From an uncultured Nitrospiraceae bacterium (GTDB lineage Bacteria; Nitrospirota; Thermodesulfovibrionia; Thermodesulfovibrionales; Dissulfurispiraceae), in contig CAIJNL010000001.1 of assembly GCA_903822005.1 (NCBI GenBank), positions 1-48,802 of the forward strand: 48,802 nucleotides of DNA. Direction: 5' to 3'. Below the pieces are notes generated by a model, which saw only the letters and a list, made by a program, of their open reading frames with translations, searched no databases and had not been told where the DNA came from. A program made the position numbers and the translations under genes. Shown here one piece after another: positions 1-48,802 of this stretch. Position 1 is the first letter of the stretch. Every line of letters starts with the position of its first letter.

Positions 1-44
1 CGTCTTCGGCGTTCTACCGAGGTTATGACCTCAACCGGTCTCAT
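1..44 (-). CDS. Transposase OrfA-like N-terminus (partial)
   Basis: Only the first ~14 codons are in the window. They read MRPVEVITSVERRR, which resembles the opening of IS66/IS3-type OrfA transposase proteins, where an EVI-x3-ERRRRW segment precedes a helix-turn-helix. The ATG at 44 is chosen because AAAGGGG lies just upstream; an in-frame ATG at 71 has no visible ribosome binding site. The family call rests on a very short stretch and on memory of the family. Confidence 0.45.
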   Translation of the reverse strand, partial: MRPVEVITSVERRR

Positions 45-140
45 CGTAGCCCCTTTCTTCGTTGTAGTCATATGTGTAATCATAAGACTACAATTTATTT
101 TTGGTTTTTACAATGTCCGGTTTAAACGGGGGCCACTACA
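1..140 (-). mobile_element. End of an insertion sequence (partial)
   Basis: The left edge of the window holds the start of a transposase-like reading frame on the minus strand, preceded by a GC-rich terminus that, read on the minus strand from position 140, begins TGTAGTGGCCCCCG and continues to about 111. A TG start and a C-rich first dozen bases are typical of IS3-type terminal repeats. The other end lies outside the window, so neither the target-site duplication nor the family can be checked. The element abuts the peptide-modification cluster starting at 278. Confidence 0.5.
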
Positions 141-277
141 CGATCATTATGTAACTGCTTTAATAAAAGATGTTATTTGATGAGAACAAATCTCAAAACA
201 ATGCTGTCTTTACATACAAGTCTTTATTGTGAATAATATAGCCATAGCAGCATTATTTCTGAAGACAAATGTGAGCC

Positions 278-1309
278 ATGGCAAATATACTTCTTACCAC
301 GCAGTGTAACCGTTCCTGTCCTTACTGTTTTGCAAAGCGTGAGATGTCATCCTCTGCAAAGGACAGTATCATGTCGTGGGACAATCTCATATACATAGCC
401 GACTTTCTCAAGGCCTCAGGGCAGCGGCATATAGCTCTTCTTGGCGGCGAACCGACTATCCATCCTGAGTGTGTAGATTTTATCCTGTATCTGTTCGAAC
501 GCGGCTTTGACGTTACAATCTTCACCAATGGGATGCTAAGCCCGGCCCGTCTGAAGGAATTCAAAAAGTACCTTACCATAATTTCTCCTGAAAAACTCTC
601 CTTTGTATGCAATCTTAATGACCCTGTAAAAACGCCTGCGTCTGTCACAGAGACTGAGAGGATACATCAATTCCTTTCGGCAATGGGACCATGGACCATA
701 CCGGGTTTTAATATTTATCAGCATAATTTCACGCTCGACTTTCTGTTCGACTTCATAAACCGTTACGGAATGAAACGTCATATGCGTCTTGGTATTACCC
801 ACCCGGTGCCCGGGAAGCAGAGCGATTTTATCCATGTGGACGACATGAGACAGATAATCGAGCGCCTCTATTCCTATCGACATCATTTCGACACGTTCCG
901 TGTTACCCCCGGGCTCGACTGCGGGTTCCCGATCTGCAAATTCAGGGATGAAGAGCTGGGATGGATGCAGCGCCTGAGGGTGCCGTCGCATTTCAGCTGC
1001 GGGCCGGCTTTCGACATAGCGCCTGATATGGGCCTCTACCACTGCTTTCCGCTCTCGAATTACCAGAGAAAATCGCTGTTCGAATTCGATTCGATGCAGC
1101 AGATTGATGCGCATTTCGCACAGCTGCGCGACCAGATCAAGGCCGAAATCCCCGGAATATATGAGGAGTGCGACGGCTGCAGGTATCAGGAGGACGGTGT
1201 ATGCAACGGCGGCGGCATATGCCAGGTGCTTAACCGTTTCATAGGGGAAGCTCGAATCAGGATTCCGGAGATCGAGAATGAACTTGCCAAAGATTGTCTG
1301 CCCGAATAA
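278..1309 (+). CDS. Radical SAM protein with SPASM-like cysteine-rich C-terminus
   Basis: A 343-residue radical SAM enzyme. The CxxxCxxC motif binding the SAM-cleaving [4Fe-4S] cluster is at Cys10, Cys14 and Cys17, close to the N-terminus, and a GGEP motif (SAM binding) follows at about residue 56. The C-terminal third carries a cysteine set (CGP..., YHCF, CDGC, CNGGGIC) of the SPASM/twitch kind that holds auxiliary clusters in peptide-modifying enzymes. It overlaps the next gene by 32 bp, so translation is probably coupled. With the neighbouring SPASM-like protein, the second radical SAM gene and the facing YSS-repeat gene, it is inferred to modify a peptide. Substrate and reaction are unknown. 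Confidence 0.85.
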   Translation: MANILLTTQCNRSCPYCFAKREMSSSAKDSIMSWDNLIYIADFLKASGQRHIALLGGEPTIHPECVDFILYLFERGFDVTIFTNGMLSPARLKEFKKYLTIISPEKLSFVCNLNDPVKTPASVTETERIHQFLSAMGPWTIPGFNIYQHNFTLDFLFDFINRYGMKRHMRLGITHPVPGKQSDFIHVDDMRQIIERLYSYRHHFDTFRVTPGLDCGFPICKFRDEELGWMQRLRVPSHFSCGPAFDIAPDMGLYHCFPLSNYQRKSLFEFDSMQQIDAHFAQLRDQIKAEIPGIYEECDGCRYQEDGVCNGGGICQVLNRFIGEARIRIPEIENELAKDCLPE

Positions 1310-2147
1310 TAAAAGCCTGCTCGCAGGCTTTTCAGGATACAGGGTTGCAGTCAGGGTGAATAAAATTGCCCATGCAGCCTCTGCGGCAGCCAATGTCCGG
1401 GATTCTGGCAACAGCCTCATATGCGTAATTGTAGACCCGGATCTTCCGCTCGACAGCATTGAGTTTTGCGAAGAGCAGAAGACAATCCCTCTTGCTGTCA
1501 TGGCCCCGTCCATGGGGAAGTTTCGCAATATGGCGAAGCGGCTCGACATGCTGCGGGATTTTGACCTGCGCGTTTATCTTCCCTGCGGGAAGCCGGAAAA
1601 CATTACAGCCCTCAAGATATTGGCTTCTGTCGGGATAAGCGGCTGCGCGGTTATGGAGAGCGGTAAGACCGACTGGGAGGCAATGACCGATCTGATGACC
1701 TACGCGCTGTTGGAGCGTGTGCCGCATGCTTCCATCGAGCCTTTTGAATTCATTGCATCAAATTATGATCCCATAGCGTACCTTAGCTGGGGAGGGACCT
1801 GTTTCGATGACCCGGCGCAGTTTCTCCATCTCGATTCAAAAGGAAGGGTCGCTCTTTCTGATTCTGAATTGAGAAAAAAGAAGTTTATCGCGCAGAGCAT
1901 TAAGGAAATAGGCGACCCGGCTAAATTTCCGGCTATCAGGGAAAGGCTGCAGGAGTGGAGAGGTTATTTTACCGGAAACCATATCTGCGCTTCCTGCAAC
2001 GGCTGGAAGATCTGCATGGGGAAATTCTCGGCCCATATCCGCAAAAAAAGCGGCTGCGCGGCTTTCTTCAGGGAGATGATCGAGGTTGTCCGCCAGTACA
2101 GGGTCAAGAATGTGAAGGTTGAGGAGCGTAGGATATGGCAACCGTAA
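1278..2147 (+). CDS. SPASM-like protein without a radical SAM motif
   Basis: A 289-residue protein with no CxxxCxxC motif. The middle (about residues 85-150) reads like alternating strand/helix of a TIM-type barrel, and the C-terminal region carries a SPASM-like pattern (GGTCF near residue 175, CASCNGWKIC near 236-246, a further Cys near 259). I read it as a degenerate radical SAM/SPASM homologue that may act as partner or substrate-presenting subunit for the flanking enzymes. Its start lies inside the previous gene with GGAG just upstream, and its end overlaps the next gene by 13 bp, so the three genes form one transcription unit. I do not recognise a named family. Confidence 0.7.
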   Translation: MNLPKIVCPNNKSLLAGFSGYRVAVRVNKIAHAASAAANVRDSGNSLICVIVDPDLPLDSIEFCEEQKTIPLAVMAPSMGKFRNMAKRLDMLRDFDLRVYLPCGKPENITALKILASVGISGCAVMESGKTDWEAMTDLMTYALLERVPHASIEPFEFIASNYDPIAYLSWGGTCFDDPAQFLHLDSKGRVALSDSELRKKKFIAQSIKEIGDPAKFPAIRERLQEWRGYFTGNHICASCNGWKICMGKFSAHIRKKSGCAAFFREMIEVVRQYRVKNVKVEERRIWQP

Positions 2148-4159
2148 TATTCAAGCCGACCGAGGCATGCAATTCGAGGTGCATTTATTGCGATGTAGTG
2201 CAAAAGAAGCGGCGCGGCCCGGTAACCATGCCCCTGAAGACATTGGAACTATTCTTTTCGCGCATCAATGAGTTTCTGACCGAGCGCAAAAAAGAACATA
2301 TGGAAGTCGTATGGCACGGCGGCGAGCCCCTTCTGCTCGGGCCGGACTATTTCCGGCAGGCCCTCAAGTTCCAGCAGAAACATTGCGCAAAGACCTCTGA
2401 CCGCATCAGGCACAGCCTCCAGAGCAACCTTACGCTCTTTACCAAGGAGCTTGCAGGCATAATCAGGAAGCTGGGGGTCGACAGCATAGGGACTAGCTAC
2501 GAACCGATCGAAAATATTAGGGGCCTCGGGATAAAAAGAGACTCTGCCGACTACAACCGGAGGTTCATGAACGGCATCAGGCTTGCTGAAGAAGAGGGGT
2601 TTAACTGGGGGGTCATTTATGTGGTGACAAAGCTCTCCCTGAAAAGACCGCTCGAGATATTCAATTTCCTTTCGAACCTTTCTCCAAAGGGCTCCTTCAT
2701 GTTCAACCCGGTCATTATATATGGCAACAAAACAGAACATCTCAGGGTCACGGCCGCGGAATATGCCGATTTCCTGGGGGCAATATTCCCTGTGTGGTGG
2801 CGCAATCGCGAAGAGTTCCCGCAGGTCGAGCCTTTTTTTTCGCTCACAAAAAACCTTCTCGAGGACAGCAGGTCATTGATGTGCTGCGATTCAGGACGCT
2901 GCGCTTATTCGCATATAAACCTGCTTCCTGACGGAAGCCTGTCTCACTGCGGCCGCTCAGCTGACTGGGACCTTCTGAATTACGGGACCATTTTCGAAAA
3001 ATCCTTTTCGCAGGCAATGAAAGACCCGCAGAGAAAGCTCCTTCTGAAGCGCAATGACATCCTTCCGCTCAGTGACTGCAAGGGCTGCCGTTTCTGGGAC
3101 ATCTGCCACGGGGGCTGTCCGCTCGATTCATGGGCAGCTACGGGTTCGTTTCTTCATAAAGGCGAATGGTGCGAGGTTAAAAAGCATTTTATTGAAAAAT
3201 ACTTTGAGCCTTTGGCAAAGCCGGCAGCTGCCGACATAGCAGATCAGGAGCAGCAGCACGAAGTCTGCCTTCCGCCTGAGCCTGCAGATATAATGCAGAC
3301 CGCTGAAAAGCCGGAAGACGATACGGAACCTGTCTGGATAAACCCCATTGGCGGACTGGGTGACACTTTGATGATCTCGGGTGTTTTGAAGCAGGTCATA
3401 GAAGAAGATCCGTCCCGGAGATTCAACCTGGTGGAACGCACGAAATACAGGCAGGTCCTTGAAGGGCATCCCGCGATCAGCCATATTGGGTATCCTCCCC
3501 CGGGAGCAAGGTTCATCGGTACTAATTATTGGGACAGTAAATATTACAGGCTTCCGGGCGGACGGGCGTACCAGGCCCTCGCGCGTATCTTCGGGATAGA
3601 CCATCAGGTTGAGGAGCGTTTATATGTGCCGTGGGAATTCGAGGACGACCCTGTTCTTATGAAGCTTATACCATGGAAGCGCAGGAATATCCTGATATCC
3701 CAGAGCTCGGATTCGCCGCGGAAACAGATGAGCATTAAAAGATGGGAGGCCCTTGTTGAAATGCTTGCTGATGACGAGACCGGGGTTTTTCAGGCAGGAC
3801 GGATGCATGATTGCTACATAAGGGGAGCATACAGTCTGCTCGGGCTCACAAACCCGAGGCAGCTCATCTCGATTGTGAGGCATTTCAGCGCTGTTGTGAC
3901 GTCGGACAATTTTATCATGCATTCAGCCCATCTTCATGGCGTTCCGGCTGTAGTGCTCTGGGGGCCGACCGATCATCGCGTATACGGCTATCCGGAGCAG
4001 GTGCATCTGCAGGCAAAAATGGATTGTGAATATGAGAAGGGATGCATCGGGCCGGGGCAGGGAAACATCTATCAGGTCGAATGTTCAAAGGGAGCTGATC
4101 ACTGCGTGGATACTATATCTTTGGAAGCCATTTGCGCTGCGGTTAAAAAGCTGCTTTAG
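2135..4159 (+). CDS. Radical SAM/SPASM protein fused to a family-9 glycosyltransferase
   Basis: A 674-residue two-domain protein. The N-terminal half is a radical SAM enzyme: CxxxCxxC at Cys12, Cys16 and Cys19, a GGEP motif near residue 66, and a SPASM domain with cysteines in the region 249-349 (CCDSGRC, SHCGR, CKGCRFWDICHGGC). After an acidic linker around 355-395, residues ~400-674 look like glycosyltransferase family 9 (heptosyltransferase-like): GGLGDTLM at the N-terminus, a QSSDSPRKQM segment, and a late VTSDNFIMHSAHLHGVPAVVLWGPT nucleotide-sugar-site motif, the last named here by its ends T-S-D and G-P-T. This fusion suggests that peptide modification and glycosylation are coupled. Substrate and sugar donor are unknown. 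Confidence 0.85.
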   Translation: MATVIFKPTEACNSRCIYCDVVQKKRRGPVTMPLKTLELFFSRINEFLTERKKEHMEVVWHGGEPLLLGPDYFRQALKFQQKHCAKTSDRIRHSLQSNLTLFTKELAGIIRKLGVDSIGTSYEPIENIRGLGIKRDSADYNRRFMNGIRLAEEEGFNWGVIYVVTKLSLKRPLEIFNFLSNLSPKGSFMFNPVIIYGNKTEHLRVTAAEYADFLGAIFPVWWRNREEFPQVEPFFSLTKNLLEDSRSLMCCDSGRCAYSHINLLPDGSLSHCGRSADWDLLNYGTIFEKSFSQAMKDPQRKLLLKRNDILPLSDCKGCRFWDICHGGCPLDSWAATGSFLHKGEWCEVKKHFIEKYFEPLAKPAAADIADQEQQHEVCLPPEPADIMQTAEKPEDDTEPVWINPIGGLGDTLMISGVLKQVIEEDPSRRFNLVERTKYRQVLEGHPAISHIGYPPPGARFIGTNYWDSKYYRLPGGRAYQALARIFGIDHQVEERLYVPWEFEDDPVLMKLIPWKRRNILISQSSDSPRKQMSIKRWEALVEMLADDETGVFQAGRMHDCYIRGAYSLLGLTNPRQLISIVRHFSAVVTSDNFIMHSAHLHGVPAVVLWGPTDHRVYGYPEQVHLQAKMDCEYEKGCIGPGQGNIYQVECSKGADHCVDTISLEAICAAVKKLL

Positions 4160-4228
4160 ACGCGACTTAGTAACGCAGTTCTGTCTTGAGAGCAATCAGA
4201 CCGAATCCAGACAAACATCAATAAAGCG

Positions 4229-4666
4229 CTATCTGCGGTAACTGGAGTAGCTTGAGTAACTCGAATAACTGGAGTAACTGGAATAGCTCGAATAACTATT
4301 GTACCTGGAACTGTTATACCTTGAGCTGTTATAACTCACGCTGTTGTACCTGTAGCTGGAATACGGGGATGGCACCGAGCTGTAATGGCTCTTGTAACTG
4401 GTATAGTACGACAGGTAGTCTTTGTAGAGAGGGGTCTTGTCCTTGTATCCGTCAACATAAACGGTATTTACATACGATCCTTCAATGCTTATGTAACGGG
4501 CCAGTCTTGTCTCCGCCTTGACCTCGGGCGGGTTGATCAGTCCCATGCCTACTGCAGTGGCTCCCGCAACGGCTGTTGCAATCCTTTTAATGGCAGCGCG
4601 TCTTGATAAGAGTTCTTCCTTTTTATTGCTTTTTGCTTCGCTATTATCCACTTTTTTCTTTTTCAT
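4229..4666 (-). CDS. Tat-like signal plus Tyr-Ser-Ser repeat protein, putative modified-peptide precursor
   Basis: A 145-residue protein facing the three modification genes. A lysine-rich start is followed by SRRAAIK (residues 21-27), a hydrophobic stretch (29-44) and a likely cleavage site after VKA (51), resembling a twin-arginine export signal. Residues ~80-145 are almost only Tyr, Ser, Arg, Asn and Lys, ending in six perfect Tyr-Ser-Ser units (125-142) and YRR. The start has GGGAGGTG upstream, and a near-consensus promoter precedes it. Repeat-bearing precursors next to radical SAM/SPASM genes are known from other systems, such as His-Xaa-Ser (Hxs) proteins. This looks like a tyrosine-centred counterpart, which is inference. 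A plain secreted Tyr/Ser-rich protein is the alternative. Confidence 0.75.
   Translation of the reverse strand: MKKKKVDNSEAKSNKKEELLSRRAAIKRIATAVAGATAVGMGLINPPEVKAETRLARYISIEGSYVNTVYVDGYKDKTPLYKDYLSYYTSYKSHYSSVPSPYSSYRYNSVSYNSSRYNSSRYNSYSSYSSYSSYSSYSSYSSYRR
4241..4294 (-). repeat. Six tandem 9-bp Tyr-Ser-Ser coding units
   Basis: Each unit reads TAY-TCN-AGY on the minus strand. The middle serine always uses a TCN codon and the last serine always AGY, so the array grew by unit duplication. The third bases have drifted (TCG, TCC, TCC, TCG, TCA, TCC), which suggests the amino acid sequence has been kept by selection. Degenerate units (YNS, RYNSS) continue upstream in the gene. Confidence 0.95.
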
Positions 4667-4692
4667 GGCGACACACCTCCCTGAATAAGGCC

Positions 4693-4721
4693 AGTATATC
4701 AGACTGCCTGGTGGTTGTCAA
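4693..4721 (-). promoter_or_regulatory. Strong sigma70-type promoter of the YSS-repeat gene
   Basis: Read on the minus strand, TTGACA is followed by exactly 17 bases and TATACT. It lies about 27 bases upstream of the YSS-repeat gene's start codon. It gives the small gene its own promoter, separate from the convergent enzyme genes. Confidence 0.8.
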
Positions 4722-4780
4722 GAATTATGTAAGGGTTTGTCAAGCCAAAATAGAAATGTCTGCTTTTGGGCCGGTTAAGA

Positions 4781-6094
<1,314 letters not shown>

Positions 6095-6147
6095 TTACCA
6101 TACCACATAAGGCTTTATTGGTATAGGATCGAAAGGAAGAAAAAGGA

Positions 6148-6225
6148 TTGAAAAACAGCAATTTTATGGTAGAGACAGGCATTTATTTATTAATTAAAGA
6201 TTTGCACGGGAGGATTGAAGGATGA
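6148..6225 (+). CDS. Possible 25-codon leader peptide overlapping nrdJ
   Basis: A TTG-started frame with a purine-rich AAGGAAG...AAAAGG stretch just upstream encodes 25 residues (MKNSNFMVETGIYLLIKDLHGRIEG) and ends in the TGA that overlaps the nrdJ ATG as ATGA. The four-base overlap would allow translational coupling. It is short, has a non-ATG start and no recognised homologue, so it may be chance. Confidence 0.3.
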   Translation: MKNSNFMVETGIYLLIKDLHGRIEG

Positions 6226-8465
6226 GCAAAGCCGCCACGCTTAATTTGTCCCCGAATGCATTGAAGGTCCTCGAAAAAAGGTATCTTAGAAAAGATGAAG
6301 AAGGCCGGGTCACAGAGACAGCCGAAGACCTCTTCAGGAGGGTAGCAAATGCAATAGCCCAGGCTGATGCCGCTTACGGCAGATCGAAGCAGGAGGTAAA
6401 GAAGACCGAGGAGGAATTTCATGCGATGATGACCACGCTCGATTTTCTTCCGAACAGCCCGACCCTTATGAATGCCGGGCGCAGGCTCGGCCAGCTTTCC
6501 GCCTGTTTTGTGCTGCCGGTAGATGATTCCATGGAATCAATTTTCGACGGCGTGAAATGCGCCGCGATAATCCATAAATCAGGAGGCGGCACAGGGTTTT
6601 CATTCTCGCGGCTGAGACCCAAAGGAGATGTGGTCGGCTCCACAAAGGGCATTTCTTCAGGACCGATCTCTTTCATGACTGTCTTTGATGTTGCCACCGA
6701 GGCCGTGAAGCAGGGCGGCACGAGGCGGGGCGCCAATATGGGACTGCTCAGGGTGGACCATCCCGACATTCTGGAATTCATCTCCTGCAAGGACCATAGC
6801 AACAGGCTCAACAACTTCAATATATCCGTGGGCGTCACCGAGGAGTTCATGAAGGCGGTTGAGGAGGACAGGGATTATGATCTCCTGAATCCTCGCACTA
6901 AAAAGGTTGCGGGCACCCTTAAGGCAAAAGAGGTATTTAACACAATAGTAAAGCAGGCCTGGAAAAACGGCGAGCCCGGCATCGTGTTCCTCGACAGGAT
7001 GAACGCCTGCAACCCGACCCCCGAAATCGGCGAGATCGAATCTACCAATCCCTGCGGCGAGCAGCCGCTGCTGCCCTTTGAGTCCTGCAACCTCGGGTCC
7101 ATTAATTTGACCAACATGGTAAAAGAGACCGAAGCCGGCATGGAGGTGGACTGGGCCAAGCTCAAATATACTGCCCGCAAGGCTGTTCATTTCCTGGACA
7201 ACGTAATAGATGTGAACAAGTATCCGCTCAAAGAGATCGGTGAGAATACCAGGGCCAACCGCAAGATAGGTCTCGGTGTAATGGGCTGGGCGGACATGCT
7301 GATACGTCTCGGCATATCTTATAACTCGGCCCAGGCGATAAAGCTTGGTGAAGAGGTAATGAGTTTTATCCAGACCGAGGGACGTCTGGCGTCCGGCGCG
7401 CTTGCCGAGGAGAGGGGCGTGTTCCCCAACTATCCGAACAGCATCTTCAACGGAGAGATGGCAGTCAGGAACGCAACGGTCACGACCATTGCGCCGACAG
7501 GCACGTTGTCGATCATAGCCGGATGCTCGTCAGGCATCGAGCCCCTGTTTGCGGTATCTTATGTTCGCACTGTAATGGAAGGAACCAAGCTCATCGAGAG
7601 CAATCCTCTCTTTGAGCAGGCTGCAAAAGAGGCTGGTATCTGGTCCCGCGAACTGATGGAAAAGGTGGCTGAACAGGGCTCTGTGGCTCACTGCACGGAA
7701 TTTCCGGAGAGCATCAGGAATGTATTTATAACGGCCCATGATATCACGCCTGTTGACCATATAAGGATGCAGGCGGCTTTCCAGAAGCATACCGACAACG
7801 CGGTCTCGAAAACTGTGAATTTCCCCAACGTGGCAACTGCAAAGGATGTGGAAGATGTCTTTATTCTTGCCTACACTACCGGATGCAAGGGCGTTACAGT
7901 ATATCGCGACGGATCGAGGGACGAACAGGTATTGAGCACCAAAAAGGCGGAGGAAAAGCCGCAGGCCCAGCAGAATGAGCCGGTCAGGGTAATCCCCAAA
8001 AAGAGGCCCGCGCTTACCCGGGGCGGCACAAGGCTGATGAAGACCGGCTGCGGTAAGCTCTATGTGACTATCAATGAGGACGAGAACGGCAGGCCGTTTG
8101 AGGTCTTCACGAATATAGGCAAGGCCGGAGGATGTGCATCGAGCCAGGCTGAGGCGATAGGCAGGCTGATATCTCTCGCGTTGAGGTCCAACATCGAGGC
8201 CGAGGAGATAGTACAACAGCTGAAGGGCATCTCTTGCCATCAGCCTTCGTGGTACGAAGAGGGAAGGCTGCTCTCATGCTCAGACGCCATAGCCAAGGCG
8301 CTCGAAAGTTATATCCCTGTCGGAACGACTGCGGGAGAGAATGGAAACGGCAAGTCCAAATACACAGAGGTAATGCTTATCGGGGCATGCCCCGAATGCG
8401 GCGGCACCGTGCAGCATGAAGAGGGCTGCGCCAAGTGCCACAACTGCGGGTTTACAAAGTGTTAG
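6222..8465 (+). CDS. nrdJ: Adenosylcobalamin-dependent (class II) ribonucleoside reductase
   Basis: Reduces ribonucleotides to deoxyribonucleotides using a B12-generated thiyl radical; it works with or without oxygen and needs no small subunit. The 747-residue chain has LSACFVL with a redox-active Cys at residue 95, the NPCGEQ radical site (Cys278, Glu280), SCNLGSINL, and the APTGTLSIIAGCSSGIEP loop. The C-terminal ~150 residues form the TSCPD-type extension, ending in a four-cysteine zinc-ribbon pattern (CPEC ... CHNCGFTKC). The start has GGGAGG with good spacing. Transcription is from the promoter at 6062 and is probably repressed by NrdR. No cobalamin riboswitch box is seen in the leader. 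Confidence 0.97.
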   Translation: MSKAATLNLSPNALKVLEKRYLRKDEEGRVTETAEDLFRRVANAIAQADAAYGRSKQEVKKTEEEFHAMMTTLDFLPNSPTLMNAGRRLGQLSACFVLPVDDSMESIFDGVKCAAIIHKSGGGTGFSFSRLRPKGDVVGSTKGISSGPISFMTVFDVATEAVKQGGTRRGANMGLLRVDHPDILEFISCKDHSNRLNNFNISVGVTEEFMKAVEEDRDYDLLNPRTKKVAGTLKAKEVFNTIVKQAWKNGEPGIVFLDRMNACNPTPEIGEIESTNPCGEQPLLPFESCNLGSINLTNMVKETEAGMEVDWAKLKYTARKAVHFLDNVIDVNKYPLKEIGENTRANRKIGLGVMGWADMLIRLGISYNSAQAIKLGEEVMSFIQTEGRLASGALAEERGVFPNYPNSIFNGEMAVRNATVTTIAPTGTLSIIAGCSSGIEPLFAVSYVRTVMEGTKLIESNPLFEQAAKEAGIWSRELMEKVAEQGSVAHCTEFPESIRNVFITAHDITPVDHIRMQAAFQKHTDNAVSKTVNFPNVATAKDVEDVFILAYTTGCKGVTVYRDGSRDEQVLSTKKAEEKPQAQQNEPVRVIPKKRPALTRGGTRLMKTGCGKLYVTINEDENGRPFEVFTNIGKAGGCASSQAEAIGRLISLALRSNIEAEEIVQQLKGISCHQPSWYEEGRLLSCSDAIAKALESYIPVGTTAGENGNGKSKYTEVMLIGACPECGGTVQHEEGCAKCHNCGFTKC

Positions 8466-8497
8466 TTTAGTGCTGTTTAATCTGTCAGATACGGGAC

Positions 8498-8528
8498 GCC
8501 CCCGGATGCCGCATCCCGGGGGCTTTTT
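8498..8528 (+). terminator. Rho-independent terminator after nrdJ
   Basis: A GC-rich hairpin whose arms GCCCCCGGATGC and GCATCCCGGGGGC pair with one bulged base is followed directly by five T residues. It ends the nrdJ transcript 33-60 bases after the stop codon. Confidence 0.92.
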
Positions 8529-8580
8529 AACAGGGGCAGGGGATTGCTTTTTTAGTCTGATTAATGATAACTTTTAAGCC

Positions 8581-9135
8581 ATGCCGGAACAGATACGACA
8601 GATAGCCACGAGGATCAAGGAACTGAGGGAGATCGCCGGTCTCACGGTCGAGGCGGTCGCGCAGGATTTTCATGTCGGGCCTGACGTGTACCGCGGCTAC
8701 GAAAGCGGCAAGGTGGATATCCCTATCAGCATACTCTTCAACATCGCCAGAAAATTCAAGGTCGACCTGACAGAAATACTAACCGGCGGCGGACCTCATC
8801 TGCAAGAGTATTGCCTTGTCCGCAAAGGCAAAGGCGTTAAAGTTGAGCGCAGGAAGAATTATGATTATCAGAGCCTGGCGTATAATTTTATGCACAAAAA
8901 AGCCGAACCGCTCCTGGTGACTGTGCCGCCCGATCCTGGTGACGCTCCGTATCCGCTCAACTCGCATCCCGGTCAGGAATTCAACTATGTTATCAGCGGG
9001 ACCCTGAAGATCATTATTAATAATCATGAACTCGTTCTGAACGAGGGCGATTCGCTATTCTTTGATTCTGGATTCGACCATGGAATGAAGGCAGTCGGCG
9101 GAAAACCGGCACAATTCCTGGCGATAATATTCTGA
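8581..9135 (+). CDS. XRE-family helix-turn-helix / cupin regulator
   Basis: A 184-residue protein with an N-terminal Cro/cI-type helix-turn-helix (about residues 8-65, with the typical [13 protein letters not shown] stretch) and a C-terminal cupin barrel (about 105-184: [28 protein letters not shown]). Such two-domain proteins usually sense a small metabolite through the cupin and regulate nearby genes. It lies five bases upstream of an acyl-CoA synthetase gene, a common arrangement, so control of that gene is a reasonable inference. The ATG has no strong Shine-Dalgarno sequence (TAACTTTTAAGCC precedes it). The ligand cannot be told from sequence. Confidence 0.88.
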
Positions 9136-9140
9136 CCCCT

Positions 9141-10796
9141 ATGCTTGAAAGGTTTGTACCCAAAATAGATTTCAGTTCGTACGAAGAGTTCATGAGGGAT
9201 TTCAGGATCGAGATCCCCGAACGCTTCAATTTCGCCTATGATGTCATGGATGCGGCGGCTGAAAAAAAGCCTGACAAGACCGCCCTGGTATGGTGCGACG
9301 AAAAGGGCGCAGAGGCTACTTTTACATACGGTCAATTGAAGCACTACAGCGACAAGGCAGCGAATTTCTTTACGGCGCAGGGCATACGCAAAGGCGATCC
9401 AGTGATGCTGATACTCAAGCGCAGATACGAATTCTGGTTCTGCATCCTTGCTCTGCACAAGATCGGTGCTATCTGCATACCTGCCACCCATCTTCTTTCA
9501 AAAAAGGACATTGCCTACCGGAACAATGCGGCTGACATAAAGATGATCGTAAGCGTGGCAGAACCGGAAGTGGCTGGTCATGTCGAAGATGCCGAGCCTG
9601 AATCTCCCTCCCTTATGGCAAAAGCGATTATTGGGGGCGGGAGGGCCGGATGGCTCGATTTTAATGCCGAGATGGAGAAGGCGTCAGCTGATTTCAAACG
9701 TCCGTCGGGCGACAACGCGCCCGCGAACAGTGATATATTATTGATCTATTTCACGTCGGGCACCACCGGCATGCCGAAGATGGTGCAGCATAACTTTACT
9801 TATCCCCTCGGCCACATACTCACTGCCAGGTACTGGCAGAATGTTACGGATGACGGACTGCACCTTACTGTGGCCGACACTGGATGGGCCAAGGCAGTAT
9901 GGGGAAAGATTTACGGGCAGTGGCTTGCGGGCACCGCAATATTTGTATATGACTACAACAAATTCGATCCGAAAAAGATGCTCGAAGTCGTTACCAAGTA
10001 CGGGGTCACCACTTTCTGCGCTCCGCCTACCATTTACCGGTTCTTCATCAAGGAGGACCTTTCGAAGTATGACTTCAGCAAACTCAGACATTGTTCGACC
10101 GCCGGAGAGCCGCTGAATCCTGAGGTTTATTCCCAGTTTCTGAAAAGCACGGGTATACGATTAATGGAAGGCTACGGGCAGACTGAGACAGTGGTCGCAA
10201 TAGCCACCTATTCCTGGATGGAGCCGAAGCCCGGCTCAATGGGCAAGCCGTCCCCGTCATACGATATTGACCTGCTCGACGATGAGGGGAATTCCTGCGA
10301 GGTGGGCGTTGAGGGGCAGATAGTTGTTCGTACCGACAAGATGGCGCCTTACGGAATGTTCGGCGGATATTATCGCGAGGGCGACCGCACTGAAGGCGCC
10401 TGGCACCACGGAGTATATTACACCGGCGATATGGCCTGGCGCGATGAAGACGGCTATTACTGGTTTGTCGGACGCGCCGATGATCTCATAAAGAGTTCGG
10501 GATACCGTATTGGGCCTTTCGAGGTCGAGAGCGCTCTACTTGAACATCCCGCTGTTCTGGAATGCGCCATTACTGGTGTTCCGGATGAAGTAAGGGGACA
10601 GGTCGTCAAGGCCACAGTTGTTTTGGCCAAGGGCTACTCGGCAAGTGAAGAAATTGTCCTGGCACTCCAGGAACATGTCAAGAAGGTTACTGCTCCATAT
10701 AAGTATCCAAGGATTATAGAATTCGCGCCATCGCTTCCCAAGACGATCAGCGGCAAGATCAGGCGTGTCGAGATCAGGGAAGGCGACATCCAGTAG
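9141..10796 (+). CDS. AMP-forming acyl-CoA synthetase
   Basis: Activates a carboxylic acid to its acyl-CoA through an acyl-adenylate. The 551-residue protein carries the family motifs in order: [12 protein letters not shown] (phosphate loop, near residue 204), GYGQTE (near 345), [13 protein letters not shown] (near 427), [20 protein letters not shown] (hinge) and the C-terminal [10 protein letters not shown] with the catalytic lysine. The general shape resembles medium-chain acyl-CoA or acetyl/propionyl-CoA-type ligases; the substrate cannot be assigned. It starts five bases after the XRE-cupin gene, so the two are probably co-transcribed. Confidence 0.93.
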
Positions 10797-10797
10797 C

Positions 10798-11268
10798 ATG
10801 AATCAGAGTGCCCCCAAAGGGGCAGGAAGACCCACCTGGGACGAATACTTCATAAAGATAGCTGAGGTAGTTGCTTCGCGCTCGACCTGCATACGCAGAC
10901 GGTACGGCGCTGTCATCGTAAAGGACAGGGTCATCGTCAGCACAGGTTATAACGGCGCGCCGAGGGGCTCCGTAAATTGCGTCGACGTCAACAGCTGCAG
11001 GCGCAAGGAACTAAATATCCCGGCTGGAGAGCGTTACGAACTGTGCGAGGCGGTGCATGCCGAGCAGAATGCCATTATTAACGGAGCTCCTGAACGCATG
11101 AAGGACGCTGCCATCTATATAGCTGGTTTTGAAGAAGACGGCTCTGCGGCGGAAGGCAAGCCCTGCCTGCTCTGCGCGAGGATGATCAGGAACGCGGGGC
11201 TGAATGAAGTTGTCTTTCTCTCCAGGGACGGGAGCATTACCAGGGTGTCCGATTTTAGCAGCCTTTAA
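10798..11268 (+). CDS. dCMP/deoxycytidylate deaminase family protein
   Basis: Predicted zinc-dependent deaminase making dUMP from dCMP for thymidylate synthesis (ComEB/dCMP-deaminase family). The 156-residue protein has RPTWDEYFIKIA at the N-terminus, as in the family, the zinc/catalytic motif HAEQNAI (about residue 86) and PCLLCAR (about 122). The ATG at 10798, directly after the synthetase stop, is chosen over an in-frame GTG at 10765 that lies inside the upstream gene, because the family starts near this point. AGGGAAGG lies about 13 bases upstream. Confidence 0.9.
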   Translation: MNQSAPKGAGRPTWDEYFIKIAEVVASRSTCIRRRYGAVIVKDRVIVSTGYNGAPRGSVNCVDVNSCRRKELNIPAGERYELCEAVHAEQNAIINGAPERMKDAAIYIAGFEEDGSAAEGKPCLLCARMIRNAGLNEVVFLSRDGSITRVSDFSSL

Positions 11269-11328
11269 ACCGCGGCTGTTCTGAAACGGACCGAAACAGA
11301 AAGGGCCTTTGAACAACCGGAGGTTCGG

Positions 11329-11808
11329 ATGTATCTTTACCTAGTACGTCACGGTGAGGCAGTCCAGGCAGATACAGCAGACCCTTCCATGGCACTGACC
11401 CCCAAGGGTATACTTGGCGCTGAAAAAGTGGCCGCTCATCTTGCATCTCTCAATATAAAGATCGATCTGCTTGTCCACAGCACCAAGGCGCGCGCAAAAC
11501 AGACGGCCGGCATTTTTGCTTCCAGGCTGCATCCTTCAAAGGCTGTCAGCGAGAACGGCGACCTCGGGCCTCACTCTGATCCGTTGATATGGGCGGGGAA
11601 TCTGGACCTGTTAAACGAAAATGTCATGCTGGTCGGTCATATGCCATTTATGAGCAGGATGGTTTCATTGCTCTCCTGCGGGCTTGGCGATGAATCGGCC
11701 TTTGCTTTTGACAATGCGGCCGTCGCCTGCCTGGGGCGCGACTATGGCAAATGGTCGCTTTTATGGATGATCTCTCCGGCCGTCATCCGAGGAGAGAGAC
11801 AGGCATGA
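11329..11808 (+). CDS. sixA: SixA-type phosphohistidine phosphatase
   Basis: A small (159-residue) histidine phosphatase. The catalytic RHG is near the start (YLVRHGEA, residues 5-12) and the second histidine is in LVGHMPFMS. The length and lack of extra domains match SixA, which removes phosphate from phosphohistidine on HPt or PTS proteins. CCGGAGG gives a good ribosome binding site. It overlaps the next gene by four bases (ATGA), indicating one transcription unit. The actual target is unknown. Confidence 0.88.
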   Translation: MYLYLVRHGEAVQADTADPSMALTPKGILGAEKVAAHLASLNIKIDLLVHSTKARAKQTAGIFASRLHPSKAVSENGDLGPHSDPLIWAGNLDLLNENVMLVGHMPFMSRMVSLLSCGLGDESAFAFDNAAVACLGRDYGKWSLLWMISPAVIRGERQA

Positions 11809-12347
11809 GTTCAAAGCCATTCGAGAGCTACATAACAGGATATATCGCGGGGTTTGCCGTTTTCGTCCTGGCCGTTCCGTATCTTCTTTACGAGGTGGCG
11901 CTTATATACGAGGCGCATATAATGGAGCACTGGTCCCGTCATATCATTGCCGTGATACTCCTCATCCCCGGCCTTTCCTTCGCGATCTGGTCCAATATAG
12001 TGCTGGTTACCAGGGGCAGGGGCGGTCCGATCGACATCTTTGATGTGGCGATAAGCCCGCGCACGCAGAAGCTTGTGGTAACGGGACCTTACCAATATAC
12101 GCGCAACCCGATGGTGTTTGGCATGTTCTGCTGCTATTTCGCGCTGGCGTTTTATCTGAACTCGCTGCCAGACCTGATCATCCTTGCCGTATTATTCCTT
12201 GCCGCCCGTTTCTATCTGGAAGAGACCGAGGAGAGAAGGCTGTGGAGAGACTTCGGCAAGGAGTATGAGGAATACCGCAAGCGTGTGCCGATGATTTTGC
12301 CGCGGGTGCTCAGGCGGAAGCGGGGCAATAGGATAAAGGGAACGTAA
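11805..12347 (+). CDS. Membrane methyltransferase-like protein (ICMT/PEMT family)
   Basis: A 180-residue integral membrane protein with about four to five hydrophobic segments. The C-terminal half carries the isoprenylcysteine carboxyl methyltransferase / phospholipid methyltransferase signature: LVVTGPYQYTRNPMVFG followed by EERRLWRDFGKEYEEYRKRVP. The substrate in bacteria is usually unknown. The ATG at 11805, overlapping the sixA stop with GAGGAGAGAG upstream, is preferred to an in-frame start at 11751 inside sixA. Confidence 0.87.
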   Translation: MSSKPFESYITGYIAGFAVFVLAVPYLLYEVALIYEAHIMEHWSRHIIAVILLIPGLSFAIWSNIVLVTRGRGGPIDIFDVAISPRTQKLVVTGPYQYTRNPMVFGMFCCYFALAFYLNSLPDLIILAVLFLAARFYLEETEERRLWRDFGKEYEEYRKRVPMILPRVLRRKRGNRIKGT

Positions 12348-12395
12348 CAGGTATTTATCAGGCAGACGGCTGTCTGCTCAAATGGGGGCAATTTA

Positions 12396-13328
12396 ATGAC
12401 TGTTCGCAGTATCGCAAGGATCTTTCTTTGTGTATTAATAAGCTCAATGCTGGCCGTCGGCATGTCATCCGCTGCCGACAACGGCTACAAGCGAATTGTT
12501 GTGCTCGGTGATCCGCATCTGCCCGGCTCAATGCTTGAGCAGAAAGAAAAGGTGCGGGAAAACATCAACAGGTGGAAAGATGTTGACCTGATAGCGGCAG
12601 TCGGCGACATTACAGAGACCAGGGGTACGGATGATGAATACGCTGCCGCAAAGAACTATTTCGCGGGGTTCCATAAACCGCAGGCACTGATCGGCGGAAA
12701 CCATGATTATCTTTATAACGATCATCTCAACCGGAACGGGAAAAAAACAAAGGCAGACCCGTTTGTGCGTGCTGGCAAGCTCGCCTATTTCAGGAAGACA
12801 TTCGGCATGCCGTCTTTGCATTACACAAAAGAGCTCGGGCGTTACCTGCTTGTTTTTCTGACGGCTGACGATCTCCAGGCTGCCACGCTGGCGACCATTT
12901 CAAAAACCGGATACGACTGGCTTTCGGCAACACTTGAGGGCAACAAAAATAAGGCAACAATAATTTTCTTTCATGCCCCGCTGGAGGGCACCCTGGGTGA
13001 TTATCGGAAGCATTCGGATATTAATGACTCTTTTGCGCAGCCTGCGGGGGAGATAAAGCGCATTCTTGCCGCCAATCCGCAGGTCTTCATGTGGGTGTCG
13101 GGCCATACGCATACCCCGCCTGGTGATCAGAATTTTGCTTCCGGCGCCAACTTGTATGAAGGCAGGATAATGAATATTCATAATACCGACATGAAGCGGA
13201 AGCATATTTATACAAATTCACTCTTTCTTTATGACGACAAAGTCATTGTCAGGACGTTTGATCATAATAAAGGTGTGTGGATGTATAAACTGGAGCGGAC
13301 TGTGCGTGTGCGGGAAACAGACAAATAA
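12396..13328 (+). CDS. Exported metallophosphoesterase
   Basis: A 310-residue calcineurin-like phosphoesterase. Residues 1-26 form a signal peptide ending SSA-AD. The di-metal motifs appear in order: LGDPHLPG (DxH), AVGDITE (GD), IGGNHDY (GNHD), FFHAPLEG and VSGHTHTPPG (GHxH). It should act outside the cytoplasm on a phosphate ester or nucleotide that cannot be specified. GGGGG lies about eight bases before the ATG. It is followed closely by two small membrane-protein genes. Confidence 0.92.
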   Translation: MTVRSIARIFLCVLISSMLAVGMSSAADNGYKRIVVLGDPHLPGSMLEQKEKVRENINRWKDVDLIAAVGDITETRGTDDEYAAAKNYFAGFHKPQALIGGNHDYLYNDHLNRNGKKTKADPFVRAGKLAYFRKTFGMPSLHYTKELGRYLLVFLTADDLQAATLATISKTGYDWLSATLEGNKNKATIIFFHAPLEGTLGDYRKHSDINDSFAQPAGEIKRILAANPQVFMWVSGHTHTPPGDQNFASGANLYEGRIMNIHNTDMKRKHIYTNSLFLYDDKVIVRTFDHNKGVWMYKLERTVRVRETDK

Positions 13329-13344
13329 CTGTCATAATATAATC

Positions 13345-13689
13345 ATGGACAGTGACAGATCATCAGGCGACCTGCCGGAGCCGACCGAGAAAGAGTATCG
13401 CGAGGGCATAATACTGCTTTTATCGATAGCGCTGATCGTCTACTTCGAGCGGGACATAAAATATTTTATTCCCGGACCGGTACGGCATAAGGCAGAGGTC
13501 TGTTTTATCCTGTTGTTGACCGGAGCTGTGCATCTGCTCTGCTCAGACCTGCTTGCATTTTTTTACAACAGCAGGCATCTCAGGTTTTTCCCTTTTCTGT
13601 TTTCCAAAAGAAGCCAGGCCGCTCCGCGCCATGCCCGGATGGTCGGACTCTTTTTTGTTCTGGCGGCAATCGTGACTCTTTTCTTGTAA
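13345..13689 (+). CDS. Small hypothetical membrane protein
   Basis: About 114 residues with three hydrophobic segments (near 21-35, 50-70 and 95-114), separated by a basic loop (SKRSQAAPRHAR). The ATG at 13345 is chosen because it follows the phosphoesterase stop; the longer open frame reaching back to 13231 would lie within that gene. There is no clear ribosome binding site. I do not recognise the family. The adjacent genes suggest only co-transcription. Confidence 0.6.
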   Translation: MDSDRSSGDLPEPTEKEYREGIILLLSIALIVYFERDIKYFIPGPVRHKAEVCFILLLTGAVHLLCSDLLAFFYNSRHLRFFPFLFSKRSQAAPRHARMVGLFFVLAAIVTLFL

Positions 13690-13736
13690 TGAAACAGAAA
13701 GGCGGTCAGGCCCCGAGTGCCTGCGCAGGTAAATAA

Positions 13737-13880
13737 ATGAAAATAATCGAACCAATAAAAACATGGTTCATGGAACGAGATGTTGCAAAGAAACTGCTGG
13801 TGGTTCTGGCAATAATCCTCTGGTGCCTGATTGTGATATTCTATTTTAATTCGGCGGACGATATGTTTTATCATGACTAA
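13737..13880 (+). CDS. Small single-span membrane protein
   Basis: A 47-codon frame (MKIIEPIKTWFMERD... ending DDMFYHD) with one strongly hydrophobic segment at residues ~19-37, flanked by charged ends, as expected for a small membrane protein. A weak CAGGT lies upstream, and it sits snugly between the preceding membrane-protein gene and the Nudix gene. No homologue is recognised. Confidence 0.5.
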   Translation: MKIIEPIKTWFMERDVAKKLLVVLAIILWCLIVIFYFNSADDMFYHD

Positions 13881-13901
13881 CCGGGACACGAGAGGAACCA
13901 T

Positions 13902-14558
13902 ATGGTCAGCTTAGAGAAACTCAGGAACAGTTTGCCCGGCACACCGGGAATTCAGGCAAGGGAAGAGTATGTAAATACCGCGGTGCTTGTCCTGCTCGCG
14001 TTTCTGAATGGCGAGTATCATTTTATCTTCCAGAAAAGGGGCCCGAACATAAGACAGAACGGAGAGGTCTGTTTTCCGGGCGGTCTTTATCACGCGGGAG
14101 ACGGAACGTCCGAGCAGACGGCGGTCCGCGAGACAGTAGAAGAGATGGGGATACCAAAAGAGAATATAAAGGTGATCGGTCCTCTTGACACAATTATTGC
14201 CCCGATGGGCGCTGTGGTGGACGCCTTTGTTGGTGTAGCGGAGATAAACGGGATCGATGAAATCTTTCCGAACAGGGACGAAGTGGAGTCTGTATTCACT
14301 GTCCCGGTATCGCATTTTGAAAATAACTCTCCCCTGATATATCATGCGCATCTTAAAGTCCACCCGGTCACGGTAGATGAGAATACAGGCGAAGAGGTTG
14401 TCCTGTTTCCCGCGCGCGAACTTGGTCTTCCGGAAAGGTATGAAAGACCGTGGGGCGGCATGAAGCATACCATCTATGTTTACAAGGTACCGCAGGGCAT
14501 TATATGGGGACTGACCGCAAGGTTTATCCTCGATGTTGTAAACAGATTGAAGAAATAA
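13902..14558 (+). CDS. Nudix hydrolase, CoA-pyrophosphatase (NudL)-like
   Basis: A 218-residue Nudix protein. The Nudix box GX5EX7REUXEEXGU is visible as GGLYHAGDGTSEQTAVRE followed by TVEEMGI. The preceding FQKRGPNIRQNGEVCFPGG matches the longer conserved block of CoA pyrophosphatases (LxxRS..hxGQxxFPGG), which hydrolyse CoA to phosphopantetheine and 3',5'-ADP. The assignment to CoA is by family likeness only. GAGAGGA precedes the ATG. Confidence 0.87.
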   Translation: MVSLEKLRNSLPGTPGIQAREEYVNTAVLVLLAFLNGEYHFIFQKRGPNIRQNGEVCFPGGLYHAGDGTSEQTAVRETVEEMGIPKENIKVIGPLDTIIAPMGAVVDAFVGVAEINGIDEIFPNRDEVESVFTVPVSHFENNSPLIYHAHLKVHPVTVDENTGEEVVLFPARELGLPERYERPWGGMKHTIYVYKVPQGIIWGLTARFILDVVNRLKK

Positions 14559-14713
14559 TAAAACCGCATTGGTCTTTTTGACCGCATACTGATCTTCCGC
14601 TCCAGACCCTATGCATTCTTTTCCAAAAACGGTAACATGTAAATATTGCGGCACCGCATATTGAATGAGCTTCATTCACAACCACAAATAAGTCATGTCG
14701 GGAGGAGATTTAA

Positions 14714-15211
14714 ATGACAACACCTGAAGGCGACAAACTGGTACTTATGATCGAAGCAAAGCTTGGAGAACTGCAGGAACTTTGTGAGGGACTGGATGAT
14801 AAAACGGCTGCCCGCGCGCCGGAGGGCCGCTGGTCAGTCAAGCAGATACTCTCCCATGTCCTGGGCCCGGAGGGGAAGGGTATGATGGCCACCTTGAGGC
14901 CGTTTCTGGAAAAGGATGTGCCGCTGATCAACATCGAGGCCGAGAACACATATTATACAGGAGCAAGGGCCCAGATGCCGCTGGGCCAGCTGCTGACTGA
15001 AGTGGAACTCGAATATGTTAGAATAGCCCTGTTTGTGGCAAGACTGAGCAAAGAACAGCTGAACAGGAAAGCGCACATCCCCCTGCTGAAGGATTCTCCG
15101 ATCGGGGAATATCCGACACTTGCTGCCTGGGTGGAGGGAATTGTCGGCTATCATCTCGATTTTCATATCAACCATATGAAAGAGATCCTGCAGGCCCTTG
15201 CACATTTATAG
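14714..15211 (+). CDS. DinB-family protein
   Basis: A 165-residue four-helix-bundle protein of the DinB/YfiT superfamily. Visible features are RWSVKQILSHVLGPEG (first metal-ligand helix) and, near the end, YHLDFHINHMKEI with the histidine pair expected of the metal site. Members are often metal-dependent thiol transferases or stress proteins; no specific substrate is evident. GGGAGGAG gives a strong ribosome binding site. A Dabb gene follows 29 bases downstream. Confidence 0.83.
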   Translation: MTTPEGDKLVLMIEAKLGELQELCEGLDDKTAARAPEGRWSVKQILSHVLGPEGKGMMATLRPFLEKDVPLINIEAENTYYTGARAQMPLGQLLTEVELEYVRIALFVARLSKEQLNRKAHIPLLKDSPIGEYPTLAAWVEGIVGYHLDFHINHMKEILQALAHL

Positions 15212-15240
15212 CCGGAGCAAAATAACGGCAGGAGGAAGAG

Positions 15241-15543
15241 ATGGTAAAGCACATTGTTGTATGGAAGATGAAGGAAGAGGCCGAGGGAGCGGACAAGCAG
15301 GAAAACGCCCTTAAGGTGAAGGCCCTTCTTGAAGCACTTAAAGAGAGGATTCCGGGCATTCTCAAGATAGAAGTCGGTATCGATTTCAGTTGCACTGCAA
15401 CATCAGGAGATATTGTTCTGTATGCAGAGTTTGACGACCGTGCAGCACTCGAGGCCTATCAGGTCCACCCTGAGCACGAGTTCGCAGCTGAAATTGTGAG
15501 ATCAGTAGTCACCGAACGCCGGCTGGTCGATTACGAGGTTTAA
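15241..15543 (+). CDS. Dabb (stress-responsive alpha/beta-barrel) domain protein
   Basis: A 100-residue single-domain protein: MVKHIVVWKMK at the start, VGIDFSCTATSGDIVLYAEF in the middle and a YQVHPEH segment are the usual Dabb landmarks. These form dimeric ferredoxin-like barrels; bacterial members rarely have a known function. CAGGAGGAAGAG precedes the ATG. It probably shares a transcript with the DinB gene. Confidence 0.88.
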   Translation: MVKHIVVWKMKEEAEGADKQENALKVKALLEALKERIPGILKIEVGIDFSCTATSGDIVLYAEFDDRAALEAYQVHPEHEFAAEIVRSVVTERRLVDYEV

Positions 15544-15610
15544 AAGGGACCCTTCGCAGGGAATCTGACTGCGTTAAGACGGGCGGCAAGGCCTGGTGCC
15601 TTGGTAATTC

Positions 15611-16567
15611 TTATTGCCGGGACGCTCCAAAGGTCTGCATTGCCCATGATACGCGTGTTTCCGCAGTGGCAAAGATCGCGGCAGGCGCCGCTTCAATGAG
15701 ATCGAGCCGCCTTCGGAGTCCGTCAAGATTTGCTATCTGTATGGCGAGACCGGGCCTGGCATTAAGCTCAAGTAGCACCGGCCCGCGCTCGCTGTCAATC
15801 ACCATGTCGACCCCTATGTAGCCGAGCCCTGTCATGTCGAAGGCTGAGGCAGCTATTAGCAGCATTCTCTCCCAGTAGGGTACCTGTATATTGCCTACCG
15901 GATTCCCGGTATCAGGATGATGAGTTATTACCGCTGAATGGTATACAGCCGTCAGTGTTTTGCCGCTGGTGATTTCGATGCCGGCTGCGATCGCTCCCCG
16001 GTGAAGATTTGCCTTGCCGTCAGAGGCCCTGGTCGGGAGTCTCACCATTGACATCATCGGCACCCCGCGGTATACCACAACACGTATGTCAGGTACTCCG
16101 GCATAGGTGACCTGGGCGAATACCGGGGCTGGATGAAGAAGTGCCTCAATGATCGCCGTATCATCAAGCCCTGACAGTGAATAAATACCCGACAAGATAT
16201 CAGAGATATGAAAGTCGAGATCTGCCTTTGACAGTATTGTGCCGCCCGGAGTGACGAAGTTATCTGCCTGCCTGTCTGCCACCAGGATGATGCCTTTTCC
16301 GCCTGCTCCTCTCGCGGGTTTTACAACGAAGTCCGGTTTGCCAGCTATCTTTGCTTCGAGTTTATGGATATCACCGTGATGTTCGATCAGGTGATATACG
16401 GGAGGGACCGGGATATCAAACTTGTCTGCCAGCCGCTTGGTAAGCACCTTGTTGTCAACAAGGGGAAAGGCTGAGCGGGGATTGCTGCGCATGATATATT
16501 CGCTGTTCCTGCAATTTATCCCGAGTACGCCTCTTTTCCCGAGTGCATTAAAGGTTCTTAGGTTCAT
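15611..16567 (-). CDS. Alpha-L-glutamate-ligase-like ATP-grasp protein
   Basis: A 318-residue RimK-type ATP-grasp enzyme expected to form an amide bond to an amino acid using ATP. It opens with NALGKRGVLGINCRNSEYI and VDNKVLTKRLADKF, has the nucleotide-binding FVVKPARGAGGKGI, and ends with the metal-binding LLELNARPG. It is the last gene of a three-gene minus-strand unit and overlaps its upstream neighbour by 20 bp. The trio (retropepsin-like protease, inactive transglutaminase-7TM, ATP-grasp ligase) is a recurrent cassette proposed to make and process a peptide tag at the envelope. The substrate is unknown. Confidence 0.9.
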   Translation of the reverse strand: MNLRTFNALGKRGVLGINCRNSEYIMRSNPRSAFPLVDNKVLTKRLADKFDIPVPPVYHLIEHHGDIHKLEAKIAGKPDFVVKPARGAGGKGIILVADRQADNFVTPGGTILSKADLDFHISDILSGIYSLSGLDDTAIIEALLHPAPVFAQVTYAGVPDIRVVVYRGVPMMSMVRLPTRASDGKANLHRGAIAAGIEITSGKTLTAVYHSAVITHHPDTGNPVGNIQVPYWERMLLIAASAFDMTGLGYIGVDMVIDSERGPVLLELNARPGLAIQIANLDGLRRRLDLIEAAPAAIFATAETRVSWAMQTFGASRQ

Positions 16568-18095
16568 TGCTTTCTCCCAGCTGTCTGAAGCGGAAGAGCT
16601 CCATCAGCCGGTAGCCCGTATATCGGCCGAGGAGAGTCTGGAGGGCCATAACAGCGAACAGGAGTTCCGGATAGACGAAGAAGGTCAGCTGCAGAGGTTC
16701 AAGCTGTATTATGATATAGGTTATGGTTGCGACAGCCGCGCTTCCGGCAGAGGTGCGGAGGGCCTCCAGGATGCCCTGCTCCTCGATGATGATATGGAAA
16801 CGTTCGATGGTGAGGGTCAGGATCACAAACGGGAGCAGACCGATGGCCATAAATTCCCTCACACCGAGTTTGTTTCCCACGAGTGCAAAGAATATAAAAC
16901 ATGAGATAACGAGGGTCAGGATTACGGATAGCCTCGGGACGAGCAGGAGACGGAGCTTGTCTATCGAATTCCGCACTAAATATCCTATCAGTAAAACGGC
17001 GGCAAATATTCCGAGTCCGGCAAGAAGCCCTGTGTTCCGGAAAGCGAGCGCCATCAGTACCGGCATAAAGATGCCGAAAGTCGGGAATCCTACGATATTT
17101 CGCAGGACGCAGACTATAAGGGCGCCCAGGGGAACCAGGATGAGTATGCGGAAGGTGTTCTGGAACTGGGGCGGCAGGCGGAAGAGCGACCAGCGGTTAA
17201 GCAGCCTGTCTGATGATCCGACACGCTCATTCTGGATGCCCCACTGACTTATGATCTGCCTGTTCAGAGACCACCGGACATCAGAAACCTCTCCATTGAT
17301 CGAACGCACTGCAGGCATTCCAAACCGGGTCAACGGCAGAAAAGCGCCTGTCCTCTGATGAATGATTCCCGTTTCCGGCATGATTATCTGCCACGAAGTG
17401 CCTGTCCATACCTCGATCCAGGTATCAGTTTTTGAGGATACATTCTCTTCCAGCGCAAGTCCTTCTACCATATTAGACTGAAGTCCCGCTGCCCTGAACA
17501 AAACGAGAAGCGCCTTTACGCTGCCGAGCCTGTTTTGAATCACCGACCATTTTTCGAGATCTTCTGCACGCAGCCTGGAGGTGTCCCAATTGCCTGTGGC
17601 GGCCGGGGCAATGGCTTTTATTCTTTCGGTGAAAGAGAGCGTTTTCTTGTCAGACACAAGTTTTTCGGCAAGTGTCTGTTCTGCCCTGTCAACACCTTCG
17701 GGATAAGAATTAACGGCCGCCGCTGCAGGAGCAGGATACCTTGATTTGGCTATAAAGGTCGCGCTGTATGAAACCGGGGTGCCTTCGTGTTCGGTCGCGC
17801 CTGACCAGATTGCATAGCGGTTTTGCCCTTCAGTCTGGAGACTGAAATCGAGCGGGCCCTCGGTTATCTTTTCTTCAAGAAGGGTGATTCCCTGTTTGTA
17901 GGAAGGCAGTGCAATAATTGCGGTGGCGCCGTCAGCCGGGCCGCTGATCCTCGCATCAAGGGAAATTTGCCATACCCGTTCAGGGGTTGCGGGAAAGAGC
18001 GGGTATCCGAGCGAAATGACCCTGTAAGAGATAAGGATGGCCGGCAGCACCAGTAGTGAAATTACGATAGCTGCTATATAGCGGTTCAGGGTCAT
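16548..18095 (-). CDS. Inactive transglutaminase fused to seven transmembrane helices
   Basis: A 515-residue membrane protein. An N-terminal anchor (about residues 8-28) is followed by a large extracytoplasmic part. This contains a transglutaminase-like core near 200-250 (WSVIQNRLGSVKALLVLFRAAGLQSNMVEG and WIEVWTG, here given as landmarks) in which the usual catalytic Cys is absent. The C-terminal ~190 residues hold about seven hydrophobic helices. It is the central gene of the ligase/protease cassette and overlaps both neighbours (4 bp and 20 bp). It is thought to bind a peptide rather than cut it. Confidence 0.88.
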   Translation of the reverse strand: MTLNRYIAAIVISLLVLPAILISYRVISLGYPLFPATPERVWQISLDARISGPADGATAIIALPSYKQGITLLEEKITEGPLDFSLQTEGQNRYAIWSGATEHEGTPVSYSATFIAKSRYPAPAAAAVNSYPEGVDRAEQTLAEKLVSDKKTLSFTERIKAIAPAATGNWDTSRLRAEDLEKWSVIQNRLGSVKALLVLFRAAGLQSNMVEGLALEENVSSKTDTWIEVWTGTSWQIIMPETGIIHQRTGAFLPLTRFGMPAVRSINGEVSDVRWSLNRQIISQWGIQNERVGSSDRLLNRWSLFRLPPQFQNTFRILILVPLGALIVCVLRNIVGFPTFGIFMPVLMALAFRNTGLLAGLGIFAAVLLIGYLVRNSIDKLRLLLVPRLSVILTLVISCFIFFALVGNKLGVREFMAIGLLPFVILTLTIERFHIIIEEQGILEALRTSAGSAAVATITYIIIQLEPLQLTFFVYPELLFAVMALQTLLGRYTGYRLMELFRFRQLGESNEPKNL

Positions 18096-18595
18096 TTGAG
18101 GTCCGGTATGAAGTCTGGTTTGACGCCCGGGCAGGTCGGCGGCAATAAATTCTTGCTGCTGACATCGACAATATACTTTCCGCGCAGGGTCCTGCGTCCT
18201 ATAAGGACCGGATATTCCATCTTGGAACGGTCGTTAAGGGTCACACGCGTTTTAATCAGCGTTGACCCAAGGCAGATTTCCATCATAACAATAGGCCGCT
18301 GGCCGCTCCCATCTGAGGTGTGGATGGTTTTCGTGCCGAGTAACGGCCGGCGTATTTTGTGGCCGCCGCACCTGTCTGCCAGGGTGAAAGTTACGTATTT
18401 TCCAACCACCTTGAAATCGCACACATCAAGGGAAGAGGTTGCCGCTCCCGTATCTATGCGGGCAGCCAGGGTCAGTCCCCAGGGGAAAATGACGATGTCC
18501 TCCACCGCACCAATTGCTTTTTTTTCAGCTGCAGCGATTGGCATGGCAAACAGGCACAAGACCGCAACAACCGTTAACTTTATTATCAGGTGCAT
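18092..18595 (-). CDS. Retropepsin-like aspartic protease (RimB / ATP-dependent zinc protease family)
   Basis: A 167-residue secreted aspartyl protease-like protein. A signal peptide ends near IAAAE, and the catalytic motif is ARIDTGAATSSLDV. LIGRRTLRGKYIVDVS near the C-terminus is the other family hallmark. Two adjacent ATGs are possible (18598 and 18595); the second gives five bases to the GGAGG and is preferred. The gene opens the minus-strand cassette and overlaps the next by ATGA. Despite the old family name, no zinc motif is visible. Confidence 0.87.
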   Translation of the reverse strand: MHLIIKLTVVAVLCLFAMPIAAAEKKAIGAVEDIVIFPWGLTLAARIDTGAATSSLDVCDFKVVGKYVTFTLADRCGGHKIRRPLLGTKTIHTSDGSGQRPIVMMEICLGSTLIKTRVTLNDRSKMEYPVLIGRRTLRGKYIVDVSSKNLLPPTCPGVKPDFIPDLK

Positions 18596-18777
18596 CATTT
18601 CCTCCAAGGGTGTATTTGTCCATATATGTCCTCGATATTCTATCATTCAATATAGCCAAATTTGGCGTTTATGTGCAAATATGGAGAGAAAATCCGGGGG
18701 CGAGAGGGAAACGCCGGGCATAACAAGCGTAAGCAGCCAAACGAGAAGGGTAAGAGGAATTGCCGGTGAAGCCCCGG

Positions 18778-19179
18778 CTAATTATTCTGGAGCAGGGCGT
18801 CGCGGGATGTCTGGCGCGGGGTCATGATGCTCTTGTTTTTGATTATTTCGAGGAGCTTCACAATTTCATACCTCATGTCGTCATTGATCAGTAGTTCGAC
18901 AGCGGTCCGGAAATAACCCTTAAACGGCGCAATCCATACTATCTTGGCCGGAGCAAAAAAGAGCATACTTCCGTTCGCATCCGGACTGCCCCGCAGCTCG
19001 AACTGGAGAGGTGTGAAATCCCCTATGCTCATACGCCGCGCTGTGTCAAAAAGCAGGCCGCATCCACTTACATCAGAATATGCGCTCTCAGTCCATGTCA
19101 AATCGCCCGGCAGCTTGACCTTAACAGGAGTTTTAACCCTGGCATATCTTCGCTCTTCTTTACTTTTCACATATGTCAC
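18778..19179 (-). CDS. PilZ-domain protein
   Basis: A 133-residue single PilZ domain, a c-di-GMP receptor. The RxxxR motif is in EERRYARVKT near the N-terminus, and the (D/N)xSxxG motif is in YSDVSGCG. The GTG at 19179 is preferred because GGGAG lies seven bases upstream; an in-frame TTG at 19200 would add seven residues. A hairpin GCCGG-7-CCGGC follows the stop codon with a weak T-tract. No partner gene shows which process it controls. Confidence 0.85.
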   Translation of the reverse strand: MTYVKSKEERRYARVKTPVKVKLPGDLTWTESAYSDVSGCGLLFDTARRMSIGDFTPLQFELRGSPDANGSMLFFAPAKIVWIAPFKGYFRTAVELLINDDMRYEIVKLLEIIKNKSIMTPRQTSRDALLQNN

Positions 19180-19755
19180 GTTGATTCTCCCTGTCAGCAA
19201 GGTATGTTCCTGAGTGTGGTGAAAAATGCAGTATTAAATATCCCTTGTATCCTATATTTTATATCCCGGCACGGAAATCCGGTATCCGTATTTGTCTGAA
19301 ATTGGTGTCGGGATTAGTCTTAAGCTATTGTAAGGAGAGACAATAGGATTAATGTGGGTTAGTGGGCAAATCGGTATTGGAAAAAATCCTCCTGTTCAAC
19401 CAGATCGGAGCATACTTCTCTGTTTAAGACCGTGCGCTGGGCATAACTGTGGCGCCACAATACTGTGCGACCGGGGCATTTTTTGTCGCACAATATAAAG
19501 CAAGAGATCTTTTCTTTGTGTCATGGTAGCGATAACTCTTTGATAATAAGCATATTTAATTGGCCTCATTGGTATTCCGTATTCGGCATATTACTTGCTA
19601 ATATAATCCGGATTAGAACTATATTCATTCTAAGCTTTTAGTATCTGATTGGATATTGGGCTTTTTTTTGTAAATTCAGCATTTGTGTTTATGAAACGGG
19701 CCTTATATCAGACACATTAATAAGATGTGATAAATTCAATATGCAGGGAGGTAGT
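19180..19755. other. Intergenic region between PilZ and formate dehydrogenase genes
   Basis: About 575 bases without a convincing gene. It is AT-rich toward the fdhA side. It holds a 12-bp perfect palindrome (19448-19459), an 8-bp inverted repeat (19464-19492) and an isolated TATAAT near 19603 without a good -35 partner. A 48-codon frame at 19352-19498 is considered and not accepted as a gene. It must contain the fdh promoter, which I cannot place; no clear sigma54 site is seen. Confidence 0.6.
19448..19492. promoter_or_regulatory. Paired palindromes upstream of the formate dehydrogenase operon
   Basis: TGTGGCGCCACA (19448-19459) is a perfect 12-bp palindrome. Four bases later TGTGCGAC and GTCGCACA form a perfect 8-bp inverted repeat around a 13-base spacer with a T-run (19464-19492). 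The two sites share TGTG...CACA ends. They could be operators for an unknown regulator; there is no match to a site I can name. Confidence 0.4.
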
Positions 19756-22700
19756 ATGGATGTTTCTAGACGAGACTTCCTGAAGTTGGCAGGAAGCACC
19801 CTCGCTGTAGGTTCGGTTGCCGGCGTGGCAAGCGCTAAAGACGCTGACGTTGCCGCCGCGGAGCTGCGTATAAAGGGTGCAAAGCGCACTACGACCGTCT
19901 GTCCCTACTGCTCAGTAGGATGCAGCATTGTTGTGGACACTGCGGACGGAAAGATCATCAACGTGGAAGGCGACCCCGATAGCCCCATCAACGAGGGTAC
20001 CCTCTGTCCCAAGGGTGCTTCGCTCTACCAGATGGCGAACAATGAGACGCGCCTTGTAAAGCCGCTGTACAGGGCTGCCGGGGCTGCAGAGTGGAAAGAG
20101 GTAGAGTGGGGCTGGGCGCTGGACCAGATAGCCCGCAAGGTCAAGGACAGCCGCGACCGCACTTTCAGGGCCACATCCAAATCCAAGGTCAGGGAGAAAA
20201 AACCGGACGGGACTGAGGTCGATGTTGAAAAGGAATTTACGGTCAACCGGACGGAAGGCATCGCTCATATAGGCAGCGCCGCAATGGACAATGAAGAGTG
20301 CTATGTAATGCAGAAACTTGTCCGCTCATGGGGCCTCACCTATATAGAACATCAGGCCCGAATATGACACAGCGCAACTGTAGCGGCTCTGGCAGAGTCG
20401 TTCGGGCGCGGTGCAATGACAAATCACTGGGTGGACCTGAAGAACGCGGATGTTATCCTGGTCATGGGATCAAACCCCGCATCAAACCATCCTGTTTCCA
20501 TGAAATGGATAATGAAGGCAAAGGAAGACCGCGGGGCCAAACTGGTTGTAGTTGATCCCCGCATAACCCAAACTGCTACGAAGGCAGACCTCTATGCCCC
20601 GCTCCGTTCGGGAACGGACATCGCCTTCCTCGGAGGCATGATCAAGTATATCCTTGATCGCAACCTCTATTTCAGTGAATATGTAGTCAACTATACGAAT
20701 GCTTCGTTTCTGGTGAATCCTGATTTTAAAACCCCGTCGCAGCTTGACGGCGTCTTTTCCGGGTTCGACGAGAAAAGCCGCAAATATGACAAGACGACCT
20801 GGTCCTTCCAGATGGACGCAAACGGCGTCCCGAAGAAAGACCCGACGCTGAAAGACCCTAATTCAGTTTTCCAGCTGCTGCGCAAACAATATTCCCGATA
20901 CACTATGGAAAAGGTGAGCAGTATTACAGGCACCCCGGTTGACAAGCTCGAAGAGGTGTATAAGGTAGTTGGATCGACCGGCAAGCCTAACAAGGTTGCC
21001 ACGGTCTGTTACGCGATGGGATGGACCCAGCATACTGTGGGCGTCCAGAACATAAGGGCCTTTTCGATGATCCAGCTTCTGCTTGGCAATATGGGAATGG
21101 CAGGCGGTGGAGTAAACGCCATGAGGGGAGAGGCCAATGTCCAGGGATCAACGGATTACGGGCTTCTTTTCCATATTCTCCCCGGATACAACCCCACACC
21201 GACGGCCTCGCTTACAGATCTGAAAACATATAACGAAAAAAATACCCCCAAAACGAAAGAACCGAGGAGCGTAAACTGGTGGGGCAACAGGCCAAAGTAT
21301 ATCGCGAGCTATCTTAAGGCGATCTACGGGGACAAGGCCACAAAGGAAAATGACTTTGGCTACTCCTGGCTTCCGAAGTGTGACGAGGGGGCCAACTATT
21401 CATGGCTGAATCTCTTTGACCAGATGTTCAAGGGCAAGTTTGAGGGCTTCTTTGCCTGGGGCCAGAATCCGGCCTGTTCAGGCGCCAATTCGAACAAGAC
21501 CAGAATGGCACTGACCAAACTGAAATGGATGGTCAATGTAAACCTTTACGACAACGAAACCGGCTCTTTCTGGAGAGGCCCCGGCATGAACCCGAAAGAG
21601 ATCCAGACCGAGGTCTTCATGCTGCCCTGCGCATCTTCAGTCGAAAAGGAAGGAAGCATAAGCAATTCAGGCCGTCTCGCGCAATGGCGCTACAAGGCGA
21701 TTGAGCCTGTAGGACAGTCACAGCCTGATGCCGAGATCATTAACGAACTCTATTTCAGGGTGAAAGATCTCTATCTGAAAGAGGGCGGGAAATTCCCGGC
21801 GCCTGTCGTGAACCTTTCGTGGACCTATGGGCAGAAGGGACATGACGGCAAACTGGGGCATATAGATGTCCGCAAGATTGCCCAGGAGATAAATGGCTAC
21901 TACCTTGTCGATGTGCGCGACAAGGCGGGCAAGCTTATCGGTAAAAAGGGAGAGCTCTGTTCGAACTTCACGACTCTTCAGGATGACGGCACGACCTCCT
22001 GCGGCTGCTGGATATATTCAGGCAGCTTCACCCAGAAGGACGGCAAGATCACAAATAACATGATGAGACGCGGAAAGGACGATGCCACCGGGCTTGGACT
22101 CTTTCCGAACTGGGCCTGGGCCTGGCCTGTCAACAGGAGGATCATCTATAACCGCGCCTCTGTTGATCCCAAAGGCAACCCGTGGGACCCGAAACGCGCT
22201 GTCATTAAATGGAATGCTACCAAGATAAATCCGCAGACCGAAAAGCCCGGAGTATGGGAGGGCGATGTCCCTGACGGGCCGGCTGCACCCATGGCAATGG
22301 AAGGCGGCAAGCTGCCTTTCATCATGAAAGCGGACGGCACAGGCTCGATCTTTGGCCCCGGACTGGTTGACGGGCCGTTCCCTGAGCATTATGAACCGCT
22401 CGAATGTCCGCTGCAGGAGAATCCGATGTCCAAAAAGCACAGGATAAACCCTACAGTAAAGATGTTCTATGGCAAAGACAGCGATCTGAAAGAGGACGTC
22501 TTTATCTCGTGCGATACAAGGTATCCTATAGTCTGTTCGACCTATCGTGTTACCGAGCACTGGCAGACAGGGCTGATGACAAGGCATGTGCCGTGGCTGC
22601 TTGAGGCCGCTCCCCAGATGTTTGTCGAAATGAGCCTGGAGCTCGCCAAAGATAAAGGCATAAAAAACGGGGAAAAGGTCACGGTATCATCCGCCCGCGG

Positions 22701-22926
22701 AAGTTTATGGGCCGTGGCGATTGTGACCGACAGGTTCAAGCCTTTCAAGGTCATGAATTCGACCGTGCATCAGGTCGGCATCCCCTGGCATTACGGATGG
22801 CAGTTTCCTGTTGACGGCAGCGGCGGCGAGAGCGCAAATATCCTTACGCCCACTATCGGCGATCCCAATACGATGATACCTGAATCAAAGGCCTTCATGG
22901 TCAGTATCGAGAAGGCGAGGGGGTAG
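19756..22926 (+). CDS. fdhA: Formate dehydrogenase, selenocysteine- and molybdopterin-containing alpha subunit
   Basis: One 1056-residue gene interrupted by an in-frame TGA (20365-20367) that encodes Sec204. The flanking HQARI-U-HSATVA and FGRGAMTNHWVDLKNAD match the selenocysteine site of FdnG-type enzymes. It oxidises formate to CO2 at a Mo/W-bis-MGD centre in the periplasm. The N-terminus is a Tat signal (SRRDFLKLAGS) and the [4Fe-4S] motif is CPYCSVGC plus a later TLCPKG. The ATG at 19756 is chosen because GGGAGG lies just before it; an ATG at 19741 precedes that site. A gene caller treating TGA as stop would give two fragments (ending 20367 and starting 20416). The operon continues with fdhB and fdhC. 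Confidence 0.95.
20383..20401 (+). promoter_or_regulatory. SECIS-like hairpin in fdhA
   Basis: Downstream of the UGA, GCGGCTCT and AGAGTCGT pair over eight positions (two G-U pairs) around a GGC loop; the loop begins 24 bases after the UGA. Bacterial SECIS elements lie in this interval and have G residues in the apical loop. The spacing is slightly longer than in the other three selenocysteine genes of this window. Confidence 0.55.
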
Positions 22927-22930
22927 AACC

Positions 22931-23704
22931 ATGGAGAGAAAAGGCTTACTCATATCCCCGGAACTGTGCATAGGCTGCAAGGCATGTCAGATTGCCTGCA
23001 AGTCCTGGAATCTGCTTCCGGCTACAAAGACAAGAAACAACGGCTCTTATGAGAACCCGCCTGATCTGAACGGAGACAATTTCAACAAGATCAGGTATTC
23101 GGAGATACCATCAGAGACAAACCCCGTGCGGTGGCTCTTTGTCAGCCAGCGCTGCATGCATTGCGATGACGCGGGCTGCATGCGTATATGTCCTGCACCG
23201 GGCGCGTTGTATAAGACCGCGGACGGGGCTGTTGCGGTAAACAAGAACAAATGCATAGGCTGCAAGCTTTGTCTTGCCGGATGTCCGTTCAACGTGCCCC
23301 GTTATGGCATGGATGATAAATTGTCAAAATGCACGCTATGCGCGGACCGCATGGAGAACGGGCTGATACCGATGTGCTCAAAGACCTGTCCCACAGGCGC
23401 CATAAAATATGGAGACAGGAATGATCTTATCGGCAAGGCCACGAAGGCGGGCTACACAAAAGTATACGGTCAGAACGATCTCGGCGGCCTTGGTGCGCTT
23501 TTTGCGTTCAAGGATGCACCGAAGATATACGGGTACGCTGATAAGCCCGAAATCAATGAGATGGTAATTTTGTGGCACAAGTACCTTAAGCCCCTGAGCT
23601 GGATCGGTCTCGGAGGCGTGGCCGCGGCATCGGTGATTCACTATTTCGCTGTGGGACCGCACAAGGCGGAAGATCCGAATAAGGACAAGGAGGTAAAAAA
23701 ATGA
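22931..23704 (+). CDS. fdhB: Formate dehydrogenase iron-sulfur (beta) subunit
   Basis: A 257-residue ferredoxin-type electron-transfer subunit with four cysteine clusters: CIGCKACQIAC, CMHCDDAGCMRIC, CIGCKLCLAGC and CTLCADRM...CSKTC. It carries electrons from FdhA to the membrane cytochrome. A single C-terminal hydrophobic helix (about residues 219-238) anchors it, as in FdnH. It starts four bases after fdhA, and its stop overlaps the fdhC start (ATGA). Confidence 0.94.
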   Translation: MERKGLLISPELCIGCKACQIACKSWNLLPATKTRNNGSYENPPDLNGDNFNKIRYSEIPSETNPVRWLFVSQRCMHCDDAGCMRICPAPGALYKTADGAVAVNKNKCIGCKLCLAGCPFNVPRYGMDDKLSKCTLCADRMENGLIPMCSKTCPTGAIKYGDRNDLIGKATKAGYTKVYGQNDLGGLGALFAFKDAPKIYGYADKPEINEMVILWHKYLKPLSWIGLGGVAAASVIHYFAVGPHKAEDPNKDKEVKK

Positions 23705-24327
23705 GGCTGAATGATCGCGATATGATAAGAAAGGAAACCACGTTTGGTATAGTCAACCACTGGACCCTGGCGATCAGCTGCATTCTCCTTACCCTTAGCG
23801 GCTACGGTTTTCTGTTCCAGATACAGATTATAGGGACCATGTTCTGCGGCTTTCCTGCAATGAAAGTCATCCATAACTGGCTGGGTGTTGTATTCACCGC
23901 ATCGCTTGTACTGAGCATGGTCTTCTGGCTGAAAGAATGCATAACATTCGACAAGGATGATATTGCATGGGTCAAGGCTGCCGGGGGTTACCTTAGCCAT
24001 AAGGTCGCCATCCCGCCGATGCACAAACTGAATACGGGTCAAAAGCTGGCCTACCTTGGCGTGCTGGGCATGGGGTTCGGTATAATTGCCACCGGGTTCG
24101 TTATCTGGCTTTTCCCCGCAAACCAGACCCTTATGATCTGGTCGCACTTTTTGCATAATCTCTGCTTTATCGGCATGGCACTGTTCATACCGGTGCATGT
24201 ATACCTTGGAGCTATCGCTAATCCCGGCACCATGAGGATAATGATCTACGGCACTGTGCCTGTCTGGTGGGCGAGGAAGAAGTCGCCGAAGTGGATACAG
24301 GAGGTCGAGGAAGGCAGGCATCACTGA
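23701..24327 (+). CDS. fdhC: Formate dehydrogenase cytochrome b (gamma) subunit
   Basis: A 208-residue four-helix membrane protein of the FdnI/cytochrome b561-like family. Histidines in FGIVNHWTLA, KVIHNWLGV and the last helix (FIPVHVYLGA) fit heme b ligands. It passes electrons from FdhB to the quinone pool. The start overlaps fdhB by four bases. A terminator follows 27 bases after the stop, so fdhABC form a complete operon. Confidence 0.92.
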   Translation: MRLNDRDMIRKETTFGIVNHWTLAISCILLTLSGYGFLFQIQIIGTMFCGFPAMKVIHNWLGVVFTASLVLSMVFWLKECITFDKDDIAWVKAAGGYLSHKVAIPPMHKLNTGQKLAYLGVLGMGFGIIATGFVIWLFPANQTLMIWSHFLHNLCFIGMALFIPVHVYLGAIANPGTMRIMIYGTVPVWWARKKSPKWIQEVEEGRHH

Positions 24328-24353
24328 CAGCGTTAGAAAAACAGAAGAGACAA

Positions 24354-24396
24354 ACGGGGCATCCGGGTCAGGTGAGACCCTGATGCCCCGTTCTTT
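24354..24396 (+). terminator. Terminator after the fdhABC operon
   Basis: The arms ACGGGGCATCCGGGTC and GACCCTGATGCCCCGT pair over 16 positions with one mismatch, around a short AGGTGA loop, followed by TTCTTT. It separates the fdh transcript from the downstream selenoprotein gene. Confidence 0.88.
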
Positions 24397-24475
24397 AAAG
24401 GCCGGCCGCCATTTCCTGCACTGCGCAGAGAGCGTAAGCGGACGGATATGCTTATAATTAACTAATGGGGGGCAT

Positions 24476-25060
24476 ATGAAAAAAATAATTCTTGTACTTC
24501 TATTGGTCCTGTGTTTCAGTCCGGTCTCGGCGGAGATAAAACGTTTTGCCATACCGCTTGAGGATTCTCCCGTTATAGGCCCTGAAAACGCGCTGGTCAC
24601 GATTGTCGAGTTTATCGACTATCAGTGACCGCATTGCGTCACGGCCGGTCCGGCTGTCGAGAGGATCGAAAAAGAATTCAAGGGAAAGATAAAACTCGTA
24701 ATAAAATTCAATCCCTACAAGTACCGCGACTTTTCGCGCATATCGGCGGAAGCGGTTTTGTGCGCGGCTGATCAGGGGAGATTCAGGGAGATGCATCATT
24801 TGCTCCTCAGAAAATCTCCGCAACTCGACCGCATCAGCCTTATCGGGTATGCCAAAACACTTGGACTGGATGTCGAACAATTCACGAAATCGCTCGACGC
24901 AAAGAAACACGACATGACGATCGAGCGTGACGTGAGGCTGGCGACTGATCTCGATCTTTATAATACGCCGACATTCTTTATAAACGGCAGAAAAGTTGTC
25001 GGCAAGGTTCCCTATGAGCATCTCAAGAAAGTAATTGTTGAAGAGTTGGAGCAGAAGTAA
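24476..25060 (+). CDS. DsbA-like thioredoxin-fold selenoprotein, copy 1 (UPHC active site)
   Basis: A 194-residue protein read through an in-frame TGA at 24626-24628 (Sec51). Upstream is a signal peptide (residues 1-19) and VTIVEFIDYQ; downstream is PHC and a DsbA-like helical insert ending with the cis-proline loop NTPTFFINGRKV. The expected CPHC active site is thus UPHC. The residues on both sides belong to one thioredoxin-fold family, and a SECIS-like hairpin lies at the right distance. GGGGGG precedes the ATG. It should act as a periplasmic thiol/selenol oxidoreductase. A second copy follows. Treating TGA as stop leaves only a fragment starting at 24758. Confidence 0.92.
24641..24657 (+). 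promoter_or_regulatory. SECIS-like hairpin, DsbA-like copy 1
   Basis: ACGGCC and GGCTGT pair over six positions around a GGTCC loop. The stem starts 13 bases, and the loop GGU 19 bases, after the UGA. This is the spacing and loop sequence I recall for the Escherichia coli fdhF SECIS. Confidence 0.8.
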
Positions 25061-25213
25061 AAAAAACGGAGAAGCAGTCAAGTATTGTTGTGGAAATCGC
25101 AATGGAGAACGCTCTGATACCGGTTTCGGTCATCCGGTTGTGGGCAAAGCGGAGAAATCGGGTATATTACAGATAAGGAATCCTGGCCGTATATACTGAA
25201 GCAGGGAGGGGTA

Positions 25214-25798
25214 ATGAAAAAGATATTTGCCGTACTGCTTGTCGTTATGCTTTTCAGTCCGGTTTCAGCAGAGATAAAACGTTTTGCCATACCGCTTGAG
25301 GGTTCCCCGTTCATAGGCCCTCAAACCGTGCCTGTCACGCTTGTCGAGTTTATCGATTATCAATGAACGCATTGCGTTGCGGCCGGTCCGGTCGTAGAAA
25401 GAATCGAAAATGAATTCAAGGGGAAGATAAAACTCGTAATAAAATTCAATCCTTACAAGTACCACGATTTCGCGCGCATAGCCGCTGAAGCGGCATTGTG
25501 CGCGGGCGAGCAGGGGAAGTTCGAAGAGATGCATCATCTGCTCCTTAGGAAATCTCCCAAACTTGACCGTGGCAGCCTGATCGCCTATTCCAGGGAGCTT
25601 GGCCTGAATGTCGAGCAATTCACTAAATCGCTGGATGCAAAGAAAAATGACAGGACGATAGAGCGCGATCTCAAACTCGCGCATGATCTCGATCTTTATA
25701 CGACCCCCGCTTTTTTTATAAACGGCAGGAGGCTTGAGGGTAATGTGCCTTATGAGCATCTCAGGAAAATAGTCGTTGAAGAGTTGGAGCGCAAGTAG
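25214..25798 (+). CDS. DsbA-like thioredoxin-fold selenoprotein, copy 2 (UTHC active site)
   Basis: A 194-residue paralogue of the preceding gene, the same length and with the in-frame TGA at the same codon (Sec51; 25364-25366), giving UTHC. It has a signal peptide, VTLVEFIDYQ before and HCVAAGPVVERIE after the UGA, and the cis-proline loop TTPAFFINGRRL. Most of the chain is near-identical to copy 1, with scattered conservative changes (ADQGRF versus GEQGKF). GGGAGGGG gives a strong ribosome binding site. The tandem arrangement indicates duplication; keeping the UGA in both copies argues for a functional selenocysteine. Confidence 0.92.
25379..25395 (+). promoter_or_regulatory. SECIS-like hairpin, DsbA-like copy 2
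   Basis: GCGGCC and GGTCGT pair over six positions around the same GGTCC loop at the same distance from the UGA as in copy 1. Stem positions that differ between the copies (A-U to G-U, G-U to G-C, G-C to G-U) all remain paired. Confidence 0.8.
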
Positions 25799-25892
25799 AA
25801 AAAATGCAGAGGTGGGATATGCAGTCAAGTCGGTCAGCGGGCCTCTGAAGGAACCGCTTGAGATGAAGGTCAGATATCTGGAGGATTGATTA

Positions 25893-26651
25893 ATGAATGA
25901 AGCGTCTAAAGTCGCTGTTGTCACAGGGGCCGGATCGGGCATAGGCAGGGCAGCGGCCCAGGCTTTATTAAAAGCAGGTTATTGTGTCGCACTCGCCGGC
26001 AGGCGCGCAGAGCCCCTTGAAGAGACGGCTGCGGAAGCAGGCGCTGATGCTTCGCGGGCACTGATCGTGCCCACGGATGTATCTGATCCGGACTCAGTGC
26101 GGGCACTTTTCGCCAGTGTACATGAGACGTTTGGCCGGCTCGATGTGTTATTCAATAATGCCGGAAAGTCCGGCCCCCCGGTTTTGTTTGAAGACCTTAC
26201 TTTCGAGCAGTGGCAGGCGGTTGTTGATGTTAACCTCACCGGCTCGTTCCTTTGTGCGCAGGAAGCCATTAAGCTGATGAAGAACCAGGACCCTCGCGGC
26301 GGACGCATCATCAACAACGGATCTATATCTGCGCATGCGCCGCGTCCGAACTCCGCGCCGTATACGTCAACCAAGCACGCGATAACAGGGCTCACAAAAA
26401 GCATCTCACTTGACTGCAGGAAATATGGTATTGCCTGCAGCCAGATCGATATCGGCAACGCGCTTACGCCCATGACAAAAAGGATGACCAAAGGCATCAA
26501 ACAGGCAAACGGGGAGATAGCGATCGAGCCTGTAATGGATGTGACGCATGTCGGAAACGCAGTGGTTTACATGGCCGGTCTGCCGCTTGAGGCGAATGTC
26601 CAATTCATGACCCTGATGGCAACGAATATGCCTTATGTCGGCAGGGGCTGA
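25893..26651 (+). CDS. Short-chain dehydrogenase/reductase
   Basis: A 252-residue NAD(P)-dependent oxidoreductase of the classical SDR type. The cofactor motif TGAGSGIG is at residues ~10-17, NNAG follows near 90, and the catalytic Ser / YxxxK is in NNGSIS and YTSTKHA. The substrate is not evident. It is preceded by a ~95-base gap after the second selenoprotein gene. CTGGAGGATTGATTA supplies a ribosome binding site. Confidence 0.92.
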
Positions 26652-26677
26652 TGCTCCGCGCAGACGAAATAAAAGTA

Positions 26678-26974
26678 TTACATCTTGTCCCGCACGCTCT
26701 TTAACTTGTCTTCCATCGACTGTTTCTTGTCGACGCGGGTGCCGAGCTTTATCACGGTAAAGATGCGCGGCGAGCCCATTTCGAGGACCGCTTCATGACA
26801 CTTTTTGACGGCCGCAAACACCGCATCCCACTCGCCTTCGATGTTAGTGCCGTTGGCATGGAGGGCGACTTTGAGGCCCGAGGCATTCAATACCTTCTCG
26901 CACGCGGCGACATATGGAGAGAGCGAAAGCCCTACGCCTATCGGCACAATGGTTACGTCCACGATTACATTCAT
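26678..26974 (-). CDS. MTH1187/YkoF-type thiamine-binding-like protein
   Basis: A 98-residue protein of the UPF0045/MTH1187 family (MNVIVDVTIVPIG, LHANGTNIEGEWDAVFAAVKKCHE, IKLGTRVDK). Members form ferredoxin-like dimers that bind thiamine or related ligands; cellular roles are mostly unclear. The ATG at 26974 with GGGGGAT upstream is chosen over an in-frame start at 27025. Confidence 0.87.
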   Translation of the reverse strand: MNVIVDVTIVPIGVGLSLSPYVAACEKVLNASGLKVALHANGTNIEGEWDAVFAAVKKCHEAVLEMGSPRIFTVIKLGTRVDKKQSMEDKLKSVRDKM

Positions 26975-27080
26975 TTTTAGATCCCCCGTAATTTTTCTAT
27001 TGATATAATGCTTTTGCCGCAGCAAAAAACAGTTTATATAATTATACAGCAGAATGAGATCACGGATGAATACATTAAAA

Positions 27081-27223
27081 GGCCGGCAAGGGCAACCACC
27101 TCTTGTCTCGCTGAATGAAATTACTTTATATCAACAACCGCATTATCTGAGAGGCGCAGAATGCTATAGCCGTTTACCATCTAAAGCAAGGACACCGAGA
27201 CATCGAGCCGGCTGCCCTTGCCG
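27081..27223. repeat. MITE-like fold-back element, copy R1
   Basis: A 143-bp element bounded by an 11-bp perfect terminal inverted repeat (CGGCAAGGGCA at 27084-27094, TGCCCTTGCCG at 27213-27223). Internal inverted pairs (TGTCTCG / CGAGACA and GCATT / AATGC) let a transcript fold into a long hairpin. Two more full copies lie at 35245 and 35579 and one terminal fragment at 34301. It encodes no protein. Confidence 0.85.
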
Positions 27224-27255
27224 TATATTGAAGTGAGAATCCACAATTGTTGCCT

Positions 27256-28122
27256 CTAGTCGTCAGATTTCCAGTTATTGCCTTCCAGCACAAAATTAGC
27301 CCACGACTTGTCGGCGAAGATCACCACTGCCTGCTTGCCGCGGACCACAACGCGGCTTATATTTTTTATTGATTGTTCCATGTCACGCCCTGCTGCCTTC
27401 ATCATTTCTTTAACATCAGGACCGGCCTTGGCAAGGAACGCCTCATTTTGCCTATTGGCCTTATCAGACGTGAGACGTTTCAGTGTCTCAAAGTCACCCT
27501 CCTGCATGGCCTTAACTTTTTTGCGCAATATCGCAACTTGAGGACTATCCTGTGCAGCCCTGCCCTTGATATCAGCAGTCACCTTCGGCTCATTGAAAAG
27601 CGGCGCATCAAAGCGCACCGAATAACTCATCGCAGGCAATTCTCCCGGCCGCGGTCCGCGATCGTCCCGGTTCTCTGTTTCACCCGAGACACGATTGCCT
27701 CCGATCACGAGTTTCTTCATCGCAGGCTCAGTGCCGCTGATCGTTAAGGTCATTAATGAAGTGCCTTCATCCTTCGGCGGATGAAGCAGGGTGACATACG
27801 CAGTGTTGCGCCTGTCAGGGTCTAATCTGATCAGAATCCCACGTACCTTTCCCTGTCTGGCCAGTTCGGTCACCGGTAAAAAAACGATCCCGTTTAATGC
27901 CTCCTGCGGTACCTCGCGATCTGCAAGAAGAATGCGCAGCTCTTTCGGAAGGTCGAGCAGCCCCTCCGCGTTGTCATGCAGCTGAGCGTAGGCCTGTGTG
28001 ATAGGGATAGTTGTGTCGTTTAGCTGCAGGGTTCCCTGTGCTCTGCCTGGATCGATGGCCTGGGCCGTAGTGAAAGGTGCTGAAAACATAAGCAATGAAA
28101 TCAACAGCAGGGTCTTCTTCAC
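27256..28122 (-). CDS. Exported hypothetical protein
   Basis: A 288-residue protein with a signal peptide (about residues 1-22, ending TTAQA). Two blocks are visible: an N-terminal region (about 25-180) with a regular beta-rich look (GTLQLNDTTIPITQAYAQL and VTLLHPPKDEGTSLMTLTIS) and a C-terminal region (about 200-288) rich in charged helices, ending in a strand pair (VVVRGKQAVVIFADKSWANFVLE, given as a landmark). The GTG at 28122 is preferred because GGGAGG lies eight bases upstream; the open frame continues to 28188. No family is recognised. It follows another exported protein on the same strand. Confidence 0.7.
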   Translation of the reverse strand: MKKTLLLISLLMFSAPFTTAQAIDPGRAQGTLQLNDTTIPITQAYAQLHDNAEGLLDLPKELRILLADREVPQEALNGIVFLPVTELARQGKVRGILIRLDPDRRNTAYVTLLHPPKDEGTSLMTLTISGTEPAMKKLVIGGNRVSGETENRDDRGPRPGELPAMSYSVRFDAPLFNEPKVTADIKGRAAQDSPQVAILRKKVKAMQEGDFETLKRLTSDKANRQNEAFLAKAGPDVKEMMKAAGRDMEQSIKNISRVVVRGKQAVVIFADKSWANFVLEGNNWKSDD

Positions 28123-28163
28123 GAAGTTATTCCTCCCGATAAACGATGAGCCTGTGAATATGG

Positions 28164-28649
28164 TTAATCGAACTGGCATCTCAGCCACCCCGGAGGTATG
28201 CCCTGGCTATATGCTGTCTGCTCGAAATCAGACAGCTCTTGCCGGGCAGTGTCGAGTTCCTGTCTTGCCTGAGCGAGTTTTTCCTCAAATGAAGAGACGG
28301 GAGCCGAAACATAAGAGCTGACATCACCGGGCATCGTAGCAGCATTGCGCTGTTTCTCGGCTTCTTCCACTTTTTTGGTGGCCTCGTCCACCTTGTCTTT
28401 AAAACGGGTTGCTTTTGTGCACCAGGATTGCTTGTCCGGCTCTTTTGGTTGTTCAGGAGCTGCCTCAGTTTTTTGAGGAGGGGTTTCCTGTTTTGCCGCC
28501 GCATCATTCGATTCTTCCCTGTCTTTGGCCCCGTATTTTTTCAGGTCCTCGTTGGTAATGACTTTTACCTGACCAGCGGCATCAACGGAGCATAACGCGC
28601 AAGTCGCCATGAATAAAAGGGCAGACAGGAGCAGGATGTTCATTTTCAT
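28164..28649 (-). CDS. Exported coiled-coil protein of unknown function
   Basis: 161 residues: a signal peptide (about 1-24), a low-complexity Pro/Glu/Lys/Gln segment (50-75) and a long charged coiled-coil (about 80-145), ending GWLRCQFD. Two cysteines remain in the mature part (in SWCTK and at LRCQ). TGGAGG precedes the ATG. It lies just upstream of the other exported protein (gap 41 bp), so the two are probably co-expressed. No family is recognised. Confidence 0.7.
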   Translation of the reverse strand: MKMNILLLSALLFMATCALCSVDAAGQVKVITNEDLKKYGAKDREESNDAAAKQETPPQKTEAAPEQPKEPDKQSWCTKATRFKDKVDEATKKVEEAEKQRNAATMPGDVSSYVSAPVSSFEEKLAQARQELDTARQELSDFEQTAYSQGIPPGWLRCQFD

Positions 28650-28892
28650 CTCATAGCCTCCATATTTATTGGCTGATATGTTAATAATGGATTTTCAGAT
28701 TGATCATCGGTTCTCTATATAGAAATGTAACATTATTATGTTCCTCTTCAAAACCCCTCAGGAACTATCAGCCCCGGTCAATATTTTATCAATCCTGAAG
28801 AAATAGTTTAAAATATAAACCTTAAAGGCCTCTTGCAATTTTTTAAAAGCTGGTGCGGCAGGCATAAAATTATCTTTTAAAACGAGGTATTA

Positions 28893-30320
28893 ATGAAAAC
28901 ATTATTACTGAATCCTCCATCATTCGAGAACTTTGACGGAGGTGCAGGCTCTCGCTGGCCGGCCCGACGGGAGATTACTTCTTTCTGGTATCCGGTATGG
29001 CTTACCTATCCGGCAGGGTTAATCAGTGAAAGCAGGCTGCTTGACGCTCCTTCACACGGAATATCCGCTGAGGCCACAATTGAGATCGCCAAGGAGTACG
29101 ATTTTGTAGTTGTCTTTACGAGTACTCCCGGTTTTGCCAACGATGTCAAACTTGCCGAACTGATGAAGCAGGCCAGACCCGGGATCAAGATCGCGTTTGT
29201 CGGTCCGCATGTGAGTGTTAACCCTGAAGCGAGCCTTAATGCTTCGCTTGCCATAGATTTTGTGGCAAGGAAGGAGTTTGATTATTCTGTCACAGAATTC
29301 GCCAATGGCAGGAGCCTTGAAGGGATAGACGGAATAAGCTATCGCAAAAATGGCATGATAGTCCATAACAGGGACCGGGAACCGCTGGAAGATCTCGATT
29401 CGCTTCCGTTTGCGGTCGAAATTTACAAACGGGATCTTGACATAACCAAATACAATGTGCCGTTTCTATTGTATCCATATATAGCTTTTTATACCGCGCG
29501 CGGCTGTCCTGCGATGTGTAGTTATTGTCTCTGGCCCCAAACCTTCAGCGGTCATCGCTGGCGCACAAGAAGCAGCGATAATGTAACTGCCGAGGTGAAA
29601 CTGGCCCTTCATCTTTTCCCTGAGGCGAAAGAGATATTTTTTGATGATGATACTTTTGCCTGGGGCAAACAAAGGGTGCTTGATGTCTGCGAACATCTGA
29701 AGCCTCTTAACTTTAGATGGTCATGCACTGCCCGCGCTCATTCCGATTACGAAACCCTCAAGGCGATGAAGGATGCGGGTTGCAGGCTACTGATAGTCGG
29801 CTTCGAGTCGGGCGACCCGGAGGTGCTGAAGAATATCTCCAAAGGCACTTCCGTTGAGCAGGCGAAGGCGTTTATGAAGAACTGCAAAAAACTTGGATTA
29901 CTGGTCCATGGAGATTTTATCATCGGGCTGCCAGGTGAAACACACGAGTCTATAGAGCGGACCATGCAGTTCGCCGAGGAACTCGACTGCGAAACCATAC
30001 AGGTCTCAATAGCACATCCGTTCCCCGGCACCGCGTTTTATGACTATCTGAAGGAGAGAGGATATCTTACGGAACATGATATGTCGGACGAGTTCGGCTA
30101 TCAGATGCCGAATATAGAATATCCAGGGCTTACCCGGGAAGAGATTATGGAAGAGGTAGAGAGGTTTTACGGCAGGTATTACTTCAGACCCAAGATCATT
30201 TTCAGGATCGTCAGAAAGGCAATATTCGACAGCTCGGAGCGGAAAAGGCTGTGTAAAGAGGCCGTAGAATATCTGAGGCTGCGCGCAAAGAGAAGGAAAT
30301 TTATAAGGGCGGGCAAATAG
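28893..30320 (+). CDS. hpnJ: Hopanoid-type B12-binding radical SAM protein (HpnJ-like)
   Basis: A 475-residue protein whose opening (NPPSFENFDGGAGSRW, SFWYPVWLTYPAGL) and length match HpnJ of hopanoid biosynthesis. A B12-binding-like fold (about residues 40-140) is followed by the radical SAM motif CPAMCSYC (Cys205, 209, 212) and SGHRWRTRS just after it. HpnJ is known to act in remodelling the bacteriohopanetetrol side chain (cyclitol ether formation). No other hopanoid gene (squalene-hopene cyclase, hpnH, hpnG) is in the window, so it is an orphan here. GAGGT precedes the ATG. Confidence 0.85.
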   Translation: MKTLLLNPPSFENFDGGAGSRWPARREITSFWYPVWLTYPAGLISESRLLDAPSHGISAEATIEIAKEYDFVVVFTSTPGFANDVKLAELMKQARPGIKIAFVGPHVSVNPEASLNASLAIDFVARKEFDYSVTEFANGRSLEGIDGISYRKNGMIVHNRDREPLEDLDSLPFAVEIYKRDLDITKYNVPFLLYPYIAFYTARGCPAMCSYCLWPQTFSGHRWRTRSSDNVTAEVKLALHLFPEAKEIFFDDDTFAWGKQRVLDVCEHLKPLNFRWSCTARAHSDYETLKAMKDAGCRLLIVGFESGDPEVLKNISKGTSVEQAKAFMKNCKKLGLLVHGDFIIGLPGETHESIERTMQFAEELDCETIQVSIAHPFPGTAFYDYLKERGYLTEHDMSDEFGYQMPNIEYPGLTREEIMEEVERFYGRYYFRPKIIFRIVRKAIFDSSERKRLCKEAVEYLRLRAKRRKFIRAGK

Positions 30321-30354
30321 GCTGCTCCGCCCCTATGTTTTATTGATATACGGC

Positions 30355-30942
30355 CTAATGCATAAACGGTATCTGAACTAAAAGCGTAAACCCGTTCAGC
30401 GTCAGCAGGGCCCCGATCGACGCCGAGGCTATCGAGAAAATGAAGGCCTGGCGCGAGTTTGAAATTATAGATACCGACGACATTACTATGGCTATCTGGA
30501 GCAGCGCTTCCCCAAAATCAAAATAGGGGTCTTTGGCCCTGTTTATGTCGCGTTCGTGCTCCTGCTTCTTGGCCTCTTCCGAGATCCCCTCTTTATCCTT
30601 GGCCAGCCTTGCAGTCTCATCAGTTACCTTCTGGAGCTTCTCCCTGTAAGTTTTCAGCACCGCCGGTTTCATGGTATCGCCGCGTTCCACGAGTTGCGTC
30701 TCGAGCCGGTCTTTTTCTATGCGGTACAGATATTCCCTGATATTCTTTGCCTGATAATAGGCCCACTGGTTACTGGCCTCCTGCTGGGCTAGCAGCATCT
30801 CTTTCATGGAATTGTTGCCTCCGAGGGCGCAGATCGCAAGAATAACCGCATAAATGGAAGTGAATAGCGCTACTTTTTTACTGAAGGTATTTTTTATTTT
30901 TTCTTCCAGTTCTTCGGGATTCGGCAATTCTATTTCGGCCAT
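30355..30942 (-). CDS. DUF4337-type membrane protein
   Basis: 195 residues with one hydrophobic segment after a charged N-terminus (about 22-42), a long charged helical region (about 55-135) and two hydrophobic segments near the C-terminus (about 145-190). The NQWAYYQAKNIREYLYR stretch is typical of DUF4337 proteins. Function is unknown. CGGAGG precedes the ATG. It is divergent from the corA gene. Confidence 0.8.
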   Translation of the reverse strand: MAEIELPNPEELEEKIKNTFSKKVALFTSIYAVILAICALGGNNSMKEMLLAQQEASNQWAYYQAKNIREYLYRIEKDRLETQLVERGDTMKPAVLKTYREKLQKVTDETARLAKDKEGISEEAKKQEHERDINRAKDPYFDFGEALLQIAIVMSSVSIISNSRQAFIFSIASASIGALLTLNGFTLLVQIPFMH

Positions 30943-31083
30943 TAACTTGTCCTCCGTAGTTTATTATGGATATTTTATAGAATGACGGCATTGCACGCAA
31001 GTTATATTTTATCTTACTTTGCTATATAATTATCAAAGAGTCAACCGGCCGCTGATGCCAATCATGACTGGAAGGGAAATGCC

Positions 31084-32151
31084 ATGGCAAGAGTGCTGAA
31101 AAAAAGATCAAATAAAATAGGTGTGCCTCCGGGAACACTCGTGCATATCGGTGAAGAAATAACAAAAGATGTGAAGATTACTGTCCTGGACTATAAGAAT
31201 GAGGAGTTCCAGGAACAGAAGATGGATTCCCTTGAGGCATGCATACCTTTCAGGGACAAGGATTCGGTATCATGGATAGACATCGAAGGTATTCATCAGC
31301 CCGCAACGCTGGAAGGGCTTGGCAAATGCTATGGTTTCCATCCCCTGGTGCTTGAGGATATCATGGCAACCGACCAGCGCCCCAAGATGGAGGATTTCGG
31401 GGATTATCTGTTCATAGTCCTCAAGATGATCAAATATAGCGGAAACAACGGCGGCCTCGACATCGAACAGGTGAGCCTGATCCTGGGAAAGAATTATCTG
31501 ATTTCATTCCAGGAGGGCAAGGAGGGAGATGTCTTTAATCCTGTGCGCGAACGCATCAGGACATCCAAGGGTCGTATCAGGAATATGGGGGCAGACTATC
31601 TGGCCTATGCATTGATGGATGCGGTTGTCGACAACTACTATCTGGTATTGGAAAAGCTTGGAGAAGAGATTGAATCCATCGAGGAAAGGCTTATGGCGGA
31701 CCCGGTCCCTGAGACACTCAGGGTGATACACGGGCTCAAGAGGGACATGATATTCCTGCGCAAGTCGGTTTGGCCCCTCAGGGAGGTCGTGAGCGTACTC
31801 GAAAGGCGGGAATCGCTGCTTATCGCTGAATCTACGGCGATATATCTTAAGGATGTTTATGACCATACAATCCAGGTGATCGATACCGTAGAGACATACA
31901 GGGACATGCTGGCTGGCATGCTCGATATCTATCTTACCAGCATCAACAACAGGCTCAATTCCGTGATGAAGGTGCTGACGGTGATCGCCACGATCTTTAT
32001 GCCGTTGTCGTTCTTTGCGAGTGTATACGGCATGAATTTCAAATTTATTCCGGGGCTCGAATGGGAGTGGAGCTTCACCGTCTTTAATGGCGCGATGGGG
32101 TTGATCGTGATCGGCATGATGCTGATCTTCAGAAAGAAAAAATGGTTATGA
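31084..32151 (+). CDS. corA: CorA magnesium/cobalt transporter
   Basis: A 355-residue inner-membrane divalent-cation channel. A long cytoplasmic domain ends in the stalk helix, followed by two transmembrane helices (about residues 295-315 and 330-348). The selectivity motif YGMNF lies between them, preceded by MPLSFFASV. Length and motifs are standard. It is separated from DUF4337 by a 140-base divergent intergenic region. Confidence 0.95.
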   Translation: MARVLKKRSNKIGVPPGTLVHIGEEITKDVKITVLDYKNEEFQEQKMDSLEACIPFRDKDSVSWIDIEGIHQPATLEGLGKCYGFHPLVLEDIMATDQRPKMEDFGDYLFIVLKMIKYSGNNGGLDIEQVSLILGKNYLISFQEGKEGDVFNPVRERIRTSKGRIRNMGADYLAYALMDAVVDNYYLVLEKLGEEIESIEERLMADPVPETLRVIHGLKRDMIFLRKSVWPLREVVSVLERRESLLIAESTAIYLKDVYDHTIQVIDTVETYRDMLAGMLDIYLTSINNRLNSVMKVLTVIATIFMPLSFFASVYGMNFKFIPGLEWEWSFTVFNGAMGLIVIGMMLIFRKKKWL

Positions 32152-32180
32152 ACCGCGGACGATGAAAGAGCGACCGCTGG

Positions 32181-32996
32181 TTACGAGCCGGCAAAATAAG
32201 GGCACTTTCCTCTCCTGCAGCCGTGCGGATGGCTGGAACTGAATTTACAGTCCACTAGACCTGCCGGGGGCAGCTCGATGCCGGTGCTTTCCTTAAGGTA
32301 ATTGACCGCCGCATTGAGCGATGTCCGGACATATGCCTTGCAGCAACTCGGGCCTGTGAGATCGGTGATGGCCTGTGCGGTCCTTGTCACTGCCTCCATG
32401 GCAATTCGCTGCTCTTTGTCCTTGCCGCATTTTGAACCGGTCAGGACCGCAAAACATGCCCCTATTGCCGGCACGATACCGCATACTCCGCTCAGGCCGC
32501 AATAGCCGCCGTGCGCCTGCTTTTCAGTGCGGCGGAGTACCTCTCTGATCTCTTTGTCCTTGATGGGTTTCGTTCCTTCATTTTTTATCGCGGCCATTAA
32601 TGCGCCGCCAGCTATATAAGCATGCTGGCAGCCGAGCATCGGCAGTTTTGGGTAGCACATCATCAGTTCGGCTATTTCAAAAGGGTTGACCGACTTTGTG
32701 TTAAAGGCTGTTTCTTCGATTATCTTCATGGCGTCCTGATTGTGGCAGGCCTCGCAGATATAATGGTCTTGAGGACATCTTATATGCCCCTGTTCAATCT
32801 TCCCGCAATAGGAGCAGGTAACATCCCTCGCCTCATTGAGATATTCAAGATGCAGCCCGCAGACCATGCAATGCTCGGTGTTTACGGACAAAGTTTTGTT
32901 TGGTAGTATCTCCGCACTCGTTTCTTTTTGCTGATGCCGCCCGGCATCTTCATGAACTGCTCAACAGCCGGGGTTTTTTTCGATTGGTTTGCCCAT
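32181..32996 (-). CDS. DUF5714-type cysteine-rich protein with probable N-terminal selenocysteine (CU motif)
   Basis: Most of the chain (from about 32891) is a cysteine-rich protein of the DUF5714 kind: CMVCGLHLEYL, CSYCGKIEQGHIRCPQDHYICEACH, GGYCGLSGVCG, GPSCCKAYV and a final CRRGKCPYF. The frame continues upstream without interruption except for one TGA (32961-32963) to an ATG at 32996 with AAGGA upstream. This gives MGKPIEKNPGC-U-AVHEDAG, 271 residues in all, with adjacent Cys11-Sec12. A six-bp hairpin sits at SECIS distance after the UGA. Without readthrough, the only start is a TTG at 32891 with no good ribosome binding site. It lies 10 bases downstream of an MFS gene. Function is unknown; a redox or metal role is inferred. 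Confidence 0.75.
32933..32948 (-). promoter_or_regulatory. SECIS-like hairpin in the DUF5714 gene
   Basis: Read on the minus strand, GATGCC-GGGC-GGCATC is a perfect six-bp stem with a GGGC loop. The stem starts 13 bases and the loop 19 bases after the UGA, identical to the geometry of the two DsbA-like genes. Confidence 0.72.
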
Positions 32997-33006
32997 ATAT
33001 TTTTCC

Positions 33007-34188
33007 TTAAGTGCTGCTGATTTTGTCCTTATATATATGTGGATATTTAATAAACAGACTCAACATAAAACCTGCTATGGGCAGTATCATTATGGACTGC
33101 AGCGCGAAGTAAACTCCATAGGCGTCGGCGATCACTCCCAGTATAGTCACTCCGACCCCTCCGGTGCCGATAGCAAACCCTGCTATCAGGCCTGAGGCCA
33201 TGCCGACATTGTTCGGCAGCAGGCGCTGCGAGATTACCATGGTAACAGCGAAGGAAGAAATCAGGAAAAAGCCCAGCAGTGCAAAAACAGTCATAAGTAA
33301 AAATCCGTCAACCACAAAAATAAGGGGAAGCACCACGGCCGAGAGCGCGAGTGAAATTACAAACAGACGCTTGTGTCCCACATGGTCTGCAAGATGTCCG
33401 CCCGCAAGGGTCCCGATTACACCGCTGATAAGGAAAACCGTCAGCAGCTGGCCGGCGTACAGGGGATCGCCTTTCAGATAGTCTATGTAATAAAAGGGTA
33501 TATAGCTGATAAGGCCGAACTGGGTCCATGCTCTCATCACGACAGCAGCTATTAACAGGACCATGGCGGCACGTGCTCCTTCGGGAGTCGCGGCGTCCCC
33601 CCCTTTCTTAAGGCCGAAAGTCGCCATTTCGGGAATTGCAACTTTTTTCCAGTAGACGAAGAGCAGCGTAAGAAATGCGAGGGCAAAAAACATCATGACC
33701 GGAAGGTAATCCAGTCCGTAGTGTGTCACGACCGTAAGCGCTGCTATAGGCGCCAGGGCAAAGCCCAGGTTGCCGCCGACCGAGAATATGGACATGCCTG
33801 CTGCCTTTCGGTCGCCTGTAAAAAATGAAGCTGTCTTGAAACCCTCGGGATGAAATGCAGCCACGCCCAAACCGCTCAGGAGAACCAGAGCGAGCAGGAC
33901 TATGTAATTGGATGGCAGGGCAGCTAACGAGAATCCAAGTCCTGCGCAAAAGACACCGAGCGGCATGAGCAGGGGTTTGCCTTTCCGGTCTGAAAAAAAT
34001 CCGAATATAGGCTGAACGACTGATGAAGCAACGTTTGAGGCTATAAGTAGAACCCCGGCCGTCGTATAAGAAAGATCGAGTTTCGCCTTGAGAAAGGGCA
34101 GTATAACGGGCAGCGATCCCTGGTATATATCCGTAACGCAATGGCCCAGAGAGAGGAGGAGCAGCACTTTTAGGTTAAACTTGTTCAT
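33007..34188 (-). CDS. MFS transporter, fosmidomycin-resistance (Fsr)-like
   Basis: A 393-residue, twelve-helix major facilitator protein. The opening LLSLGHCVTDIYQGSLPVILPFLK and the FHPEGFKTASFFTG motif after helix 4 are typical of the Fsr group of exporters; loop 2-3 has FGFFSDRKGKP. The transported compound is unknown. It is followed 10 bases later by the DUF5714 selenoprotein gene, so the two are probably one operon. Confidence 0.9.
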   Translation of the reverse strand: MNKFNLKVLLLLSLGHCVTDIYQGSLPVILPFLKAKLDLSYTTAGVLLIASNVASSVVQPIFGFFSDRKGKPLLMPLGVFCAGLGFSLAALPSNYIVLLALVLLSGLGVAAFHPEGFKTASFFTGDRKAAGMSIFSVGGNLGFALAPIAALTVVTHYGLDYLPVMMFFALAFLTLLFVYWKKVAIPEMATFGLKKGGDAATPEGARAAMVLLIAAVVMRAWTQFGLISYIPFYYIDYLKGDPLYAGQLLTVFLISGVIGTLAGGHLADHVGHKRLFVISLALSAVVLPLIFVVDGFLLMTVFALLGFFLISSFAVTMVISQRLLPNNVGMASGLIAGFAIGTGGVGVTILGVIADAYGVYFALQSIMILPIAGFMLSLFIKYPHIYKDKISST

Positions 34189-34300
34189 TATTCAGCAGAG
34201 TCCCTTAATTACGATTTGTCGCGGCATTGACGAGCCAACCTTTTAATGATACCCCTCTTTATGTTTTAAATGTCAAGGAATATCATATTGCCGTATTAAA

Positions 34301-34316
34301 GCCGGCAAGGGCAATC
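34301..34316. repeat. Terminal fragment (R4) of the MITE-like element
   Basis: GCCGGCAAGGGCAATC matches the left end of copy R1, preceded by a similar ATTAAA flank, but none of the rest of the element follows. It sits just after the end of the hydrolase gene. It is either a truncated copy or a chance match. Confidence 0.5.
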
Positions 34317-34323
34317 GCTATGT

Positions 34324-35136
34324 CTATGGATTTTGAAATTTGGGCACGCCGAGAAAACCTGAGCCGACCTCCGTATTCAGAAGAGATTGCCAGAGAGGCT
34401 TCCAGGTGGTCCACGCGTGAATGCCCGGGCCGGTTATTATGCGGTTGGAATCCAGGGTTTCAGCCAGAAGACCGTCTTCACGGGCGAACCTGTCTTTTTT
34501 CCCGTATCCGAGATAAATGACTGGTGAATCATGTGGCTTTGATGCATATTCCTTTATCCATGCCCATAACTTTCGCTGGTAATCAGATTCCGCGATGCTG
34601 CCGGGCTTCCAGGTTTTCACACTGCCGGCAGAACTGATTTCATCAATGATCTCCTTGTCGCCCAGATATGGGGCAAAGAGAACAAGACCTGTGATCTCAC
34701 CCGGATATTTAACCTCATACGCAAGCGCTCCATATGCTCCAAGTGAGATGCCGACCAGCCAGATGCAGACATAACCCCTGGATCGGGCAGGCTGGATTAC
34801 ATCCTCTCTCAGCCGCATAAAGGCGGTCCCGTCTATGTAATATCCGAGATGCAGATCAGTGGACACCATGTCCGCCCTGATACCGGCCTGTCTGGCTGTA
34901 TCGATGAAGCCTTCCTTATCATAATCGGTGACTGCGGCTCCTCGTCCGGGCAGAAAAACAATCAGGCATTCCTGGCGGGCACCCGCTTTGTAGGGATAAG
35001 AGACAGTGTCGACGGGGATTTTGGTGGCGGGAACGCAGGCTGTCAAAATCGTCAGAACAAGCAATGAAAGAATCCCATGTGCAAAGGAGGAAATGCGCAT
35101 GCCCTGCAGGGGTAACCATCCGTATCTTCTTTCCAA
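34324..35136 (-). CDS. Alpha/beta-hydrolase-fold lipoprotein
   Basis: A ~270-residue protein with a signal sequence and lipobox (LTILTAC), so probably a lipid-anchored envelope enzyme. The triad is visible: nucleophile in GISLGAYG, Asp in YGKKDRFA and His in GPGIHAWTTW. The substrate is unknown. The start is uncertain: TTG at 35136 sits eight bases from AGGAGG; TTG at 35142 and ATG at the MRISS position (about 35100) are alternatives. The ATG would give a more ordinary signal peptide. Confidence 0.8.
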   Translation of the reverse strand: MERRYGWLPLQGMRISSFAHGILSLLVLTILTACVPATKIPVDTVSYPYKAGARQECLIVFLPGRGAAVTDYDKEGFIDTARQAGIRADMVSTDLHLGYYIDGTAFMRLREDVIQPARSRGYVCIWLVGISLGAYGALAYEVKYPGEITGLVLFAPYLGDKEIIDEISSAGSVKTWKPGSIAESDYQRKLWAWIKEYASKPHDSPVIYLGYGKKDRFAREDGLLAETLDSNRIITGPGIHAWTTWKPLWQSLLNTEVGSGFLGVPKFQNP

Positions 35137-35244
35137 AGCCAATCCCTCCTTACCGTTATGAGAATTGCCTGCTACTAATCATGTTATGTATTTTCTGCCT
35201 TTTGGCAAAACAAGGCTCACGAAGGCATTTTGCACTTTAAGTGA

Positions 35245-35389
35245 GCCGGCAAGTGCATCTGCCTCTTGTCTCGCTGAATAAAATGACTTGGTTTGCACAA
35301 CCGCATTATCTGAAAGGCGCAGGATGCTATCACCGTTCACCATCGAAAGCACGGACACCGAGACATCGAGCCGGCCGCCCTTGCAGGCA
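35245..35389. repeat. MITE-like fold-back element, copy R2
   Basis: About 145 bp, same orientation as R1, sharing long blocks with it (for example CTCTTGTCTCGCTGAAT near 35263 and GGACACCGAGACATCGAGCC near 35353). Its ends are more diverged (GCCGGCAAGTGCA on the left, GCCCTTGCAGG on the right). Confidence 0.8.
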
Positions 35390-35445
35390 ATGCAAATCGA
35401 GAGCTCAACGTGCTAACAACTAAATGTCTGCGGAGGCGATAGGAT

Positions 35446-35562
35446 CGAAGGCTCGGCACCGTCGTTGAGTGACTTCTCTGAAAAAAGATGCTAATTATTT
35501 TAGAATCTGTTTGAGTGATAGGTTACTGAGCTTATTTGGCGAGCCGAGATTCAGAGCCTTCG
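35446..35562. repeat. 117-bp segment bounded by an inverted repeat
   Basis: CGAAGGCTC (35446-35454) and GAGCCTTCG (35554-35562) are perfect inverted repeats, with a second inner pair CTCGGC / GCCGAG (the right half at 35542-35547). It lies exactly between R2 and R3 and is unlike them in sequence. It may be another small non-autonomous element or a structured transcript. Confidence 0.5.
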
Positions 35563-35578
35563 AAGACACCACAGTGAA

Positions 35579-35716
35579 GGCAAGTGCAACCGCCTCTTGT
35601 CTCGCTGAATAAAACGACTTTGCTTTAGCATCCGCATTATCTGAAAGGCTCAGGATGCTTTTGCCGTTTATTATCTAAAGCACGGACATCGAGACATCGA
35701 GCCGATTACCCTTGCC
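35579..35716. repeat. MITE-like fold-back element, copy R3
   Basis: About 138 bp, same orientation as R1 and R2. The left end GGCAAGTGCAACC pairs with the right end GATTACCCTTGCC with a few mismatches; the inner GCATCC / GGATGC hairpin is better than in R1. It ends ~60 bases before the sensor kinase start. Confidence 0.8.
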
Positions 35717-35778
35717 TTCGGCTGCATAATATTCAAGGGAGGACACTTGCGAGCGGCATATTTGTTATACTAATCTCT

Positions 35779-37980
35779 GTGACGGCAAGCATAAACAATA
35801 GACGCAATGCTGTTATCTGCCTGATATCCCTGTGCCTCTCTCTGTTCATAATTCTGGCAGCATTCGCTTCGCCTTCCCATGCCGAAGACAAGAAACGCGT
35901 GTTTGTTCTGCACTCATATCACAAGGGCCTTGCCTGGACAGACAGCGAAGATACCAGTATCCAGTCAGTCCTCAGGAAGCAGGAAAATATCGAGGTATAT
36001 ACCGAGTATATGGACACTAAGCGTGTCGCTGATGCCCGTCATTACGCTCTCCTGACCGAACTCTTCCGAAAAAAATACGGCCATATGAAATTTGATGTGA
36101 TAATCCTCTCGGATGAAGACGCCTACGATTTTGTGCTCAAACATCACGACTCACTCTTCCCGAAAGTGCCGGTCGTCTTTTGCGGGGTCAATTTTTTTGA
36201 CGCCTCCATGATCGAAAGCCGCCGCGATTATTACACCGGTGTGGTTGAGGCCTATGATGTCCGCAATACCATCCGCACCGCGCTCAGGCTGCACCCGGAC
36301 ACTTACCGGATTGTTGTAATAAACGACCGTTCAGCAACCGGACTCGCCAACAAGAAGATATTAAATGAAGTCATGCCCGAGTTCGAGAAGAGGCTCAAGG
36401 TGATCTATCTCGAAGACCTGGACATGAACGACCTGCTGAAACAGGTAAAAAACCTTACTCATGGCGACCTCATTCTTCTCATGACCTTTAACCGGGACCA
36501 TTCCGGCAGGATTTTTGTTTACGACGACAGCATATCCCTTGTCGCAAAAGAGGCAAGCGTGCCGATGTACGGGGTCTGGGATTTTTATCTTGGCAAAGGC
36601 ATAGTGGGCGGCATGCTGACGAGCGGCGTTGATCAGGGCAGGGTGGCAGCCGAGATGGCGGTGCGCATAATGGCCGGCGAGAAGGTACGCGACATCCCGG
36701 TCGTAACACAAAGCCCCAACAGGTATATGTTCGATTTTGAACAGTTGAGGCGCTTTGCAGTAAGCAGCGGTAACCTTCCGGAGAACAGCATAATCATCAA
36801 CAGGCCCGTGTCGTTTTATGAAGAGCACAAGCTGATAGCCTGGACAGCGGCAACCATAATAGCTGTCCTTTCGGGCCTGCTTGTCGCGTTGCTGATAAAT
36901 ATCGGACAAAGGAAAAAGACTGAGCTCTATCTCAGATCGTCCGAAGAGAAGTTCGAAAAGATATTCAGGTTTAGCCCTGACTGGATAGCGATAGTGCGTC
37001 TTGCCGACGGCAGATATATGGACGTTAACGACGCTTTTACCACTATAACCGGGTATTCGAGGGAAGAGGTCATCGGAAAGACGCCCGTTGAGATCGGGAT
37101 ATACGAAAATCCTGAAGAGAGATACGAACTTAACGAGACGTTCCTCCGGGAGGGCAGGACCAAGAACGAGGAGCTGAACTACCGTATGAAGTCCGGCGAG
37201 TTACGCATTGTGCAGAGGTCGGGAGAGCTGATCGTAATAAACGGCGAAAAGTGCGTGGTCTCGATAGTCCGTGACATGACCGGGAAAAAAATGGCTGAAC
37301 AGGCGATGCAGGAGAGCGAGAGGATCAGGAAGCTTCTTAACGAGACGCAGATCAAGATGCTTCAGGCGCAGATCAAGCCGCACTTCCTGTTTAACGCCAT
37401 CACAGCCATTATCAACTATACGCGCACAAATCCAAAAACAGCCGCTGAACTGCTCGTAAACCTGGCCGAGATATTCAGGAAGTCGATCAATACCGGCACC
37501 GAGAACGTTACGCTCACGGTCGAACTGGAGCATTGCGAGAATTATATCGGCATAGAGAAGGCGCGGTTTGAAGACAGGATAGACGTGAAATATGACATAG
37601 ACCCGACCGTGCTCGATTGCAGGGTGCCGCCGCTTATCCTTCAGCCTCTTGTAGAGAACGCCCTCAAGCATGGAATCCTGCCGAGGGAAAAAGGCGGACA
37701 GATTATCATAAATGCGTATAAGGAAGACGGCAACCTGAGGATAAGCGTAAGAGACAACGGCGTCGGCATAGATCAGGACCGCCTAAGCACTCTGTTTTCT
37801 GATAATGTGCTGGGAACCGGCTTTATCAAGGGGTCAGGCGTTGCACTCAAGAACGTCAATGCACGGCTTGTAGGCATTTACGGGCCTGAAAGCGCTCTTG
37901 TTGTAGAGAGCCTGCTGAACCAGGGCACCACGGTCTCCTTCCATATCCCGCTGTCAGAGTGCTGGCGCGCCGACGGGTAG
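35779..37980 (+). CDS. Sensor histidine kinase with ABC-substrate-binding-like, PAS and LytS-type kinase domains
   Basis: 733 residues. An N-terminal membrane segment (about 10-32) precedes an extracytoplasmic domain like ABC-type substrate-binding proteins (about 40-340: VFVLHSYHKGLAWTD, VPVVFCGVNFFD), a second membrane segment (about 352-376) and a PAS domain (about 387-500). The kinase is of the LytS/His_kinase type: phospho-accepting His535 in KPHFLFNAITAI and the ATPase motifs LVENALKHGI and DNGVGI. No response regulator is adjacent. The GTG start has no clear ribosome binding site, and a TATACT sits only 7 bases upstream, so a very short or absent leader is possible. Confidence 0.9.
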   Translation: MTASINNRRNAVICLISLCLSLFIILAAFASPSHAEDKKRVFVLHSYHKGLAWTDSEDTSIQSVLRKQENIEVYTEYMDTKRVADARHYALLTELFRKKYGHMKFDVIILSDEDAYDFVLKHHDSLFPKVPVVFCGVNFFDASMIESRRDYYTGVVEAYDVRNTIRTALRLHPDTYRIVVINDRSATGLANKKILNEVMPEFEKRLKVIYLEDLDMNDLLKQVKNLTHGDLILLMTFNRDHSGRIFVYDDSISLVAKEASVPMYGVWDFYLGKGIVGGMLTSGVDQGRVAAEMAVRIMAGEKVRDIPVVTQSPNRYMFDFEQLRRFAVSSGNLPENSIIINRPVSFYEEHKLIAWTAATIIAVLSGLLVALLINIGQRKKTELYLRSSEEKFEKIFRFSPDWIAIVRLADGRYMDVNDAFTTITGYSREEVIGKTPVEIGIYENPEERYELNETFLREGRTKNEELNYRMKSGELRIVQRSGELIVINGEKCVVSIVRDMTGKKMAEQAMQESERIRKLLNETQIKMLQAQIKPHFLFNAITAIINYTRTNPKTAAELLVNLAEIFRKSINTGTENVTLTVELEHCENYIGIEKARFEDRIDVKYDIDPTVLDCRVPPLILQPLVENALKHGILPREKGGQIIINAYKEDGNLRISVRDNGVGIDQDRLSTLFSDNVLGTGFIKGSGVALKNVNARLVGIYGPESALVVESLLNQGTTVSFHIPLSECWRADG

Positions 37981-38251
37981 AAGACTTCCGTTTTTCAAGG
38001 CAACCATTTAGAAGCCACGACGAACCATTCAATTCAAATTAACTGCCATTCGGGCCTTATTAGGCCTACATCTTATTGATATTAATGGCAAGTTGTTTCT
38101 GCCAAAGCTATCGTTCGGACGTAAAGTGTCATTCACCACGAAAGTTTGCTTATTCATCAGATATTTCTTCCCATCCTTTATTTTGCAGAGTAAACTTTGA
38201 GTATAGACCTGCCCTGTCCGGTGCAGAGAGCAATGAATTGGGAGGGAAGAC

Positions 38252-38803
38252 ATGTTCAACACCTTTAAGACAAAAACTGAGGTTGCGGGTTCCGAGGTCC
38301 ATCGTTTTGGCACAAAGTCAAAGGCCCTCGATTTTATCGTAGAGTTCATGAAAAAGGAGGGCATCGCAGATGCACCCGGCTTTTACGCTGTCTGGGCCGA
38401 CTGCTCGTTCCTTAAAGGAGTCGATGCAAAAGCCCTCGCAAACAAGATTCCCGGTCTCAAGTTCGAGGTGACCCGTCAGCTCGCGAAGGATTGCAGGATA
38501 GGCATTACCCAGATGGATTGGGGTATTGCCGAAACCGGCACGCTCGTCCAGGACGCAACAGCTGTGGAGCAGAGGCTCGCATCCGCGCTCTCATGGATTC
38601 ATATTGCGCTTGTTGCTACCGACAAAATACTTGCGGACATGCCGTCGGTCATGACAAAGATCCATCCGAACCAGTGCGGCTATATTGCCATGATATCCTC
38701 CCCAAGTAAGACCGCCGACATTGAGCGCGTCCTGGCCATAGGCGTTCATGGCCCCGAGCGCCTGGTTATCATTTGCGTTGATGAATTGGGAGGGATGAAC
38801 TGA
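38252..38803 (+). CDS. lutC: LUD-domain protein, LutC/LldG-like
   Basis: A 183-residue LUD-domain protein. The core reads GITQMDWGIAETGTLVQDA and LPSVMTKIHPNQ-like segments, as in LutC of the LutABC lactate oxidation complex. It is expected to form the cytoplasmic complex oxidising lactate to pyruvate with the fused LutAB protein encoded next. TGGGAGGGAAG gives a strong ribosome binding site. Its stop overlaps the next start (TGATG). Confidence 0.87.
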   Translation: MFNTFKTKTEVAGSEVHRFGTKSKALDFIVEFMKKEGIADAPGFYAVWADCSFLKGVDAKALANKIPGLKFEVTRQLAKDCRIGITQMDWGIAETGTLVQDATAVEQRLASALSWIHIALVATDKILADMPSVMTKIHPNQCGYIAMISSPSKTADIERVLAIGVHGPERLVIICVDELGGMN

Positions 38804-40929
38804 TGAAAAAGGAATTCGATAAGTCCATAACCAGGGCGCTCAAGAACGAAAACCTTGCGGGCATACTCGACAGGTGGAACTATCCGGCCATGCGCGCAAA
38901 GGCATATGAGGAAATCGATTTTGAAGAACTCAGGACAAAGATCGCCGATATAAAGGGCAGGGCAGCAGGACATCTGGACGAGCTGGCTGAAAAGTTCAAA
39001 AAGGCGGCAGAGGCGCGCGGCGCGAAGGTGTTTCGTGCAAACAGTCCGGCAGCAGTGAAGGATTACATTGCCAGCCTCTGCCGGGGAAAGGGCATAAAAA
39101 AAATCGTCAAGTCCAAATCAATGGCATCAGAGGAGATACATCTTAACAAGCACCTTGCAAAGTTGGGCATACAGTCCGACGAGACCGATCTTGGCGAATG
39201 GATCGTTCAGCTTGCGCACCAGACGCCCTCGCACATGGTCATGCCTGCATTGCATCTGACAAAAGAAGAAATCTCGGAGCTTTTCAGCCAGGAGACAGGG
39301 AAGCGGGAGTCGAGCGATATCCAGAAACTCGTAAAGGTGGCCCGCAGGGAAATTCGCGAAAAATTCTTCGAAGCCGACATGGGCATGTCAGGCGCAAATA
39401 TTGCAATTGCCGAGACCGGCACGCTTGTTATCTGCACCAATGAAGGCAATGCGCGGCTTGTTTCGACCCTGCCCAAGACGCATGTGGTGATCGTCGGCCT
39501 TGAGAAGCTCGTTGAGAATTACACTGACGCAGCCCCGATTCTTGCTGCTTTGCCAAGAAGCGCAACCAGTCAGCTTATTACCAGCTACGTTTCTTTTATA
39601 ACCGGCGTCACACCCAATGACGACGGATCGATGAAGGACCTGCATATCATCCTCATGGACAACAAGCGGACAGAGATGGCCGGAGATCCGAAGTTCAAGG
39701 AGGCCCTTCAGTGCATACGCTGCGCTTCCTGCCTGAATGTCTGCCCGGTCTACCGACTTGTGGGCGGCCATGTTTTCGGCCATATCTACACCGGCGGCAT
39801 CGGCACCATCCTGACTGCCTGGTTCAATGAGCTCAATAAGACTGAAGACATCCAGGGGCTTTGCATTGGCTGCGGCAAGTGCAAAGAGATATGCCCTGGC
39901 AAAATCGACATACCCGATCTGGTGCTCGAGATACGCCGGCGCCTTGCAACAGAGAATGGCCTGCCCTTTATCCAGAAGAGTGCGCTTTCGATCATCAATA
40001 ACCGCAGGCTTTTCCATACCATGCTGCGGGCCGCTTCCATAGCACAAAAACCTTTTGTCAAAGAGGGCATGATCCGCCACCTTCCCATGTTCATGTCGGA
40101 GCTGGCTGAGCACAGGAGTCTGCCCGCCATAGCTGCAGTGCCGTTCAGGGACCTATTTAAAAAGATCAAACAGCCCAAAGGGAGAGTAAGGGCCGCGTTC
40201 TTCGCAAGCTGTGCTATTGACTTCATATTCCCACAGATAGGCGAGGCCGTGATAAAGGTCCTGAACAAGGCCGGAATTGAGATCGTTTTCCCGGAAGGGC
40301 AGTCATGCTGCGGAATTCCGCATTGGGGAAGCGGGGCATTTGATCTGGCTGCGGATGCCGCGGCCAGAAATATCAAGACCCTGCTCGAAGACGATGTTCA
40401 GTATGTTGTTACTGCCTGCGCATCATGCGCAACAGCCCTAAAAAAAGAATACACGCATATCCTGAAGGAAGAGAAGAGGGATAGTCTTATTCCCGATGCA
40501 GAAAAACTGGCAGCAAAAACGTTCCTTTTCTCTGAACTTGTCCAGAAGCTGATAGAGGAAAAACGTCTCATCCCAAAGGCTGATTTGAAATCGGGGACCA
40601 TTACCTATCATGATTCGTGCCACGCCAAACGACATTGCGGGGTGTATAAAGAGCCGCGCGCCGCGCTTGCATCCTGCGGGTACGAACTGAAAGAGATGTT
40701 CGAGTGTGACAACTGCTGCGGTATGGGAGGGTCTTTTACCGTGAAACAGCCTGAGCTGTCGATGTGTATGCTCAAGCGCAAGGTTGAGAACATAAAAAAC
40801 ACGGGTGCCGAATGTGCGGGAGTTGAGTGTCCGGGCTGTCTCATTCAGATTGGCGGAGGGCTGGACAAGATGGGCTCAAAGATCAAGGTCAAACATATAG
40901 CTGAGCTGCTTGTGGACAAGTTCAGATAA
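38803..40929 (+). CDS. Fused LutB-LutA-type iron-sulfur lactate-utilisation protein
   Basis: A 708-residue protein combining a LutB-like LUD domain (about residues 40-300, with IAETGTLVICTNEGNARL), two [4Fe-4S] ferredoxin motifs (CIRCASCLNVCPVYR near 305 and CIGCGKCKEICPG near 350) and a LutA-like region with two cysteine-rich CCG blocks (CCGIPHWGSGA near 505 and CDNCCGMGGSF near 636). In most bacteria LutA and LutB are separate; this fusion is known from sulfate reducers and relatives. No lactate permease is adjacent. It is co-transcribed with lutC and ends at a strong terminator. Confidence 0.9.
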   Translation: MKKEFDKSITRALKNENLAGILDRWNYPAMRAKAYEEIDFEELRTKIADIKGRAAGHLDELAEKFKKAAEARGAKVFRANSPAAVKDYIASLCRGKGIKKIVKSKSMASEEIHLNKHLAKLGIQSDETDLGEWIVQLAHQTPSHMVMPALHLTKEEISELFSQETGKRESSDIQKLVKVARREIREKFFEADMGMSGANIAIAETGTLVICTNEGNARLVSTLPKTHVVIVGLEKLVENYTDAAPILAALPRSATSQLITSYVSFITGVTPNDDGSMKDLHIILMDNKRTEMAGDPKFKEALQCIRCASCLNVCPVYRLVGGHVFGHIYTGGIGTILTAWFNELNKTEDIQGLCIGCGKCKEICPGKIDIPDLVLEIRRRLATENGLPFIQKSALSIINNRRLFHTMLRAASIAQKPFVKEGMIRHLPMFMSELAEHRSLPAIAAVPFRDLFKKIKQPKGRVRAAFFASCAIDFIFPQIGEAVIKVLNKAGIEIVFPEGQSCCGIPHWGSGAFDLAADAAARNIKTLLEDDVQYVVTACASCATALKKEYTHILKEEKRDSLIPDAEKLAAKTFLFSELVQKLIEEKRLIPKADLKSGTITYHDSCHAKRHCGVYKEPRAALASCGYELKEMFECDNCCGMGGSFTVKQPELSMCMLKRKVENIKNTGAECAGVECPGCLIQIGGGLDKMGSKIKVKHIAELLVDKFR

Positions 40930-41049
40930 ATTGATTTTTCATGTATGCCGGTATTGCTGTAAAGGAGAAATTGCCGGCTGAGATTCCTCCCCCAAAATGG
41001 GCCCTGCCATGACGCAGATCAGGGCAATGGCCCATAGTCTCCCATTACT

Positions 41050-41090
41050 GGACGGTCTTCCCGAGAGATCAGGAGGACCGTCCCTTTTTT
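41050..41090 (+). terminator. Terminator after the lactate-utilisation genes
   Basis: GGACGGTCTTCC and GGAGGACCGTCC pair over 12 positions with one G-U pair around a ten-base loop, followed by CTTTTTT. It ends the lutC / LutAB transcript and lies between convergent genes. Confidence 0.9.
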
Positions 41091-41104
41091 AACTTTATTC
41101 TGTT

Positions 41105-41509
41105 CTATTTAAAATAGTTGCGCACCTTGTCGTATGTCTTCTCAAGATCATCTATTGCTTTATTGAACTTTTGCTTTGCGGATTCCCATGTTTTCTCGCT
41201 CGATGCTTCAAGCCTCTCCATATTTTTCTGCATGGCAATGCGCTTCTTCTTCAGCTCCAGCAGCCCTTTTTTGGCCTTGGCCTTTACTTTTTCGCCCGAA
41301 TCCTTTGCCTTTACTTCGAGCTCGTTAATTTTTTTATCGAGTTCAGCGAGTTTCTCTTTTGCCTTTGCTTTAAATTCTTCTTTTTCTGAATAGAACTGTT
41401 TTGAAATGGTCTTTCCTTCCTCTGCCTGCACATTGCATACGAGCCCCGACAAAAACAATACCGCCATAAACGACATGCAGATCACAACAGCCACGTATTT
41501 GCTCTTCAT
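41105..41509 (-). CDS. Exported coiled-coil protein, tandem copy 1
   Basis: 134 residues: a signal peptide (MKSKYVAVVICMSF..., ending NVQAE) and a mature part that is almost wholly charged helix with heptad spacing, ending TYDKVRNYFK. It is about 60% identical by eye to the neighbouring copy of the same length. AAGGAGAAAG precedes the ATG. It has its own promoter in a leader shared with copy 2. No family is recognised; small periplasmic coiled-coil proteins of this kind are often envelope-stress or chaperone-like, but that is a guess. Confidence 0.8.
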   Translation of the reverse strand: MKSKYVAVVICMSFMAVLFLSGLVCNVQAEEGKTISKQFYSEKEEFKAKAKEKLAELDKKINELEVKAKDSGEKVKAKAKKGLLELKKKRIAMQKNMERLEASSEKTWESAKQKFNKAIDDLEKTYDKVRNYFK

Positions 41510-41552
41510 GCTCTTTCTCCTTGCTTCGATTTGATATCACTACCCTCCTTCC

Positions 41553-41580
41553 ATTATCAGCATAAAGCGGGGTAATGCAA
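41553..41580 (-). promoter_or_regulatory. Promoter of coiled-coil copy 1
   Basis: On the minus strand TTGCAT is followed by 16 bases and GATAAT. It lies in a ~75-base leader conserved among three loci, which also includes the invariant block GTAGTGATATCAAATCGAAG ahead of the ribosome binding site. Confidence 0.65.
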
Positions 41581-41604
41581 AGGAGCTGCACAACCGCAGG
41601 CGCC

Positions 41605-42009
41605 TTATCTGAAATAGTCGCGTACCCTGTTGTATGTCGTCTCAAGGTCATCTATCGCCATATTTACCTCGCGCTTTGCGGCTTCCCATGTGTCCTTGCC
41701 TGCAGTTTCGAGGCTCGCTATATCACTCTTCAGCGTGGCATGTTTCCGCCTCAGTTCCCGCAGCCCTTTTCTGGCCTCGGCTCTTTCATCTGCATTCCCG
41801 TCCCTTGCCTTGGCCTCTAGTTCTGAAATTTTTCTATCTTCCTCGGCAAGTTTCTGTTTCGCTTGAGCCTTGTATTCCTCTTTCTCGGAGTATCCCTGTT
41901 TGCCGGCGGAATTTTCTTCCTCTGCCCGCACGTTGCCTGCCAGTGCTGACAAAAACAGTGCCGCTACAAACGACATGCAGATTGCAAAAGCTACGTATTT
42001 GCTCTTCAT
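41605..42009 (-). CDS. Exported coiled-coil protein, tandem copy 2
   Basis: 134 residues, a paralogue of copy 1 with the same signal peptide style (MKSKYVAFAICMSF..., ending NVRAE) and a charged helical body ending TYNRVRDYFR. The charge is shifted toward Arg/Glu relative to the Lys-rich copy 1. The two copies and their leaders form a tandem duplication with a ~500-base period. GGGAGAAAG precedes the ATG. Confidence 0.8.
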   Translation of the reverse strand: MKSKYVAFAICMSFVAALFLSALAGNVRAEEENSAGKQGYSEKEEYKAQAKQKLAEEDRKISELEAKARDGNADERAEARKGLRELRRKHATLKSDIASLETAGKDTWEAAKREVNMAIDDLETTYNRVRDYFR

Positions 42010-42052
42010 ACTCTTTCTCCCAGCTTCGATTTGATATCACTACACTACTTCA

Positions 42053-42080
42053 AGTATCGGCATAAAAAGGGTTCAAGCAA
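42053..42080 (-). promoter_or_regulatory. Promoter of coiled-coil copy 2
   Basis: On the minus strand TTGCTT is followed by 16 bases and GATACT, at the same place in the conserved leader as in copy 1. The invariant GTAGTGATATCAAATCGAAG block follows. Confidence 0.6.
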
Positions 42081-42230
42081 AGGGGTGTTTTTAAAGTCCG
42101 CATTCAGTCTGCATTCATCAACCTGCAATACTGCTTTCGCGCTGTTGCTTGACCCCCTCCATTTATGCGAATATTCTATAACAGTCAATTCGGGCAGCCG
42201 GCTAGGCGCCGAAGTAAATGGGGGGCATTG

Positions 42231-42692
42231 ATGATTTCGCTGACAGTGAACGGCAAAAAGCGTATGGTGGATGTCAAACCCGACACCCCGCTTCTCTATG
42301 TGCTCCGCAATGACCTTGAACTGAACGGCCCTAAATTCGGATGCGGACTCGGCCAGTGCTGGGCCTGCACTGTTATCATGGACGGGATGCCGATCCTTTC
42401 GTGTATCACGCCGGTTTCTGCTGCAGAGGGACATAATATCTTGACGCTGGAAGGACTCGGGTCGATCGAAAAGCCGCATCCAATACAAAAGGCCTTTATC
42501 GAGGAGCAGGCCGCACAGTGCGGTTTCTGCATAAACGGCATGATAATGAAAAGCAAGGCCCTGCTGGACAAGACGCCTGACCCGACTGACCATGAAATAA
42601 TCGCTGCCCTCGACCCTGTTCTTTGCAGGTGCGGCACCCATAAAAATATTGTGAGCGCTGTCCGGCGAGCCGCGAAGGAAATGAAAAAATGA
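42231..42692 (+). CDS. [2Fe-2S] subunit of a xanthine-oxidase-family molybdoenzyme
   Basis: A 153-residue small subunit with two [2Fe-2S] sites: the plant-type ferredoxin motif CGLGQCWACTV with a later Cys (ILSC), and the helical-domain motif CGFC...CRCGTH. It relays electrons from the molybdenum centre of the next gene product. The ATG at 42231 with GGGGGG upstream is preferred to an in-frame start at 42165. It overlaps the large-subunit gene by four bases. Confidence 0.92.
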   Translation: MISLTVNGKKRMVDVKPDTPLLYVLRNDLELNGPKFGCGLGQCWACTVIMDGMPILSCITPVSAAEGHNILTLEGLGSIEKPHPIQKAFIEEQAAQCGFCINGMIMKSKALLDKTPDPTDHEIIAALDPVLCRCGTHKNIVSAVRRAAKEMKK

Positions 42693-44902
42693 AAGATTTT
42701 CTGCTTACGCGAAGGCAGTTCGGCATAACCGCCGCAGGCATTTTCGTCACCTTTACGCTGGCGCCGGAGCTCGTTTTATCGGCCGACCAGCCGCTGCCCG
42801 GCGCGTTGAGTGGTACGCCTATGCTGGATGCGTGGGTACTGGTCGGCAGCGACGGCAAGATAACAATATTTACAGGAAAGGTCGAGCTCGGCCAGGGGCT
42901 GCTTACAGCGCTCTGCCAGATCGCTGCGGAAGAATTGGATGTGCCGATGTCGCAAATAAAAGTGGTTTCCGGCGACACCCGGCTGACGCCCGACGAAGGA
43001 TACACTACAGGCAGTCAGTCCATTGAGTACAGCGGCACAGCTCTTCGCTTTGCATGTGCTGAGGCGCGCGCCCTGCTCCTTGAGAAGGCTTCGGCGGCAC
43101 TCGGCGTGCCTGCTAACCGTCTGAAGACTGCTGAAGGCAAGATCCTTTCGGTTGACGGCAGAAAACTGACCTATGCCGAAATCGCGAAGACCGATCTGCT
43201 GCATCACAGGGCTACAGCAAAGATAGCGCCTAAACCCGCGTCGCAGCACGCGATTGTGGGAAAGCCTGCGGGCCGCATAGATATCCCGGCAAAGCTCACA
43301 GGTCTTCCCTCCTATGTTCAGGACATGCGAATGCCGGACATGGTCTTTGGCCGGGCAGTCAGGCCGCCGGGGCCCCGGGACAGGCTCGAGGGGGTAGATA
43401 TCGCGACTGTCAGAAGCATGCCTGGAATTCTTTCAGTTGTGCGCGACGGCAGTTTCCTGGGCGTGGTCGCCAGCCGTGAAGAGCAGGCGATAGCTGCCAG
43501 GGAGGCCCTGCAGCAATCCGCAAAATGGCGTACTGCGGGCGACCTGCCCGATGCTGCGAACATATATACCTGGCTCAAAAAGCAGGCTTCCGTAGATGAA
43601 ATAATAAGCGAGAAGAAATCGCCGAACGCCAAACAGGTTGTGAAAAGATTGGAGGCGGCATACACAAAGAGCTATGTCGCGCATGCAGCCATCGGCCCAT
43701 CCTGCGCAATAGCCGTTATGAAGGACAGGAAACTGCGTGTTTGGACCCATTCACAGGGCGTCTATCCCCTGCGCCGCAACCTTGCAACTGTGATGAAGAT
43801 GAATCCCGAAGACGTGATCGTCTCTCATGTCGAGGGCTCGGGATGCTACGGCCACAATGGAGCGGATGATGCTGCCTTTGATGCAGTCCTGCTGGCCCGT
43901 GAAGTGCCCGGGCGCCCGGTCAAGGTGCAGTGGATGCGCGACGATGAATTCGCCTGGTCACCATTCGGCTCTGCGATGGTAATGCAGGTCTCTGCCGGTC
44001 TTGCCGCTGACAACAGCATTGCTGACTGGCAATACGAGCTCTGGAGCAACGCACATAGCGGCGCGCGGCCCGGCAGGCCGGGCGGGATAAACCTTTTGGC
44101 GGCCTGGCACCTGGACAAACCTTTTGCGCCTTCGTCGCCCAGACCCGTTCCAGTACCTCCCGGAGCAGAGGACCGCAATGCCCTGCCAATCTATGATTTC
44201 CCCAACCAGAAAATAGTGAGACACCTTGTCAAAGAGACGCCGCTTCGCACCTCCGCGCTTCGCGCGCTGGGGGCATATGCAAATGTATTTGCGATAGAGT
44301 CCTTTATGGACGAACTGGCAGTAGCAGCGGGTGTTGACCCCATAGCGTTCCGGCTATCATACGTGAAAGACCCCCGCGCCAGGGCAGTGATCGAAACAGC
44401 CGCTGCAAAAGCTTCATGGAAACCGGGCTTCAAAAGCGACGGAACGAAGGGCCGTGGCTTCGGTTTCGCAAAATACAAGAACATCGCATGCTATTTTGCA
44501 TGCGTCGCTGATGTTGAAATAGACCGCAAGGCAGGAGGAGTCAGGGTCACTCGTGTCGTTGGGGCGGCTGATGCGGGACAGATCATAAACCCTAAAGGCC
44601 TGGAAATGCAGCTCGAGGGCGGGATGATACAATCTGTCAGCTGGACATTGAAAGAAGCCGTCACATTCGACAGGGCCAGGGTAACATCCCGTGACTGGGC
44701 GGACTACCCAATCTTAACCTTTGCAGAAGTGCCAGAGATCGAGGTGCATCTGATCGACAGGCCGGAGGAAAGGCCGCTTGGCAGCGGTGAGGCATCGCTG
44801 GGGCCGACAGCTGCCGCGGTCGTCAATGCGGTCAGCTCTGCACTCGGCCGCCGCATCAGGCACCTGCCTATTTCAAAGGAAATTATAAAGCAGGCAAGCT
44901 GA
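42689..44902 (+). CDS. Molybdopterin-binding subunit of a xanthine-oxidase-family enzyme (isoquinoline 1-oxidoreductase beta-like)
   Basis: A 737-residue large subunit expected to hydroxylate a heterocycle or oxidise an aldehyde at a Mo-MCD centre. The N-terminus is a Tat signal (LTRRQFGITAAG), so the complex is probably periplasmic. Motifs include GKVELGQGLLTA, EGSGCYGHNGADDAAFDAV and the late GSGEASLGPTAAAVVNAV with the catalytic Glu. The two-subunit, FAD-less layout matches the isoquinoline oxidoreductase/aldehyde dehydrogenase group, which hands electrons to a cytochrome; no cytochrome gene is adjacent. The substrate is unknown. Confidence 0.9.
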   Translation: MKDFLLTRRQFGITAAGIFVTFTLAPELVLSADQPLPGALSGTPMLDAWVLVGSDGKITIFTGKVELGQGLLTALCQIAAEELDVPMSQIKVVSGDTRLTPDEGYTTGSQSIEYSGTALRFACAEARALLLEKASAALGVPANRLKTAEGKILSVDGRKLTYAEIAKTDLLHHRATAKIAPKPASQHAIVGKPAGRIDIPAKLTGLPSYVQDMRMPDMVFGRAVRPPGPRDRLEGVDIATVRSMPGILSVVRDGSFLGVVASREEQAIAAREALQQSAKWRTAGDLPDAANIYTWLKKQASVDEIISEKKSPNAKQVVKRLEAAYTKSYVAHAAIGPSCAIAVMKDRKLRVWTHSQGVYPLRRNLATVMKMNPEDVIVSHVEGSGCYGHNGADDAAFDAVLLAREVPGRPVKVQWMRDDEFAWSPFGSAMVMQVSAGLAADNSIADWQYELWSNAHSGARPGRPGGINLLAAWHLDKPFAPSSPRPVPVPPGAEDRNALPIYDFPNQKIVRHLVKETPLRTSALRALGAYANVFAIESFMDELAVAAGVDPIAFRLSYVKDPRARAVIETAAAKASWKPGFKSDGTKGRGFGFAKYKNIACYFACVADVEIDRKAGGVRVTRVVGAADAGQIINPKGLEMQLEGGMIQSVSWTLKEAVTFDRARVTSRDWADYPILTFAEVPEIEVHLIDRPEERPLGSGEASLGPTAAAVVNAVSSALGRRIRHLPISKEIIKQAS

Positions 44903-44914
44903 TCCTTATGTGAT

Positions 44915-44953
44915 TTACGTCCGTAACAGTACCGATGTCGCGTATTTATTCAT
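44915..44953 (-). pseudogene. Remnant of a third coiled-coil gene
   Basis: The leader shared by the two coiled-coil genes occurs here with promoter, invariant block, ribosome binding site (GGGGAGAAAAGG) and an ATG. The frame reads only MNKYATSVLLRT before a stop, compared with MKSKYVA... in the intact copies. No further similarity to the coiled-coil body follows, so it looks like a copy whose gene has been lost. Confidence 0.6.
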
Positions 44954-44999
44954 CACACCTTTTCTCCCCGCTTCGATTTGATATCACTACCCTTCTTCA

Positions 45000-45027
45000 A
45001 TTATCAGCATAAAGAGTGGTTATGCAA
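45000..45027 (-). promoter_or_regulatory. Orphan copy of the coiled-coil-gene promoter
   Basis: On the minus strand TTGCAT, 16 bases, GATAAT: identical in hexamers and spacing to the promoter of intact copy 1. It now drives only the 12-codon remnant toward the convergent molybdoenzyme gene. Confidence 0.6.
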
Positions 45028-45223
45028 AGAGCAGGTTCTGTTATAGGGCCGCGACTGTGCGACGGTCCTGCCGCCTATCATCTTCGGAAACAAAAGCTGT
45101 CAGATATTGTCCTACATAAAAATCAGCAAAAAGACTATATTCCTGCCATTCATTCGTAGTTATATTCTGATTAATCAAGAAAACTTAATATTCGATCATG
45201 ATCGCTAAAAGGAAAAGGCACCC

Positions 45224-45646
45224 ATGATATTTATGGAAAGAAAGCTGCCATTACAAATGCCGGTAACAAGGTTGCGAGTGCTGCGAATATTGCTGTTGTT
45301 AGCGATTGTGATAGTAGGCGCTGTAATTATTTTTCATGACTTCCCGGGCCACGATCATCTGTCATTTCTTCACGATTTCCTTGGCGAGGACTCATTAATG
45401 CATGTTTTCTCCATGGAACAAATTACAGTCCAGCATGTACCTATATTGAGTACCCCGGGAGTCTCTTTTATAAATTTTCGTCCTCCATGGGAGAAACTGA
45501 AACTTGTTAATTCCAGCCTTCCCGCATCTTCGCTTTCGACGAAAAAAGTCTCCTGTTCCAACCCTTGTATTCGGACATCTCCCGATCAGATCTTAAACAG
45601 CGGAAACCTTTTACAGATAAGCTCAAAAAGGAGCCTGCTTTGCTGA
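45224..45646 (+). CDS. Hypothetical membrane-anchored protein with a His-rich segment
   Basis: 140 residues with one strong hydrophobic segment (about residues 20-39), followed by a His/Asp/Phe-rich stretch (FHDFPGHDHLSFLHDF). The remainder has no recognisable motif. AAAAGGAAAAGG lies upstream. An internal ATG at 45236 is an alternative start. It precedes the multicopper oxidase gene by 270 bases on the same strand, so a copper-related role is conceivable, but this is only positional. The gene itself is uncertain. Confidence 0.45.
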   Translation: MIFMERKLPLQMPVTRLRVLRILLLLAIVIVGAVIIFHDFPGHDHLSFLHDFLGEDSLMHVFSMEQITVQHVPILSTPGVSFINFRPPWEKLKLVNSSLPASSLSTKKVSCSNPCIRTSPDQILNSGNLLQISSKRSLLC

Positions 45647-45916
45647 CACAATTAACAGGGCTGTTCCCTCCGCAGCAATATTTTCATTCCGGCAGTTCTA
45701 TGTTTAACAGTAATCGGTCTGCAAAAGTGCAATTGCATATGCTCCGGGCAGGATATTTCTTTCCCGTGCCGGAGATCTGTCGGGAATAATATGAAATTGC
45801 CGGACAAATAATCCCTGATTGTGAAAGGAGATGAGCAATTGATCACAACAGATGTTGGTTCTGCGTTTGCAGAAATAAATTCAGTTAACCCTCAAACATA
45901 CGAAAGGAGATTCCGC

Positions 45917-48802
45917 ATGAAAGTGCAAAGGCTTATTTTCATTGCTATTTTGTTTGTGCTCTCGATCGCCAGTGTGGCAATCGCCGGGCCGGGTGCTGTT
46001 CTGGACCCACCGTTATACCCTAATGGGAGGCTTACGTATTATGCCAATAGTCCGGCAGGAAACAACTACCCGATTATAAATCCTGCAACAGGGCTGGTGG
46101 TGGCTGGTTCCAACAGCGGTACAGCGCTCAGGAAGTTTGTTACTGCCCTGCCGGGACTGGGGCTTCCGAATTGTACGGTTAGCGCATCCCCGGGCACCGG
46201 CACTTGTAACGAAAACACACTTGGCCAGTACATACCGATTGCAAATGCGGATACGACGACCTTTTCGGGATCCGACTATTATGTGATCGGTCTGTCGAAT
46301 CATCAGGAACAGATGCATACGGACCTGCCGGGGGCTGGCTATGGCACAGGGACAAAGATAAGGGGTTATTACCAGAAAAACAATGGTGACGCCCTTGGAG
46401 GGACCACAGATCATTCAAAGCATTATCTCGGTCCGTTGATTGTTGCCAATAAATCCAAGCCTGTGCGCATCAAGTTCGTGAATGAACTCGGCGTCAATGG
46501 TGCGGGCGATCTTTTTATTCCTGTTGACACTACTGTAATGGGCGCTGGAACGGGGCCCGACGGGACACATGTTTACACTCAGAACCGGGCCACGGTTCAT
46601 CTCCACGGCGGATTTACGCCCTGGATAAGCGACGGCACGCCGCATCAGTGGATCACACCCAACGGCGAAGCCTCAACCATATATCTAAAAGGGTTGAGCC
46701 AAAAAAACGTACCTGACATGTGGTATGATGCGAGCGGAAACGTGATCTCTGCATGTGCCGGGCTACTGACGTGCGGAACAGCCGGAGCTACAAATAATCC
46801 CGGGAGTGGCGCGGCAACGTTTTATTATACTAATGAGCAAAGCGCGCGGCTTATGTTCTATCACGATCATGCATACGGATTGACGCGTCTCAATGTCTAT
46901 GCAGGAGAGGCCGCAGGCTACCTGCTGACAGACCAGTACGAGGAAGATATGATCTCAGGCACCAATGTTAAGGGCATGAACCTTGGTGGTGCCGGTCTTG
47001 GAAAGGTCGTCATTCCATCTCTCCCGCTGCCTTACCACTGGGGAATCCCACTGGTCATTCAGGACAAGACCTATGTGCCCCAGAACGTTGGCGGAACAGC
47101 GGCAACCTACGGGCAGGATATCCTATGGAACACGACCACCTGGGGAGTATATGGTGATCTCTGGTTCCCGCATGTCTATGAGACTGCACAGGATAATGCC
47201 GCGCCTTCAGGACTCAATCCTGCAGGCAGATGGGATTATGGTCCACTTGTCTGGCCTCCTTCGCCGGTGACCAATGATACGCTGCCGCAGTTGTCCACTG
47301 TGCCGGAGGCATTTATGGATACGCCGATAGTAAACGGCACTGCATATCCTTATCTCACAGTGGCGCGCAAGGCCTACAGGTTCCGTATACTGAGTGCAGC
47401 CAATGACCGCTCTCTCAATCTTCAGTTGTATTATGCGGTCGACGCTGCAACTCGATTGGTCAAGTGCAATAATAATACGGTGGTTGGCTGCACGGAAGTA
47501 AAGATGATCGCAGCCCCGGACGGCAGGGACGGGGGCATACCAGATCCTGCTAACGTGGGTCCCTCGATGATCCAGATAGGCACGGAGGGCGGCTTCCTTC
47601 CTGCTCCGGTAGTGCTTCCAAATACTCCGATCAGCTTTGACGGCGTCGGCAATGTTGCCAACAAGACGCTTCTCTTAATGCCGGCCGAGCGGGCGGATGT
47701 AATCATCGATTTCTCCAATGTTCCTGACGGGTCCACTATCATTCTCTATAATGATGCTCCTGCTGCCCTGCCGGGCGGCGACCCCCGTTATGATTACTAC
47801 ACTAATAATCCGGACCAGACGGGGAGCGGCGGCGCGCCTTCGACGTTGCCGGGGTACGGCCCGAATATCAGGACAGTAATGCAGTTCCGGGTATCGGGAG
47901 CGCAGACTCTAAATGCCACACTGCTGTCCGATTTGCAGTCTGCCTTGCCGGTGGCCTTTGCAGCCTCACAGCCGGCTCCTATAGTACCTGAAGTGGCATA
48001 TGGCGCAGGCACCAATACGTACGCGAAGCTTATGGATACCTCGATGACCGTTAGCGGCAAGGTAATCCCATTTAAGGGTAAGTCCATAAACGAGGGGTTT
48101 GACAGCACGTATGGCCGCATCAATGCGATGCTGGGGACCCAGTCGCCGGATGGCCTGAGTGCGTCAGTGCCGCTGGCTTATATTGATCCGGTTACCGAAA
48201 CTCTTAAGTCGGGACAGACGCAGTTATGGAAGATAACACATAATGGCGTCGACTCCCATCCCATACACTTCCACCTTGTCAATGTGCAGGTGATCAACAG
48301 GGTGGCCTGGAGCGGTGAAATATTACCGCCGGCCGACAACGAACTGGGCTGGAAAGAAACAGTACGGATGAACCCGCAGGAGGATATCATTGTTGCAATG
48401 CGTCCCGCAGTTCCACCTGTTCCTTTTGCGGTCCCTGACAGCATTCGACCGCTGGATGTGACCATGCCTGCAGATCCTGTTACTAATCCATCAACCAATT
48501 TTGGGCATGAGTACGTGTGGCACTGCCACATTCTGGGTCATGAAGAATTTGATCTGATGAGACCAATGGTATTAAGGCCCGGAGTACAGATCGGAGTTTT
48601 CCGGCCCTCCACCGGAATGTGGTATCTGGATTCAAATGGCAGCGGCACGTGGAGCGGTTGTGGAACTGATGGATGCTATGGTCAATTTGGCATGCCTGGA
48701 GATCTTCCGGTTGTAGGAGACTGGAACAACAGTGGCACAGCAAAGATAGGAGTTTTCCGGCCTTCAACCGGCATGTGGTATCTGGATTTGAATGGCAGTG
48801 GC
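45917..48802 (+). CDS. Exported multicopper oxidase with C-terminal repeats (partial)
   Basis: At least 962 residues; the frame is open at the window edge. A signal peptide (about 1-23) is followed by cupredoxin domains with all four copper motifs: HLHGG at residue 228, HDHAYG at 316, HPIHFHL at 781 and HCHILGHEEFDLM at 869. In the last, the type-1 axial position is Leu, where CotA has Met. After residue ~890 a 52-residue unit (IGVFRPSTGMWYLD ... GDLPVVGDWNNSG) begins and at least a second copy follows. The oxidase is CotA-like/laccase-like but much longer. AAAGGAG precedes the ATG. The substrate is unknown. Confidence 0.88.
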   Translation, partial: MKVQRLIFIAILFVLSIASVAIAGPGAVLDPPLYPNGRLTYYANSPAGNNYPIINPATGLVVAGSNSGTALRKFVTALPGLGLPNCTVSASPGTGTCNENTLGQYIPIANADTTTFSGSDYYVIGLSNHQEQMHTDLPGAGYGTGTKIRGYYQKNNGDALGGTTDHSKHYLGPLIVANKSKPVRIKFVNELGVNGAGDLFIPVDTTVMGAGTGPDGTHVYTQNRATVHLHGGFTPWISDGTPHQWITPNGEASTIYLKGLSQKNVPDMWYDASGNVISACAGLLTCGTAGATNNPGSGAATFYYTNEQSARLMFYHDHAYGLTRLNVYAGEAAGYLLTDQYEEDMISGTNVKGMNLGGAGLGKVVIPSLPLPYHWGIPLVIQDKTYVPQNVGGTAATYGQDILWNTTTWGVYGDLWFPHVYETAQDNAAPSGLNPAGRWDYGPLVWPPSPVTNDTLPQLSTVPEAFMDTPIVNGTAYPYLTVARKAYRFRILSAANDRSLNLQLYYAVDAATRLVKCNNNTVVGCTEVKMIAAPDGRDGGIPDPANVGPSMIQIGTEGGFLPAPVVLPNTPISFDGVGNVANKTLLLMPAERADVIIDFSNVPDGSTIILYNDAPAALPGGDPRYDYYTNNPDQTGSGGAPSTLPGYGPNIRTVMQFRVSGAQTLNATLLSDLQSALPVAFAASQPAPIVPEVAYGAGTNTYAKLMDTSMTVSGKVIPFKGKSINEGFDSTYGRINAMLGTQSPDGLSASVPLAYIDPVTETLKSGQTQLWKITHNGVDSHPIHFHLVNVQVINRVAWSGEILPPADNELGWKETVRMNPQEDIIVAMRPAVPPVPFAVPDSIRPLDVTMPADPVTNPSTNFGHEYVWHCHILGHEEFDLMRPMVLRPGVQIGVFRPSTGMWYLDSNGSGTWSGCGTDGCYGQFGMPGDLPVVGDWNNSGTAKIGVFRPSTGMWYLDLNGSG
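48588..48802 (+). repeat. Tandem 52-codon repeats at the oxidase C-terminus
   Basis: The unit beginning near 48588 (with GGAGTTTTCCGGCC at 48593) recurs 156 bases later (48749), in frame, with high nucleotide identity. The protein unit GVFRPSTGMWYLDxNGSG resembles beta-propeller/VCBS-like repeats of secreted proteins. The array continues past the window. Confidence 0.85.

Follow-up and report, generated by a model that had tools for sequence, protein, structure and literature searches.

A radical SAM cassette with a pseudo-radical-SAM protein and a putative role in modifying exported tyrosine-repeat proteins

In the window, the whole 48,802-nucleotide stretch of an uncultured Nitrospiraceae bacterium analysed here, we identified three overlapping genes that face a small gene for a tyrosine-rich protein. 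The trio encodes a radical SAM/SPASM enzyme (A), a SPASM-like protein without the SAM-cluster motif (B) and a second radical SAM/SPASM enzyme that carries a C-terminal GT9 domain (C), with overlaps at both A/B and B/C. The fourth gene, convergent to the trio, encodes the putative precursor. Cassettes of this kind comprise four or five genes, the GT9, where present, being either fused to C or a gene of its own. Judging from sequences and structure models, we read the cassette as a RiPP-like maturation set for an exported repeat protein, in which each Tyr-X-X unit would be closed to give a poly-cyclophane, usually glycosylated and then exported through Tat (probability about 0.6).

The earlier note on this DNA had described the four genes and six perfect YSS units, and open reading frames and translation confirm both. 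Its enzyme set of two radical SAM/SPASM proteins plus a third without the SAM-cluster motif was also correct, since CxxxCxxC is present in A and C and absent from B, but the heptosyltransferase-like GT9 fused to C had gone unnamed. Neither the precursor nor B is named by any Pfam or NCBIfam model, and the cassette as a whole is absent from the family libraries searched. In the literature searched, we found no Tyr-Ser repeat, Tat-exported or pseudo-radical-SAM system of this kind, with a mention in the JACS 2022 triceptide landscape paper being possible.

Distribution and co-occurrence

Searching 296 genomes from the phylum of the window for B yielded three further genomes, all with precursor, A, B, C and a separate GT9 gene in one direction. 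A pattern search based on A over species genomes added Deltaproteobacteria (Myxococcota in the tree labels), Ignavibacteriae, Bacteroidales, Muribaculaceae, Elusimicrobiales and a cut gammaproteobacterial contig, and B profile searches added six genomes, one of them distant. This incompletely sampled set of MAG contigs holds 17 complete A-B-C cassettes and one cut by a contig end, from Myxococcota, Bacteroidota, Ignavibacteriota, Elusimicrobiota, the window's phylum and others. The cassette is rare and patchy, occurring in 4 of 396 genomes of the phylum.

A small, leader-bearing, Tyr-rich precursor adjoins A-B-C in all 18 loci; locus L040 has two, which brings the total to 19 precursors. It mostly lies upstream of A, follows the GT gene in L015, L016, L036 and L037, and is convergent in the window. 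Within the phylum, a precursor profile run on 217 genomes matched all four cassette genomes and none of the 213 others (Fisher exact 1.1e-8). The only additional match was marginal (E 0.002), covering the leader part inside a 410-aa frame, and the profile revealed no convincing orphan precursor in these 217 genomes. The co-occurrence of the repeat gene with the trio, which the earlier note had proposed to check, is thus observed, and its refuting case of precursors lacking radical SAM genes did not appear.

The supposed pairing of these enzymes with a Tyr-repeat substrate holds at 18 of 18 loci. Apart from these there is a distant cluster, L041 (identities of 36% for A, 30% for C and 20% for B; GT9 1.3 kb further on), where no Tyr-repeat protein is in view at positions 3911-9796. 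Far relatives may accordingly use other substrates, and L041 is likely a sister system with another one, as judged from its gene content. The same interval also encodes a 144-aa secreted protein.

Phylogenies of A and C place the fused-GT cassettes in a single clade (support 98/99 and 97/97), with a Myxococcota MAG rather than the phylum mates as nearest kin of the window. This topology indicates a single GT fusion event and horizontal transfer, with the cassette apparently moving as a unit. Individual loci vary in content. In L038 (genome G1150), C-type radical SAM genes occur as a tandem pair (7311-8486 and 8464-9564), the second strongly diverged, possibly one per chemistry on its GYTS/AYSS repeats. 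In L040, a tandem pair of precursor genes whose repeats are of the YYN/YxR type (8979-10016, minus strand) accompanies one cassette, and in L018, from Elusimicrobiales, a DUF3738 protein (12829-13662, plus strand) rather than GT9 follows C.

The precursor, its leader and its repeat unit

The window's precursor gene (4229-4666, minus strand; 145 aa) combines a twin-arginine-like leader with a Tyr/Ser repeat tail, and its homologues adjoin all other cassettes. A Shine-Dalgarno-like element (GGGAGGTG / CAGGGAGGTG) lies upstream of its start at 4667-4684 on the same strand. The leader motif RRAAIKRIA (residues 22-30; 4577-4603, minus strand) conforms to a consensus, [RK]RxA[LIM]xR[IM][AS], found in 19/19 precursors; 18 of them have RR, and L017 has KK. 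Against the NCBIfam TAT model, the leader scores 15 bits, just short of the 16.7 cut-off. TatC is encoded in 17 of the 18 cassette genomes and was not found in G303. The cassette leaders carry Ala where canonical Tat signals have Phe, plus an extra conserved Arg, features suggesting that the leader may double as a recognition signal for the enzymes. In L008, L015, L020, L037, L038 and perhaps L014, a lipobox-like Cys ends the leader.

A canonical Tat signal, SRRDFLK, stands in contrast to this leader in the same window, at the start of a formate dehydrogenase alpha subunit (19741-22926, plus strand). An in-frame TGA at 20365-20367 (context RIUHSATV), likely a selenocysteine codon from its context, interrupts the reading frame, and the next gene encodes a 4Fe-4S beta subunit that contains a formate dehydrogenase transmembrane domain. 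The window further encodes an inactive transglutaminase fused to seven transmembrane helices (16548-18095, minus strand; PF14400/PF14402), with a 318-aa gene just past it, and a B12-binding radical SAM protein (28893-30320, plus strand) that has no relationship to the cassette.

The six perfect YSS units occupy residues 125-142 (4241-4294, minus strand) and are followed by YRR. Their codons vary (TAT/TAC; TCG/TCC/TCA; AGC/AGT) with zero amino-acid change, which argues that the repeat is kept at the protein level by selection. These synonymous differences, together with recurrence of the pattern in unrelated genomes, rule out a young DNA microsatellite. The repeat region extends beyond the six units, with many YNS, YSS and YKS units preceding them. 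Thus, Tyr-Ser-Ser does occur as the earlier note had it, but as one version of a more general unit in a longer repeat region.

Across the precursors, that unit is Tyr-X-[Ser/Asn/Asp/Arg], with a free +1 and a constrained +2 position. In the window's precursor, 91% of Tyr residues have Ser, Asn, Asp or Arg at +2, compared to 47% in shuffles (0/2000 reach 91%). Averaged over the 19 precursors, +2 is Ser in 36%, Asn in 20%, Asp in 11%, Tyr in 11% and Arg in 8% of cases, while +1 is spread over many residues, which rules out YSS as the exact unit. The four residues make up a fraction of 0.5-1.0 at +2 in 18/19 precursors and exceed composition-matched shuffles at p <= 0.005 in 15/19. The four precursors outside this threshold are L011, L015 and L018, with short or partial tails, and L036; the +2 preference is weak in L036, in L011 and in L015, whose precursor is partial.

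The dominant +2 residue differs between lineages, being Ser in the window, L008-L010, L014, L020, L037 and L038, Asn in L012, L013, L016 and L017, Asn/Asp in L039, Arg/Asn in L040, and Asp in L015, L018 and L036. Tyr spacing also changes between 3 and 4 (GYTS/YxSx in L038, GYSST in L020). Since L038 and L020 retain Y-x-S at a spacing of at least four, a three-residue lattice does not account for the rule, and the unit is Y-x-X3. A fixed, silk-like lattice of three is ruled out as the rule by L020, L038 and L010, which have at least four residues per Tyr unit.

Codon usage at the repeats is uneven. Ser at +2 is almost always encoded by AGY in 7 of the 8 Ser-type precursors (window, L008, L010, L014, L020, L037 and L038; L009 is the exception), whereas codons for Ser at +1 are mixed. 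AGY is one step from the Asn codons AAY, and the bias suggests that +2 Ser descended from, or exchanges with, Asn. A DNA pattern for YSS repeats matched nothing in the source genome because the second Ser uses AGY codons.

The radical SAM-type proteins and the GT9 domain

Gene A (278-1309, plus strand; 343 aa) matches Pfam Radical_SAM with 58 bits (E 1.7e-15). Its CxxxCxxC motif (residues 10-17; 305-328, plus strand) is invariant in the alignment of 12 cassettes, as are C10/C14/C17 and the SPASM-type residues C215, C220, C241, C256, C298, C301 and C309. No NCBIfam equivalog cut-off was reached by A, and scores of 55 bits of 180 and 45 of 284 rule it out as viperin or MoaA, respectively.

Gene B (1278-2147, plus strand; 289 aa) lacks CxxxCxxC in 12/12 aligned sequences, its SPASM-maturase fold notwithstanding, and has no match in Pfam or to any family. 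A SPASM-like Cys cluster remains (C237, C240, C246 and C260; 1986-2057, plus strand; pattern CxxC-x5-C...C), in which C237, C240 and C246 are invariant and C260 nearly so across the 12 cassettes. The AlphaFold2 model of B (pLDDT 87.8) shows a predicted full-length SPASM-type fold. VIA aligned it to anSME 4k37 with Z 12.9 over 262 residues (rmsd 4.0), followed by ChlB (12.7), CteB (12.2), TigE (12.1), SuiB (9.6) and PqqE (8.8). Foldseek alone gave no significant match (best E 0.015), the SPASM fold emerging only upon VIA re-alignment. B is thus a pseudo-radical-SAM protein; every complete cassette retains it, and it is most likely a subunit for substrate binding or electron transfer.

Gene C spans 2135-4159 on the plus strand (674 aa; Radical_SAM, SPASM and GT9). 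Its N-terminal part (2135-3316) is a radical SAM/SPASM enzyme of the anSME/DynA/cyclophane-former type by NCBIfam and PDB matches, with CxxxCxxC and SPASM Cys sets as invariant as those of A. C exceeds the cut-off of the NCBIfam model rSAM_more_4Fe4S (39 bits; cut-off 27). Matches to its best named relatives, DynA, anSME, DarE, AmcB, YhhB and GrrM/OscB, all stay far under their cut-offs. Scores were 138-140 bits for DynA (cut-off 450), 134-136 for anSME (349), and 110-112 for DarE and 111-113 for DarW (650 each). Models of cyclophane formers gave 91 of 425 for AmcB, 90 of 445 for YhhB, 79 of 310 for GrrM, 63 of 370 for FxsB and 51 of 450 for XyeB, and HxsB gave 56-59 of 370. As the scores of C fall far short of the cut-off for each named cyclophane former, the assignment of this chemistry rests on substrate logic.

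This logic comes from characterised three-residue cyclophane enzymes, which join i to i+2 as Trp-Arg/Asn, Trp-Asn/Asp, Phe-Asn, Phe-Ser (MscB), Tyr-Asp (YxdB) or Tyr-Arg (YhhB), with OscB and XncB linking Trp to Asn/Asp/Arg (PMC11002830). The idea of an aromatic-X-X substrate, already put forward in the earlier note, is strengthened by the restriction of +2 to the same residues (PMC11002830). In the PDB, the closest solved structure to C is anSMEcpe (E 2.4e-29). In anSME, the Asp directly after a SPASM Cys (CDF) is the catalytic base; the window's C has Gly there (CGRSADW), arguing against an anSME-like route to formylglycine. Taken together, the third-residue set, the relatives of C and this Gly make cyclophane formation on each Tyr-X-X unit the best reading, by analogy with the known enzymes.

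Among known systems, triceptides (XncB, OscB/GrrM, MscB, YxdB, YhhB) likewise have a radical SAM/SPASM enzyme adjoining a small aromatic-X-X precursor, with Asn, Asp, Ser or Arg as third residue and Tyr among the known aromatics (PMC11002830). Ala, too, counts among the third residues of triceptide motifs. Unlike their usual one-enzyme layout, the cassette has two radical SAM enzymes, a pseudo-radical-SAM protein and GT9. It further differs in a third residue varying over S/N/D/R within one family, in many tandem units, in the twin-arginine-like leader and in a C under all cut-offs. The His-Xaa-Ser system (HxsA-D) shares paired radical SAM genes and a precursor with repeated three-residue Xaa-Ser units, but there His takes the place of Tyr and C is far below the HxsB cut-off; we know of no pseudo-radical-SAM protein or GT9 in that system. 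Although anSME is the closest solved fold for both C and B and targets Ser/Cys of a later-exported protein, its Asp is not conserved in C and the cassette has no sulfatase substrate. The dynobactin and darobactin maturases DynA, DarE and DarW are the best NCBIfam matches of C, yet the cassette precursor resembles neither of their substrates. TvgA/TvgB, a poly-cyclopropylglycine RiPP, also involves a radical SAM enzyme working repeatedly on a short tandem motif, though on a TVGG repeat with different chemistry and one radical SAM enzyme (PMC9062424).

The C-terminal part of C (3317-4159, plus strand) is a heptosyltransferase-like GT9 domain with 25.5 bits against Pfam Glyco_transf_9, above the gathering cut-off of 22. 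Its model (pLDDT 90.2) shows a predicted GT-B heptosyltransferase fold, with VIA Z of 21.3 for the GT9 structure 3tov, 21.0 for WaaF 1psw, 20.0 for TibC 4rap (263 residues) and 19.2 for WaaC. TibC O-heptosylates Ser of autotransporters and contains a four-Cys iron finger (PMC4358343). Sequences of the cassette GT show four conserved Cys near the C-terminus, and its modelled fold resembles the TibC/AAH autotransporter heptosyltransferases (BAHT) and WaaC/WaaF (VIA Z 19-21). In contrast to BAHT, the 280-aa cassette domain has no N-terminal beta-barrel, aligns to TibC residues 91-387 only, and is either fused to radical SAM enzymes or shares an operon with them.

An intact-looking GT9 occurs in 14 of the 17 complete cassettes, six times as a fusion with C and eight times as a gene of its own; it is truncated or degenerate in L016, and L017 and L018 have no adjacent GT. 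Domain II of rfaE, which is needed for ADP-heptose, was found in 16/18 cassette genomes, and in the Muribaculaceae genome lacking it the GT is truncated and without donor motif. Tyr is the sole hydroxyl residue present in every repeat of the GT-bearing cassettes, which would make Tyr the sugar acceptor or, alternatively, scattered Ser/Thr.

Proposed maturation and alternatives

Maturation would start with the precursor, whose conserved twin-arginine-like leader and tail of Tyr-X-[Ser/Asn/Asp/Arg] units can be read directly from its sequence. In the anaerobic cytoplasm, C would act on the repeats, probably in a complex with A and the pseudo-enzyme B, and most likely form one three-residue cyclophane per unit by bonding a carbon of the Tyr ring to C-beta of the +2 residue (-2 Da each). 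A probably carries out another radical step or takes part in the crosslinking, with B as a probable substrate-binding or scaffold subunit. The GT9 domain would add a sugar, probably heptose from ADP-heptose, to a repeat hydroxyl, and the stiffened tail would leave through Tat. In the several species where a lipobox-like Cys ends the leader, the product may then be membrane-anchored. The cassette contains no dedicated protease or exporter, which makes an envelope or adhesive polymer a likelier product than a diffusible antibiotic.

Other linkages might form on the same repeats, such as a darobactin-type ether, a Tyr-Tyr bond between neighbouring units or a dynobactin-like C-N bond. DynA, DarW and DarE as top NCBIfam matches of C and the common Tyr spacing of three agree with this, but the spacing varies (3 or 4; GYSST, GYTS) whereas the +2 residue is constant, and Tyr-Tyr bonding would leave the constrained S/N/D/R unexplained; we consider such linkages unlikely. 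There is also a slim chance that C is an anSME-like oxidase converting Ser to formylglycine, with the GT then acting on the product. The closest solved structure and the Ser-rich YSS units point that way; against it stand the Gly in place of the anSME Asp, the many cassettes in which Asn, Asp or Arg fills the +2 position and precursors free of CxPxR/SxPxR-type motifs.

Similarly improbable is a system that mainly makes a glycoprotein, in which the repeats would be the substrate of the GT, with the radical SAM proteins working on the sugar or on something else. The frequency of GT9 (14/17 complete cassettes, six fused) and the TibC precedent on Ser (PMC4358343) favour it, but A-B-C and the precursor persist beside a degenerate GT (L016) or without an adjacent one (L017, L018), which argues that A-B-C is the core. 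That the Tyr-rich gene is an unrelated neighbour, such as a silk-like structural protein, is barely credible: it does lie convergent to the trio and outside its operon in the window, but adjacency in 18/18 loci, colinearity in most, exact co-occurrence in 217 genomes and leader conservation all contradict it. We thus favour cyclophane formation on the Tyr-X-X units.

If every part of the proposal applied, the products would form an undescribed class of exported, glycosylated poly-cyclophane proteins. Such a product would carry tens of successive Tyr-X-X rings, closed by a radical SAM complex in which a pseudo-enzyme is the third of three subunits. It would be heptosylated by a fused GT9 and pass folded through Tat to become a rigid surface polymer, with horizontal transfer spreading the class across phyla. 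We hold this tentative picture to be somewhat improbable as a whole. The cassette family itself is defined and testable, with enzymes and substrate strictly co-occurring in several phyla. Within this single enzyme family the third residue varies naturally between Ser, Asn, Asp and Arg, which provides a system for studying +2 choice by radical SAM cyclophane enzymes; the role of a pseudo-radical-SAM subunit can be probed as well. Furthermore, the family bears on whether highly crosslinked peptides require Tat for export, and a natural radical SAM-heptosyltransferase fusion would combine two modification types on one peptide.
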